Shown: positions 1 through 64,000 of the stretch, one piece after another | Numbering within the stretch: the stretch's first letter is position 1 | How the letters are laid out: every line of letters begins with the position of its first letter | Assembly (NCBI RefSeq): GCF_964204865.1 | Contig: NC_135250.1 | Location: 25,783,395-25,847,394 of the forward strand | From: Styela clava | Lineage: Eukaryota > Chordata > Ascidiacea > Stolidobranchia > Styelidae | Direction: 5' to 3' | Length of the DNA stretch: 64,000 bases | Translations under genes and position numbers: made by a program | The notes under the pieces: model-generated | The model's database searches: none | What the model was told of the DNA's origin: nothing | The model's input: the letters and a program-made list of their open reading frames with translations, nothing else

Positions 1-70
1 TTTGTCAATGACTCGATAGATTAGAAATGAACTTATTATTGATGATTAAACAATCCCGTTCTTGCAACAC

Positions 71-2559
71 TTAATATTCACAAAGGGCCCCTAAGCGGTG
101 CCATCCATGATCTGCAGTGTGCAACCCTTGTCGGTCTGTTTTAGGGTTCATGTTTACAACTAAACCAATCAAATCTTGACCATTAAGATTTATCGGATAA
201 CCGCGGTGCCACATCGTATAGGGTGCAGGGTTCCCATTCGAAAGAAAGGTGTTTCCTGTCTGCAAAAAATGTAAATGTTAACAAAATAGAAATGCGCAAA
301 CATAGGCACACAATTTTGGCGGTGATAGCTTTGGAACATTTTTAAGAATCAAGTACAATTCAGCAGACCGCATGTAACTATTTGTGACCAGTCTTAAACC
401 GTACATGATTTTAAATTTGTTTAGAAGACAAATTATTGATCCATTGAGGTTGTGAATTTTTTTTATATTTTCAATGTAATTGCAACTAATTGGAAGGGTA
501 AATCCATTTTTTCTCCATTTCCAAGATTCGTCAAAATTTCTGTTCGAGTCTCAGTACATGTCATGTTGATGGTTAGTCGAATTCAATCCGAATCATTTCT
601 CTCAGATAGCTCGAGTCATTGAAAAACTTGACTCGTACCGAGTCAATGAGTCAAGTCTGCCCAACATTTACTGCCCATTTACAGGTATTATAATACTTAC
701 ATTTGGATCGTGCGACATCCCAAGCCAAATGAAAATATCTCGTGATTTTTGGCGAAGATATTCAATCACAAGATTGTAGTGGTTTTCAGAGTAAATATTA
801 GCGAGTTCCCAACCATTTGACTCGCACATATTGGTAGCATCTAAAAAGGTTACGCCTTTTTCGTCGTATAAGATGGCTTGAAAGCATTTGCCGTTGTAAA
901 AAAGTGCAGCACAGACTTCTGAATGTGTATACAAAGTTGCAAATGTAATCGGAATATTGAACAGAACTGACATCAGTTTTGATGGGGAGCGCATACCGTT
1001 AATCAAAGTCGAAAGTTTTTTTTTATACTTTTCAAGGTTCTAACTTGCTTTATTTTCTTGCCATCACAAGATTTGACTTCAAATTCAAATTGTTTAGTTT
1101 GGACCTGAGTTTTTCATGACAATTATTTAGAATTCCAGAATACTTTTGTTGTATATATAAAATTTATGCACATAAATACATACCGAGGATTTATAAATGA
1201 CATACAATTGCGTGTAACTCATATTTTCGGACCCAATCATATTTACGATTTGATAAACTAACTATTAGCTAAGATTTTCTGATATGGACATCGACGATTA
1301 AATATGTTATCTCCTGCTTAGGGTCACGCATGTTTCCAAATAGCAGTTAAATAGCTTTCGAGTGACTGCTAATACAGAGTTCATCCAAAGCACTTTGTGT
1401 GTGATACATTACATGCTTGTTTCAAAATAACCTGAATTTCGTTTCACCAACATGCTGATAGTTCTGTTCATTTGATCCATCATTTCCGACATTTTGTCAA
1501 TTCTGGTATTCATAGATTCGGTAGCTTAAAAAATAACAGAAAGTATTATCACACTCTTTTGGATATAGAGTCAGCAGAGATTCATATATGGGTTTTTAGT
1601 TTCCATCGGTAGAGGTTTCAACGTAGAGTGAGTCACTCTACCATAGCCCTACACTCGATCGAAACTTGATCGAACATATCTCGAAGAAAAACTAGTCTTG
1701 ATCGAGCATAAAGAAATATATTATCCGAAAAAGGTCATGTTATATAGTATACGTTTGTTATCCAAATATGGGACGTTAATGAATGACCAAATTAATATAT
1801 TTGATCACGGCGTGATTATAAGGTTCCAACGGGAACATCGAGGCTAATTTCTCGCTGTTAGTGTAAGACACGGTAGTGATCACATGTTGTATGATTGAAA
1901 TTTTCCGGCCGAAAAGAATTGAAGAATCTTCCTAGAGGTTATGAAGTTTTGAAATATCGTGATATGGGCGATTCCGTTCTGAGCTGACGACTAGGGCTAT
2001 ATTTGGCGTTGGCCCATAAATTAGATTTATATGTGAAGGGTATCAATGTAGCGTACGTAGGGACCTACATCGTAATGTTTTTCTGAAATAAGAGCACATT
2101 TTAGTGAGTTCCATACAAAAGAGAACCGGGTTTTAAATTTTTGACTCTCAGCTCTGTCTTCACGAATTATAATAAGGGAACGGGATAAGGCGTAGGCAAC
2201 ATATAAGCGGTTTTATCGTAAACAAAAAAATTTCCCAAATGAAAACTTAGTTTATTCTCAGTAAAACTATTTTAATCGTAGTTACCTGCTGAAATTTTTG
2301 CTTCAATAATGTCATCAACCCTCTCGTAATCAACGGTTCCTTTTGGTCCAATATCCCCCTTATCACCTTTGAACCCTTGGGCGCCGCGTTTACCGGGTCT
2401 GCCTTGTGTAGTTTGGTTCCCATGTGACGTCACAGGACTATCTGGCGTCAGGAACAATGCACATATTCGCTGGCACACTTGTTGCTGATTGCCGAGTCCA
2501 CATGATAGACTGATTGCAAGTGCGCATAACGTGATCTTGAATATAAGACTGGCTCTCAT
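71..2559 (-). CDS. Collectin-like secreted C-type lectin (collagen stalk, coiled coil, CTLD), 4 exons
   Basis: Exons (minus order): 2559-2286, 1524-1432, 918-701, 259-71. They join in phases 1, 1, 0 and give 774 nt, 257 residues. Residues 1-19 are a signal peptide starting MRASLIFKITL. Cysteines at 20, 29 and 33 could link subunits. Residues 53-74 are seven Gly-X-Y triplets (GRPGKRGAQGFKGDKG...). Exon 2 (about 92-122) is a Met-rich heptad-like neck. Residues about 123-257 are a C-type lectin domain with C..NGWELANIYSENH, WLGM and a terminal GALCEY. This order is that of collectins such as mannose-binding lectin, which trimerise and recognise surfaces outside the cell. The Ca2+/sugar motif EPN or QPD is absent (WHRGYPINLNG sits there) and the inner disulfide pair is missing, so classical sugar binding is doubtful. 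The start is the ATG directly before the signal peptide; the frame is open further upstream but without collectin features. Confidence 0.86.
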
Positions 2560-3728
2560 CTTTGCACTAGGTGTATTTTCGAAATACCGCTTCTGCAAAG
2601 TCCCTCTTACAAATAAGGTATTGAAATCTAGTGCATACTTGATCACAAAGCAATACGGCAGATATTGAGCAAAAATTAACCTTTTATGCGTAATGGAAAT
2701 ATTTGTGATGATATTTGAGGCATTACCAAGCTTGGGACGGATTGCAATATAAGTGTATCTTTCCTTACCTTGTTCACTTTCCATTACAGGAAATACTTCA
2801 AACCTTTTTCTGTGCGATACATAAGCAAACAGTAACTTTGACACCCGATGCATTACCGTAACATAGCACATTCAAGTCGATAATATTTTTAATATCAGTA
2901 CAATCTGTGATTTATTTGACGCGAAAGAGACCAATGTGTGTACATTTTGTGTGTACCAATGTGTGTACATTTTTTGTATTTGTTTTTCCTATCTCCTCAT
3001 TAACTATTTGATACATCTTTAGAGCGCTGAAAGTCAGCAACTTTGAATATTCCGTTTTAAACAGAAATCCAATAAATCAAAGTTTACTATGAATTTTGAA
3101 TGAAGACTAATTACTATTGTATCTCTATACATTTTCACTGGACTCTCAAAACCAGTTGTTTTACCCAACGTTTCCTATTTTTTTTTTAAATTGCCACAGT
3201 ACGGATATTTTGCTCAGTCTAGACTTGCTCGTACAAGAAATATGACGTATTCGTGTCGACGGTGGTAGACACTGACGATATGGTACATCATGTCGATATA
3301 GTTGTTCATTGATGTATGGTTCAGTAGACAAAACTGAATTTAGATAGTTCCTAAAAGGTGAATCGCATGAGACAACACGGCTGAAATTTATGAGAATATG
3401 ATGGGAGACTTCTAATATAGAAATCTTCTCGCTGTACATAACGTTTAACAACCCACAAATAGAAGGAAATAATTTCAAAGTATGACCTAATCTCAAATTA
3501 GAGATGCGCTTAGCTCTTCGACACAAGTATCGACACAGCTTCTTGTAAAATACACGAATATTACTTTCACGTATTTGTAAAAGTATGCTGAATTGGACCC
3601 GAAGGCATCTATAGGAGCATTACGTGTTTTATTTTCGCGCTAGTGCTATGATGGGGTTTATGACTGATTTGGCAACATCAAAAAAGGTCCGCAAAATAAT
3701 AAAGGGGGTTGAGAAAACTGATCTAAAA
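2560..3728. other. Intergenic region upstream of the collectin-like gene
   Basis: No gene is supported here. At 2936-2970 a short phrase containing gtgtgtacatttt occurs twice side by side. A 121-codon open frame on the minus strand at 3161-3526 has no recognisable domain or splice context. The promoter of the collectin-like gene should lie in the first few hundred bases, but I see no clear TATA element. Confidence 0.5.
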
Positions 3729-4085
3729 CATGGGTTCTCAAAGTGCTACATACGGAGCCCCAGAGTTCCGTGCAAGAAGCCACGTGCCTCCGCGAGCTAT
3801 TCGTTTACTTATTAAAACTATGACTTGGTTAATAACTGTCCAAAGGAGCAGTAACAGTATTAATGAAATTTTACAACGGTAACGTGAATTCTAATATGAA
3901 TTTATCTAAACGCTGTTATAAATAATGCCATTTTTTAATTACCGTCTTGCTACCAGATTTTGACACTTATTCATTGATATGTTTGTGAAATTGTTAAATC
4001 TCTGTGTCAAATTTATTGTTGAGCTCTGTAAATAATAGTCAACACCTTCACGGGCCCCAAAATGCTAAAAGTTTGAGAACCCGTA
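3729..4085. mobile_element. hAT-like non-autonomous element (MITE), GGGTTCTCAAA termini
   Basis: The left end CATGGGTTCTCAAAG and the right end, whose complement reads TACGGGTTCTCAAAC, form terminal inverted repeats. The flanks atctaaaa (3721-3728) and atataaaa (4086-4093) match at 7 of 8 bases, as expected for an 8-bp hAT target duplication. No transposase frame is present. The right end is also the left breakpoint of the segmental duplication: the sequence from 4042 recurs from 17706. Confidence 0.6.
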
Positions 4086-4571
4086 ATATAAAATACTCAA
4101 CGACTACATTGTTGATATAGTAACTTGATATTATTTCAAATTTGAAATTGTCCGTTACGGCATCGAATTCCGCGCCAAAATATACATCAAGTTTCAAACG
4201 CGAAAGATTCTTTCCTGTAGAATAAATATACAGAGTCCGGATAGTAACATAATAGATAATTATTTATTCGTTTTTACAACAGCGAATAACACTACTAAAA
4301 TATTCCACAAAATAGGTGATATATTAGTGTAACTCATAATTCATTTTCATTATTGAGGGCATTTATGAAATGCTTTGCGCGATGCAATTCATACGAATGA
4401 TTGGCCCATGTGGAAAATGAACATCAATTACCAAGTTATGCATGTTAAATTACTGATTATTTTCAAAAGGGTCTCATAATCGACGCGTTTGGCGTTCAAA
4501 CATTGGAAAAACATTCGGAACGAAATCTTTCCTATTCCGATTGTAAACTACCAAAACATTATTTGAAAGCG

Positions 4572-4652
4572 ATGTTTCAACTATATTATGCCATTGTCTT
4601 GGAAATCTTCCTCGCTACCACAGAAACTGTTGCTGCCGACCTCTTTATATAA
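4572..4652 (+). pseudogene. Truncated upstream reading frame in the leader exon of peptide gene copy A
   Basis: An ATG opens a signal-peptide-like stretch (MFQLYYAIVLEIFL). The exon ends at a clean donor after 4656 (AAG|GTAAGT). Against copy B this exon has a net 32-bp deletion (85 versus 117 bp), which creates a TAA at 4650-4652 after 26 codons. In copy B the same frame stays open through the splice into the next exon. This may be a 5' leader with an upstream ORF, or the remnant of a separate small secreted peptide. Confidence 0.5.
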
Positions 4653-5018
4653 TAAGGTAAGTCTAGTTATTGTAAATGCTTACAAATCGGCACAGTAAAA
4701 CCAAAATAGCTTTTTAGAGAAGAACTTCTCTGATCTTTCGTTATTAATGTTGGTTCAGGGGACATCTTTAGCTTTGTGTTTCAATGCTGTGTCTGTTTCA
4801 GTTTTGATTTTAGGAGATGCCTTATGCTTACATTTACATTTGATCTTTAGATCTGAAAATTACAAAATACCATCTTCTCAAAACCTCGAAATTTTACATA
4901 ATCTAATTTTGCTCTACCTCCAAAATAACATTCCTAAATTATCAACCAACAAAAATAATTTTCAACTGAGAGCTTATTGCTCCATCAACGAAATTATTTT
5001 CACAACAGGAACGCGAAG

Positions 5019-6902
5019 ATGAAGACGCTTCTATTTCTTTTCTTTCTGTTCCTGGCAGCTTTCCGATCTGCTACTGCTAGATGCTCGTGAGTACATAAAT
5101 AGGACTCGAACTGTATATTTATTCCGGGGGAGAGCCAATATGACGCCTTGCTCATTCATATGACGGCATTTCGTCCGGTTACCAGTCCATGCCGGGTATG
5201 AGATTAGTTAGCCAGTTATTTTGTTTTAGATGCATGGACTTGCTGGTGGATAAACCACCCTACGGTGGGGTGAGAAGTGCAGCAGTCTACTTGCACATGA
5301 TTATTCTTCGCGGGATTCGAACCTGCGAACCCACGAATGATAATGGTTGCCGGGCGTATTACTAACCCCTGGCACGATGCGCCACACCGATCTGAAAAAA
5401 ATACGTTAAATAAACTTTTATCAGTGCTCTTTTACATTTTTGGTTAAGATTTCTAGCTGTGAGTGAATTTATATATTAACTGTATATCTTAACAAAACTG
5501 AATATTAAAATTAAATTATACAGGAACTCAATCATTTTTAAAATTTTATGGGGTCTTACAGTTGCAGCTTTTTTTTATAATGTATTGACAAACTTTTGAA
5601 ATTGTAACGTTTCTTCTAATTCTTTTTGTAGGAGTTATAAGTGCAAGAGGGGAAAGTCCGTTGAAGTAATTGGTAAGACAATAATTAGACACACGATTAT
5701 ATATATTTCGCAGCTGTTACGTTCAGTGGTTTCAAGCCCGGTGGAATACGACAATATAAATAGACTTATCGCTAACGAAGGGCGGTTTGTGAATCTCTGA
5801 ACTTTCATGGCACTCTACATGACACCATTTCTTTTCATTAGATAATAATATTTTCCTATCCAAACTGCCCAACATATGATATCGTTAAGATGCCTTGTCG
5901 AACAGGGCTTCAAATGACCTTGTGGCTAATTATTTTTCAATTTGTGTCTTGTTTAAAATGACTATCATAACATTACCAACTCGGCAACTAGTTATGAGTA
6001 AGACTTACCTTCATATTTTCAATGAAGCTATGATGATGTGATGTTTTTCAAATGTGACACCAAAATTATACCGTGCCTTACAGCAAACGGGGTGCAGTTA
6101 TTACCATTTCATGGTAGCTCCTGCCACGAACGAAACGCGCGTCTCTTTCCATGGTTTTATGGCGCTATTATCGGTATATTCACAAAGTCGTGTACCAGAT
6201 TTTAGTTTATCATGCGGAATTATATCTACTTAACCTGAAACTTAACCCCAAATCTATCAAAACTGTATCCATAAGGAAAATGTTCCAACTTACCCAAAGT
6301 TTGTCACCATCAGACAGCCCTGTCATTACAGCCAACATGCCTTGGTTTGTGGCAGCAAAATTCTACCATTGGTTTTCAATTTGCTGCTGTGATGCCCGCC
6401 TCGCGCTATTGGTTCGTGGCAGCTAAGAAGTCAGCCCGCATGGTTCGACCAAAGCGGCCGTGGTTTGGAAATCCCGCCATGGTTTTGCGGCAGCTTCGGA
6501 CGCCACAAAATACTAAAAAAACTGCGCTTTTACAAACCAAATACTCAACAGAACCTTACGTCATGGTCAAGCTTCATTTATTTATCAAAGGCGATGCCAG
6601 TTTTAATAAAAACAATGCAAGCGGATTTGACTCATGTTGTAAAAAAACATCATTTTTAGTATTTTAAAGTTTTTTAAATAATTTCAGAGCCTCGTGAAGG
6701 AGATGCAAACGTGAACGAGGTCCCGAAATTCGAAGAAAACGTTCAATCTATCCCACAATTTCCTCTGGATGATGACGCTTTTATACAACATCCCAGGCAA
6801 AAGTTCATATTGAAACCAAGACTTAAGAATAATCTTGACGACCGCGTTATACTGGCAATTCCTGAATTTGAAATAGAAGATTTTGATTATAACTTTAATT
6901 AA
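5019..6902 (+). CDS. Small secreted protein, copy A (lineage-specific, 107 aa, 3 exons)
   Basis: Exons 5019-5086, 5632-5672 and 6688-6902 join in phases 2 and 1 (68+41+215 = 324 nt). Residues 1-20 (MKTLLFLFFLFLAAFRSATA) are a textbook signal peptide. The mature part starts RCSSYKCKRGK, with two cysteines that could form one disulfide, then a proline- and acid-rich body (EENVQSIPQFPLDDD) and an acidic, aromatic end (EFEIEDFDYNFN). I do not recognise the family. The coding exons are preserved and in frame in both duplicate copies although the DNA around them has diverged, so both probably still function. A splice acceptor (cacaacag) at 5008-5009 sits ten bases before the ATG, so the mRNA probably has a spliced leader exon. 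An AATAAA follows at 7142. The second intron holds a dispersed repeat and the first a SINE. Confidence 0.77.
5118..5400 (-). mobile_element. tRNA-derived SINE, minus orientation
   Basis: Read on the minus strand, the right end has a tRNA-like head: an A-box-like TGTGGCGCATCG and a perfect B box GGTTCGAATCC (the complement of gggattcgaacc near 5311). The body ends at the left in a shared tail with ttattccgggggagag. Related copies lie at 18836-19330, 28306-28612 and, interrupted, 46194-47640. It sits in intron 1 of the peptide gene. Confidence 0.72.
6096..6535. repeat. Dispersed repeat with recurring CCATGG motifs, copy 1
   Basis: This stretch, in intron 2 of the peptide gene, recurs at 19968-20440 (duplicate) and in reverse orientation at 55772-56207. 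Shared words include tatggcgctatta, gcggaattatatctac and ccttggtttgtggcagc. No coding capacity is evident. Confidence 0.6.
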
Positions 6903-7141
6903 ATTTTGAAAATATTTATTGATAGTTATTGCAGGAAGAATCATTTTGGAATCTCGCGAAATAGTTGATGAACGGAATGTATGGACTTTCTGGTTTTAAT
7001 GATTTACATGTTTAGTTTATTGGGGTAAATTTTCATCTGATTTATGTTGATTTTCTTGAACTAAGCTTCGCTATTACTTCGTTTTGTATTTTTGTGTTCT
7101 ATGTAGTGACTTTTCCATGTTCTGAGTTTCATTTTTTATGA

Positions 7142-7147
7142 AATAAA
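7142..7147 (+). terminator. Polyadenylation signal of peptide gene copy A
   Basis: AATAAA about 240 bases after the stop codon, conserved at 21062-21067 in copy B. Confidence 0.6.
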
Positions 7148-7573
7148 TTTCAATATTTGCTACTAATGTGCAGTATGTCTTGCAGTCGTTTTTTACGCTC
7201 ATGTAGCCTCATTCACGCTGTCCGAATTGTTACATTTTGCGGTTTTTTATGTAATTGTTACTCATCTCTGCGAAAATCTAAATGCTATGCTATGAGTTGA
7301 TCACCCTTATCATTGCAAATAGGTATTTGAGTTAAAAGGCGAAAACGCCTGAACCAACAGTCTGTGTGTCCTTCATTAATTCCCTTCAGAATAGAAGATC
7401 GTCGAAGCATTGAAACACCATTGCAAATGTGTCGCAGCAAGTATAGTTTGGCGGAAATAGTCTCTGAAAAGCAGAATAAGAAAATTTTCGTTTGATATTC
7501 GGCAAGAAATTCCTGATATAAAAAGTATTCCGCGGACCAACAAAGGTAGAAAATCACTGGCTCGGGTTCCAAA
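7148..7573. other. Downstream flank of peptide gene copy A
   Basis: This matches 21068-21486 in copy B and has no recognisable gene. The minus-strand open frame here changes length between the copies and is not preserved. Confidence 0.5.
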
Positions 7574-7888
7574 TAACTACTGTCAAAACAGCGACTGTCA
7601 TAATGGCGACTTCATAATAGCGACGTAATCAAGTGAGCGAGCGACTGTCGATGTTCTGAATAGAGCGACTACACGACAGCAATTCATTCAAAACAGCGAA
7701 TGCCACAACAGCGACATCACTTTCTTTATTAAATCCCAGGCTTACGCCCACACGCACTTAAGTCGCTATCATAACAGTCGCTGATTTAATGCGGTCGCCA
7801 TCATGACAGTCGCTGTTTTGACAGTCGCTCACTTGATTACGTCGCTATGATGAACTAAATCGCCATTAAGGACAGTCGCCATTCGTAC
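7574..7888. repeat. Imperfect palindrome built from GCGACT/AGTCGC words
   Basis: The left arm (tcaaaacagcgactgtcat ... gcgacgtaatcaagtgagcg) returns in reverse complement in the right arm (tcgctcacttgattacgtcgc). The hexamer gcgact or its complement recurs more than ten times. Copy B lacks it and has about 450 bases of unrelated sequence in its place. It resembles a foldback or MITE insertion. Confidence 0.65.
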
Positions 7889-8117
7889 AGTGAAAAACGA
7901 ATCACCACGCAAGTAAATATGTTATTAGAAAAATAGGAAATTAAGTTGCAGAAACTATTCGATATAAGCTTCATTGATGTCTAGTTTGCAGATATAGTTG
8001 ACTAGTGTTAAATAATAAGCCTATAATGGACACTGGAAAAATGGAATGTTGAATCATCTGGTGTTGAATTCGTCAAATGAACTATAACATCTGTTCACAA
8101 CATCAATCTGTCTGTCT

Positions 8118-8567
8118 GTGGATTCAAGGAAGGACAATATGCCATATTCAAGATCAAGCGATGACCCTCCTGAACCCCCGAAACGTAAAAGTCCAACTGA
8201 ACGTCAAGCAGCATGTACTTCTTCAGCATCCAACTTAACAGAACACAACATATCCAATTTAGTCTCCATACTTGAGAGCACAATTCTAAAGACACTGCGC
8301 CTGGAAATACCGGCTATAATTGAACAGCACATTGAAAAATTAGCTCTGGATCTCTCTTCAACCACCCCGACCAGCATTGGAATCCAGGAGTCTCTATCAT
8401 CTCTGGATGAATCTATGAAACAAATGAAAACTCAGTTATCCTCGATCAATGTCATTAAAGATGAGGTTGGAGAAATAAAGACAAGCCAAGAATTCATTGC
8501 CAGAAAGTTTGACGAACTTAATGCCAATTATGACAAACTGAGCACCATCACAGTTAAAAACACCTGA
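8118..8567 (+). pseudogene. LINE ORF1-like coiled-coil protein relic
   Basis: A 149-codon frame with a charged, proline-rich start (PPEPPKRKSP) and a long heptad-like region ends at a stop. The same frame continues past several stops with RRSRLDNL and INVPLQSFDISNCHRM, a layout usual for RNA-binding ORF1 proteins of LINEs. The start is uncertain. Confidence 0.6.
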
Positions 8568-8723
8568 AGGATTCGTCAACTTGAAAGTATTGTGGAAGAA
8601 CTAGAATAAGAAATAGATATCCTTACTGAACGCCAATACGACCAGGAGCGTAGGTCGAGGCTGGATAATTTATAATTTCACAATATACCCTACTCGCGTG
8701 ATGAAGATTGTGAAAAATTAATT

Positions 8724-9683
8724 ATGAAGATAGCAGCACGAATAAATGTACCGCTGCAATCATTTGACATATCAAACTGTCACCGGATGTCAAAAGAAAA
8801 CAACAAAAAGTTCATCATCGATAACCTTAATGACAATAACAAGGACTTATTTTTTAAAGCAAGAGATCTTAAGTTATCGTGTAACCCTGTTTCCAACACT
8901 AATACTGATGGGTATAGTTTTATACACATGCCATCCATCACAAAAGCAGGTGGTGTTGGTGCTTATATTCGAAACGATCTCATCTATAATGAAATTTCAG
9001 ATTACAATTTCAATCACTCCAACTGTGAAAATATATGGTTTGAAATAAGTTCGGCCAACGCAGTCAATAAGATAATTGTTGGTATTATATATAGGCATCC
9101 TCGTAATAATATTCCAAGCTTTACTAATGCATTTGAAGCATCTCTTGCTAAATTGGCAAAGAAACAGTTTTTAATACTAGGAGATTTTAACATTAACTTA
9201 CTTACAACGTCAACTAATGCCCAAATTGCAAATTATGCCAATATGTTAATTTCTCACAATGCCAAGTTATTAATCACTAAGCCTACTAGAGTAAGCCGTA
9301 CATCATCAACACTTATAGATCACATTTATTCTAATATTTCAAATTTTAGAATCAAATCTCATGTAGTTCTCTCAGACATAACAGACCATTTTCCTGTCAT
9401 GTGTTGCCTCAGTGGCATAAAACCAGCCCATACAAATTATGTCAAAATAGCAAGGGACATGTCAAAATTCTCGATCGTTTGCTTCCGCACAGATACACAA
9501 GTAATTTTTCATAATTATATTGCTAGAAACAATTTGAGTTCCCAAAACTTTGATAGTGTTTTCAGCGATTTTGTAAAATCTTTTGTTCACCTGATTGATA
9601 GCCACGCCCCGCTTCGACCACTCTCACGTCGTCAAAAAAGGCTACGATTAAAACCATGGCTAACCAAAGGTCCACAGAGGTAA
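8724..9683 (+). pseudogene. LINE ORF1 tail fused to truncated endonuclease domain
   Basis: The frame begins with the end of ORF1 and runs directly into the middle of an apurinic/apyrimidinic endonuclease (ITKAGGVGAYIRNDL, GDFNINLL, STLIDHIYSN, SDITDHFPV). The N-terminal third of the endonuclease is missing, so an internal deletion has joined the two ORFs. It ends near KPWLTKGPQR, where a further deletion precedes the RT. Confidence 0.8.
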
Positions 9684-9795
9684 TCCTAGGTCAACATGGC
9701 AAACAGTTAACGAAATCACTCATGTAAAAAATAAATCTAATCAAAAAGTTGACGAGATCGATATTGAAAATGGCTCTATAACTAGAGATGAACTT

Positions 9796-11237
9796 TTGAT
9801 TGCTACAGAATTTAATAAGTATTTTTCTACAATTGGGTCTAGCCTTTCAGGCAAGTTTTCCACTGAACAGGATAGCTTTAAACAATTTCCTCACAATTGT
9901 TTAAACCAGTCCATCTTCATGAGCCCAGCGACGCCGATTACAAATGAATTGATAATAGAAATACATAATTTGAAAGACAGGAAGGCAGTTGGTCCAGACA
10001 ACATACCAGCACGTTTCCTTAAATTAGTTGCTGATCTCATTGCACCATGTTTGGCTGAATTTTTCAATTGTTCACTTTTGTTTGGAATCTTCCCTGCATG
10101 TCTCAAAATTGCCCGAGTGATCCCTCTTTTCAAATCTGGCAATAAAAAACGTATGTCAAATTACAGACCAATTTCAATTCTTTCATCAATAAGTAAAATA
10201 TTTGAGCGTTTGATTCATAAGCGACTCAATGCTTTGTTTACGAAACATGATGTAATAAATAAATCACAGTTTGGCTTCCAAAATAATCTATCTACATCAC
10301 ATGCTATCTTAGACACAATATCATATATCTACGATAAACTAGAGAGGAAGGAGTTTATCAGTGCAACATTCCTAGATCTAAGGAAGGCCTTCGATACCGT
10401 AAATCATAACATCCTGATTTACAAGTTGAGACATTTCGGTATCTAGTTATTTAAGTAATAGATCACAATATGTTCAAGTGGCGTGTTGTTCCTCTCCCTT
10501 ACCAGTGACTCACGGAGTTCCTCAAGGCAGTTGCTTGGGTCCTCTTCTATTTCTAGTCTATGTAAATGACATAACTTGTTGTTCCTCTTTCTTTACCAAA
10601 TTGTTTGCTGATGATACCAATCTTCTCGACAGCGACAAATCTTGTGCAGTTCTTCAGTTGAGAGTAAATTCTGAAATTGCGAAGGTATCAAATTGGATGC
10701 GGTCCAATAAACTAACACTGAACATTGACAAATCAAAAACTATGTTAATATCTCCACACCAGTGCAAATCTAAAAATGAAACAGTAATACAAATTGATGA
10801 CAAAGAACTTGAAAATGTCCATTCTTATAAATATGTTGGCATATGTTTAGATAGTAAAATGAAATGGGATGTTCACTTATCCAAATTATCCGTTAAATTA
10901 TCTAAATCGGTTGGAAATTGGAATACTTTACAAGCTTAGACGATTTACATCACCAACAACACTACGGATGGTGTACTACTCCTTATTCCAGAGCCATATC
11001 CAATACGGCATAATTGCTTGGGGCTCAGCTGTCAAAACACTATTACATCGCATTGAAATTATGCAGAACCGAGCAATCCGTGCGATATCTGCCGCTAGTT
11101 ATTTTTCACAACTCAGTCCTATTTATTATAACCTTCAAATTATTCAATTGGCAGACATTTATAACATAGAAGTTCTGAAAATGATGCACCAACACCACTA
11201 CAAAAAACTCCCTCCTGCGTTCACAAACTATTTTTGA
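9796..11237 (+). pseudogene. LINE reverse transcriptase domain, broken
   Basis: Three frame pieces (9796-10446, 10478-10939, 10869-11237) together cover an RT: KAVGPDNIPARFLK, NYRPISILSSISKIFE, FLDLRKAFDTVNH, GVPQGSCLGPLLFLVYVNDI and the catalytic FADD. At least one stop/frameshift follows the RKAFD motif and another falls near 10900. A conserved C-terminal tail (LWNNLPNSIR) follows at about 11350. Confidence 0.86.
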
Positions 11238-12247
11238 AAACAAAGCAATGTTCACTCATATGGAACACGGTCCTCTATTAGCAGTTCTTATTATGTAAAT
11301 CGTTTTAGCACCAAACTCTCCCAAAACTCAATCAAGTTTGTTGGTGTTAAATTGTGGAATAATCTCCCCAATAGCATTCGGACCAGTACTTATAACTTGT
11401 ATAAACATGCACTGAAGAGCCTATACCAAGATGCTTATAAGACTAGTTGCATTTAGTCTGGAAATATTATATTTGTATATGTACCGTACCTATCCTTGTG
11501 GTGCTGCTTTTCCCATCCATGTTCGTCAAGTTGTGTGCTCGCTGTGTACTGTTCTTGTTTTAATATTTTTCGCCCAACCTATATGCCACGAATACTGCAG
11601 AACCCATAATTATTCTGCACTACTCTAATAGCCACTAACAATCGCTTTCAACATGAAAATCCGTTAAATACGGTATCGATTCTCGCAGCCAAAAGCCCGT
11701 TGCTGGGCACGCCATATTGGTTTACTGTGTATGCTTAGTCAGCATTAATTCTCAATTCTTTGTTGTCATTGAGGCATATCCTTCTTACAGATGTCGCTGT
11801 TGAGTCATATAATACGATGTAATCATTGTAGTATCTCGGTGTTAATTTCGATTTTATTTTGTTCTTACTTTGTATGATTGAGTTTAATTAGGTAAATATC
11901 TAATACTCCATAGTTATTATGACATTCTGTATTTTATTTTTCAAACTTTGTTGTTCCTTTTTGTGATTGAGTCTAATTAAGTGAATGTTTAGGTGAATTT
12001 TCGTGGTCATTATGGCATTCTTTTTGTTGTCCCTTTTATAAATATTGAGTTGTTCGGTTGCTATATTTGCTGCTTCAATGCAGCTACAAGGTGTCGCTGA
12101 CTGGATGACTCTTTGAGTCTTTCGCGATCCCTCGTCTATTGCAACAAGCCGATATCCGTCTTCGTAATTTGTTATATGCCTTTTTTTATTTTTCATATCG
12201 TATATTGGTTTTGCATGACGAAAATAAAATCTGAATCTGAATGTCTA

Positions 12248-14306
12248 TGTTGTCGAATACATGGCTATATCCTGGTCTGATTTACAAAGTATAAGGAAGT
12301 TTCATGCCTTAGTGTCAATGTGACTTATATTTATTCATTTCACTGTTGTATGTTCATGAAATTTATTATTTGTCGAACTGGACTTGTGGCTCAGTACATC
12401 AGCAACTCGTGACTAGTGACGCGGGATGCGATGACTCGACTTGACCTGGGACTCTAACTATAAAATTTGCTGCCGCGTGGATTTGTCTCGGGTCTCGGAT
12501 AACATGCGACTAGATTTTACTCGCACACGATGTTCTACCAACACTGGGTAATCAATCATTAGGATCGGGAGTTTTTTGACAAGGAAGGATGATATTACTT
12601 CATTTTGCCTTTCGCGTCCATATTTATGAGCGTTGCTCTCGTTTCTTTTTCATTTGTTAGAATGGTGAGTATAGGCCAAACCTGGAGTGACCGGTAACTG
12701 GACACCATCTCCCTTATCGCTTTAAAATGGTTCGTTACTTATCCGATCTGGGTTCGTTAAATGTTTGGGAGCTTCAATCCGTTCTTTTGGCATGGCATAG
12801 GTCTTTTATTGAGTGAGATTTATTTATTGAGTTAAATCATTGTGAAATTATTCGATTACTTGCAAAAATGTGAATCTAATGAATTGGTAACTACTACCCT
12901 GGATTTGTGCTTTACAGTGGATGCTTCCCCGAACTTTGACCCCAAGACAATTCTCCGGATACTTTACTATTGCAAAAAATGTTAGACTTATTTTGAGAGC
13001 GCGTTTGCGAGTTGGCGCTCATAAACTGGCTTACATGTTAAAACTATCATTTTGACGTGCCGCCTACAAGTATTGATAGCTAAGTTTATGCTAGTCTATC
13101 GCAGCATCCGGATAATGCGGGAGAAATTTTTGAATATATATATATTACAACTATACTAAAGCTCCTCGGAAGACATAATGGCAATTTAGTTATTTGATTC
13201 ACAACTATATTTTGAGAACAAAACTGAAATTAGCCGACAGAACCATGAAAACAAGGCAATGCTTAAATATCTGTTTGAACGAAAGAAGTGTCTGAGAGGC
13301 TGCACAAATTGAAATTATCACGTCATTGTATCACGTATTGCTGATTGGTCATTTTCACAGAAATAAACTATGAAAAACATCCACTATTGAGCGTTTGCTC
13401 ATTTTGAAGAGGAATCTGAATCCGGTACGAACACTACTTGAAAAGGGAGATGCAACAGCAGCCAAACCAGGGAGGATGTTTTGGGGTGGGGTTGGAAATA
13501 CAAACATATTACTGTGGATTCGGCGTAGTTTTAATGATACTGTTTTGGTATTTAGTGTTATTGCAATACATAATTGTGGACACATTATAAAATATTCGAA
13601 ATATGCACAAAAGCCAGAGAGCACAGTGCCCGCGTAACACTAGTTATAGATAAGAATCCTTTATAGATTGAACAAACGGTGGAATCATAATTATTGTGTG
13701 TAGTGATGGAGGAATAAAAATCCGAAGTAGGAAAAGGGAGGTATTTATTGAAAAATGTTGGGAACCACCGGACTATAGTTTAGTAAAATTGATGGCGCGG
13801 AATAATTTCCAACATATTTCCTTGAACTCAATTTACAAATATAACACCGCTGTACAGTTCGTGTATACAGGTGGAAGTAGATTTATTCTATAAATATTCA
13901 ATAATGATAAAAAACACCAATATGGGCCTTTCCAGTTTATTGTGAACGATTCAACTTTATTTTAATTCTACCAATGTATGAGCCGTTTACGTCAGTCAAT
14001 ACAATGTAGTGGAACTAGCCTTCCAAAAGTATTCTGCTACTCCCCATTGCATTTCCTTAGTGAGGCTTTACTTCGTGGTCTATTTATACGCGGGAACATT
14101 TAAAATGTACAATATTGTATTGTAGCATCTGGCTGTTTTCACATTCACATGTGGATAATACCCATTGAAAAGTCATTTAGGATAAACTACTATCGATTGA
14201 TTCCAACACAAATTTCTAGATTAGAGCAAATATTACATTTTTGCAATCCTTTAATCTGAGAATACTACCCCATGACTACTATCAATTGATTTTACATCGA
14301 ATTTTT
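12248..14306. other. Non-coding part of segmental duplication copy A
   Basis: It aligns with about 22035-24049 in copy B. I see no conserved reading frame: small frames present in one copy are broken in the other. It probably represents 3' flank between the convergent peptide and receptor genes. Confidence 0.5.
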
Positions 14307-14542
14307 GGTACTCCCGAAGTATGTAAACCAAGATGGCTGACACCGGAACGTAGTATATGCGTATTGCGTACCAGGTTAGGATTAGGCAATAATTTTATTC
14401 TAATTTTAGTTCTATTACAAGTTCGGGGACTAGCCAAGTGACTCCCGTAGTATTTGTACCTGAAATTATGACCTAATCCTAACCTGGTACACATACTACG
14501 TTTCGATGTCCGCCACCTTGGTTCACATACTACGGGAGTACC
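14307..14542. mobile_element. MITE, GGTACTCCC...GGGAGTACC family, copy A
   Basis: The ends GGTACTCCCGAAGTATG and CATACTACGGGAGTACC are inverted repeats. The interior carries the family core (ggcaataattttattctaattttagttc; aacctggtacacatactacg). Five further copies lie at 24050, 31743, 33219, 33925 and 44600. Target duplications at other copies are 8 bp, suggesting a hAT-driven element. Confidence 0.75.
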
Positions 14543-15130
14543 GAGTAATTTGTTCAAGGCAACGTCATTGTCACTCATTCGAATGGAAAGGTAGTTTTAA
14601 ATTGATTTTTTTTAATATTTGCCTAAAGCAAAGTCATGCTCACTCAGAGTAAATGAAACATAGTTGAGAGCAAATTTACATTTTCACAATACTGTAAATT
14701 GACAAAAATATCAAATCAAAGTTCGTCATGAAATAGACTAACATCCAGATTTCAATTTTTTTTTAAACTTTTCCAAAGTAAACTTATGCTCAATCATTTA
14801 TAAACAAAGATAGACGAGGACAACTTTTACGTATGTACATTTTCACAATATCATAATCTGAAAATAATACCAACTGAAAGTCATTTAGATATAGAATACT
14901 TTTATTGATTGAACTCAACTCAAATTTGCTTTAAAATTAACTAGGGAAAAGGATTGCTTACTTATTTTAAAAGAAACATAGGCGAGAGTAAAGTCGCGAG
15001 AATAAAATACCAATGCGAGAGCAATCGAAACGATATATAATTCGGAATACTCCCAGTTGTATTTTATTTTTGTTTTAAATATTAGTATATTGTTTATATA
15101 AAATCGAATCAATCTTAAAATTATTTAATT

Positions 15131-17234
15131 TTACATCCCATTAACGCTTCCATCACGTGGACTAATAACGTAGTCATTTTTTCTAGCCCGTTTTTGTGAC
15201 GTATTGTCTTTGACGTCTTTTGGTCTCTCAGTTCCCATGGCGTCAGTTTCTTCTTCCTCATCAAATTCAATACATTCGTAATCATGCAACTTCTTTGTTA
15301 CGTCATGTTCCACTAAATGTTGATGACGTAATTGATGTAGTGACGTCATCGTTCCTGGGTATTTTGCTCTATTCTTGGTAGAATATGGCCCCACAAACTG
15401 ATCGCACAAATGGTCGTAATCGTCCTCGTTTGAAACCGAAGTCTCTGGTTCGCTTGCTTGATGTGACTCCTCCATACCTATGGTGTTGTAAAAAGGTTGA
15501 TTTGCGCTCGCCAGCGCTGTACGTCATTCATTACTTCTTATGTTTTTTCCACATGAGCCAAGATGGGAACGTAGGCTACTTTCTATCGATGTAGCTGATT
15601 TTGGTCCAATTTGTTCATCTTCATCAGCTGAACGATGGACGCAAGCATTTGTTGTGACCGCGTACAACACATTATCGACCATTTTTACTTCGATATTTTT
15701 TCTCATCCTCACTAAGCGAAGGTTTACTTCGTAATCGCGTCATTCGAATTCCTTCCCGCTCTTTTTCCGCTTGAATGCGTTTGAATGTTTTCTTTTCGCC
15801 GAGGTGACCACGAGGAGCGTTTTGGTCAGATGAGTCAACTCCAGAATCAAAGCACCGTGTAACTCTCCAATATTCATTTTCTGCTGCAGAATCTCCGTTG
15901 AAATTTTCGCAGCACGTGCTTGCATCGCAGTCATGTACGCAATAGGCATCACTTGCTGGGTCGTTCCTGAAAGTAGTGTAAAAATTATCAAGTTAGGTAC
16001 GTAGAGGATTTTCACTATTATATACTGTCATACAATTCGGTGTTGCGGACTAATTTTATCCCAATAGCAAGTTATTTGTTTTAACGGCAAAGTATCGTAT
16101 TTCACAGACCATGGCCATAAGGCGCACCAGGCTATTAGGCGCACCGGGTTATAAGGTGGTATATATATGATCGATTTCAAGATAGAAAAAAGAACTTGAA
16201 GCGCTGCTTATGGTCCGTGAAATGCGGTATACCAAAAATTTCTGATCTTAGACTATCATTTAGCCCGTGTATAGCTAAAGCTGTTTGGAATTATGTACAC
16301 CTGGGTAAACAAAATTAAAGAAAAATTTGTATCTGGAAGAAAGATCGATTGAGTACTTTGTATGTGGCGTTTTGTTGCGTGTTCAAGGATTTATTCGGAT
16401 ATATAAATTTTAATGTTGATGTCTTCACATACCTTGAAGTTAAAACTTTATTTGTTCCTGGACCGCAAACGCGCTTTTGTCTCATCTGCCAGTTTGTTCC
16501 GCTTTCACTTCCTGTTCCGCGAGGGCGACATGTGACCCTTCCACTGACGCTTACAGCGCGTGGTTGAGATTTCGTATTGAAGTTGCTGTGGTCGCTTTCC
16601 ATCGGATTAAGACTTGCGCTCTGGCCCGTTCCACGTTTGAACACGGAGCCATCATTACCCATTGGGTGAGGCGATTGGTTCAAAGGAATGGGGGGTAACG
16701 GCTGGAGGGAACATGAATTTGGGGGCACGCTGGTAGGTGGGGTCGATGACGTCGACAGAAGTGAAGAAGCCGACGGTTCCCTTGATCCCATACTAGTAGC
16801 AACCACTGATCTACTTCCAAGTTCTCGCATTTGTATTCTTGTCCGCGGAGAGTTCTGGTGAATGTGATTTGAAGTATGTCCTACTCCATTAAGATTGGTG
16901 GCCAGAATATGCGGATGCTGCTTGTTTTTCCCTTTTGCACCGTGACCTACAGGACTGGTCATGCTTTTACAGCTACCCCTGCTACTTAACGCGTCACAGG
17001 TAAGTTCAACGCCGTTGAGTGTAGTCTCGCTTCTACCGAACGTTCCTGAACCATGTCTTAGTCCAAGTACATGTGAAAATCCTTGAACTAAACCGCTTGG
17101 TATGGATCCCATTGTACCAGCGGAGAACGATGGCGATGTGACGTCATAGCGAGTCCGTCTGTTTTTTTGCATCATTCGTATTCCGCAAATGCCAATGAGA
17201 ACGATTAGCAGTAGCACAATGAAGACGAGAAGTC
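15131..17234 (-). pseudogene. Orphan 3' end of the TSP1 receptor gene (duplicate), frameshifted
   Basis: Two exons homologous to the last two of the intact receptor: 17234-16433 (802 nt, same length as in copy B, open) and 15966-15131 (836 nt, one base longer). The first encodes half the membrane helix (LLVFIVLLLIVLIGICGI) and the proximal tail. In the last exon a run of six A replaces GGAAAA of copy B, adding one base. The frame then ends at 15672-15674. Independently, GAATGA replaces GAAGGA, a nonsense change ending at 15524 in the shifted frame. No signal-peptide or extracellular exons exist upstream: past 17498 the duplication ends and copy B begins. It is therefore a pseudogene fragment unless transcribed from another promoter. 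Confidence 0.85.
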
Positions 17235-17498
17235 CTGGAATAAATTCTTTGATATATTATTACTCAATTCGCGAATTTTAGAAATATACATACACATCGA
17301 TATACATAGTCAGTTAATTCCTCGATATAATTCAATTACAGTTAATTTACCCACAAAATTCAACTTTCCTATATTTTAATAACCTTATTAGCAATAGAAA
17401 ACTAGTACAACATGCTCCGCCCTCATTTGTTTGTGATAGACCCTGGTACCGCATCTTGTAATTTCTACCAAAGGAAGGTGAAGTAGTATCCCCAAAAT

Positions 17499-17705
17499 AC
17501 CCCCAATAAATACTATAAAATGAGGCCCGACCAATTGTATTAATGCAGCCGCAATTGCCCCATTACCAGTATTATAACCCCATTGCTGGCGGACTGCCGC
17601 ATACTTCGATACTTGTCAAACGATGGGAGAACGCCCGAAAAGAAACATAACCCGCGTCTTTTCGGGAATTGTGCATACGAAAATACGCGGAATTTGAGAT
17701 TAGGT
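17499..17705. other. Junction sequence between duplication copies A and B
   Basis: 207 bases that match neither the sequence after copy B nor that before copy A. They probably record filler DNA or a later insertion at the junction. No coding or structural signal is seen. Confidence 0.6.
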
Positions 17706-18259
17706 ACACCTTCACGGGCCCCAAAATGCTAAAAGTTTGAGAAGCCTCAATATAAAATTTTCAACGACTACATTGTTGGTATAGTAACTTGATATTAATT
17801 CAAATTTGAAATTGTTCGTTAGGGCATCGAATTCCGCGCGAAAATATGCATCGAATTCCGCGCCAAAATATACATCGAGTTTCAAACGCGAAAGATTCCT
17901 TCCTGTAGGATATATATACAGAGTCAGGAAAGTAACATAATAGATAATTATTTATTAGTTTTTACAACAGCGAATAACACTACTAAAATATTCCACAAAA
18001 TAAGTGATATATTAGTGTAACTCATAATTCATTTTCATTAATGAGAGCATTTATGAAATGCTTTGCGCGATGCATTTCATACGAATGATTGGCCCATGTT
18101 GAAAATGAACATCAATTACCAAGTTATGCATGTTAAATTACTGATTATTTTTAAAAGGGTCTCATAATCGACGCGTTTGGCGTTCAAACATTGGAAAAAC
18201 ATTCGAAACGAAATCTTTCCTTTTCCGATTGTAAACTACCAAAATATTATTTGAAAGCG

Positions 18260-18798
18260 ATGTTTCAACTTTATTATGCCATTGTCTTGGAAATCTTCCT
18301 CGCTACAACAGAAACTGTTGCTGCCGACCTCCAATACCTCTTGTCGTCAAAATTCGCCAACGATGTCAATAATAAGGTAAGTCTAGTTATTGTAAATGCT
18401 TACAAATCGGCACAGTAAAAGCAAAATAGCTTTTTAGAGAAGAACTTCTTTGATCTTTCGTTATTAATGTTGGATCAGGGGACACCTTTAGCTTTGTGTT
18501 TCAATGCTGTGTCTGTTTAAGTTTTGATTTTAGGGGATGCCTTGTGTCTACTTTTAGGTTTGGTCTTTAGATCTGAAAATTACAAAATACATCTTCTCAA
18601 AACTTCAAAATTTTACATGATCTAATTTTGCTCAACCTCCGAAATAACATTCCTAAATTATCGCCCAACAAAAATAATTTTAACTGAGAGCCCATTACTC
18701 CATCAACGAAATTATTTTCACAACAGGAACTCGAAGATGAAGACGCTTCTATTTATTTTCTTTCTGTTCCTGGCAACTTTCCGATCTGCTACTGCTAG
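18260..18798 (+). CDS. Candidate overlapping small secreted peptide or upstream ORF, copy B (62 codons)
   Basis: Exon 18260-18376 (39 codons, signal-peptide-like MFQLYYAIVLEIFLATT) ends at AAG|GTAAGT in phase 0. The acceptor at 18725-18726 (cacaacag) leads into exon 18727, where the same frame stays open for 23 codons (ELEDEDASIYF ... ICYC) and stops at 18796-18798. This second part overlaps, in another frame, the signal peptide of the main protein starting at 18737. It may be an upstream ORF repressing the main one, a second product of the same mRNA, or chance. Copy A carries a deletion that closes it early. Confidence 0.4.
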
Positions 18799-20822
18799 AT
18801 GCTCGTGAGTACATAAATAGGATTCAAACTGTATATTTATTCCGGGGGAGATCCAATATGACGCCTTGCTCATTATGACGAACCACGGCATTTCGTCCGG
18901 TTACCAGTCCATGCCGGTTATGGGATTAGTTAGCCAGTTATTTTGTTTTAGATGCATAGACTTGCTGGTGGATGAACGGTGACCGTACATTTGAACCCAT
19001 GTACATTTGAACCTATGCGTATATCAACGGGTTCAATCTATATGCGGGTGCTAAAACCCATGGGTTAGGGTTAGTATGGGTTTAACTATCCGTGAAACAA
19101 AAAAAAATCCATAGGTGCAATAGCATACAGGTGCAATTGTCATGGGTTCAAATGTACGTGGGTTCAAATGTAATGGAACCGGATAAACCACCTTACGGTG
19201 GGGTGAGAAGTGCAGCAGTCTACTTGCACATGATTATTCTTCGCGGGATTCGAACCTGCGAACCCACGAATGATAATGGTTGGAACAACGTATTACTAAC
19301 CCCTGGCACGATGCGCCACACCGATCTGATTAAAATACGTTAAATAAACTTTTATCAGTGCTCTTTTACATTTTTGGTTAAGATTTCTAGCTGTGAGTGA
19401 ATTTATATATTAACTGTAAATCTTAACAAAACTGAATATTAAAAAAAATTATACAGTAACTGGATGGTTTTTAAAATTTTATAGGGTTTTACAGTTGCAG
19501 CTTTTTTATATTGTTTTGACAAACTTTTGAAATTGTAACGTTTCTTCTAATTCTTTTTTTAGGAGTTATGACTGCAAGGAAAAGTCCGTTGAAATAATTG
19601 GTAAGACAATAATTAGACACACGATTATATATATTTCGCGGCTGTTACGTTCAGTGGTTTCAAGCCTGGCGGAATACGACAATATAAAGACTTATCGATA
19701 TAAATAGAACTTTCATGGCACTCTACATGACACTATTTCTTTTCATTAGATAATATTATTTTCCTATCCAAACTGGACTTACATATGATATCGTTAAGAT
19801 GCCTTGTCGAACAGGGCTTCAAATGATCTTGTGGCTAATTATTTTTCAATTTGTGGCTTGTTTAAAATGACTATCATAACATTACCTACTGGTTATGAGT
19901 GAGACTAACCTTCATATTCTCAATATGATATGATGATATGATGTTTTCAAAATGGGACACCAAAATTATACCGTACCGTCCAGCAAACAGGTCGCAGTTA
20001 TTACCATTTCATGGCAGCTCCCGCCACGAACGAACCGCGCGTCTCTTTCCATGGTTTCATGGCGCTATTATCGGTATATTCACAAAGTCATGTACCAGAT
20101 TTTAGTTTATCATGCGGAATTATATCTACTTAACCTGAAACTTAACCCCAAATCTATCAAAACTGTATCCACAAGGAAAATGTTCCAATTTACCCAACAT
20201 TTGTCATCATCAGGCAGCCCTGGCATTACAGCCAACATGCCTTGGTTTGTGGCAGCAAAATTCTACCATTCTGCCATTGGTTTTCAATTTGCTGCTGTGA
20301 TCCCCGTCTCGCGCCATTGGTTTGTGGCAGCTAAGAAGTCAGCCCGCATGGTTTGACCAAAGCGGCCGTGGTTTGGAAATCCCGCCACGGTTTTGCGGCA
20401 GCTTCAGACGTCACAAAATACTTAAAACTGCGCTTTTACAAACCGAATACTCAACAGAACTTCACGCTTCATTTATTTATCAAAGGCGATGCCAGTTTTA
20501 ATAAAAACAATGCAAGCGGTTTTGACTCATGTTATAAAAAAACATCATTTCTAGTATTTTAAATTAGTATTTTCTAGTATTTTAAAATAGTATTCCAATA
20601 ATTTCAGAGCCTCGTGAAGAAGATGCAAACGTTATCGAAGTCCCGAAATTTGAAGAAAACGTTCAATCTATCCCACAATTTCCTCTGGATGATGACGCTT
20701 TTATACAACATCCCAGGCAAAAATTCATATTGAAACCAAAACTTAAGAATAATCTTGACGACCGCGTTATACTGGCAATTCCTGAATTTGGAATAGAAGA
20801 TTTTGATTATAACTTTAATTAA
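18737..20822 (+). CDS. Small secreted protein, copy B (106 aa, 3 exons)
   Basis: Exons 18737-18804, 19563-19600 and 20608-20822 (68+38+215 = 321 nt), same phases as copy A. Signal peptide MKTLLFIFFLFLATFRSATA, then RCSSYDCKEKS: one codon shorter than copy A in exon 2, an in-frame difference. The last exon is nearly identical (SIPQFPLDDD, KPKLKNNLDD, a single E to G change near FGIEDFDYNFN). All splice sites are kept. Retention of frame through indels in both copies argues for selection. The family is not recognised; the protein should be secreted, with one possible disulfide. Confidence 0.77.
18836..19330 (-). mobile_element. tRNA-derived SINE, copy B, interrupted by a 207-bp insertion
   Basis: Same SINE as 5118-5400, inherited through the duplication, with the B box complement gggattcgaacc near 19248. 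It is split by the private insertion 18974-19180. Confidence 0.7.
18974..19180. mobile_element. 207-bp private insertion with GTTCAAATGTA repeats, GGAT target duplication
   Basis: Absent from copy A, where ggtggataaacc is continuous. It is flanked by GGAT at 18970-18973 and 19181-19184. Repeats such as acatttgaacccatg at the left and catgggttcaaatgta at the right form inverted ends. It postdates the segmental duplication. Confidence 0.72.
19968..20440. repeat. Dispersed CCATGG-rich repeat, copy 2
   Basis: Duplicate of 6096-6535 inside intron 2 of peptide gene copy B, with small indels. Confidence 0.6.
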
Positions 20823-21061
20823 ATTTTGAAAATATTTATTGATAGTTATTGCAGGAAAAATCATTTTGGAATCTCGCGAAATAGTTGATGAACGGAATGT
20901 GTAGACTTTCTGGTTTTAATGATTTACATGTTTAGTTTATTGGGGTAAATTTTCATCTGATTTATGTTGATTTTATTGAACTAAACTTTACTATTATTTC
21001 GTTTTGTATTTTTGTGTTCTATGTAGTGACTTTTCCATGTTCTGAGTTTCTTTTTTTATGA

Positions 21062-21067
21062 AATAAA
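21062..21067 (+). terminator. Polyadenylation signal of peptide gene copy B
   Basis: AATAAA, in the same position relative to the stop as in copy A. Confidence 0.6.
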
Positions 21068-24049
21068 TTCCAATATTTGCTACTAATGTGCAGTATGTCT
21101 TGCAGTCGTATTTTACGCTCAAGTAGTCTCATTCAGGCTGTCCGAATTGTTACATTTCGCGGTATTTATGTAATTGTTACTCATCTTTGCGAAAATCTAA
21201 ATGCTATGATCATATTAGTTGATCAGCCTTGTCATTGCAAATTGGTATTTGAGTTAAAAAGGTGAAAAGCGCCAGAACCAACGGTCTGTGTGTTCTTCCT
21301 TAATTTCCTTTCGAATAGAAGATTTGTTCTCGTCAAAGCATCGAAACACCATTGTAAATTCGTCGCAGCAAGAATAGTCTGACGTGTCCTCTAAAGAGCA
21401 GAATAAGAAAATTTTTGTGTGATAATCTGCAAGAAATTTATGATATAAAAAGTATTCCGCGGACAAGCAAAGGTAGAAAATCACTGTATTAGACAAATGC
21501 TCAATCATATATTAGGTACGAAAGATATTTCTAAATTATTTAAATGATCCAACTGCTGCATGTCTTGGAATTGAGGCAGAAAACTTCCAAATTATAAAAA
21601 TTCCACCGTTATTAATTTTTGTGACCTCCCGCTCCAAACGAGACTCTATAAGAGCAACCACACTTGTTTAGAAGTTACGTACTGTGTCTTATTAATATAT
21701 AATCTTTGTCTATCTATCGCCTGCGCTAGTGATTTATAATACCATGATCATCAGATGGGAAATCAAAGAAATCGAGATTTTTAACCCAAAATACCGAAAA
21801 TATCAGAAATAAGGCAATAACCACCAGTTTTGCCTTCGGTTGATCTCAAATCACGTGATTCGTCAAACTCGGACTCGACTAACCACCATAGATACTCGGG
21901 GGAAATTTTGCGAAATCTTTGAAATAAGGAAAAAAACAGTGAAGTACGAATCATCACGCAAGTAAATATGTTATTAGAAAAATAGGAAATTTAGTAGCCT
22001 GTTGCAAAATCTACTCTATATAAGTTTTATTGATGTCGGTGATGTCGAATATATATGGCTATATCCTGGTTTTATTTTCAAAATGTTGGGAAGTATCACG
22101 CCTCAGTGTCAATGTGACTTATATTTATTCATTTCACTGTTGTATGTTTATGAAATTTATTATTTGTCGAACTGGACTTGTGGCTCAGTACATCAGCAAC
22201 TCGTGACTAGTGACGCGGGATGCGATGACTCGACTTGACCTGGGACTCTAACTATAAAATTTGCTGCCGCGTGGATTTGTCTCGGGTCTCGGATAACATG
22301 CGACTAGATTTTACTCGGACACGATGTTCCACCAACACTGGGTAATCAATCATTAGGATCGGGAGTGGGACTAGGTCGGGAGTTTTTTGACAAGGAAGGA
22401 TGATATTACTTCATTTTGTCTTTCGTGTCCATATTTATGAGCGTTGCTCTCGTTTCTTTTTCATTTGTTAGAATGGTGAGTATAGGCAAAACCTGGAGTG
22501 ACCGGTAACTGGACACCATCTCCCTTATCGCTTTAAAATGGTTCGTTACTTTCCGATCTGGGTTCGATAAATGTTTGGGAACTTCAATCCGTTCTTTTGG
22601 CATGGCATAGGTCTTTTATTGAGTGAGATTTATTTATTGAGTTAAATCATTGTGAAATTATTCGATTACTTGCAAAAATGTGGATCTAATGAATTGGTAA
22701 CTACTACCCTGGATTTGTGTTTTACAGTGGATGCTTCCCCGAACTTTGACCCCAAGACAATTCTCCGGATACTTTACTATTGCAAAAAGTGTTAGACTTA
22801 TTTTGAGAGCGCGTTTTCGAGTTGGCGCTCATAAACTGGCTTACATGTTAAAACTATCATTTTGACGTGCCGCCTACAAGTATTGATAGCTAAGTTTATG
22901 CTAGTCTATCGCAGCATCCGGAGAATGCGGGAGAAATTTTCGAATATATATATATTACAACTAAACTAAAGCTCCTCGGAAGACATATTGGCAATTTAGT
23001 TATTTGATTCACAACTATATTTTGAGAACATAACTGAAATTAGCCGACAGAACCATGAAAACAAGGAAATGTTTACATCAATGCTTGAATATTTGTTTGA
23101 ACGAAAGAAGTGTCTGAGAGGCTGCACAAATTGAAATTATCACGTCATTGTATCACGTATTGCTGATTGGTCATTTTCACAGAAATAAACTATGAAAAAC
23201 ATGCACTATTGAGCGTTTGCTCACTTCAAAGAGAAATCCGAATCCGGTGCGAACACTACTTAAAAAGTGGGAGGATGTTTTGGGGTAGGGTTGGAAATAC
23301 AAACATTTCACTGTGGATTCGGCGTAGTTTTAATGATACTGTTTTGGTATTTAGTGTTTTTGCAATAAATAATTGTGGACACATTATAAAATATTCGAAA
23401 TATGCACAAAAGCCAGAGAGCACAGTGCCCGCGCAACACTAGTCATAGATAAGAATCCTTTATAGATTGAACAAACGATGGAATCATAGTTATTGTGTGT
23501 AGTGATGGAGGAATAAAAATCCGAAGTAGGAAAAGGGAGGTATTTATTGAAAAAGGTTGAGAACCACCGGACTACAGGTTAGTAAAATTGATGACGCAGA
23601 ATAATTTCCAACATATTTCCTTGAACTCAATTTACAAATATAACACCGCTGTACAGTTCGTGTATACAGGTGGAAGTAGATTTATTCTATAAATATTCAA
23701 TGATGATAAATTCAATGATAAAAACAACAATATGAGCCTTTCCAGTTTATTGTGAACGATTCAACTTTATTTTATTTCTACAATATTGCATTGTAGCACC
23801 TGGCTGTTTTCACATTTTCGCAATATTGTAAATAATGTGGATAATACCCACCGGGAAGTCATTTAGAATCGACTATTATTGATTTACTCGTAATTGAAAT
23901 TTTTTATTTTTCAAAAGTTACGCTAAGCTCAGTCATGCTCACTAATTCTAATGGAAACCTAGATTAGAGCAAATATTACATTTTTGCAATCCTTTAATAT
24001 GAGAATACTACCCCATGACTACTATCAATTGATTTTACATCGAATTTTT
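21068..24049. other. Non-coding part of duplication copy B
   Basis: Aligned with copy A except 21487-21940, which is unique to B. No gene is supported. The clean site around 22030 (attgatgtcggtgatgtcgaat) is the empty target of the copy A LINE. Confidence 0.55.
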
Positions 24050-24242
24050 GGTACTAACGAAGTATGTAAACCAAGATGGCTGACATCGGAACGTAGATAT
24101 GCGTACCAGGTTAGGGTTATGCAATAATTTTATTCTAATTTTGGTTCTATTACAAGTTCGGGGAGTAGCCAAGTGACTACCGTAGTATTTGTACCTGAAA
24201 TTATGACCTAACCCTAACCTGGTACACATACTACGGGAGTAT
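24050..24242. mobile_element. MITE, GGTACTCCC family, copy B (internally deleted)
   Basis: Duplicate of 14307-14542 but missing about 35 bases near its right end. In copy A the lost stretch lies between two copies of acatactacg, so the deletion probably arose by recombination or slippage between them. Confidence 0.7.
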
Positions 24243-24832
24243 CGAGTAATTTGTTCAAGGCAACGTCATTGTCACTCATTCGAATGGAAAGATAGCTTTA
24301 AATCGATTTTTTTTTAATATTTGCCTAAAGCAAAGTCATGCTCACTCAGAGTAAATGAAACATAGTTGAGAGCAAATTTACATTTTCACAATACTGTAAA
24401 TTGACAATAATATCAAATCAAAATTCGTCATGAAATAGACTAACATCTAGATTTCAATTTTTTTCTCAAACTTTTCCAAAGTAAACTTTTGCTCAATCAT
24501 TTCTAAACAAAGATAGACGAGGACCAATTTTACCTTTGTACATTTTCACAATATCATAATCTGAAAAATTACCAACTGGAAGTTATTTAGATATAGAATA
24601 CTTTTATTGATTGAACTCAACTCAAGTTTGCTTTAAAATTAACTAGGGCAAAGGATTGCTTACTTATTTTGAAAGAAACATAGCCGAGAGTAAAGTCGCG
24701 AGAAAGAAATACCAATGCGAGAGCAATCGAAACGATTTATAATTTGTAATACTCCCAGTTGTATTTCATTTTTGTTTTAAATATTAGTATATTATATATA
24801 TAAAATTGAATCAATCTTAAAACTATTTAATT

Positions 24833-27800
24833 TTACATCTCATTAACGCTTCCATCACGTGGACCAATAACGTAGTCATTTTTTCTAGCCCGTTTTTGTG
24901 ACGTCTTGTCTTTGACGTCATTTGGTCTCTCAGTTCCCATGACGTCAGTTTCTTCTTCTTCATCAAATTCAATACATTCGTAATCATGCAACTTCTTTGT
25001 TACGTCATGTTCCACTAGATGTTGATGACGTAATTGATGTAGTGACGTCATCGTTCCTGGATATTTTGCTCTATTCTTGGTAGAATATGGCCCCCCAAAC
25101 TGATCGCACAAATGGTCGTAATCGTCCTCGTTTGAAACCGAAGTCTCTGGTTCGCTTGCTCGATGTGACTCCTCCATACCTATAGTGTTGTAAAAAGGTT
25201 GATTTGCGCTCGCCAGCGACGTACGTCCTTCATTACTTCTTATGTTTTCTCCACATGAGCCAAGATGGGAACGTAGGCTACTTTCTATCGATGTAGCTGA
25301 TTTTGGTCCGCTTTGTTCATCTTCATCAGCCGAACGATGGACGCAAGCATTTGTTGTGACCGCGTACAACACATTATCGACCATTTTTACTTCGATATTT
25401 TCCTCATCCTCACTAAGTGAAGGTTTACTTCGTAATCGCGTCATTCGAATTCCTTCCCGCTCTTTTTCCGCTTGAATGCGTTTGAATGTTTTCTTTTCGC
25501 CGAGATGACCACGAGGAGCGTTTTGGTCAGATGAGTCAACTCCAGAATCAAAGCACCGTGTAACGCTCCAATATTCATTTTCTGCTGCTGAATCTCCGTT
25601 GAAATTTTCGCAGCACGAGTTTGCATCGCAGTCATGTACGCAATAGGCCTCACTAGCTGGGTCGTTCCTGAAAATAGATTAAAAATTATCAAGTTAGGTA
25701 CGTAGAGGATTTCCACTATTATATACTGTCATACAATTCGGTGTTGCGGACTAATTTCACCCCAATAGCAAGTTAGTCTAACATAAGGTTGCCATACCGT
25801 CCGGAAAATTCCGGACATGTCCGGAATTTAGAGTTAAATTTTGCGTCCGGGAAGAATTTAAAAAATGCTCAAATGTCCGGAACCCGGAATTTTACTGCAT
25901 CTGCAATCGTACTGTGCACACTGCTAATACAGAACATTGTTATTTTGTAACGTGCGAATATGTTTTACTACGAGGTCATGTAAATAGTCATGCACTGTCC
26001 GGAATTTTGCTTTTTCAAATATGCGCACCAGGTTATAAGTGGAAAGTGATTTGGAGTGTAGGCAATAAAACACAACCTGTTTCATACATTAGGCGCACCG
26101 GCTTATAGATGCATGATCGATTTTAAGATAGAAAAAAGAACTTGAAGCGCTACCTATGGTCCGTGAAATGCGGTATACCAAACATTTCTGATCTTAAACT
26201 ATCATTTAGCCCGTGTATAGCTAAAGATGTTTGAAATTATGTACGCATGAGTGTATTTTCACGTAAAGTCTTGGTATAAACAAAATTAAAGGAAAATTTG
26301 TAGCTGGAAGAAAAATCGATTAAGTACTTTGTATGTGGCGTATTGTTGCGTGTTAAAGGATTTATTCGGATATATGTATTTTACTGTTGATGTCTTCACA
26401 TACCTTGAAGTTGAAACTTTATTTGTTCCTGGACCGCAACCGCGCTTTTGTCTCATCTGCCAGTTTGTTCCGCTTTCACTTCCTGTTCCGCGAGGGCGAC
26501 ATGTGACCCTTCCACTGACGCTTTCAGCTCGTGGTTGAGATTTTGTATTGAAGTTGCTGTGGTCGCTTTCCATCGGATTAAGACTTGCGCTCCGGCCCGT
26601 TCCACGTTTGAACACGGAGCCATCATTACCCATTGGGTGAGGCGATTGGTTCAAAGGAATGGGGGGTAACGGCTGGAGGGAACATGAATTTGGGGGCACG
26701 CTAGTAGGTGGGGTCGAAGACGTCGACAGAAGTGAAGAAGCCGACGGTTCCCTTGATCCCATACTGGTAGCAACCACTGATCTACTTCCAAGTTCTCGCA
26801 TTTGTATTCTTGTCCGCGGAGAGTTCTGGTGAGTGTGATTTGAAGTATGTCCTACTCCATTAAGATTGGTGGCCATAATATGCGGATGCTGCTTGTTTTT
26901 CCCTTTTGCACTGTGACCTACAGGACTGGTCATGCTTTTACAGCTACCCCTGCTACTTAACGCATCACCGGTAAGTTTAACGCCGTTGAGTGTAGTCTCG
27001 CTTCTACCAAACGTTCCTGAACCATGTCTTAGTCCAAGTACATGTGAAAATCCTTGAACTAAACCGCTTGGTATGGATCCCATTGTACCAGCGGAGAACG
27101 ATGGCGATGTGACGTCATAGCGAGTCCGTCTGTTTTTTTGCATCATTCGTATTCCGCAAATGCCAATGAGAACGATTAGCAGTAGCACAATGAAGACGAG
27201 AAGTCCTGGAATATATTCGTTGATATATTATTACTCAATTCGCGAATTTTAGAAATATACATACACATCGATAAACATGGCCAATTAATTCCTCGATATA
27301 ATTCAATCACAGTTAATTTACCCACAAAATTCAACTTTCCTATATTTTAATAACCTTATTAGCAATAGAAAAACTAGTACAACATGCTCCGCCCTCATTT
27401 GTTTGCGATAGACCTTGGTACCACATATTGTAATTTCTACCATAGAAAAGTGAAGTGGTATCCCCAAAATTTCGTGTCTCACCCAATGTGTACCACACGT
27501 GTATTCATTGTATGGATCTCACTTCATAAGAATACTCTTTACTTTCTTCAATAGCAGTGGTTCTCAAAGGGTGGGGCGCGCCCCACAGGGGGGGGGGGGC
27601 TAGACAATTTTTTGAGCGGGCGTGAAGCTAATCAAAAGTGAAATTTTTGTTAGATTTAATGTTGCCTGTCATAATCTGGATATTTACATTTCAAAACTTT
27701 TCATTTAATTTTTTATTTACGAGTTCCACGCATTTTCAAAGTGGTCATTTTTTTTTTTTGAATAAAACATACTTTCGCCTTACTATCTGTTATTTGTAGC

Positions 27801-30800
27801 TTATTGTTAGCTAGTTATTTTTAAGGTGGGCGCGAGACTTGACAAATTCTAAAACGAGGGCACTGCTTAAAATATTTGAGAACCGCTGTTCTAAGATCTA
27901 CGTTCTATGTGAAGTGGATGGGGCATGGCATTATGGAGACATCGTTAGATTACACATATTCTATTTAGGATTTTTACCTGCGATAAGAGCTGGAGCATAA
28001 TCCTTCAATACTGAAGTGAACCCATCATCAGCGATTCTTGTGTGATTTCTATTTCTTCGTGTTTTTGGATCGGAGTGTCTTGTCAACGTTACCTCCAATC
28101 CTGAAGAGACCGTGTCAAAAGCTTCCGTCGTAGTTGTTTCCATAGGCGATATTTTTTCGGTAGAAAATTGCTGAAATTTAATTTAAAAGATATAAAAGTA
28201 AGTTGACGCTTGTAACGCAAGTTTCAGTTCAACGCATTCAGTTATTACAGAAGATTATATAATACATCAGTTGACGATCTATGTATATGTATATCTATTT
28301 GTATATTTGTCGGGGGAGAGAAAGTCGACAATATGGCCTAATCATATAACAGGACCCAGGTCTCTGGTCTGGTTACCAGTTCAATCCGGGTATGGGATTA
28401 GCGATCCCTTATATGTTTTGAATGCAAGTACCTAATGGAGGAAGAAGGCATGGATGACCAGCAAACCACCCTACGGCGGTGAAGAGTCCAGCAATCCTCT
28501 TTCACATAATTATCCTCAACAGAATTCGTACCTGTGAACTCAGTCAAGGTAATCAGAGATTCGGTGAAGAGAGTATTCTTAACGCTTAGCACGATACTCC
28601 AACCGCTAGCAGTGGAGTGGGATTGTGGGAAGTCTTGTGTTTTTACTGTTTTGAAGTCTGAACTGGAATCGTACATGTATTTGGATTTTGAAATAGAATT
28701 TCAACCGAAGCAGAAAGATTTTTTCGGAATTCCGCAGTTTTAGGCTGTAGTCGGAGTCGCAACTTTTCGCAACCTGGAGCTCGATTTTTGAGTGTTTTAA
28801 AAATGTCATATCCCACACTTGTCTCCCTGTCCTCAGTTAGGGTATAAACATTTAGCTGTATTGTGTTGTAAAAGACTTGAGTATGCATGTGAAGTGGGAT
28901 TTCTGTTATGTTTTGAGTTAGGGTAGATAAGAAACTTGTGGCAAATTTTACAGTAAAAATTAGGAGTCGAATTCACTGTATGTTCCTAGTTAGGATGGGT
29001 ATATTACATTGGCAGGTTAGAGTTATCATATGAAGCGGAATTCAAGCTATGTTTTTAGATAGGATGGTGTAGTTCATTTTTCAGATGGTCAGAGTAATTG
29101 TATGGAGTGGTATTCATGCTATGTTCTGAATTAGGACATTTTCTTTCTAATTCTTTCCAGAACAAGTAGTGCAAGGCTTCTTTGAGACACTTAGAGACGA
29201 GTGAAAATGTGTCCACGGCGCATTACAGATTTATTTTGTTGTACTCGCAAACGCCAACATCATGTTTAGCAAAAGGTTCTTTGCTCTGCTGATTGAAACG
29301 CGATGTAATTCTTAATGTATTAAGAGCAATTAAGGAAACAATTCATGGAGCGGGACACTAAAATACTCCGTATGACGCACGATTTGTCTTGGTAACCTCA
29401 ATGAAATTGCGACGTGAACAAAACTTGTTAAAAACGACGCCTATTTGCTAGCAGACTTGAGTCATTGGAACCCGACTGTTGTGAGCTATCAATGGGTGTA
29501 AACATTTTCGAATGTCTGATGATTTCAGAATCAAATCACATAAGGTTTCTTCGAATCCAATCTCGAATACTTGGAAGAGATGTGATTGTATGCGACTTTT
29601 TTTTATTATAATGGGTCTTTCCAGCACATGAATTACTATAAACACATGAAGTACACATTACCCGTCACAAAATTGAGTTTTATTTAAAAGAATTTTTTTT
29701 TGTTGATATTTTTTACTGATAAATTGGTACCGTACGAACAAATGATTTTGGAACTGCTGGTATAATGACAAATACAATTGAGTAGATAATATTAATAAGG
29801 CCCTTGGACACTTGAACACAAGTGTCTACAAAGAAACAATTGATGATAACTTTATGGCAATTTCTTACCGAATATACAATCATAAATTATTTCACATCAA
29901 ACACAAGATTTAGAAAATCTGCTTGTGTTGGTTCATTAGCATAATTGAATTGAATAATTACAATTTTACCAACTTATGAAAGTTCAGTTGCACTAGTCAA
30001 AAATTAGTCTCGAAATAGCTGCGAAAGATTAGCCTAAAATTAGTAATCTGTATATTTTAATGACAGTTACTTGAATATCCCGAATCACAATTATGGTTTT
30101 AAGCATGCAAATCAGTATAAGCACTATTCGGTGAAAAGGCTAACAAAATAAACATCAAAAAATTTCCCATGATGAAGTGTAGGGTCAAGAAGGGTATAAG
30201 GAAAATGGCTATTGCATCTATTATAAAGAGAAGCAAAGATGAGAAGAGCAAATCAATGGCTTGTATCCCAACTCTTATATTGAGCATTTAAACTTTTAGT
30301 TGGTGGTCTGGACATCGTCTTGAGCAAACATGCGAAAGCCTATAAATTTGATTTTAAATAATTATTATCTATATTACCAATAAGCAACAACTGACTTAAA
30401 CTCACCTCCCCATGGCTTGAATTGCTTATTGAATCATTATCTTGAATTTTGTCATCCGAATTGTCCTCCACACACTCAATGTTAAATTGCGTACTTGTTT
30501 CCGGCGGTAACGTAGACTGACCTTGATCTGCGGTTCGATATGTGACGTCACATTTCCTGTACTCCGTAGAATTGCCTTCGCATTTTGGTGGATTTGATTG
30601 TAAATTCGACTCACATCGTCGCGTGCGATATTCACTATTCCCTTCTTGGAGAGCCTTCAAAGTTTGTGGCGCAATTTTTAACGATTTCTTAATACCAATG
30701 GAATCGTTCAAAGGGGAAAAAGTAGAGAAAAATGCTTGTAATAATGTTGAATTAAAGATTGGTGCTTCAGTGGTGCTAGCTGGCAAGTTGATTTCTCTTC

Positions 30801-33800
30801 TTTGTCTTAGTAATCTACATTTTGTCCCGTTATTGTATGAAGTAGATGTTCTGATTGTTTCACCATTTGAGCAACCCTTCCACGGTCCCCATCGCGACCA
30901 TTCTGGACATTGTACATCACGGTTACATGGTTCAGATTTGGTATTTGTCCCGCCAAAATATGCTTTGCAATACGACACAGAAATTCGGTTCCACGTTACG
31001 CGTTCGCCGTAGAGTCCTGAAACATATTAAAGGCTAAATTGAGAAAATATTTTGTATCAAAATAAACTGTGGTTCAACCGAGCGACGAATTTAAACTTGG
31101 AAAAGTATTCCGCAACGACACATCGTTTCGTTTTATCCACACTACTATAAATACAAATATTCATTTGATTAATTTAGTGGATCTCAATCTTTTTGAGCCG
31201 CGCACCTTTTTCAGAATTTGCTCGCACCCCACCTCAAAAATAACTAGCTAACAAAAGGCTACAAATAACAGATAGTAACGCAAAATTTTATTCGAAAAAC
31301 ACGTTGAAACTACGTGGATGGAATTGTAATCTCTGAACAATAAAGAAATATGAATATTCAAACTAAGGTGAGCAAGTTCGAATCTAAGAACTATTTTTAT
31401 TTTAGCTTCACGTCCCCTCAAAAATAGTCCAATAGTGTGGGGCGCGCCCACCGTTTGAGAACAACTGCTATGAATACAAATATTCGTTCAATTACAATCG
31501 CTGAAACGACTTTCAGTTTGCTACGATAGAATTGGTTGCGTGATATGCAAATACAGCCAAATATATACATTTAAATCCAACGCAAATACATATATAGCCA
31601 ATACCTTGCATGTCGTTTAAAACGAAACATTTGGGTTAAACCATTTGGAACGAATTCTAGGGGAACATAACTATGGTGCGAAACATTGCTAAAACTTTTG
31701 TGTACAATCAAACACATACAAAACTTTTTAAACAAACATTTTGGCGCTTCAGAAGTATGTGTACCAATATGGAGGTAACTTATTTTGTTCGCCTATTTTA
31801 CATTAAGTTGTGTAAAGGGACTGAAACCTATGGGCTGGGGGTATATTCACTTGGCTAACACAGACAGTCCCGGACTTGTAATAGAACTAAAATAAGGAAA
31901 ATCGGAATAAAATTATGGCCTAACCTTAACCTGGTACACATGCTACGAGAGTACCAAAATTTTCGTAGTAATAATTGAGAAATTTATGGGTTCTATTTTT
32001 GGGGTCATGCTGTTATAAAAAAATAGCATTAAAATAGAAGTAGGCAAATAAATGAATACCTGTCCTATCTTTTATGTGGCACGACCGTGTGTATGTAATG
32101 AAACCTGACGACCCACACGTTGACGTACATTGCGTTATAGCAGTCCAGTTTCCCCAACGAAAGCAGTCTGAGCACGGAGAAAGTTCTGCACGACAGAAAG
32201 GCCAAAAACGTCCTCTAAGTTTGTGAAATCTGGCATCGCTAGTCCGTTTTCCAAATCGATACGACTCGGATACCATTCCATCGTAACAAACTCGAAATTG
32301 AGCACGTTGACGCATTACGTCTATTCTTATGTATCTTTGACCCAGTGCGTAAGCGTCACGCACGCACGCGTCTTTGCACGTTTGCTCGCCTATTTCAGCG
32401 CGAGGAACGTCATCACATTGCTGACTAGGAAGATAGTATCTGAAATTGAAGTCAGAGGTATTTTGATTGCCACTTGAGTAAAAAAAATTAACACAAAGTC
32501 TCTGTATTAATATTGAAACGACAGAAGTTGTGAAGGACGTATTGCTCCGTCATCGGATTTACAACCAACCCCCTTTGATAAACCAAAAAAAAAACGTTTT
32601 GGGGGTTTTCAACGTGGCCCGGGTTGTTAAACAAAATGTAACGGTTCAATCAAAATTATAATCGTACATTTCGTTATATCATAGTCAGGGGCGATATTCA
32701 ATGAACATAAAGGGTCGGATTTCTAGACGGCTTAGGGCCCGGTCAGACAAAATACACTGATTTCACAGACGGAAAAATTTTAGATGCCTAACAGCCGGTG
32801 GTGGGATTCAGGGGGTCACACGGGTTCGTCGTGATAATCAGCGAATCCGATCTTGTTTTATGAACGATAAGTTCCGAATTCTTTTTTTCTGAAATGAGAA
32901 AACTGCGTTTAGTGAGTTTGTGTTCTTAAAACTTTGACTCCCGTCACATATTACAACTATCTTTTGCATAAATATTGATATCTGTTCTAAACCAATGGAA
33001 GCTTTGTAATACGTCTTTAAAATGAGGCCTGTTTTTGTAAAATAGGCGGCTAATAATTTCAAACACGCTTTTGCATAGTGCTGAAATAACTATTTTATTG
33101 CGTCTATGCCACCAACTCATATGACTTCCTTACAGCGCTTGTTGAGTTAGTGGTATCTTTTGATTTATTTTTTAATGGGTGATTTTAGCCATGCGTTACA
33201 AATTTATATTAAAAAGTCGGTGCCCCAGAAGTTTGTTTACCAATATGAATGTAACTAATTTTGTTCGCCTACATTACATCAAGTTGTGTAAAGGCACGAA
33301 AGCCTATGGGCAGGAGGTATATTCGTTTGGCTAACACAAACAGTCCCCGAACTCATAATAGAACTGAAATAAGAAAAATCGGAACAAAATTATGGCCTAA
33401 CCCTAACCTGGTACACATACTACGGGAGTACCAAAAAAGTCATTCGAATGTAATCCATTCTCCATACAACACTCTTGCTGCACACCTCGTTATTTCGTAT
33501 TTTCTTCGTTCACAATATATTAAAATCCTTGCAGTAGCAGCTCACAATAATAGAGACAGATACATGAATCCCTACATAGACACTACATGTCATAAATCAC
33601 AGCACCACAAAACATGAAAGTACATCCGGTTAGCAGTGCTAACACGGATTATCCGAGAAATGGTTGAACAAGATGAACGATATATTATACATTATACGAT
33701 TATAATTGCGCGACAACTATTTTTTTTTAATTAAACAAGTTGCTCAAAGAAAGATAACGCACACTCACTGGCAATCTGAGCGAAGTGACGAGCGATTACT

Positions 33801-36790
33801 GAAATACCTGCTGAGAATATTAGAAATTACTATCAAATTCACTAAGTGTTTTATATTCTTCTGGCGTATTCTGCCAGATTATCACGTTAAAGTTATCAAA
33901 CGCACTCTGGCATAGACTTTCAGGGGCGCTCCAGAAATATGTGTTTCAATATGGAGGTAACTAATTTAACTCGCCTACATCGAGTTGTTTGAAAGCACGG
34001 AAGCCTATAGGCGGGGGATATATTCACATGGCTAACACAAACAGTCCCCGAACGCGTAATAGAACTAAAATAAGGAAAATCGGAATAAAATTATGGCCTA
34101 ACCTTGACACGGTACACATACTACGAGAGTACCATGTCAGGAGTGAACTTCCTTAATAACTAAGGATTGATTTTAAACTTCTTAGGCTTTTCATTGAAAT
34201 ACTTTGGTGAATATCCAAACTTTTGATTAAAAAACCAGTTCAAAAGCATTATTTTTTTTTATTTTTTTTTTCACAAAATTCTAATAATCACCCCCTTTGT
34301 CTTGGAGCCCTCGAATTATCAAATTAATCTCTTAATAATCTCCGATTATCTCGGATATTCTTACCTGAGGTTTCTTTTCTGGCATTGGTTCCCAGATGCG
34401 ATCGCCCATTGCCTGACTCCAGATCTGACAGAAACAGTAGCGCAAAATATGTCTTCTTTCAAAACACCAATAAGACATTCTGATCTGACCTGAAATGCAA
34501 ATTTGTAAAAAATAGTTTTCAAACATTGATTATAATATTAGCCCACAAATGGCATAAATATCAGTTTGCTATACATTTGAAAGAGTGGACGTGACCTTGC
34601 TTTAAGCGACTTCTCGTTAATTGGCGATTAGGCGCGTTTTGTTATTCTAGCTTAGGCCTATTTGATAACTGTGGACAGCTTAGAAATCTTTTACTTTTTA
34701 TTATTATTTGTCTGAGGTTACTGTATATTCTTAGCTTACTTTGCTATTATGTTCCTATGTGTATGCGCTACTGATATGCTCGAAGTTGCATGTCAATTCA
34801 TTGACGCTACTCAAAAGTCAGTGGATACAAGTTTACTCGATATTCAAAGCATTTCAAGCCAATACTGTTTCAGAAACGCCTACAAAGCCGTTATCAACAA
34901 TTCTTTTCTGTATATTCCGTTGAAAAAACGAGGCTTCAACGGGGAAGAACGCAGAATAAATGATAAAGAATCGCCTACTTACCGAGAAGGAAGACTCCCT
35001 AGAGATGAATTTTTGCATTTTTTGAGTGGGGGGAGGGGCGGAATTCTGTTTTATTAGATGTATATATTACTAAATATTTAGTTTTATTAATATTATATGT
35101 ACCTATTTTTGTACATATTGGGAATTAAATAAACTGTACAAAAACGGGAATCCGCCAGCTAAGGATATATTAAAGATTGAAGAAATAACGAAGTTTCGTG
35201 CATTGGGTGGACGAGCTCCAAAATAGGCAAAGGGTAGAATTTAACAAAAAGGTTAGGAACCATTGGTCGGGTGCATTAGCCTAAATTATTTGTGCAGTGA
35301 TTAAATTGAATTAAAAGTATTAAATTTACCAACCCTTGTTAGTGGATTCCAGACTTGAACTTTTTTATAATCTCGTTCGCTTGCATATCTATGATGTTCA
35401 GTCGCTCCCGCTTTGCATTCTACGGAGCAATTGCGATTTAATATTGTCACTTCACCGATAGTCGAACGGTCTGGGTGAAAAATCGAATCTACAATTAACA
35501 ATTCAACTTAAAGTAGCATGCAGTCTAGCTGGGCATCTTCAATCGACTCGAATTGTTCGGATCGGTTAAAAAAAAATATCGAATCGCCGCCGCGGGGCAA
35601 ATCCTTCTATTTTTGCGAAGCCATGTTTTTAGATTGCAATAATGGCATATGATTTTTTTCTTTTCTAAATTATATCCTATTATGTGAACAGACTGAGTGA
35701 TGTATTCTATGTAATTCCGGTAATTTATGTGTCTGGAGGGCAGTTACAAAAACAACGCCACATACAATTACGTTCTTGATAAATTCTATTTCTTACAGTA
35801 AAAAATAATCGATTTGATTCTGAAATCAGGTATTCAAAATTGTTCATGTTAGCAAGCTTATTCTTGCTTACTGGAACATTATGACGACCGTGACAGCAAT
35901 GATATATACAGCTACATATATATAGAGCTAATGAAATACAGAAGAGGTTGACTAGAACCATTTACAATTAGGTGTGCAATCAAGTGTATTGTTTATGAAT
36001 ATATATATAAGGAGACAATCGGCAGAGACTACTGATCGTTTTCCATCGTCCACAGGCCGGTCTTTGGTCACTGCAACCTTCCACACTTACGTAGTTCATG
36101 CGATAGGTTCGGGGGTAAATTATTAGGCAAGTGTGCATTCTGTACACACAGGAATCGTAAGTAAACTTAAATAAATTGCGATTTTGTACTCAATTAGAAT
36201 GTAATAAAATGCGAAGAAGGATTCATTTCATATTACGAAATGTTATTTTTTAGATATTATCCTTATTTTTACCGAGTTGGAGCTCGATAAATACGTCTCT
36301 TCCTTAGAGCTCCGCATTAGATAGGGTATCCATGTCCACGTATCTCGTGTGATCAATTAGTTCGTTTTCAATGCCTGACTTAGACTAGAAATACAACTAA
36401 AGGTAGTGATTTGACAAATGTTCAAATAGTTTTATCGACTCTACTCGTCGTATAAATATGTAAATTGTATTTTTGAAAATTTCTAAAACAATGAGATTTA
36501 GCTAAAAATATGAATCCAGATTTTTTTACCGAAAAAAAAAGTTTAAACAAAAATTTTAATTTATTTTCTGGATATTCTTGGACATTGAAGCTATTGTTTA
36601 CAGTTCATAAAAGTATATAAATATGATGTTACTCACCAATTCCAGAACATTCATTCAAACATTCGTGATCTACTGGTTTTGAGTACCAAACTGGCCGGTT
36701 TACGTTATCAATATTGATAAATCCAGTATCTGCAGATATCCAAGATATGCAAAAATAATGCAGTGTAAGTAATCTAATTACGAATGCCAT
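24833..36790 (-). CDS. Single-pass membrane receptor with TSP1-like modules and a 526-residue cytoplasmic tail, 8 exons
   Basis: Exons (minus order): 36790-36637, 35488-35330, 34479-34365, 32439-32060, 31016-30406, 28170-27978, 27205-26404, 25667-24833. All phases join; 3249 nt, 1082 residues. Residues 1-20 are a signal peptide (MAFVIRLLTLHYFCISWISA). The ectodomain is Cys-rich. A divergent TSP1-like stretch (about 95-165) contains SVRSGVRQW and QQCDDVP. A clear TSP1 repeat at 232-306 has W238, W241, C247, C251 (WGNWTAITQCTSTCGSSGF). Another starts at 307 (CPEWSRWGPWKGC). A Ser/Thr-rich stalk (400-530) precedes the helix 533-556 (LLVFIVLLLIVLIGICGI), which is split between two exons. The tail has a proline-rich patch (LQPLPPIPLNQSP), many Ser and an acidic C-terminal part (EFDEEEETD), but no domain I recognise. 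It resembles THSD7/THSD1-type proteins only in layout. Introns carry many MITEs. Confidence 0.84.
25777..26005. mobile_element. hAT-like fragment with TCCGGAAAATTCCGGA motif
   Basis: Present only in copy B, within the last receptor intron. It begins aaggttgccataccgtccgg and repeats tgtccggaa near its other end (tgcactgtccggaatttt). Terminal phrases of the type GGTTGCCA...CCGTCC are common in hAT elements. The boundaries are approximate. Confidence 0.5.
27555..27888. mobile_element. hAT-like MITE, CAGTGGTTCTCAAA termini
   Basis: CAGTGGTTCTCAAAG at the left and TTTGAGAACCGCTG at the right are inverted repeats. A run of G (ggggggggg) and ggggcgcgcccca lie near the left end. The same family is seen reversed at 31173-31469 and truncated at 45577-45720. 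It lies in a receptor intron. Confidence 0.75.
28306..28612 (-). mobile_element. tRNA-derived SINE, diverged copy
   Basis: It carries the SINE tail (gtcgggggagagaaag), body words (ggttaccagt, caaaccaccctacgg) and a decayed tRNA-like head (agaattcgtacctgtgaac). It lies in the receptor intron between 28170 and 30406. Confidence 0.6.
28845..29140. repeat. Minisatellite-like tandem repeat, about 70-bp period, 4 units
   Basis: Units share a phrase of the type gaattca-tatgtt--tagttaggatgg, at about 28910, 28980, 29049 and 29120. Units are diverged (roughly 70 percent by eye). Confidence 0.6.
31173..31469. mobile_element. hAT-like MITE, reverse orientation of the 27555 family
   Basis: The ends tagtggatctcaa and ttgagaacaactgcta, with ggggcgcgcccac near the right end, mirror 27555-27888. 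It lies in a receptor intron. Confidence 0.65.
31743..31955. mobile_element. MITE, GGTACTCCC family
   Basis: Family core with ggcgcttcagaagtatgtgtacc at the left and ctggtacacatgctacgagagtacc at the right. It lies in a receptor intron. Confidence 0.7.
33219..33432. mobile_element. MITE, GGTACTCCC family, with 8-bp target duplication
   Basis: AAAAAGTC at 33211-33218 is repeated at 33434-33441, just outside the right end ...GGGAGTACC(A). The interior matches 31743-31955 closely. The 8-bp duplication points to hAT mobilisation. Confidence 0.78.
33925..34133. mobile_element. MITE, GGTACTCCC family
   Basis: ggcgctccagaaatatgtg to cacatactacgagagtacc. The flanks ctttcagg and atgtcagg match at 6 of 8 positions. 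It lies in a receptor intron. Confidence 0.7.
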
Positions 36791-38788
36791 CTATATCAAT
36801 ACCCTACAAAGCCAGAAAATATTTTTTAATCAATCGCTATCTTCATTAGGATTAGGTGTTTTTAAATTTTATGCACCTTCATTGAAATTTCTATATTCTG
36901 TCTAAATATCGCACTTTCACATCAGATGCAAACACACCTTCTGGTTATGGAAAACTTGCTTTTCAAATAATTATAAACAAAAACAACAAACAATTTCGTT
37001 TACTTTTCATCTATACTTATCTTATCATCTTAAACCTATGTTTGCAAGTACGAGGTCTGTTGCAAATTAATCGTAACCAGGCCTTTAAGTAGTAATGAAA
37101 ATAATGAAACGTATGTATTAAATCGTCCCTGATACGCGGGTTAATGGTTCACCATCACTGGTCTATATGTACCAGAGATCTCAGTAGCCTACATGAGAAT
37201 TTTAGGTGAAAATAGCCATTGGTTGAGGGTCTATCGGTCTGCAATTTCATGACGTAGATATTTAAGCAAGCTGCTAATGAAAATTTCTTGTAAAAGTGAG
37301 AGAGTGAACCATTTATTTTCAAATATGAGCCAGTTTACTCAAGTAATATTGGTATGGAGTTTTTGCAAAACCACCATTTCCATGTCATCGCTTCTCGTGA
37401 GTCACAAGTTTATTTTATATTATGATTCTTAATCACCACTTCTACACATCATCAATTAACTGATTTTTGAGCTGTACATTTTCCTTTACTTTCTGTTCTG
37501 TATCGTGCCAACTCTCAGCAAATATTTAGGCTCGTTTGCTGAAACGGACCTTCCTACTGAAATATGACTGAACTAATGACCCAAAGTCGTCACAAGAACA
37601 CCCACGTATATTTTTTCTTGTCGATTTGGCACAAAGCAAAATTTTGAAGTAATCGGAAACAATAAATTCTTAAACAAGTGCGAGGAAAAACGAGTAAAAA
37701 GAGTTTGTATGACTTGTTATGCGAATTCAAGTATCAGTAGGCCCTATACTATTTTGCAAAATTGCAATAAATATTTTCAATTGAACATACTTAGGATTTA
37801 CTTATTTATATTGAGAGAGTATAAAGCCGATAGTGCGGTTTAATAATATAAAGAGCCTACATAACGACTGCCGGCCGGTTATCAGTACCTACATGTGGCC
37901 AGTGGTGAGATTCAAATTTTTTGTCAGCCGGTTTCTTCACAAAAGTCGTATTTTTCAGCCGGTCCTGTTACAAGCATAAAGTGGATGTTACAATAAGAGC
38001 ATTGAGAGTAACCAGTAATGTTAACCGGTTCGCTGATCTCATAAAATTCCGTGAGACGGTTCTATAGAACCGATGCGAACCGGCTAAATCCAACAATTGC
38101 ATGTGGGATATATTGTATATATATACGTAAACAGTTGAACGTGATGGCGGTGTCGATCAATCCCGCAATCTGCTCGCACATTTTTATCCTATGTTGCATC
38201 CAAACCCGCGCAGGGCAACCAGAAATGCGATGGCTAGCCTGACCCTTTTTCCCGACCCTTAAGTTAACACCTCTTTGATCCTAACATCATTTGCGTATTG
38301 CGTTTGTGAACAAAATATGATTTGTATCCATGGTCATTTGTATGTTTGATTGATGGCTGCGGAGTAACAGCAAAGTTTGACCCGCGTCATTTAGGCCAAT
38401 GCACGCTGGTTTGCCACCAGTGGACTCACATGTCGGCATGTGGGGTTCCGGTAACATTCCTTGTTAGGCAAAGATCCTGAATTATTCACGAGTATTACTA
38501 TTGAACACTAATTGTGTGGTAAACACAAAAGTGACTATAAAAAATAGTCACTTTGGTAAACACTTGGTGAGACACCATGCTGTGACCAACGCTGAATGAA
38601 AAGTTATGGCAATGAGCATATATACATGCTCATTGGTTATGGTTAAAACCGTCTCTTGCCACCAAGTGGTCAGAATGGTGCTAGTGCCTGATTCGACTCG
38701 TACAAATCTGCAAATGTTTTCAGTGTGGTTTCAATTTCAATTGGTCCCTGTGGATGTCTTCGGATGATCTATAATCGTTTGAGTGAGA
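36791..38788. other. Intergenic region between divergent TSP1 receptor and CARNMT1
   Basis: It should hold both promoters. I see no clear TATA or initiator. It contains a MITE (37897-38096) and a short perfect hairpin at 38528-38555 (aaagtgacta / tagtcacttt). Otherwise nothing is recognised. Confidence 0.5.
37897..38096. mobile_element. hAT-like MITE, GGTGAGATTCAAA...CCGGCT family
   Basis: The left end ccagtggtgagattcaaattttttgtcagccggttt and the right end gcgaaccggctaaatcc are inverted. A fragment of related type (ggtggtgggattcag) appears at 32799. The exact ends are uncertain. Confidence 0.6.
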
Positions 38789-39913
38789 ATGACAGATAGT
38801 GTTGAACAAAATGGATCTATAATGGAGGAAGATATAGAAGAAGCAATCCATTTTACCAGAGTTTTGAACTCTTTCCGAAGTTACAAGAAGGATGCTTTGG
38901 CTCATGTACTCACCATGGAAAAGAATTTTCTTCAGTTGCCAGAAGCTCATAGGAAGCTATTGCCAAATCACTTGAATATTTTATCAGGAATCAAAACTTG
39001 TGTCGAACAAAACAGTGCGATTTGTATGGAAATTGTAAAAAGTTGTGGAAATGCGTTTCAGAACAAGTCTTATGAGGAGACTGAAAATGATAAAACAACA
39101 ACGAACCCTCGTCCAATGGATTTAGACAAAGTTCGCACAACTTTGAAACAGATCATGCGTGACTGGTCAGAACAAGGGCAAGTGGAGCGTGACCAATGTT
39201 ATAAACCAATCATAGATGAGATTAATCAAAGGCTTCCTTTGAATAAAGACTCTGGCTTGAATCCTACAGTACTTGTCCCTGGTTGTGGCCTCGGCCGTTT
39301 GGCTTGGGAACTTGCTCGCATGGGTTATATTTGCGAGGGAAATGAATTTAGCTTTTTTATGTTATTTACATCAAATTTTATTTTAAACCGAACCCCTCAT
39401 TCGAGTGCCGATAATTTTCACCAGTTTACAATTCACCCATGGGTGACTCAAAAATGTAATGTATCCACTTGGGATTCTGTGTTAGCTTCTGTGAGGTTTC
39501 CAGATGTTAACCCAGCGTTACTTCCACCATCTTCACGATTCTCTATGGCCGCTGGCGATTTTTTAGATTGTTACAAAAAACAAAATACTTGGAATTGTGT
39601 TGCCACCTGTTATTTTATTGATACTGCACATAACATTATTTCATATATTGAGCGCATTTTTCATATTTTAGTTCCCGGTGGTGTATGGGTTAATTTGGGT
39701 CCTTTATTATATCACTATGCAGATATGCCACATGAACCCTCCGTGGAATTTTCATACGAGCAAATTATTCAAATAGTAAAAAATGTTGGGTTTGAAATTG
39801 TTAAAGACCAAAGAAATTTAGACAGTACCTATGTCAATAACCCATCTAGTATGCTTCAATATAGTTATAAATGTTGTCTCCTGGTTGCTATAAAACCATT
39901 GTCAAATAGTTAA
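38789..39913 (+). CDS. CARNMT1: Carnosine N-methyltransferase (N2227 family), 374 aa, single coding exon
   Basis: It transfers a methyl group from S-adenosylmethionine to the histidine ring of carnosine, giving anserine. The N-terminal helical part matches the family (HFTRVLNSFRSYKKDA, LPEAHRKLLPNHLN). The SAM-binding motif VLVPGCGLGRLAWELA begins at residue 161, followed by GYICEGNEFSFFM, the HPW motif (IHPWVTQKCN), GDFLDCY, TCYFIDTAHNI and the GGVWVNLGPLLYHY substrate-site stretch. All are family hallmarks. The length is close to the human protein (409), with a shorter N-terminus. The first ATG in frame after the upstream region (38789) is chosen, before the acidic EEDIEEAIHF. It heads a compact run of three same-strand genes; the next starts 665 bases downstream. 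The gene looks intact. Confidence 0.95.
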   Translation: MTDSVEQNGSIMEEDIEEAIHFTRVLNSFRSYKKDALAHVLTMEKNFLQLPEAHRKLLPNHLNILSGIKTCVEQNSAICMEIVKSCGNAFQNKSYEETENDKTTTNPRPMDLDKVRTTLKQIMRDWSEQGQVERDQCYKPIIDEINQRLPLNKDSGLNPTVLVPGCGLGRLAWELARMGYICEGNEFSFFMLFTSNFILNRTPHSSADNFHQFTIHPWVTQKCNVSTWDSVLASVRFPDVNPALLPPSSRFSMAAGDFLDCYKKQNTWNCVATCYFIDTAHNIISYIERIFHILVPGGVWVNLGPLLYHYADMPHEPSVEFSYEQIIQIVKNVGFEIVKDQRNLDSTYVNNPSSMLQYSYKCCLLVAIKPLSNS

Positions 39914-40578
39914 CTATAAGTTGAGCCAGTGTCGGGGGACATATGGGATACAATTTACTTCGTATTATAATGCTGTATTATAAAAAAAAAAACTGAAATT
40001 CACTAGCTTGCTTCAGTCATTATTCAAAATAGGCTTTCCCTATACTGTTGGGCCAAACCGCGGGCCAGTTTTGGCTGCGTACAATTTAATATAGCCCAGC
40101 AACTTAAGTGAGATAGTTTAAAACTTTGTTTTTACTGTTTAGCATTCTAGATACTGCCAATTTTTATGTCATTATCGCAGTTTAAGCTCGTGTATATACG
40201 TAACAATTCTATTATATCGGCATCTTAATTATACAGATCAGATTCAACCAACCCTTGCGAGCGCTCCCCTCCCCCGGCCCGCGAATATCTTTCCGCTTTG
40301 AATTTGGCCCCGGTCATTGCGGTCAATCAACTTTGGGAACCATTGGTGTAACAGATTTTCCATTCCATTGGTGTAACATTTTCCGCCTGACCATTCAATG
40401 TCAAATTCTCAAGGTGATAAATTTTGAATTAAAGTAATCTGAATCAATATAAAATCAAGATTTTACTGTATCGAACAAAAACAATTTAAGATGTATTTGG
40501 TTCGGTTGCCTTAATACTTTATGTTAAATTTTTTTCTTGTTTTAATAGGTAGATTTAATCTTTGATAAGATCTTTAAA

Positions 40579-41421
40579 ATGGAAGAATCATCTGGGTTCG
40601 AATGTGAGATCTGCTCTAAAGAATTCAGCTCTAATAAAAAATTGAAAGCACACACAAGACTTCATGTTGTACCCCGGGCTTACCCATGTGTTGTGTGTGG
40701 GGAAATATTTATCGATATGGTTCTTTTACAACATCATATGTTAACACATACAGGAAAGGAGAGCCATAAATGCAATGTTTGCCAAAAGTTATTCTCTCGT
40801 AAAACAACATTACAAATCCATATGCGATTACATGACGGCAATACTAGTAAATACGAATGCATGGAATGTGGTAAAGCAAATGGTACAAAATATGATTTAG
40901 AATGCCATATGAGAACACATACTGGCGAACGACCTTTTGTATGCGAAGTTTGTGAGCCATCGGTCAGCTTTGCTACGAAATCAAGTTTACATCGACATAC
41001 GAGAAGGCATTCTGGATATCAGCCATATTCATGTAAAGCATGTGACAAATCTTTTGCCCGCAAGGATCAATATACAAGACATATTGGAAAACATCTTCAA
41101 TACCATTGTCAAATATGTGATAAATATTACTCAACTTATCAAAAATTCACTCAGCATAGAGTATGGTGTATAGTGCCTACGACACCTACAAGTCTATTCG
41201 AAGATGAAAACCTTACTACAAGTCATTTAGATTTAACTAGCACGGAACAATTCACTTTTCCATTACCAGAATCTGATAGTCAAGCAAAGACATTGTCGTC
41301 TGATAATATTGCTACCATAAGTGAATCAGATTCACAAACTGAAGCAAAGGAATTTAACTCAGATATTACTGAAGATAAAAAAACTATTGTAATACATATT
41401 TCATTAGACAGTGATGATTAA
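40579..41421 (+). CDS. C2H2 zinc finger protein, seven fingers, 280 aa
   Basis: Seven consecutive C2H2 modules fill residues 7 to about 205: ECEICSKEF..HTRLH, PCVVCGEIF..HMLTH, KCNVCQKLF..HMRLH, ECMECGKAN..HMRTH, VCEVCEP..HTRRH, SCKACDKSF..HIGKH and a last finger CQICDKYY..H-X3-C. Linkers such as HTGERPF are canonical between fingers 4 and 5, while others deviate. A Ser/Thr/acidic tail follows with repeats of the type SESDSQ. Such proteins usually bind DNA in the nucleus; the target is unknown and no orthologue name is justified. A splice acceptor-like ttttaatag lies about 30 bases before the ATG, implying a 5' leader exon or trans-splicing. The coding part is one exon. Confidence 0.88.
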   Translation: MEESSGFECEICSKEFSSNKKLKAHTRLHVVPRAYPCVVCGEIFIDMVLLQHHMLTHTGKESHKCNVCQKLFSRKTTLQIHMRLHDGNTSKYECMECGKANGTKYDLECHMRTHTGERPFVCEVCEPSVSFATKSSLHRHTRRHSGYQPYSCKACDKSFARKDQYTRHIGKHLQYHCQICDKYYSTYQKFTQHRVWCIVPTTPTSLFEDENLTTSHLDLTSTEQFTFPLPESDSQAKTLSSDNIATISESDSQTEAKEFNSDITEDKKTIVIHISLDSDD

Positions 41422-41425
41422 TAAA
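41420..41425 (+). terminator. Polyadenylation signal overlapping the zinc finger gene stop
   Basis: AATAAA begins inside the TAA stop codon (gattaataaaag), so the 3' UTR could be only 15-25 bases if it is used. Confidence 0.45.
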
Positions 41426-41932
41426 AGGGTAGCCAACTGTAACTTTATTTCTTTACTCGGATAATTGAATTATTTTTGTAAAACAGTTTTTCGCTCTAAT
41501 AATGCCACAGCCTTACAATTAATTTTGTCACTTTTTTTCAATTTTTATTTGGACTTGTTTCAGACCTTTTGTTCCATCCCCAAAATCATATATTCCTAAA
41601 CATTCAATGTACGGTAATCATCTTTTTTTGGTCATGAGATTCTTTGAGAAATTGAATTTTGATAACAAAACGAGGTCAAGCCTTCTTAAATTGTCTCCAA
41701 ACAATTCTATATTTTGACTTGGACTCCCATCCCTGGGGAGTTTAATAATACGACTCTGGCTCAAATATCATTAGATACATGGCTAACTCTTAACACCACA
41801 ACCGCGATAGTAGTATTGTTTTCTATATGTCAACTCTGTTTTCAAGACTTTATTTATGAATAAATTTTAAATCCTTGTTTTAGATTCTTCTTATAGTTCT
41901 AACTTATCAATCATATTTGTTAGCGGAACAAG

Positions 41933-42277
41933 ATGGTGAAAGAACCGAAACATGGTAACCCTGGGTCAAGTATGGTGCAATACAACCTTATGGCAATGCG
42001 GCAGAACTTTGGAATAGCGGAATATTGCAGAACTGGAGTATCTGCCCTTGGCGGAGTGACTGCAGGAATTCTAGGATTGACCGGACTTTATGGATTCGCG
42101 TTTTATGTTATTTGTGCTTCATCGCTATTCATAGGAATACTCATCAAAGCTGGATTCGGTTCGTCGCACAAATATTTCTTGTCAAGAAAATCTGTTCTGT
42201 TAACGGGACAATTTGGTGCTCTGTTTACTTATATTTTATTCTGGACATTTTTATATGGAATGGTTCATGTGTATTGA
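41933..42277 (+). CDS. EMC6: ER membrane protein complex subunit 6, 114 aa
   Basis: A subunit of the conserved ER membrane complex that inserts transmembrane segments. The sequence matches the family strongly: EYCRTGVSALGGVTAGILGL, TGLYGFAFYVI, and the terminal GALFTYILFWTFLYGMVHVY. It has three membrane helices and the near-universal C-terminal GMVHVY. The length (114) is near the human protein (110). The start ATG at 41933 follows a polypyrimidine/AG region (tttgttag), suggesting a spliced leader. It is the third of three tandem plus-strand genes and convergent with AMACR. Confidence 0.96.
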   Translation: MVKEPKHGNPGSSMVQYNLMAMRQNFGIAEYCRTGVSALGGVTAGILGLTGLYGFAFYVICASSLFIGILIKAGFGSSHKYFLSRKSVLLTGQFGALFTYILFWTFLYGMVHVY

Positions 42278-44131
42278 TGAATACAAGATTCATGATTTAT
42301 TGGACACTAAGTGGCTCAGTGGTTGCTAAATTATTGTTGTTGTTGGGAACTTCATTGATAATGGAAGAAAGCCACTGACTTTTTTCAAATTATTTTAAAA
42401 TCATTTCTTTCTAATCGGTCAGCAATATTATGGACATCGCGAATGTATTGCTCTTCTTTTTGATGAAGACTTAGCTATAGATTAAATATAATTGATTCTG
42501 AAACACAGTGTTTGTACAATTCTGGAGTTCCGTAAGAAAAATCCATTTCATGGGATGACTACCACATTGGCTATCTTTGCAAAGTATTTGTCTAATTTAT
42601 AATGTGAAGAGAAGATACGATCATACGAATATAATATTTCTTTTTGTTTCCTATCAATGTTGTGTTTTTTCCCATCTCGAACCAGTTCTGTGCAGTAAAA
42701 TAGAGAATCTTAATAGAATCAATGTTTGAAGCACTGTTAATTTGTACTGAAAGGCTGGGTATATTCAGCAAACCAGATAGTATATGAAAAACTTGTTGCC
42801 ACTGAGTTCAACACGGATGATAATCACCACCCATGACCTGTCAGTTTTGTCATAGCGTTGGTGCTTTTGTCCAACAGTTATATGGTATATGTTGCCAAGG
42901 GTAAAACAGCTCTACTACGCTACACACATTGAAGCCTAATTTAATTATTGGACTGTGGCAATTGCATATTGCAGGACATGCTCTATACCCCACATGAATG
43001 TGGAAGAACAAATGATCGACCAGGACTTTCAACAGCATGAGACGTTTATCTCAAAATTCATATCTCATCTTGTGCATTCTTACCCATGAGAAAGTATTTC
43101 CTATTTCTGCAACTATTTATATGCGGGTCTGAGGTGGGTGTCGTTTGCAGAAATCTAAAACTTTATCCACCTTACTAGCGCCAAAATAACAGGCACGGTT
43201 CTAATTGGTCACCTGAACAATGGCTTGCTTGTTGAAGCCAGTTACCGCACATCTGCGGCTTCGTTCAGATCTTTTCTTAGGTTGTGAGAGGTTAGACAAG
43301 TTTTGTACCGAGCATTCTTCAGATATTTGCACCCTATTTTCAGTTAGTGACGACCGATGACCACAGCACTATATAGTTATAATTAAATACAAAGAATATT
43401 ATTTTGAAGACATACATAACTTTAAAGTTAGTCACATACTCATTCTTACCAAAAGAAAATAATAACCTTTAGGCACTTTTGCTTTGCTAAGTTCTCTCTC
43501 GTATATGATGCCATATTATTCTTGCATTTTGCACAATGTGAAATAAACTACTTTTGTTTGAAAGAAGCGGAACCTTTCCGGGTCTTCATTTCCTACCCAA
43601 TTTATCACACACAAGTCTAATAAACTCTAATGACACTGTCAATATTATTCAGCAAAAATAATTATTAAATCTGCCATTGTAGGTACCAACAGAAACACTG
43701 AATCAATTTTAAAAATAATTATCTATAACAATGCATAGGATTCATTGAAGTATTATAAACAAAATAATGCACTATTAAAATATTCAACAAAGAATTATTA
43801 AGGTTAAGAGTCTTGGAAATGGCAAAAAATGAGACGTAGCTGGACTTTCTGATTAATATAACCTTAGTTTGACTCTTTTCATCCTCGGAGTCGAGAGCCA
43901 AAATTGCAGACTAACAATGGTGAAAAAAAAGTCAAACCCAAAAAGCATTAATAATAACAAGGCGTTCTTTGTAGCCTATAAAAGAAGGCTCGCATACAGC
44001 AAAATATTCTTCATCAAATTCTTGGAGATCGGAACTAGAATTTTTTTACAACCCGAATTTCCTCCGACTGCAAGACCCAGCCCACGTCTCATTTTTGTCA
44101 TTACCATGACAAGTTAATTTCACAAACAAAA
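42278..44131. other. Convergent intergenic region between EMC6 and AMACR
   Basis: No gene, recognisable repeat or structural RNA is seen. Several small open frames lack domain character. An AATAAA at about 43542 is too distant to assign. Confidence 0.5.
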
Positions 44132-47100
44132 TTATAATTTATTGCTCCTCTCATTGACAACATTTTTCCTTTCTAATGTCTCGATTTCTTCTTTCGTAAA
44201 TCCGTATTCACTCAATACCTCCCTCGTGTGTTGACCTGCGTCCGAGCCAGGATTGGTGTCAGCTTGAGCTGGAGTTCTGGATAACCTAGGAGCAGGTGTA
44301 GGAAGATCTTGTCCGTCGTCAGTTTTGAAAAATGAACCATTTGCCCTGAAAATAACAATCTTAAAATTCATCTCAAGTAAATTGGGAAAGGTATGAGCTT
44401 ATTGATTTTCACTGGAGCTGGAGTCATAATTCGAAACTCTGGAGTTAGAATTTCAGGCTTCCAAGATCATAAATGAATTCAAAATGATTTGCAGAAATCC
44501 TAAAAGTATCGAGTTTGCTAAGATTTCTTAACAGTCAATAAAAGACGGGTTGCAATGCCAAACTTTTTGTAATCAAAATTTGAGTTTAGGTCAAAATTTG
44601 GCACTCCAAAATAATGTGCACTAACCAATTTTTCTTCGCCTACTTTACATTGTGTAAAGGGATTGAAACCTATGGACAGAGGGTAGATTCACTTGGCTAA
44701 CATAGACAGTCCGGGAACTCGTAAAAGAACTAAAATAAGGAAATCAAAATAAAATTATGGCCTAACCCTAACCTGGTACACATACTACAAGAGTACCCAA
44801 AATTGTTCTTAACTTTTTTCAGAAGAGAGTCTGAATTATTGGTATATTATTCCCAGTCTACATAGCCTTGGTCAGAAAAATTCACTGTAATTTCCGAACC
44901 TATTATGAGGATGCTGAGCAGCTTCTTCGGGTGTCAACACAGGAGTGAGGCAGGCATCAGATCCTAAACAATGGAGAGAAAATCTCACATATAAAACATA
45001 TCGAAAAAAAGCCTGATATATTTTGAATAAAGTTTTTCGGAGAGCTAGAAAATTAGGAAAAACAAAAACAGATTAAAATCAAATGAAAAAGGGTTATGCG
45101 GGATAATTAACAATCAAAGTTCGAGAACTCACTCATGATTTTTATAACTCTTATCGTGCCTTCACTTTGACTAAAGCCCTGTAAAAGCATCTAATAATAC
45201 ACAAAGAAAACTATACATGTTCTGGCTGCCATTTCCTGGCCCTGGGTCTGGAGGTGGGCGTGGGGCATTTAGGCAATCATTATAAGGCAGGATAAGTATG
45301 TAGAATAAAATTTTACAATATTGTTCAGTGCAGTCGGAATGAAATTTGAGGCAGACCCCATAATTATATGATCTATTTGGTTTAGTTGTTGATCATAGGT
45401 TATGTGAGCATAAGGTATAAGTGGTAGGATTCAGGAATTAGGACAGGGACAGCTTATCCGATCTTTTCTGTTTTGGGCGAAATTTCAACACAACGTATGG
45501 GGATTTATTGGGGAACATGCAAAACAGCTGTTGAATCCCACCCAATTATTGTTTATTTGGGAAATTGACCTAAGACAGTGCTCTCAAACGGTAGGGCGCA
45601 CCCCACAAGAGGGGCATAGTCAATTTTAGAGGGGACGTGAAGGTGATTAGAAATTTTGGATATTTACATTTCTTTATTTCGGATATTTGAGTTCCATTCA
45701 TGTATATACTTTTGCCTTAGCAAAAGATAATCGGAATCAAACAAAACAGAAAATTCGGGGTGGTACGACCAATTACCAACCTTCAAAAATCTTATTCAGT
45801 TCTTCCATTGTATAACTTGATACTTTTTCAGAAATAGATTTCCTCAGTTCTGGCCATTTTTCAATGTCTAGTTGACTAGGCAAATCATCTGAATCCAAAC
45901 CTAAACCTGAGAAAATATCACAAAAATTATTATTAAAACCAGCATGTAAAAAGATTTTGATTTTTATAAGGAGATGATATCCAATAAGCAAGAGGAAAAT
46001 ATGCATAATGCACAATTAGTTTTTTTATGAAATTCTCCTGTTCATCATATAGATATCTAAAATAGTACATTATAATCTAGATGCATACAGGGGCTCAGCA
46101 TGTTATATGATTGATGATATCCAATATAATGCAAAGATCCATAGCATCAGGCCATATGTTTGAGGCATCTAGGATAGGATTTATAATATATTTATCCCGG
46201 AAGAGAGGAAAGTCGATGTGATGGCGTAAACATATGGCGACACACAGCTTCTCATCCAGTTACCAGTCCATGTCAGGTATAGGATTAGTTAGCTAGGTAT
46301 TTGTTTTCGGAAGCATGGACTAGATCAGCGGTTCCCAACCTTTCTACCCTGGCGGACCGGTAAAATCAGATTAAATATACTCGCGGACCTGCAAAAAATC
46401 GAAATGGCCGAAACAAAAAAGAATAACATATATATATATTTGCGTGATATAATGCAATGTCGGGCACTCAATATGCTTCTAGACAAAAAAACACACTGAA
46501 AAACATTCCACACGGAGAAAAACTATCAAATAATGTGCCGACCAAAAATTAAAAATGGGTGGAGCATAAAATAATACCCTATATTTGCGTAATGAAATGC
46601 AGTGCTTGGCACCCATTATGCGTTAGAAAGGCACGCATAAAAAAATCTCACATTCAATACACTCACAATTAACTCCTGTGAGAATTTTGCTGCTGTTTCG
46701 TTTCCAATGTAAAATTGCAAACGAGGCCTCAAAGAAGTTTTTGCAACACGCAGCTCTGCAGCCGCGTGCATCCAATTTCTTTTCTTCGTTTTAATTGAAT
46801 CTAGTGATAATTCTAGCGAAAATGTTTTTTCGCGTAACGCAGTAACTGGCTGGAAAGACGGACAACAGTTTGATTGTTCGATTACTAGGCGATGGGTATT
46901 CGTTATCATCTAAAATTGTGACAAGTAATACTTTTTTAATCTGGACTGTAAAGTAGAATCGCCATTTTAATCAAGCCATTTCTTTTTCATTGGGTCCATC
47001 ATATTAATCCCTCTGCAGTTGATCGACGCCTCAAACGAAATGAATTTACATTACAATGACAAAGTCGTCGATAACTTGGCAACAGGCTCAAAATCTTACT

Positions 47101-50100
47101 GTGTCTGGAAAAAATCTCTGCGGCCCATGCTTTTTGCGCGGTTCGACCACCTGTGGGATCGCAACAAGTTCATATCTTACTGGAATATTATACTGTTCTT
47201 GACAGTTTTCTGGTTTAAACAAGGAGATATGCATTACGTTTTATATGGATGGTCATATTGATCAGGAAAGGCACGCAGAACAGAAAAAGCACGCGAGCCG
47301 ATTTTTAGGCTTCTTAGTTTTGCGAGATTTGATGGAGCGCATTCGCGATGAATCGGAGCCGAAAAAGTATAAATGATCGGCGCCAAGATGTCGCGTAAGA
47401 CGGCGCCAAGATGTCGCGAAAGACGTCGCAATATGAGGGAGGAAGAGAATAGCGTAATGAGCCAACGCAACTTTGTCTACGGTAAAGCGGTTGAGACGGC
47501 ATAAAAACACCAAAACAACGAAATTTTTCGCAGACCGGCAAAAAAGCTTCGCGGACCGGCGGTTGGGAATCACTGGACTAGATGATGGAGAAAGCCTGCC
47601 TGTGCCACAAACTACTACTAATTATATAGCTAATACTTCTCTAATAACAATGAAGCCACATCAAACCTTCAATTAACTTTTCATAAAACTGCGGTTCGAG
47701 AGCTCCGATAGCAACATGTCTTCCATCTTTTGTTGTGTAACAATCATAAAATGGTGCTCCTGTGTCTAGAAGATTGTTGCCAGGTTTATTGAAAAACATC
47801 ATCGACTTCATGACATATGCAAAAGTACTGACATAAGCTGACCCTTCAGTCTGTAAAAATGAATGATGGTCAAGTTGTTAATTGACGCATTAGGCTTAAA
47901 TGTGTTGGTATCACAGGTTATATATACATCTTGGTTCACTCCCCATGCACCCAAACAGGGTGTAATAAGTTGGGCAGGCAATGCTGAAAGATTCTGGTCC
48001 ATACAAAATTAGTAACTCCATACATATGTCAAATATCAGTGCCTTGCTCGAAGCAAAAGGCAAGATTAAACATTGTGTATATAAGTAGTAAAATAACTTA
48101 AAAATGTAGAGTATAATATTTTCTTATTTATCACAGGGGAGAAGTAACTCGATAGAAAAGCTTAGTCAAATGACAAACTAATTTGATTATCAGTCCATAA
48201 TGGACATGAAAATAGTTAATTCATAAATTCATTTCAGATGTGTGGACTCGATAGTGGAGAAATAACTGACCAACAGTTACATAAATTACAAACATACAAA
48301 CCCACACAGAGTAATAAGAGATGTAATATGATGTGCTAATTCATAACAGACATTAAGAACTGACTTTGCTACCGCACTGTTGATTATTGCACAAGGGTTT
48401 GCAAGTCTGAATCCTAAAGATTGCAGAACTCCTCAGGTAGTAACTTCGAACATAAATGTGAATTCTTGTTCAGGGCATTGGTCAGAGTGGAAGACGTGGA
48501 AAGGCATCGATCAAAAATAGAGACCAATACTAACCATGCTAACATCAACAACCTGTCCCAGTCCTGATTTTTCACGTTCTAACAGAGCAGCAACAATACC
48601 AAATGCACAGGTCAATCCACCACCTGGAATTGAAGGTAGTACACAAATGAGAATTTTCATCTGAGATGTAGTTTCGATTTTAGGAAATTACTATTTTTTA
48701 TTACCGTATATGCCCGTTTTACCGCCCGATCTTGCTTAAGGGCCCGTTTGAATAGCCGCCCGTGTGAACAGAACATAAAAATAAGGGCCGGTGCTTGAAT
48801 ACCCGCCCGATGTAGAAGCTGATTTTTCAGCGGTAGAGAACAATAGGAAATAAGAAGCGCTTTTGTCACAACGCTGTTGAATTTTAAGCGCGGGTAGATA
48901 ACACTCACGCCTTAGGCATCCAATTACATAACAGATAGCTAATTACGTAACACCGTGGTACTCGAACTGGGCGTCGTGACGCCCAAGTGCGCCGTTCCAA
49001 TATTAATAGGGTGTCGAAAACTTTTCTTCTTTTGTGGATTTGTACCTGCGTTGCGTAGAAAAAGTCAAAATTTTCGTTTAAATCATCAAACGCCCGTGCT
49101 TGGATAAGGGCCGGTTTGAATAAGGGCCCGGGCTACAAAACGAGCAAATACGGTATATGGAAATTTGCAATTTCCAAAATGAAATTTCTCGTTAAATTAC
49201 AATGAATATTATCTAATATAATTTTATGGCAAAAAATAAATAATTTCAAATTAGGCTGCTATAATATTGTAATTCATTAAAGTCAGAACTCCAGAATTAT
49301 AGAAAACAACAAAGCATTGCTTAAAAATATAGACACAAGGATCGTGCATCAGTATGACAAGGTTTTTAGAGCACAGAGTGAGCTGAAAGGATCAGTGAAC
49401 AACCAATATGGAGACAGGTCGGAGACCGAGGACTTATCGATCAAAGGTTAGGGGATCTCCCAAAACAGCATTCTTACTCCATAGTGACACCGTGTGTTCT
49501 ATCACTAATTAATTAATAACTCGCTAATTACACGACATAATTCATCGAAAATCAATAGGCTTCTGATCCGAGCTATGATGAATGCACATGCAAAATTTGA
49601 AGCAGATTCAACCTCGCTTTCGTGAGATATCGCGTGCATCTAACAGACAGACAGACAAATACCTATCAACATACTTACAGATTAAAATCGATAAGTAACA
49701 ATATATATGAACACTTTTATGTTCAATAAAAATGCCAACAAACAATAGGGCGTGAACACTAAACAACCATTCGCTGTGAAAAAATAGGAATAAATGAATT
49801 TACCGAAAAATATCTTACCAGCGAAATCGGCAACTAAATTTATGGGTGGGTGTGGTCTCTCTCCATCTCTGCATAGATATGACAATATACCTGGACAGTA
49901 ATAAAAGAATTAGTTGAACGACCAGCTAATCAATTATGGAACTTGTGAGTAACAAGTTGGAACCCATTCCACTAGCCACCATCTTGCCCAGAGTGTAATA
50001 AATTGTCTAAGCCATGCTGCCCAGTGCCCACTTAGACTGGCGGGCCATGTAAGTATAACGTAAAAAGTTACATTTCATGAACTTTCAAGTGGAAAACAAT

Positions 50101-52046
50101 AAGCCTCGTGACGAAACTACGGTAAATGTAATCATAATTTCAACAAATTCCTTGAGGTATTTTCCGCTAAAACATTAAAATTTGGTTTTAGTTTGGTTGT
50201 CACAGCATCAGGCAGGCCAGATTGATTTACCCAACGGGCCGGATTTGGCCAGCGGACCGTAGTTCGCCTATGCTGGGTTTAAGCAATGCTAAACAGGAAA
50301 GATTGCAGTAATCACAAACTATAGCAGCTCTTCATCTTGCAGTGGCTGCTAATTAGAAGCCTCGTTGTGAATAGATAGGTTGTATATAAAAAAATTCACC
50401 CTTTTCGAATGCATTCTAATATTATATTTGTTTTGAATACTGCTAGGTTAAATGACTGCATTTCTATTTCACACAAAAGTTTTGTAAAACTATTTTACCT
50501 GATGTGGCAATGTAGTTGATATCGTGACCAGCCATCATTTTCCACGGACCAGATTGTCCAAAACCACTTATTCTTGCATAAATTAATCTTGGATTTGATT
50601 TCATCAAAATGTTTGGTCCCAAACCAAGTTTTTCCATCACACCTGGAACAATACAATGGTTCTGGGAAGGGTCGAAGTTTTAGTGTATAGCGCAAAGATG
50701 TACTAGGAAAGGGTACATAACCCATGGCCGCATGTGGCAATCGAAGTTTAAATCTGCAACTGACACAAATTCTCAATCAGGCATATATTTATTTATTGGC
50801 ACCATAACATTACATTAAAAGTTTTTTAGGCAGTATATAAGATACCTAAAGAAAATTCTTTAATTCAACACAATTCATAAAAGACCTGAATCCTACGGAC
50901 GGCCATACTCTTTACAAAGAAAAACCATGCGGCCAGCCATAAAAAAAGACACTGGGCTAGAATTTTTATGTTCAAACCATATTTGGGCCAAGTTCAACAC
51001 AAAGCTTGTTGTTTACATAGGAAACGGAAGCCACATAAAGTTGGTGAAAAAATTTTAAATTCAACGGAGGATTTTGTTACTCATTTTCATATAAGTTTGA
51101 ATGTTTGTGTATGTGTAGAATTAATAAACTCATCTATCGAAAATTAGCTTATTCATGTATTCAAATAAGCAGGCATCGAGTTTTAAACTAAAATTTGGTT
51201 TAATTGGTAGACCTGGTCTGAAGGGCTCAATTATGACATCAGATTTAGTTGACAATCTTTTGACAACTTCGATTCCTTCAGGTTTTTTCAAATCAACAGC
51301 AATTGATCTTTTGCCTCTGAAATAAAAGAGTGTAATAAAAAAACATTTGAATTTGTTTTGTTATGAAAAATATTTACAAACATAATGTTGTCAATATCAG
51401 GAAAATAAACTCAGAAAACAGGTTAATTTAGCACAATACACAATTAAAGGAAATCGATGATACATTGCATTACAGATCTGAATATATATAATATTGATCA
51501 TTAACTTTTAAATCAATTTGAGATGTGGAAGCACTGTACAAAATAAAAGCAGAGCAACACTATTTACAAACTAGAATTCAATAAAATAATGCTTTGAATG
51601 CGTGGTTACTGCAAGTATAAGGTTGTTTTGACTCCCTAATCAGCATAAAAGACGATAAAATATTTGAAAAAAACGAAATGAATAAAAGTGATTACAGAAT
51701 CAGGAAACCAAACAAAACTTTAATTAGGCTACAGATTTTAGATAAAGAGGCGTTGTCAAAATAAGTGGTATATGTTCGCTCACCCATTTATAATAATATG
51801 GTGCAATATTTTAAATGTATTGCTGCAATGGTGCAAATGAAGATACATAATGTTTGACAGTTTGCAGGTTTGATGCAGATAACTTCTGAACTAGTGGAAA
51901 TCTTACCTTCCCATTCTATCATCTCGGTGACCTTTCGTACGGTCGACTCGGGTAACTTTTGCACCAAAATCTGCTAAAACCATCCCAGCAAATGGAACTG
52001 GTGCAAGACCAGACAACTCCAGTACAGATATCCCCTTTAACGCCAT
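44132..52046 (-). CDS. AMACR: Alpha-methylacyl-CoA racemase (CoA transferase family III), 378 aa, 9 exons
   Basis: Exons (minus order): 52046-51907, 51316-51213, 50642-50499, 49890-49819, 48623-48535, 47850-47667, 45906-45781, 44963-44900, 44345-44132. All phases join (1137 nt). It interconverts 2R and 2S methyl-branched acyl-CoAs for bile acid and branched fatty acid oxidation. The N-terminus [53 protein letters not shown] (H121) and NLVADFAG (D151) give the His/Asp catalytic pair known for the family; [14 protein letters not shown] and [13 protein letters not shown] follow. The length matches human (382). The C-terminus SNKL resembles a peroxisomal PTS1 but is non-consensus. The ATG at 52046 follows a splice acceptor at 52092-52093, so a 5' leader exon exists. 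Intron 6 carries a SINE with a hAT inside; intron 8 a MITE. The last four introns use GTT donors. Confidence 0.95.
44138..44143 (-). terminator. Possible AMACR polyadenylation signal inside the last codons
   Basis: AATAAA on the minus strand spells the codons for Asn-Lys just before the stop. No other AATAAA is obvious immediately downstream. Confidence 0.3.
44600..44797. mobile_element. MITE, GGTACTCCC family, with near-perfect 8-bp target duplication
   Basis: ggcactccaaaataatgtg at the left, acctggtacacatactacaagagtacc at the right. The flanks caaaattt and caaaattg match at 7 of 8 bases. It lies in the last AMACR intron. Confidence 0.72.
45577..45720. repeat. Truncated hAT-like MITE (27555 family)
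   Basis: tgctctcaaacggtagggcgcaccccac resembles the left end of 27555-27888; the right end is missing. It is downstream of AMACR exon 7, in intron 7. Confidence 0.5.
46194..47640 (-). mobile_element. tRNA-derived SINE split by a hAT element
   Basis: 46194-46317 holds the SINE tail and body (cccggaagagaggaaagtcg; gttaccagtccatg). The rest resumes at 47584 (gatggagaaagcctgcc) and is truncated before AMACR exon 6 at 47667. Confidence 0.65.
46326..47575. mobile_element. hAT element, 1250 bp, GACTAGAT target duplication
   Basis: The ends CAGCGGTTCCCAACC and GGTTGGGAATCACTG are inverted. The perfect 8-bp duplication GACTAGAT lies at 46318-46325 and 47576-47583. A 97-codon minus-strand frame (46909-46616) with [16 protein letters not shown] and [13 protein letters not shown] resembles the C-terminal end of hAT transposases; the rest of the transposase is absent. 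Related ends occur at 62437. Confidence 0.85.
48702..49155. mobile_element. Tc1/mariner-like MITE with TACCGTAT termini
   Basis: The left end taccgtatatgcccgttttaccgcccg and the right end, whose complement reads taccgtatttgctcgttttgtagcccg, are inverted. TA may be the target duplication. The interior is rich in gcccg words. It lies in AMACR intron 5, next to exon 5. Confidence 0.65.
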
Positions 52047-52091
52047 TTCGATAAACTGTATCGCTTTGCTATTTGCAGAAAGCAGCAATCT

Positions 52092-52450
52092 CTGAAATTT
52101 TGCAAAAATATAAAATTCAAGAACAGTTTAGTAGTTTACACTTGAAATGATTGGCAACGAAAGTATAGGATTTGAATAATGTGGACTACCTTGCTAGCTG
52201 TCATCCTAATTTCCGAGGACATAATGACATAAGGAAGAAGAAATGATCAGGCATTTGAATGGAACTACAATCAGATGTTGCACCTACAACACAGCCAGAC
52301 AGCACTCACGTTCGATTTTATTCACCATTAAGAATTCCATGCAAAAATGACCGGTCTTACTACTTACTGAATACAGCGCGAAACACCGCAAAGAGCGCAA
52401 AACAGAGGGAAACAGTGTGAAGCAGAAAAAATTTAGGGTTAGGTAAAAAG
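52092..52450. other. Upstream flank of AMACR
   Basis: The promoter or leader exon of AMACR should lie here or be displaced by the repeats beyond. No clear motif is seen. Confidence 0.4.
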
Positions 52451-52566
52451 GGACCTCCAGAAGTATGTGCACCAAGATGGCGCACAACCTGAAAATAGTA
52501 TGTGTGTGTGTGTGTGTAGCAGATTCAGGTTGTGCGACATATTGCTGCACATACTTCTGGAGCACC
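52451..52566. mobile_element. Short MITE with CTCCAGAAGTATGTGCA termini
   Basis: ggacctccagaagtatgtgcacc is mirrored by tgcacatacttctggagcacc; inner caacctgaa / ttcaggttg also pair. A (GT)n run of about 20 bases sits at 52498-52520. It is probably a small relative of the GGTACTCCC family. Confidence 0.65.
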
Positions 52567-52573
52567 AAAAAGG

Positions 52574-55500
52574 GGGACGGACTAAAAGTAGGCACTTGCA
52601 AATTAGGCACCTTTTTAGGCACTTATTTAGGCACTTTGGAAAAAAAGTAAAAAGGGCGTAATACCTTTTAAAAACATAATTAATTAGTTAAAAATGGTCA
52701 AATTAAATGTTGAAAACGCAAATTGCAACGGGCAAACTCAATAGCAATATTTAAAACGCAGTTTTAAAGGCAGTCGCACGCGCTTGGTCACCACATATGC
52801 TAGGCACATATTTAGGCACTTCGAAAAATAAATAAAATGGCATATTCACCAATAAAAGACAGAGAAATAAACATATTACCCACACTGATTAGCCTGAGTA
52901 AATATCTAAGAGATGCACTTGAGTCTAGTACTGGAATTTAGAAATAAAAATTGTTAGCGATAGGCACTTTTTTAGGCACTTGTTTAGGCACATCGAAAAA
53001 AAGGTGAAATGGACGTAGTAACTCCTAGAAAGATAATGAATTAGTTCAAAATATTTAAATTAAATGTTGAACGCGAAAATTGCAACAGTTAAACCCAATA
53101 CTGTAATGATTTTTAAAACATAGTACTAAAGGGAGACGCACGCGCTCTGTCACCACATATGCTAGGCACATATTTAGGCACTTCGGAAAATAAAGAAAAT
53201 GGCGATTATCACTAATAAAAGACAAGGAAATAAAAATATTACCCACACTGATTAGCCTGGGTAAATATCCAATAGATGCACTTGAGTCTAGTAGTGGTAT
53301 TTAGAAATAATAAATTGTTACCGGTAGGCACTTTTTAGGTACCTATTTAGGCACATCGAAAAAAAAGGTGAAATGGGCGTAATAACTTTTAAAATGATAA
53401 TTAATTAGTTGAAAATTGTCAAATTAAATATTGAGCACGCAAATTGCAATGAGTGAAACGAATAACAATATTTAAAAAGGTAGTATTAAAAAGAGTCACA
53501 CGCGCTCGGTCACCACATATGCTAGGCACATATTTAGGCACTTTGAAAAAAGAAGAAAATCGGAATTATCACCAATAAAAGACAGAATATTAAAAATTTT
53601 ACCCACACTGATTAGCCTGGGCAAATATCCAATAGATGCACTTGAGTCTAGTACTGGAATTTAGAAATAATAAATTGTTACCGGTAGGTACTTGTTTAGG
53701 CACTTCGAAAAAAAGGTGAAATGAACGTAGTAACTCCTAGAAAGATAATGAATTAGTTCAAAATATTTAAATTAAATGTTGAACGCGAAAATTGCAACAG
53801 TTAAACCCAATAACGATTTTTGAAACGTAGTATTGAAGGGAGATGCACGCGCTCTGTCACCACATATGCTAGGCACATATTTAGGCACTTCGAAATATAA
53901 AGAAAATGGTAATTATCATGAATAAAAATACAGAAAATAAAAATATTAGTCAAAATATTTAGCCTATTTGAATATCCGATGAATGCATCTGAGTCTGGTA
54001 GTGATATTTGAGAATAATAAATTGTTACCGGTAGGCACTTTTTAGTCACTTATTTAGACACTTCTAAAAATGCGTGAAATGGGCGTAATAACTTTTGAAA
54101 GGATAATGAATTAGTTTAAAATATTTAAATTAAAAAATTAATATGCAAATTGCAACAAGTAAACCCAATGATATCGGATTTTATATTTTGCATATTTGAA
54201 AATATCTTATTTCTTTACTTTGTAATTTTGTTTTTGATAAATTAAAATATAAGACATCCCCCGAAAATAAGCCCTAGTGGTAATTTTAGGAAGAAATTTG
54301 AAATAAGACACTGTCTTAATTTCGGGGAAACACGGAAAAGGTGTCTACCGGTAACAATTTATTATTCTCAAATACCACTACTAGACTCAAGTGCATCTAT
54401 TGGATATTTACCCAGGCTAATCAGTGTGGGTAATATTTTTATTTCCCTGTCTTTTATTAGTGATAATTGCCATTTTCTTTATTTTTCGAAGTGCCTAAAT
54501 ATGTGCCTAGCATATGTGGTGACAGAGCGCGTGCGTCTCCCTTTAGTACTATGTTTTAAAAATCATTACAGTATTGGGTTTAACTGTTGCAATTTTCGCG
54601 TTCAACATTTAATTTAAATATTTTGAACTAATTCATTATCTTTCTAGGAGTTACTACGTCCATTTCACCTTTTTTTCGAAGTGCCTAAAAAAGTGCCTAC
54701 CAGTACCAATTTATTATTTCTAAATTCCAGTACTAGACTCAAGTGCATCTATTGGATATTTACTCAGGCTAATCAGTGTGGGTATTATTTTTATTTCTCT
54801 GTCTTCTATTGGTGATAATTCCGATTTTCTTTATTTTTCGAAGTGCCTAAATATGTGCCTAGCATATGTGGTGACCGAGCGCGTGTGACTCCTTTTACTA
54901 CTACGTTTTAAATATTGGTATTCGGTTCACCCATTGCAATTTGCGTGTTCAATATTTAATTTGACAATTTTCAACTAATTAATTATCATTTTAAAAGTTA
55001 TTACGCCCATTTCACCTTTTTTTCGATGTGCCTAAATAAGTGCCTAAAAAAGTGCCTACTGGTAACAATTTATTATTTCTAAATTCCAGTACTAGACTCA
55101 AGTGCATCTATTGGATATTTACCCAGGCTAATCAGTGTGGATAATATTTTTGTTTCTCCGTCTTTTATTAGTGATAATTGCCATTTTCTTTATTTTTCGA
55201 AGTGCCCAAATATGTGCCTAGCATACGTGGTGACAGAGCGTGTGCGTCTCCCTTTAATACTACGTTTTAAAAATCGTTATTGGATTTAACTGTTGCAATT
55301 TTTGCGTTCAACATTTAATTTAAATATTTTGAACTAATTCATCACCTTTTTAGGAGTTACTACGTTCATTTCACCTTTTTTTCCGAAGTGCCTACCGGTA
55401 ACAATTTATTATTTCTAAATTCCAGTACTAGACTCAAGTGCATCTATTGGATATTTACCCAGGCTAATCAGTGTGGGTAATATGTTTATGTCTCTGTCTT

Positions 55501-55762
55501 TTATTAGTGATAATTGCCATTTTCTTCATTTTTCGAAGTGCCTAAATATGTGCTTAGCATATGTGGTGACCAAGCGCGTGCGACTGCCTTTAATACTACG
55601 TTTTAAATATTGTTATTGAGTTTGCCCGTTGCAATTTGCGTTTTCAACATTTAATTTGACCATTTTCAACTAATTAATGATGGTTTTAAAAGGTATTACG
55701 CCCTTTTTACTAAGTGCCTAAAAAAGTGCGTAATTTGCAAGTGCCTACTTTTAGTCCGTCCC
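52574..55762. mobile_element. Foldback element, 3189 bp: long inverted arms of ~355-bp tandem repeats, 9-bp flanking repeat
   Basis: The left end GGGACGGACTAAAAGTAGG and the right end CCTACTTTTAGTCCGTCCC are inverted. CCAAAAAGG flanks both sides (52565-52573, 55763-55771). Each arm has four tandem units marked by the box catatgctaggcacatatttaggcactt: left near 52793, 53153, 53514 and 53864; right, in complement, near 54500, 54855, 55215 and 55555. Two unit types alternate in each arm and are arranged as mirror images. An identical 63-codon frame is found at 53246-53055 (minus) and 54426-54617 (plus), only because of the inversion. No transposase is seen. The architecture matches foldback or MULE-like elements. 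Confidence 0.83.
54236..54345. repeat. Central loop of the foldback with a CCCCGAAAATAAG repeat
   Basis: The phrase aagacatcccccgaaaataagcccta is mirrored by aaataagacactgtcttaatttcgggg. It separates the two arms and looks like a small independent inverted-repeat insertion. Confidence 0.5.
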
Positions 55763-55771
55763 CCAAAAAGG

Positions 55772-56207
55772 TAGATAAAATTTCGCTTGATGACCTATAA
55801 TCCGGTTCATAACCTTGTAAATATACCGGAAATAGCGCCATAAAACCATGGCGAGAGGCGCCGTGGTTCTTTCGTCGCAGGATAAGTGCAGTTTTAAGTA
55901 TTCTGTGGCATCTGCAGCTGCCGCAAAACCATGGTGGTATTTCCATACCATGGCCGCTACGGCCAAACTCATGGCAACTGACTTTTTATCTGCCACAAAC
56001 CAATGTCGAGCTGCCGTTACCGCGGCTGCAAATTGAAAACCAATGGCAGGTAAAATTTTGCTGCCGTAACCGCGGCAGGTGGGCCGTAAAGACAGGGCTG
56101 TCTATTATGGTGACAAATATTGGGTAAGTTGGAACGTTTTTCTTATGGATACAGTTTTGATTGATTTGGGGTTAGGGTTAGGGTTTAAGTAGATATAATT
56201 CCACATA
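55772..56207. repeat. Dispersed CCATGG-rich repeat, copy 3 (reverse)
   Basis: Reverse complement of the repeat at 6096-6535. It includes gggttagggttaggg, which is part of this repeat and not a telomere. It is cut at 56207 by the AGGCTTGC element. Confidence 0.62.
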
Positions 56208-57654
56208 GGCTTGCACGTAATTGACAAAAATCAATTCCGTAATTACGTCAAAATCGATTACGTAATGACCCCGTAATTGCGATATTTTTTCACTCATTTA
56301 AAAACCTATCATAACAACCACTTGAATCCACTTCTTTTCCGAATGGGACATCGAAGCTCGATTTTCATATTCCTGGCAGTACTACTCGTCGGCGAAATAT
56401 GTTAAAGACAAATATCAAAGAGTATATTCAAATTAATTTTATTTTGATTTTTAACTTTTGTGTTAGCTTTGATTTTCCTTTATCACCTTCGCAAATTAAC
56501 CGTCCCAATTTTATGCGATCAATTTTGTCATTACCGACACTGGTATACGGATATTTATGAAACGATGGTTGACTTTTTTTTTAAATCGAGTTTCGTATTA
56601 AATAAAAATTTCGGGATTCCAATTTATTAAATCTACGACGAGCGTATTCTCTCGTTTGATTATACTTGCGCTTGCCTCGCGACAAAGACTTCTCATTGCA
56701 CCGTTTTTTACATTATCCCACTTCACCACCTAGTTAGCATTTTATAATAATTATTGATGCCGACTTATTGACGATATTCCGATTACCATGCCTCATTTTA
56801 CATAAAATCTTTCCGCGTCCTAAATGTTATAACATTATTTGCGATAAATTTGTATCAAATATTAATTATTTGCGCATAATTTAAATGCCGTACTTATATG
56901 ACATGCCTTTACCGAAAATACAAAGTTATATCGCAAAACAATGCATTTTGTGACATTTATTTTGCACTAACGAAAAAATTAACTCGTTTTTCTAACTCAA
57001 ATCGACGATGCTATCGCCCAAAATTGACACAAGTTTGGTCGAGTGGCGGTGGCATTCGAGTCCGCGATAAATAAAATAAGTTGCCGCATTTGGTAAAGAC
57101 AGTTGATCACATTCTCTCCTTTTGTGCGCCCATAACGGCGGTAAAATTCGTTTCATGTCTGTTTCATGAAGAGAAAGAAAAATACGACTTCCGGAATTGC
57201 AATCAACAATCACACATTCTTATTTATCATTCATTATCATCGCCGAAAAGATACCATATCGTGAAGACAAAAAAGTCTGGCGGTGTTAATTGCGTGATAA
57301 TGCAGAGAATAATATCGTTTTGACCGGGAAACCAAGATGCGCAATCGTAAAACGACGCTGCTGCTTTTTTGTAGATGAAATTGCACATTAAAATTTTCTT
57401 TCAAACGGGGGTGGCAACGCGTCATGCCTTACCCCACCTCCGTAACGAAAGAGAGAAAAACGGCTGAGATTGACGCAACTCTACTTATTAAACTTTCATT
57501 TTTTACAACGACGGAATTGACTGCTTTGAAGAGAGCTCGTTTCAATCGTGAAAGAGCTCGACAAATATTTACGACTTTACGTAATTCGTAACTTCCCTTC
57601 CGTAACTCGAAATAATTCCGTAATTCCGTAAATCCGTAAATTACGTGCAAGCCT
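56208..57654. mobile_element. TIR element, AGGCTTGCACGTAATT...AATTACGTGCAAGCCT, copy 1
   Basis: The termini are perfect inverted repeats of at least 16 bases. Subterminal regions are crowded with cgtaatt words in both orientations. The left 350 and right 200 bases recur in the neighbouring element 57658-62899. No transposase frame is recognised and no target duplication could be fixed. Confidence 0.75.
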
Positions 57655-58108
57655 AGTAGGCTTGCTCGTAATTGACAAAAATCAATTCCGTAATTACGGC
57701 CAAATCGATTACGTAATGACCCCGTAATTGCGATATTTTTTCACACATTTAAACCTATCATAACAACCAATTGAATCCACTTCATTTTCGATTGGGACAT
57801 CGAGTTTGGGTTTTTATATTCCTGGCAGTACTACACGCCGGCGACAGATGTTAAGACAAAAGCTGATTCAAATTAATTTTATTCTGATTATTATCTTTTG
57901 TGCTAGCGTTGATTTCCTTTATCACCTTCGCAAATTAACCGTCCCAATTTTACGCGATCAATTTTATCATTACCGACACTGGTATACGGATATTTATGAA
58001 ACGATGGTTGACTTTTTTAAAAAGGTATTAAAAGGGTATTCAAGAATCAAAATAAGTTGCGGCATTTGGTAAAGACAGTTAATCATATTTGGCCGAAATA
58101 GTGCGAGG

Positions 58109-61051
58109 CATTGTGGAAAATATATTGAGCAAGGACAAGTCCGGACTGATATAAAACGATAAAACCGGTAAACCTTATTCATTAAAAACCCATCCTACGC
58201 GCAAAAAAAAGTGATGTAAAAAAATATTTTTTAACATTAGCTCTTATGGGGAATGTGATCACCAGAGCAGAAATTTGCATTTTATGTAATTTTCTAGATA
58301 TCTTTCATTGTATACGTGAGCAGTTTTGAGGATAGAATATTTTTTACATCTTTTTTGATATTTTTATTATGATAAACATGGTCAAGATTTTTAATAATCG
58401 TTCATTGAAATTTTAATGAGCGCTGTGTTTCCGATGACGTCATTCTCACTAGACCATGAGATTCTGCCATCGCGCCGTGCTCTGTTGGATATGTGCTCCA
58501 ACTGCTTGTGATAACAGAATACTGGAATACCGGTACCGGGACCACAACTGGCGTTCAACGAAAGACCTGTTTTGGTTTTAATTGGATGTTATATATTTCA
58601 TGAATTCCATGTACATTTCTGGTACACCTTTCAAAATCCAAAGGCCTAACTCAGTTCATATGTTGACGGTACCTACCATGTACGGTACCTATCCCAAAAT
58701 TGGTGATGTTCAGGGCTGGATTCAGACCAAGAGAGGCCCCTTCATATTTTTGAGCTCAGAATTCCTCTCTAAACAACACCACATTTAATTGCTTAAAATT
58801 TAAAAAAATAAAAGCATTAAACTTTTTATTCTCCCCATTCATGGGTGTGAATTTTTAATTAAAAGAATGATAATTTATTTGAGGCAGTTTTGATTTCAAT
58901 TTCTTTGATCAAACAACCGCTACAGCCATACTTTAACATAGAAACTTCCAGCAGAATGCGCATAATAATAATTTCCCTTATTATGATGCAAACGACGCAA
59001 TAATGGCTGTTTACAAAGTGGTTGAAACTTGTTGTATACAGAATTTTCTACTCTGAAAAGCTTGATATATATATATACTTTTTGTAGGGTTTAAACTTGT
59101 CAAGTTTTCAAAAGAATTACAAACTTTGAAACCGAATTTCGAGGCTCTAGGTTTCAACCTGCCTAGCCTATTGGTAAATCCAGCCCTGGTGATGGTCCCT
59201 ACAGCAAATTTCTGGCCCTAATCACTCAGCAGATTGAAATAAATGGTTTTCAGCATTTATTAGCAAAGATAGATATTTTAATTAAACATATAGTTCAACT
59301 TGAAGCCTGTATAATGATATTATAAATATATGTCCCATTATTACTGCATCGTGAGAAGGCTTTCCACACTATCAACCAAGTCTATAAGGTTTTAGCGTCT
59401 TCCAATGTCTCAGATGGAAACTTCAGTCTTCATTTCGCATATTCTTTTCAATAATGCCACTAGCATTTGAAGCTTGACCGATTCCAATGTACCTTTTCCA
59501 TTGTTGTTTAATGTAATATCCTAAACGTGACTTCAAATTTTTTTCTCACTTCAATCATCACATGTTTTGATACCCGATTGGCATTGTGGAAAATATATTG
59601 AGCAAGGACAAGTCCGGACTGATATAAAACGATAAAACCGGTAAACCTTATTCATTAAAAAACCCATCCTACGCGCAAAAAAAAGTGATGTAAAAAAATA
59701 TTTTTTAACATTAGCTCTTATGGGGAATGTGATCACCAGAGCAGAAATTTGCATTTTATGTAATTTTCTAGATATCTTTCATTGTATACGTGAGCAGTTT
59801 TGAGGATAGAATATTTTTTACATCTTTTTTGATATTTTTATTATGATAAACATGGTCAAGATTTTTAATAATCGTTCATTGAAATTTTAATGAGCGCTGT
59901 GTTTCCGATGACGTCATTCTCACTAGAACATGAGATTCTGCCATCGCGCCGTGCTCTGTCGGATATGTGCTCCAACTGCTTGTGATAACAGAATACTGGA
60001 ATACCGGTACCGGGACCACAACTGGCGTTCAACGAAAGACCTGTTTTGGTTTTAATTGGATGTTATATATTTCATGAATTCCATGTACATTTCTGGTACA
60101 CCTTTCAAAATCCAAAGGCCTAACTCAGTTCATATGTTGACGGTACCTACCATGTACGGTACCTATCCCAAAATTGGTGATGTTCATGGCTGGATTCAGA
60201 CCAAGAGAGGCCCCTTCATATTTTTGAGCTCAGAATTCCTCTCTAAACAACACCACATTTAATTGCTTAAAATTTAAAAAAATAAAAGCATTAAACTTTT
60301 TATTCTCCCCATTCATGGGTGTGAATTTTTAATTAAAAGAATGATAATTTATTTGAGGCAGTTTTGATTTCAATTTCTTTGATCAAACAACCGCTACAGC
60401 CATACTTTAACATAGAAACTTCCAGCAGAATGCGCATAATAATAGTTTCCCTTATTATGATGCAAACGACGCAATAATGGCTGTTTACAAAGTGGTTGAA
60501 ACTTGTTGTATACAGAATTTTCTACTCTGAAAAGCTTGATATATATATATACTTTTTGTAGGGTTTAAACTTGTCAAGTTTTCAAAAGAATTACAAACTT
60601 TGAAACCGAATTTCGAGGCTCTAGGTTTCAACCTGCCTAGCCTATTGGTAAATCCAGCCCTGGTGATGGTCCCTACAGCAAATTTCTGGCCCTAATCACT
60701 CAGCAGATTGAAATAAATGGTTTTCAGCATTTATTAGCAAAGATAGATATTTTAATTAAACATATAGTTCAACTTGAAGCCTGTATAATGATATTATAAA
60801 TATATGTCCCATTATTACTGCATCGTGAGAAGGCTTTCCACACTATCAACCAAGTCTATAAGGTTTTAGCGTCTTCCAATGTCTCAGATGGAAACTTCAG
60901 TCTTCATTTCGCATATTCTTTTCAATAATGCCACTAGCATTTGAAGGTTGACCGATTCCAATGTACCTTTTCCATTGTTGTTTAATGTAATATCCTAAAC
61001 GTGACTTCAAATTTTTTTCTCACTTCAATCATCACATGTTTTAATACCCGA
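58109..61051. repeat. Two tandem 1.47-kb units, nearly identical
   Basis: 58109-59580 and 59581-61051 both start gcattgtggaaaatatattg and end near catgttttgatacccg. By eye I count about seven differences over some 1470 bases, so the duplication is very recent (or the assembly duplicated a heterozygous stretch). A 68-codon frame occurs in each but has no ATG at its start and no known motif. Confidence 0.9.
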
Positions 61052-61781
61052 GCTGACTTCTACTGATTTGCTATTAGTTTACAATTTTTTTTATAAATAA
61101 ACTATCGTACTTGCTAAGTGTCCACTAAATGAAAATCTACAAAAAAAAGCAGTGTTTAATAATGGACTACATTTTTAACCGAATCCAAAAATATTCCGTA
61201 ACTTAGTCAACCCTTCCTCCGAGGAGTTTTTGTTAAAACATCTTAATTAACTGTTAATCTTGATAGCAAACATGGGGGGCAGGGGGAGCTGACTGTGATG
61301 GTCGTATCGCTCCCCAGTCTATACCGAATAACTGTGTGTTTTGTAAATGATTTTTATTGATTCAATGCGTGTATTCTGGTTGACAAAATAAATCTCCCTC
61401 CCGTATTCAGTCATGTTTTTTAACCTCGTTACGAGACCGGTATTGTACCATTATAGGTTGGAGATATTCATCTTTTTTGTATACCGGTGCCGTACAACTT
61501 GTCCTGCCTATTGGCAAGATGGCCAACATTTTTGTTCGTAGGCCTATTCCAGTATTTCCTAAATAATTTAGTTCTCACCTCTTGCAGCCTTGATACGGTA
61601 CCGGTAGTTTAAATAACACGTCAGCATGCCTCCAGTAAATGCTTGCTAGCTGTACAGGTATAAATGCGTAAAACCAGTAAACAAACGTGATAGAAATGGT
61701 ACGGGTCATAGATTGTCGAAGTTAAACGCTTCCAGTACCGGACGGACACGGACCCACAGCGACATTAGGGCCGCATTTGCA

Positions 61782-62107
61782 GCGCATATCCCACAGAGCA
61801 CGGCGCGTTGGCAGAATCTCATGGTCTAGTGAGAATGACGTCATCGGAAACACCGCGCTCATTAAAATTTTAATGAACGATTATCAAAAATCTTGACCAT
61901 GTTTATCATGATAAAAATATCAAAAAAGATGTAAAAAATATTCTATCTTCAAAACTTCTCACGTATACAATGAAAGATATCTAGAAAATTACAAAAAATG
62001 CAAATTTCTGCTATGGTGATCACATTTCCCATAAGAGCTAATGTTAAAAAAAAAATTTCACATTACTTTTATTTTTTGCGCGTAGGATGGGTTTTTAATG
62101 AATAAGG
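61782..62107. repeat. Inverted copy of the first 330 bases of the 1.47-kb unit
   Basis: Reverse complement of about 58173-58499 (and 59645-59975), ending in gggtttttaatgaataagg. The three copies make a structure with long terminal inverted repeats (ccttattcattaaaaaccc), as in a transposon with a duplicated interior. Confidence 0.8.
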
Positions 62108-62436
62108 TCCATTGAAAATGGTTCTCGCACAGAATAAACACACTGGCTCATACTTGATATCTGATAGTAGTTAAATTGAGAATATTGAACTGGTAAAAAC
62201 AAAAAAACGATCGTCGAAATTCTTAAATCTCGTTGCCTTGGTTAAATAAATCCAATGATCAGGACATTTTCAATTAAATACTGCACAAAGATAGTTATAC
62301 ATTAAACATTTAGGCTACAATTTAGCTTTTTTTTTTAAATTTCAATCATGCATTGTGGTGGAGAAATCCCACTATTTAAATACGGGTAACTATAAAAATA
62401 GAATAGGATTCTGGATTCGATTCAAGTATTCTAAAA

Positions 62437-62700
62437 CAGTGGTTCCCAACCGCCGGTCCGCGGACCGTCAACGGTCCCCAAAGGATTTTTACCGGATCGC
62501 GGGTAATCCCGTCATATTGTTGTTTCTCTGCCGTCTCAATCGCTTTACCGATGCCGAAAAGACGAAGTTGCGTTGGTTGATTACGCAATTTCTCTTCCGT
62601 CGTCATATTGCTGATTTTTACCGGATCGCGGGAAATCCCGTCATCCCGTCGGAAATTAATTATCACGGTGACGTATTGGCAAGAGAGAGAAAAGTGAAAA
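62437..62700. mobile_element. hAT end fragment, related to 46326-47575
   Basis: cagtggttcccaaccgccggtccgcgg matches the complement of the right end of the hAT at 47575, with further shared words (tctgccgtctcaatcgctttaccg; aagttgcgttgg). The opposite end is missing; the fragment runs into AGGCTTGC element sequence. Confidence 0.65.
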
Positions 62701-62900
62701 AACGGCTGCAAATACCGAAGCTCTAACTTCTTCTACTTTTTGAACTTTTACTTTTTACAATCGACGGAATTGACTGCTTTGAAGAGAGCTCGTTTCAATC
62801 GCGAAAGCGCTCGACCAATAATTTCGACTTTACGTAATTCGTAACTTCCCTTCCGTAACTCGAAATAATTCCGTAAATCTGTAAATTACGTGCAAGCCTA

Positions 62901-64000
62901 TCTCTGTTGCAACTGGACTTATTTGTGAAGCAAGTTTTAGGACCAATTTCTATGAAGTGTTGGTTGAAAGCGCTACAAATTTGCATTCCCATCATCAATT
63001 TTATTGCCATTCACTATAAGATAAGATGGTAATTTGTTTTTCTTTGATGAAGTGCCAATTATTTCACGAATTTGAATCCACGCTTTTGCAAAATCTTTTT
63101 GGTAGCGAGAAAGGACTGTTTTGCAATAATCCTGTTTAGCCTTAGTAAGAGCCCTAGATAAGTTGTGCCGAAACTTCTTGTATTCTCCTACTTTTAACTG
63201 AGATCTATTTCTGCAACATTACTGTACTTTTTTTTTATATACGACCTGTGAAGACCCTTGGAAATCCATGGTTTCAGCTTCAGTATACTATTTTTTACGA
63301 AATAGGCTGGTATGCTGGTCAACCACATATTTGATCGTATTTATAACTGAGTTGAATTTTTTGTTCATATCATTGAATATTGAAACGTCTTTATCAACTA
63401 CAAGACTTAAGTGGACTCTAAAATTATCAGCATTAAAATTACTATATTCACGTCTTAGTGTTTTGATTTGTGACTTCTTGCATGTATATGAGGTGTATAT
63501 GAGCCAGGAGAGGGAAATAATCTAAGATGTCATATTTTATAATACTGGTATTCGTTTTGTATTCTAACTTATTAAAATAAAAATGATTTAATGATGTAGC
63601 TGATGAATTATTAACTCTTGTGGGTTTATTAATGTCACATAAAAAACCACAAGAATGTATACTATCAACATACTAGTTTACATTATTATCTATTTGATAT
63701 TTCAGCAAATCAATATTAAAGTCACCAACTATAAAGGCACAGACACAACTAGCGCTTATTGAATTCAGGGATTTACCAAGTTTATCAAGAAAATCATCAA
63801 ATTTATTCGATGGGTGCCTAAATACAACTGCTACAATAATATTTTTTGCATTTTGGGTTGAACCAGCTTTATTAATTTCAATCCATAGATCTTCGCATCC
63901 ACTTGAATTTAAACTAAGATCATCTCGTATAAGAAATGTGATGCATTCTAATATATATATACCAACACCTCCCGCTTTAGTGCAAGAGTCTTTACGAATA
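62901..64000 (-). mobile_element. Non-LTR retrotransposon fragment (endonuclease to linker), runs off the window
   Basis: On the minus strand, from the window edge: KAGGVGIYI, RDDLSLNSSGCEDLWIEI, IVAVVFRHPSNKFDDFL, VGDFNIDLL, then after stops and shifts LKPWISKGLHRSY, RALTKAKQDYCKTVLSRY and AWIQIREIIG, up to about FNQHFIEIGPKL. This is an apurinic endonuclease followed by the pre-RT linker of a CR1/L2-type LINE, related to the one at 7984-12240. It stops abruptly at 62901 beside the AGGCTTGC terminus. Confidence 0.82.

Follow-up and report, generated by a model that had tools for sequence, protein, structure and literature searches.

The window, the whole 64,000-nucleotide stretch of Styela clava DNA analysed here, carries on its minus strand, from 36790 to 24833, a predicted gene of eight exons whose joined frame runs uninterrupted for 1084 codons to a TAA stop. 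Its exons, with the evidence for each in brackets, are:

36637..36790, minus strand: exon 1, aa 1-51; start codon, signal-peptide-like N terminus and first Cys pair (GT donor, open frame)
35334..35488, minus strand: exon 2, aa 52-103; Cys-rich N-terminal region (splice sites and frame; without Pfam match)
34365..34489, minus strand: exon 3, aa 104-144; Cys-rich N-terminal region (splice sites and frame; without Pfam match)
32060..32439, minus strand: exon 4, aa 145-271; Cys-rich region followed by the first half of TSR-A; motifs WGNW and CTSTC (splice sites, frame, motifs; TSP_1 below cut-off)
30406..31016, minus strand: exon 5, aa 272-475; second half of TSR-A, then TSR-B, with WSRWGPWKGC (splice sites, frame, TSP_1 score)
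27978..28170, minus strand: exon 6, aa 476-539; Ser/Thr-rich stalk and start of the membrane helix (splice sites, frame)
26404..27205, minus strand: exon 7, aa 540-806; membrane helix and beginning of the tail, with PLPPIP (splice sites, frame; 2.0% different from the copy at 16433-17234)
24833..25667, minus strand: exon 8, aa 807-1084; remainder of the tail, including its tyrosine motifs, an acidic patch and the stop codon (splice sites, frame; 3.2% different from the copy at 15131-15966)

All seven introns are GT-AG: a GT follows each of exons 1-7, an AG precedes each of exons 2-8, and the phases agree. The sequence-only reading of this locus had claimed an uninterrupted eight-exon protein, which the open frame and splice sites bear out; its length of 1082 residues, against 1084 here, reflects the choice of exon borders. 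An AATAAA lies at 24608, beyond exon 8. The openness of the long exons exceeds chance, because the window holds eight stop-free runs of at least 200 codons, where simulated windows average 0.03 (first-order Markov, 60 simulations). Three of these runs hold exons 5, 7 and 8, one holds a second copy of exon 7, two are retroelement frames, and the other two belong to a carnosine N-methyltransferase (CARME) gene and a zinc-finger gene.

Scored singly against stop-free random frames, the codon usage of exons 1, 2, 3 and 6 is in no case significant (P 0.15, 0.32, 0.31 and 0.09, respectively). Exon 6 is required by the model, because with its 193 bases it brings exons 5 and 7 into phase. The prediction of exons 1-3 rests on splice sites, frame and cysteines. 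If the chain is wrong at this end, exons 1-3 (or 1-4) would be spurious or would belong to another gene, and the true ectodomain would begin elsewhere. Their codon usage, no better than that of random open frames, is compatible with this, as is a second open frame in exon 3 that scores slightly above the model frame; Pfam gives nothing above cut-off for the N-terminal 230 residues, the best match being Diedel (E 0.038). However, phases agree across GT donors and AG acceptors, a TAG stands in frame directly upstream of the exon 1 ATG, and the hydrophobic N terminus is followed by cysteines throughout (14 within aa 44-237), and a mistaken 5' chain is considered decidedly unlikely. The AG of this TAG could itself act as an acceptor, in which case a further exon upstream of exon 1 would be possible.

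The N terminus is signal-like, as judged by hydropathy. A single further peak, reaching 3.4 over 19 residues from aa 537, marks the helix and is followed by KNRR. A signal-like start and one helix with basic residues on the inside predict type I membrane topology, in agreement with the signal peptide and single helix proposed earlier. It is very probable that this is a real animal gene and that its product has this topology. Around the helix, Pfam returns Orthoreo_P10 (E 0.068) and DUF4006 (E 0.17), both below cut-off.

The tail that follows comprises 524-527 residues, where 526 had been claimed, and is without Pfam match at E up to 10. Its composition is likewise as first described: a proline patch (PLPPIP, aa 718-723), 13.6% Ser, and a net negative charge from aa 824 onward. 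Ten tyrosines are present, four of them in YxxPhi contexts (839, 966, 990 and 1036), and the tyrosine motifs include YNTI, YDHL and YECI. Short tyrosine and proline motifs of this kind arise by chance.

Outside the membrane, two stretches resemble thrombospondin type 1 repeats; we label these TSR-A (aa 238-308, with WGNW and CTSTC) and TSR-B (aa 308-430, with WSRWGPWKGC). Over the whole protein, TSP_1 scores 25.3 bits against a Pfam cut-off of 21.6 (E 1.7e-5), and on this score the protein is a predicted member of the TSR superfamily. The best stretch, aa 401-428, aligns to profile positions 19-45 of 49, that is, to the second half only. Pieces of TSR-B searched alone score 23.6 and 23.1 bits, with two stretches reported at a lax threshold. 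In our reading, TSR-B may be a single repeat that an insert of about 55 residues (aa 345-399) divides into a first part, at WSRWGPWKGC, and a second part beyond it. In TSR-A, Pfam recognises the first half only, and below cut-off (E 0.048 for TSR-A by itself, 0.81 within a longer piece). Compared with the compact six-cysteine repeat of 50-70 residues, the WxxW and CxxTC elements are seen, whereas TSR-B is seemingly split and TSR-A is sub-threshold. The earlier description of TSP1-like modules is partly right, and the support is slender: the whole-protein score passes, but the best match covers half the profile and the second repeat falls below cut-off.

No family other than TSP_1 passes the Pfam cut-off in the full protein; a PADR1 zinc ribbon match in TSR-B (E 0.0078) lies below it. 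A four-module alignment of the Cys-rich stretches provides too little for claiming further TSRs. Exons 4 and 5, folded singly without an alignment, gave unusable models (mean pLDDT 51.9 and 33.9). Between TSR-B and the helix lies the Ser/Thr-rich stalk.

The locus also contains a tandem segmental duplication of about 10 kb, whose long blocks are 89.8-93.7% identical and which includes a second copy of exons 7-8 (15131-17234), about 10 kb downstream, that is missing from the first description of the locus. Its parts are:

17706..27470: duplicated segment, copy A; contains exons 7-8 of the model (self-comparison)
4042..17498: duplicated segment, copy B; includes extra DNA at about 7982-12240 with endonuclease/reverse-transcriptase frames (self-comparison, Pfam)
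16433..17234, minus strand: copy B exon 7; open frame, acceptor and donor kept (comparison with copy A)
15131..15966, minus strand: copy B exon 8; compared with copy A, has a single +1 frameshift and a single in-frame stop

The duplication breaks between exons 6 and 7, such that copy B has the helix and tail exons and lacks exons 1-6. The two copies differ at 16 of 802 sites in exon 7 and at 27 of 835 in exon 8. Together these 43 differences in 1637 exon sites (2.6%) compare with 53 in 802 (6.6%) across four flanking non-coding stretches of intron and 3' sequence (Fisher p 6e-6). Across 545 codons in the frame of copy A, the changes are 18 synonymous, 24 non-synonymous and 1 stop; with the stop omitted, dN/dS over exons 7-8 is approximately 0.41 (one-sided binomial p 0.004; mutation-matched simulation P 0.024). 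Because the exons diverge less than their flanks and dN/dS is 0.41, the tail is read as coding and its frame as under purifying selection.

Alternatively, the two copies could be haplotypes of one locus, set side by side in the assembly, and the duplicate an artefact. The block layout (4042-17498 and 17706-27470) is that of an uncollapsed overlap of two contigs, and exons 1-6 were found once in the genome. Against this, the window contains no N, one copy carries two disabling changes, non-coding sequence diverges by 5.8-7.7% close to the exons and by about 10% in the two most distant long blocks, and the extra DNA with retroelement frames is found in one copy only. Each of these four points is of inconclusive weight, and we regard the haplotype explanation as unlikely.

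If copy B is instead in use, some transcripts would skip to it and encode a receptor with a shorter tail. Its two acceptors and donor are kept, its exon 7 is open and 98% identical, and copy B can be joined to either exon 6 or exon 7 with the frame kept as far as aa 904. Its last exon, however, has the frameshift and in-frame stop, it lies beyond the terminal exon of copy A and an AATAAA, and a dN/dS near 0.4 is roughly what is expected of one constrained copy and one mostly free copy. Such use is very unlikely. Less likely still is the compound proposal of an orphan family with a new scaffold tail, in which splicing to copy B would yield a 904-residue form, without YNTI, YDHL and YECI, as a decoy for the full-length receptor; this would be a long shot. 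The frameshift, the in-frame stop and the absence of exons 1-6 make copy B a probable partial tandem pseudogene, a 3' fragment in decay. A decaying copy of the tail next door is a warning to annotators, who could split the locus into two genes or give it a false alternative 3' end.

Of 12 candidates scored for the model protein in the 376.6 Mb assembly (379 contigs, with the window in contig 1), 11 are matches at E up to 1, and every one lies in the window: the eight exons and three pieces of copy B. Exon 7 DNA finds two places from two candidates, exon 7 itself and copy B, at 98% identity. With these two queries, no further copy was found in the genome beyond the window. COX1, whose mitochondrial code would bear on the tunicate assignment, gave 0 matches from 2 candidates in the assembly. 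The genome is rich in TSP_1: the 150 candidates scored, of 1061, gave 150 matches, and those listed are all above cut-off. The gene is not among these 150, and its repeats are thus weak for its own genome. Dense TSP_1 clusters occur at G000:C2:17864487-17971980 and G000:C5:20172445-20227851, which suggests large TSR genes or gene arrays there.

Relatives outside the genome were sought in Pfam, NCBIfam (for the ectodomain), PDB sequences, and viral and prokaryote contigs. Residues 1-438 matched 0 NCBIfam families. Exon 7 against viral contigs and aa 1-571 against prokaryote contigs gave 5 and 6 pattern-matched stretches, respectively, with 0 confirmed in either case. Against PDB sequences, aa 1-571 gave three chance matches to DNA-binding proteins (E 0.47-0.51), and the TSR-A/B piece gave MIC2 (E 0.2 and 0.3) and properdin (E 0.74-1.5). 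Animal proteins of this type are scarce or absent in these collections, so their silence means little. Among publications on tunicate or ascidian TSP1 membrane proteins or the THSD layout, judged by title, no such long-tailed receptor was found.

Several known TSR membrane proteins provide points of comparison. The tail of THSD1 is about 420 residues long, and those of THSD7A and THSD7B are short. UNC5 netrin receptors combine TSRs outside with a long intracellular part, as does the model, and carry Ig, ZU5 and death domains. THSD7A and THSD7B resemble the model in being type I with divergent TSRs, and the model linkers SPCSDCFRWGNW and EPCNRDVQCPEWSRW are presumably reminiscent of theirs. UNC5 identity was rejected, as the Ig, ZU5 and death domains are absent by Pfam (E up to 5 for the full protein, up to 10 for pieces). 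The TSRs of UNC5 are described as C-mannosylated in the cited excerpt (PMC6954052).

A closer relation has been considered for THSD1 and THSD7. THSD1 (Tmtsp), according to the cited excerpt, works with talin, paxillin and FAK at focal adhesions, and the model shares with it a single span, a TSR outside, a helix and an intracellular part without a named enzyme (PMC12189160). THSD1 has one TSR according to the excerpt of PMC11990869, where the model has one and a weak second. The same excerpt gives 19 TSRs for THSD7A and 18 for THSD7B (PMC11990869); at most two are recognised in the model, which lacks the long THSD7 array. Of the two families said earlier to share the general layout, THSD1 is the nearer (single span, TSR, helix), and by TSR number the model is not a THSD7.

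Instead of being a lineage-specific receptor, the protein could be orthologous, though divergent, to THSD7A/B or THSD1 of vertebrates, given its divergent TSRs before a single helix (as in THSD7) or its few TSRs with a long tail (as in THSD1). The disparity in TSR number with THSD7A and THSD7B speaks against it, as does the finding that TSP_1 was the only family model to pass its cut-off, and such orthology is judged improbable, at about the level of the haplotype explanation. For a lineage-specific receptor there is precedent in C. elegans MIG-21, described in the cited excerpt as a nematode-specific TSR-containing transmembrane protein with a role in cell migration (PMC12445740); this nematode gene is likened to the model by description only. 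TSR domains are described as having undergone repeated duplication and shuffling across the superfamily, and the part of the source cited also reports novel TSR architectures from anthozoans (PMC5446238). With lineage-restricted TSR membrane proteins such as MIG-21 already known, the gene looks like an orphan of a familiar sort. If it is a further orphan with a selected long tail, it would be a useful entry point into the signalling of its lineage.

The favoured reading, which we consider probable, is a type I receptor gene with a divergent TSR ectodomain, one helix, a selected tail that would act as an adaptor scaffold, and a decaying duplicate of exons 7-8. The adaptor-scaffold mechanism itself is offered tentatively, by analogy. 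WGNW and WSRWGPWKGC fit the published consensus for C-mannosylation, and CTSTC fits that for POFUT2, as given in the excerpts of PMC12990085 and PMC11990869. The mechanism would involve: maturation of the ectodomain through C-mannosylation of its WxxW sites, with possible O-fucosylation of CTSTC; binding of a matrix or cell-surface ligand; recruitment to the tail of SH3, SH2 or PTB adaptors through PLPPIP and YNTI, YDHL and YECI; and coupling of the receptor by these adaptors to the cytoskeleton, as for THSD1 at focal adhesions. A scaffold role is proposed because the tail has no recognised enzyme domain. The adhesion or signalling receptor suggested by the sequence-only reading is consistent with the type I layout, the TSP_1 score and the Pfam-silent tail; its adaptor signalling would follow from the motifs and the analogy.

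Other features of the window include a dispersed repeat around CCTAACCCTAACCTGGTACACATACTACGGGAG with a telomere-like CCTAACCCTAACC core, present in four places with up to 3 mismatches:

24207-24239, 31919-31951, 33396-33428 and 44761-44793: dispersed repeat CCTAACCCTAACCTGGTACACATACTACGGGAG

Searches for this repeat found 0 occurrences in prokaryote contigs and 0 in viral contigs. At 668-2871, minus-strand frames match C-type lectin (E 0.0028) and collagen (E 0.00031), both below cut-off, and are possibly parts of one collectin-like gene. On the plus strand, 38783-42277 encodes in a row the carnosine N-methyltransferase (CARME), the C2H2 zinc-finger protein and EMC6. Two arrays of tandem units of about 360 bases, in opposite orientation at 52604-55764, jointly form a large inverted repeat, and at 58107-61051 a 1.47 kb unit is duplicated head-to-tail at 99.5% identity.
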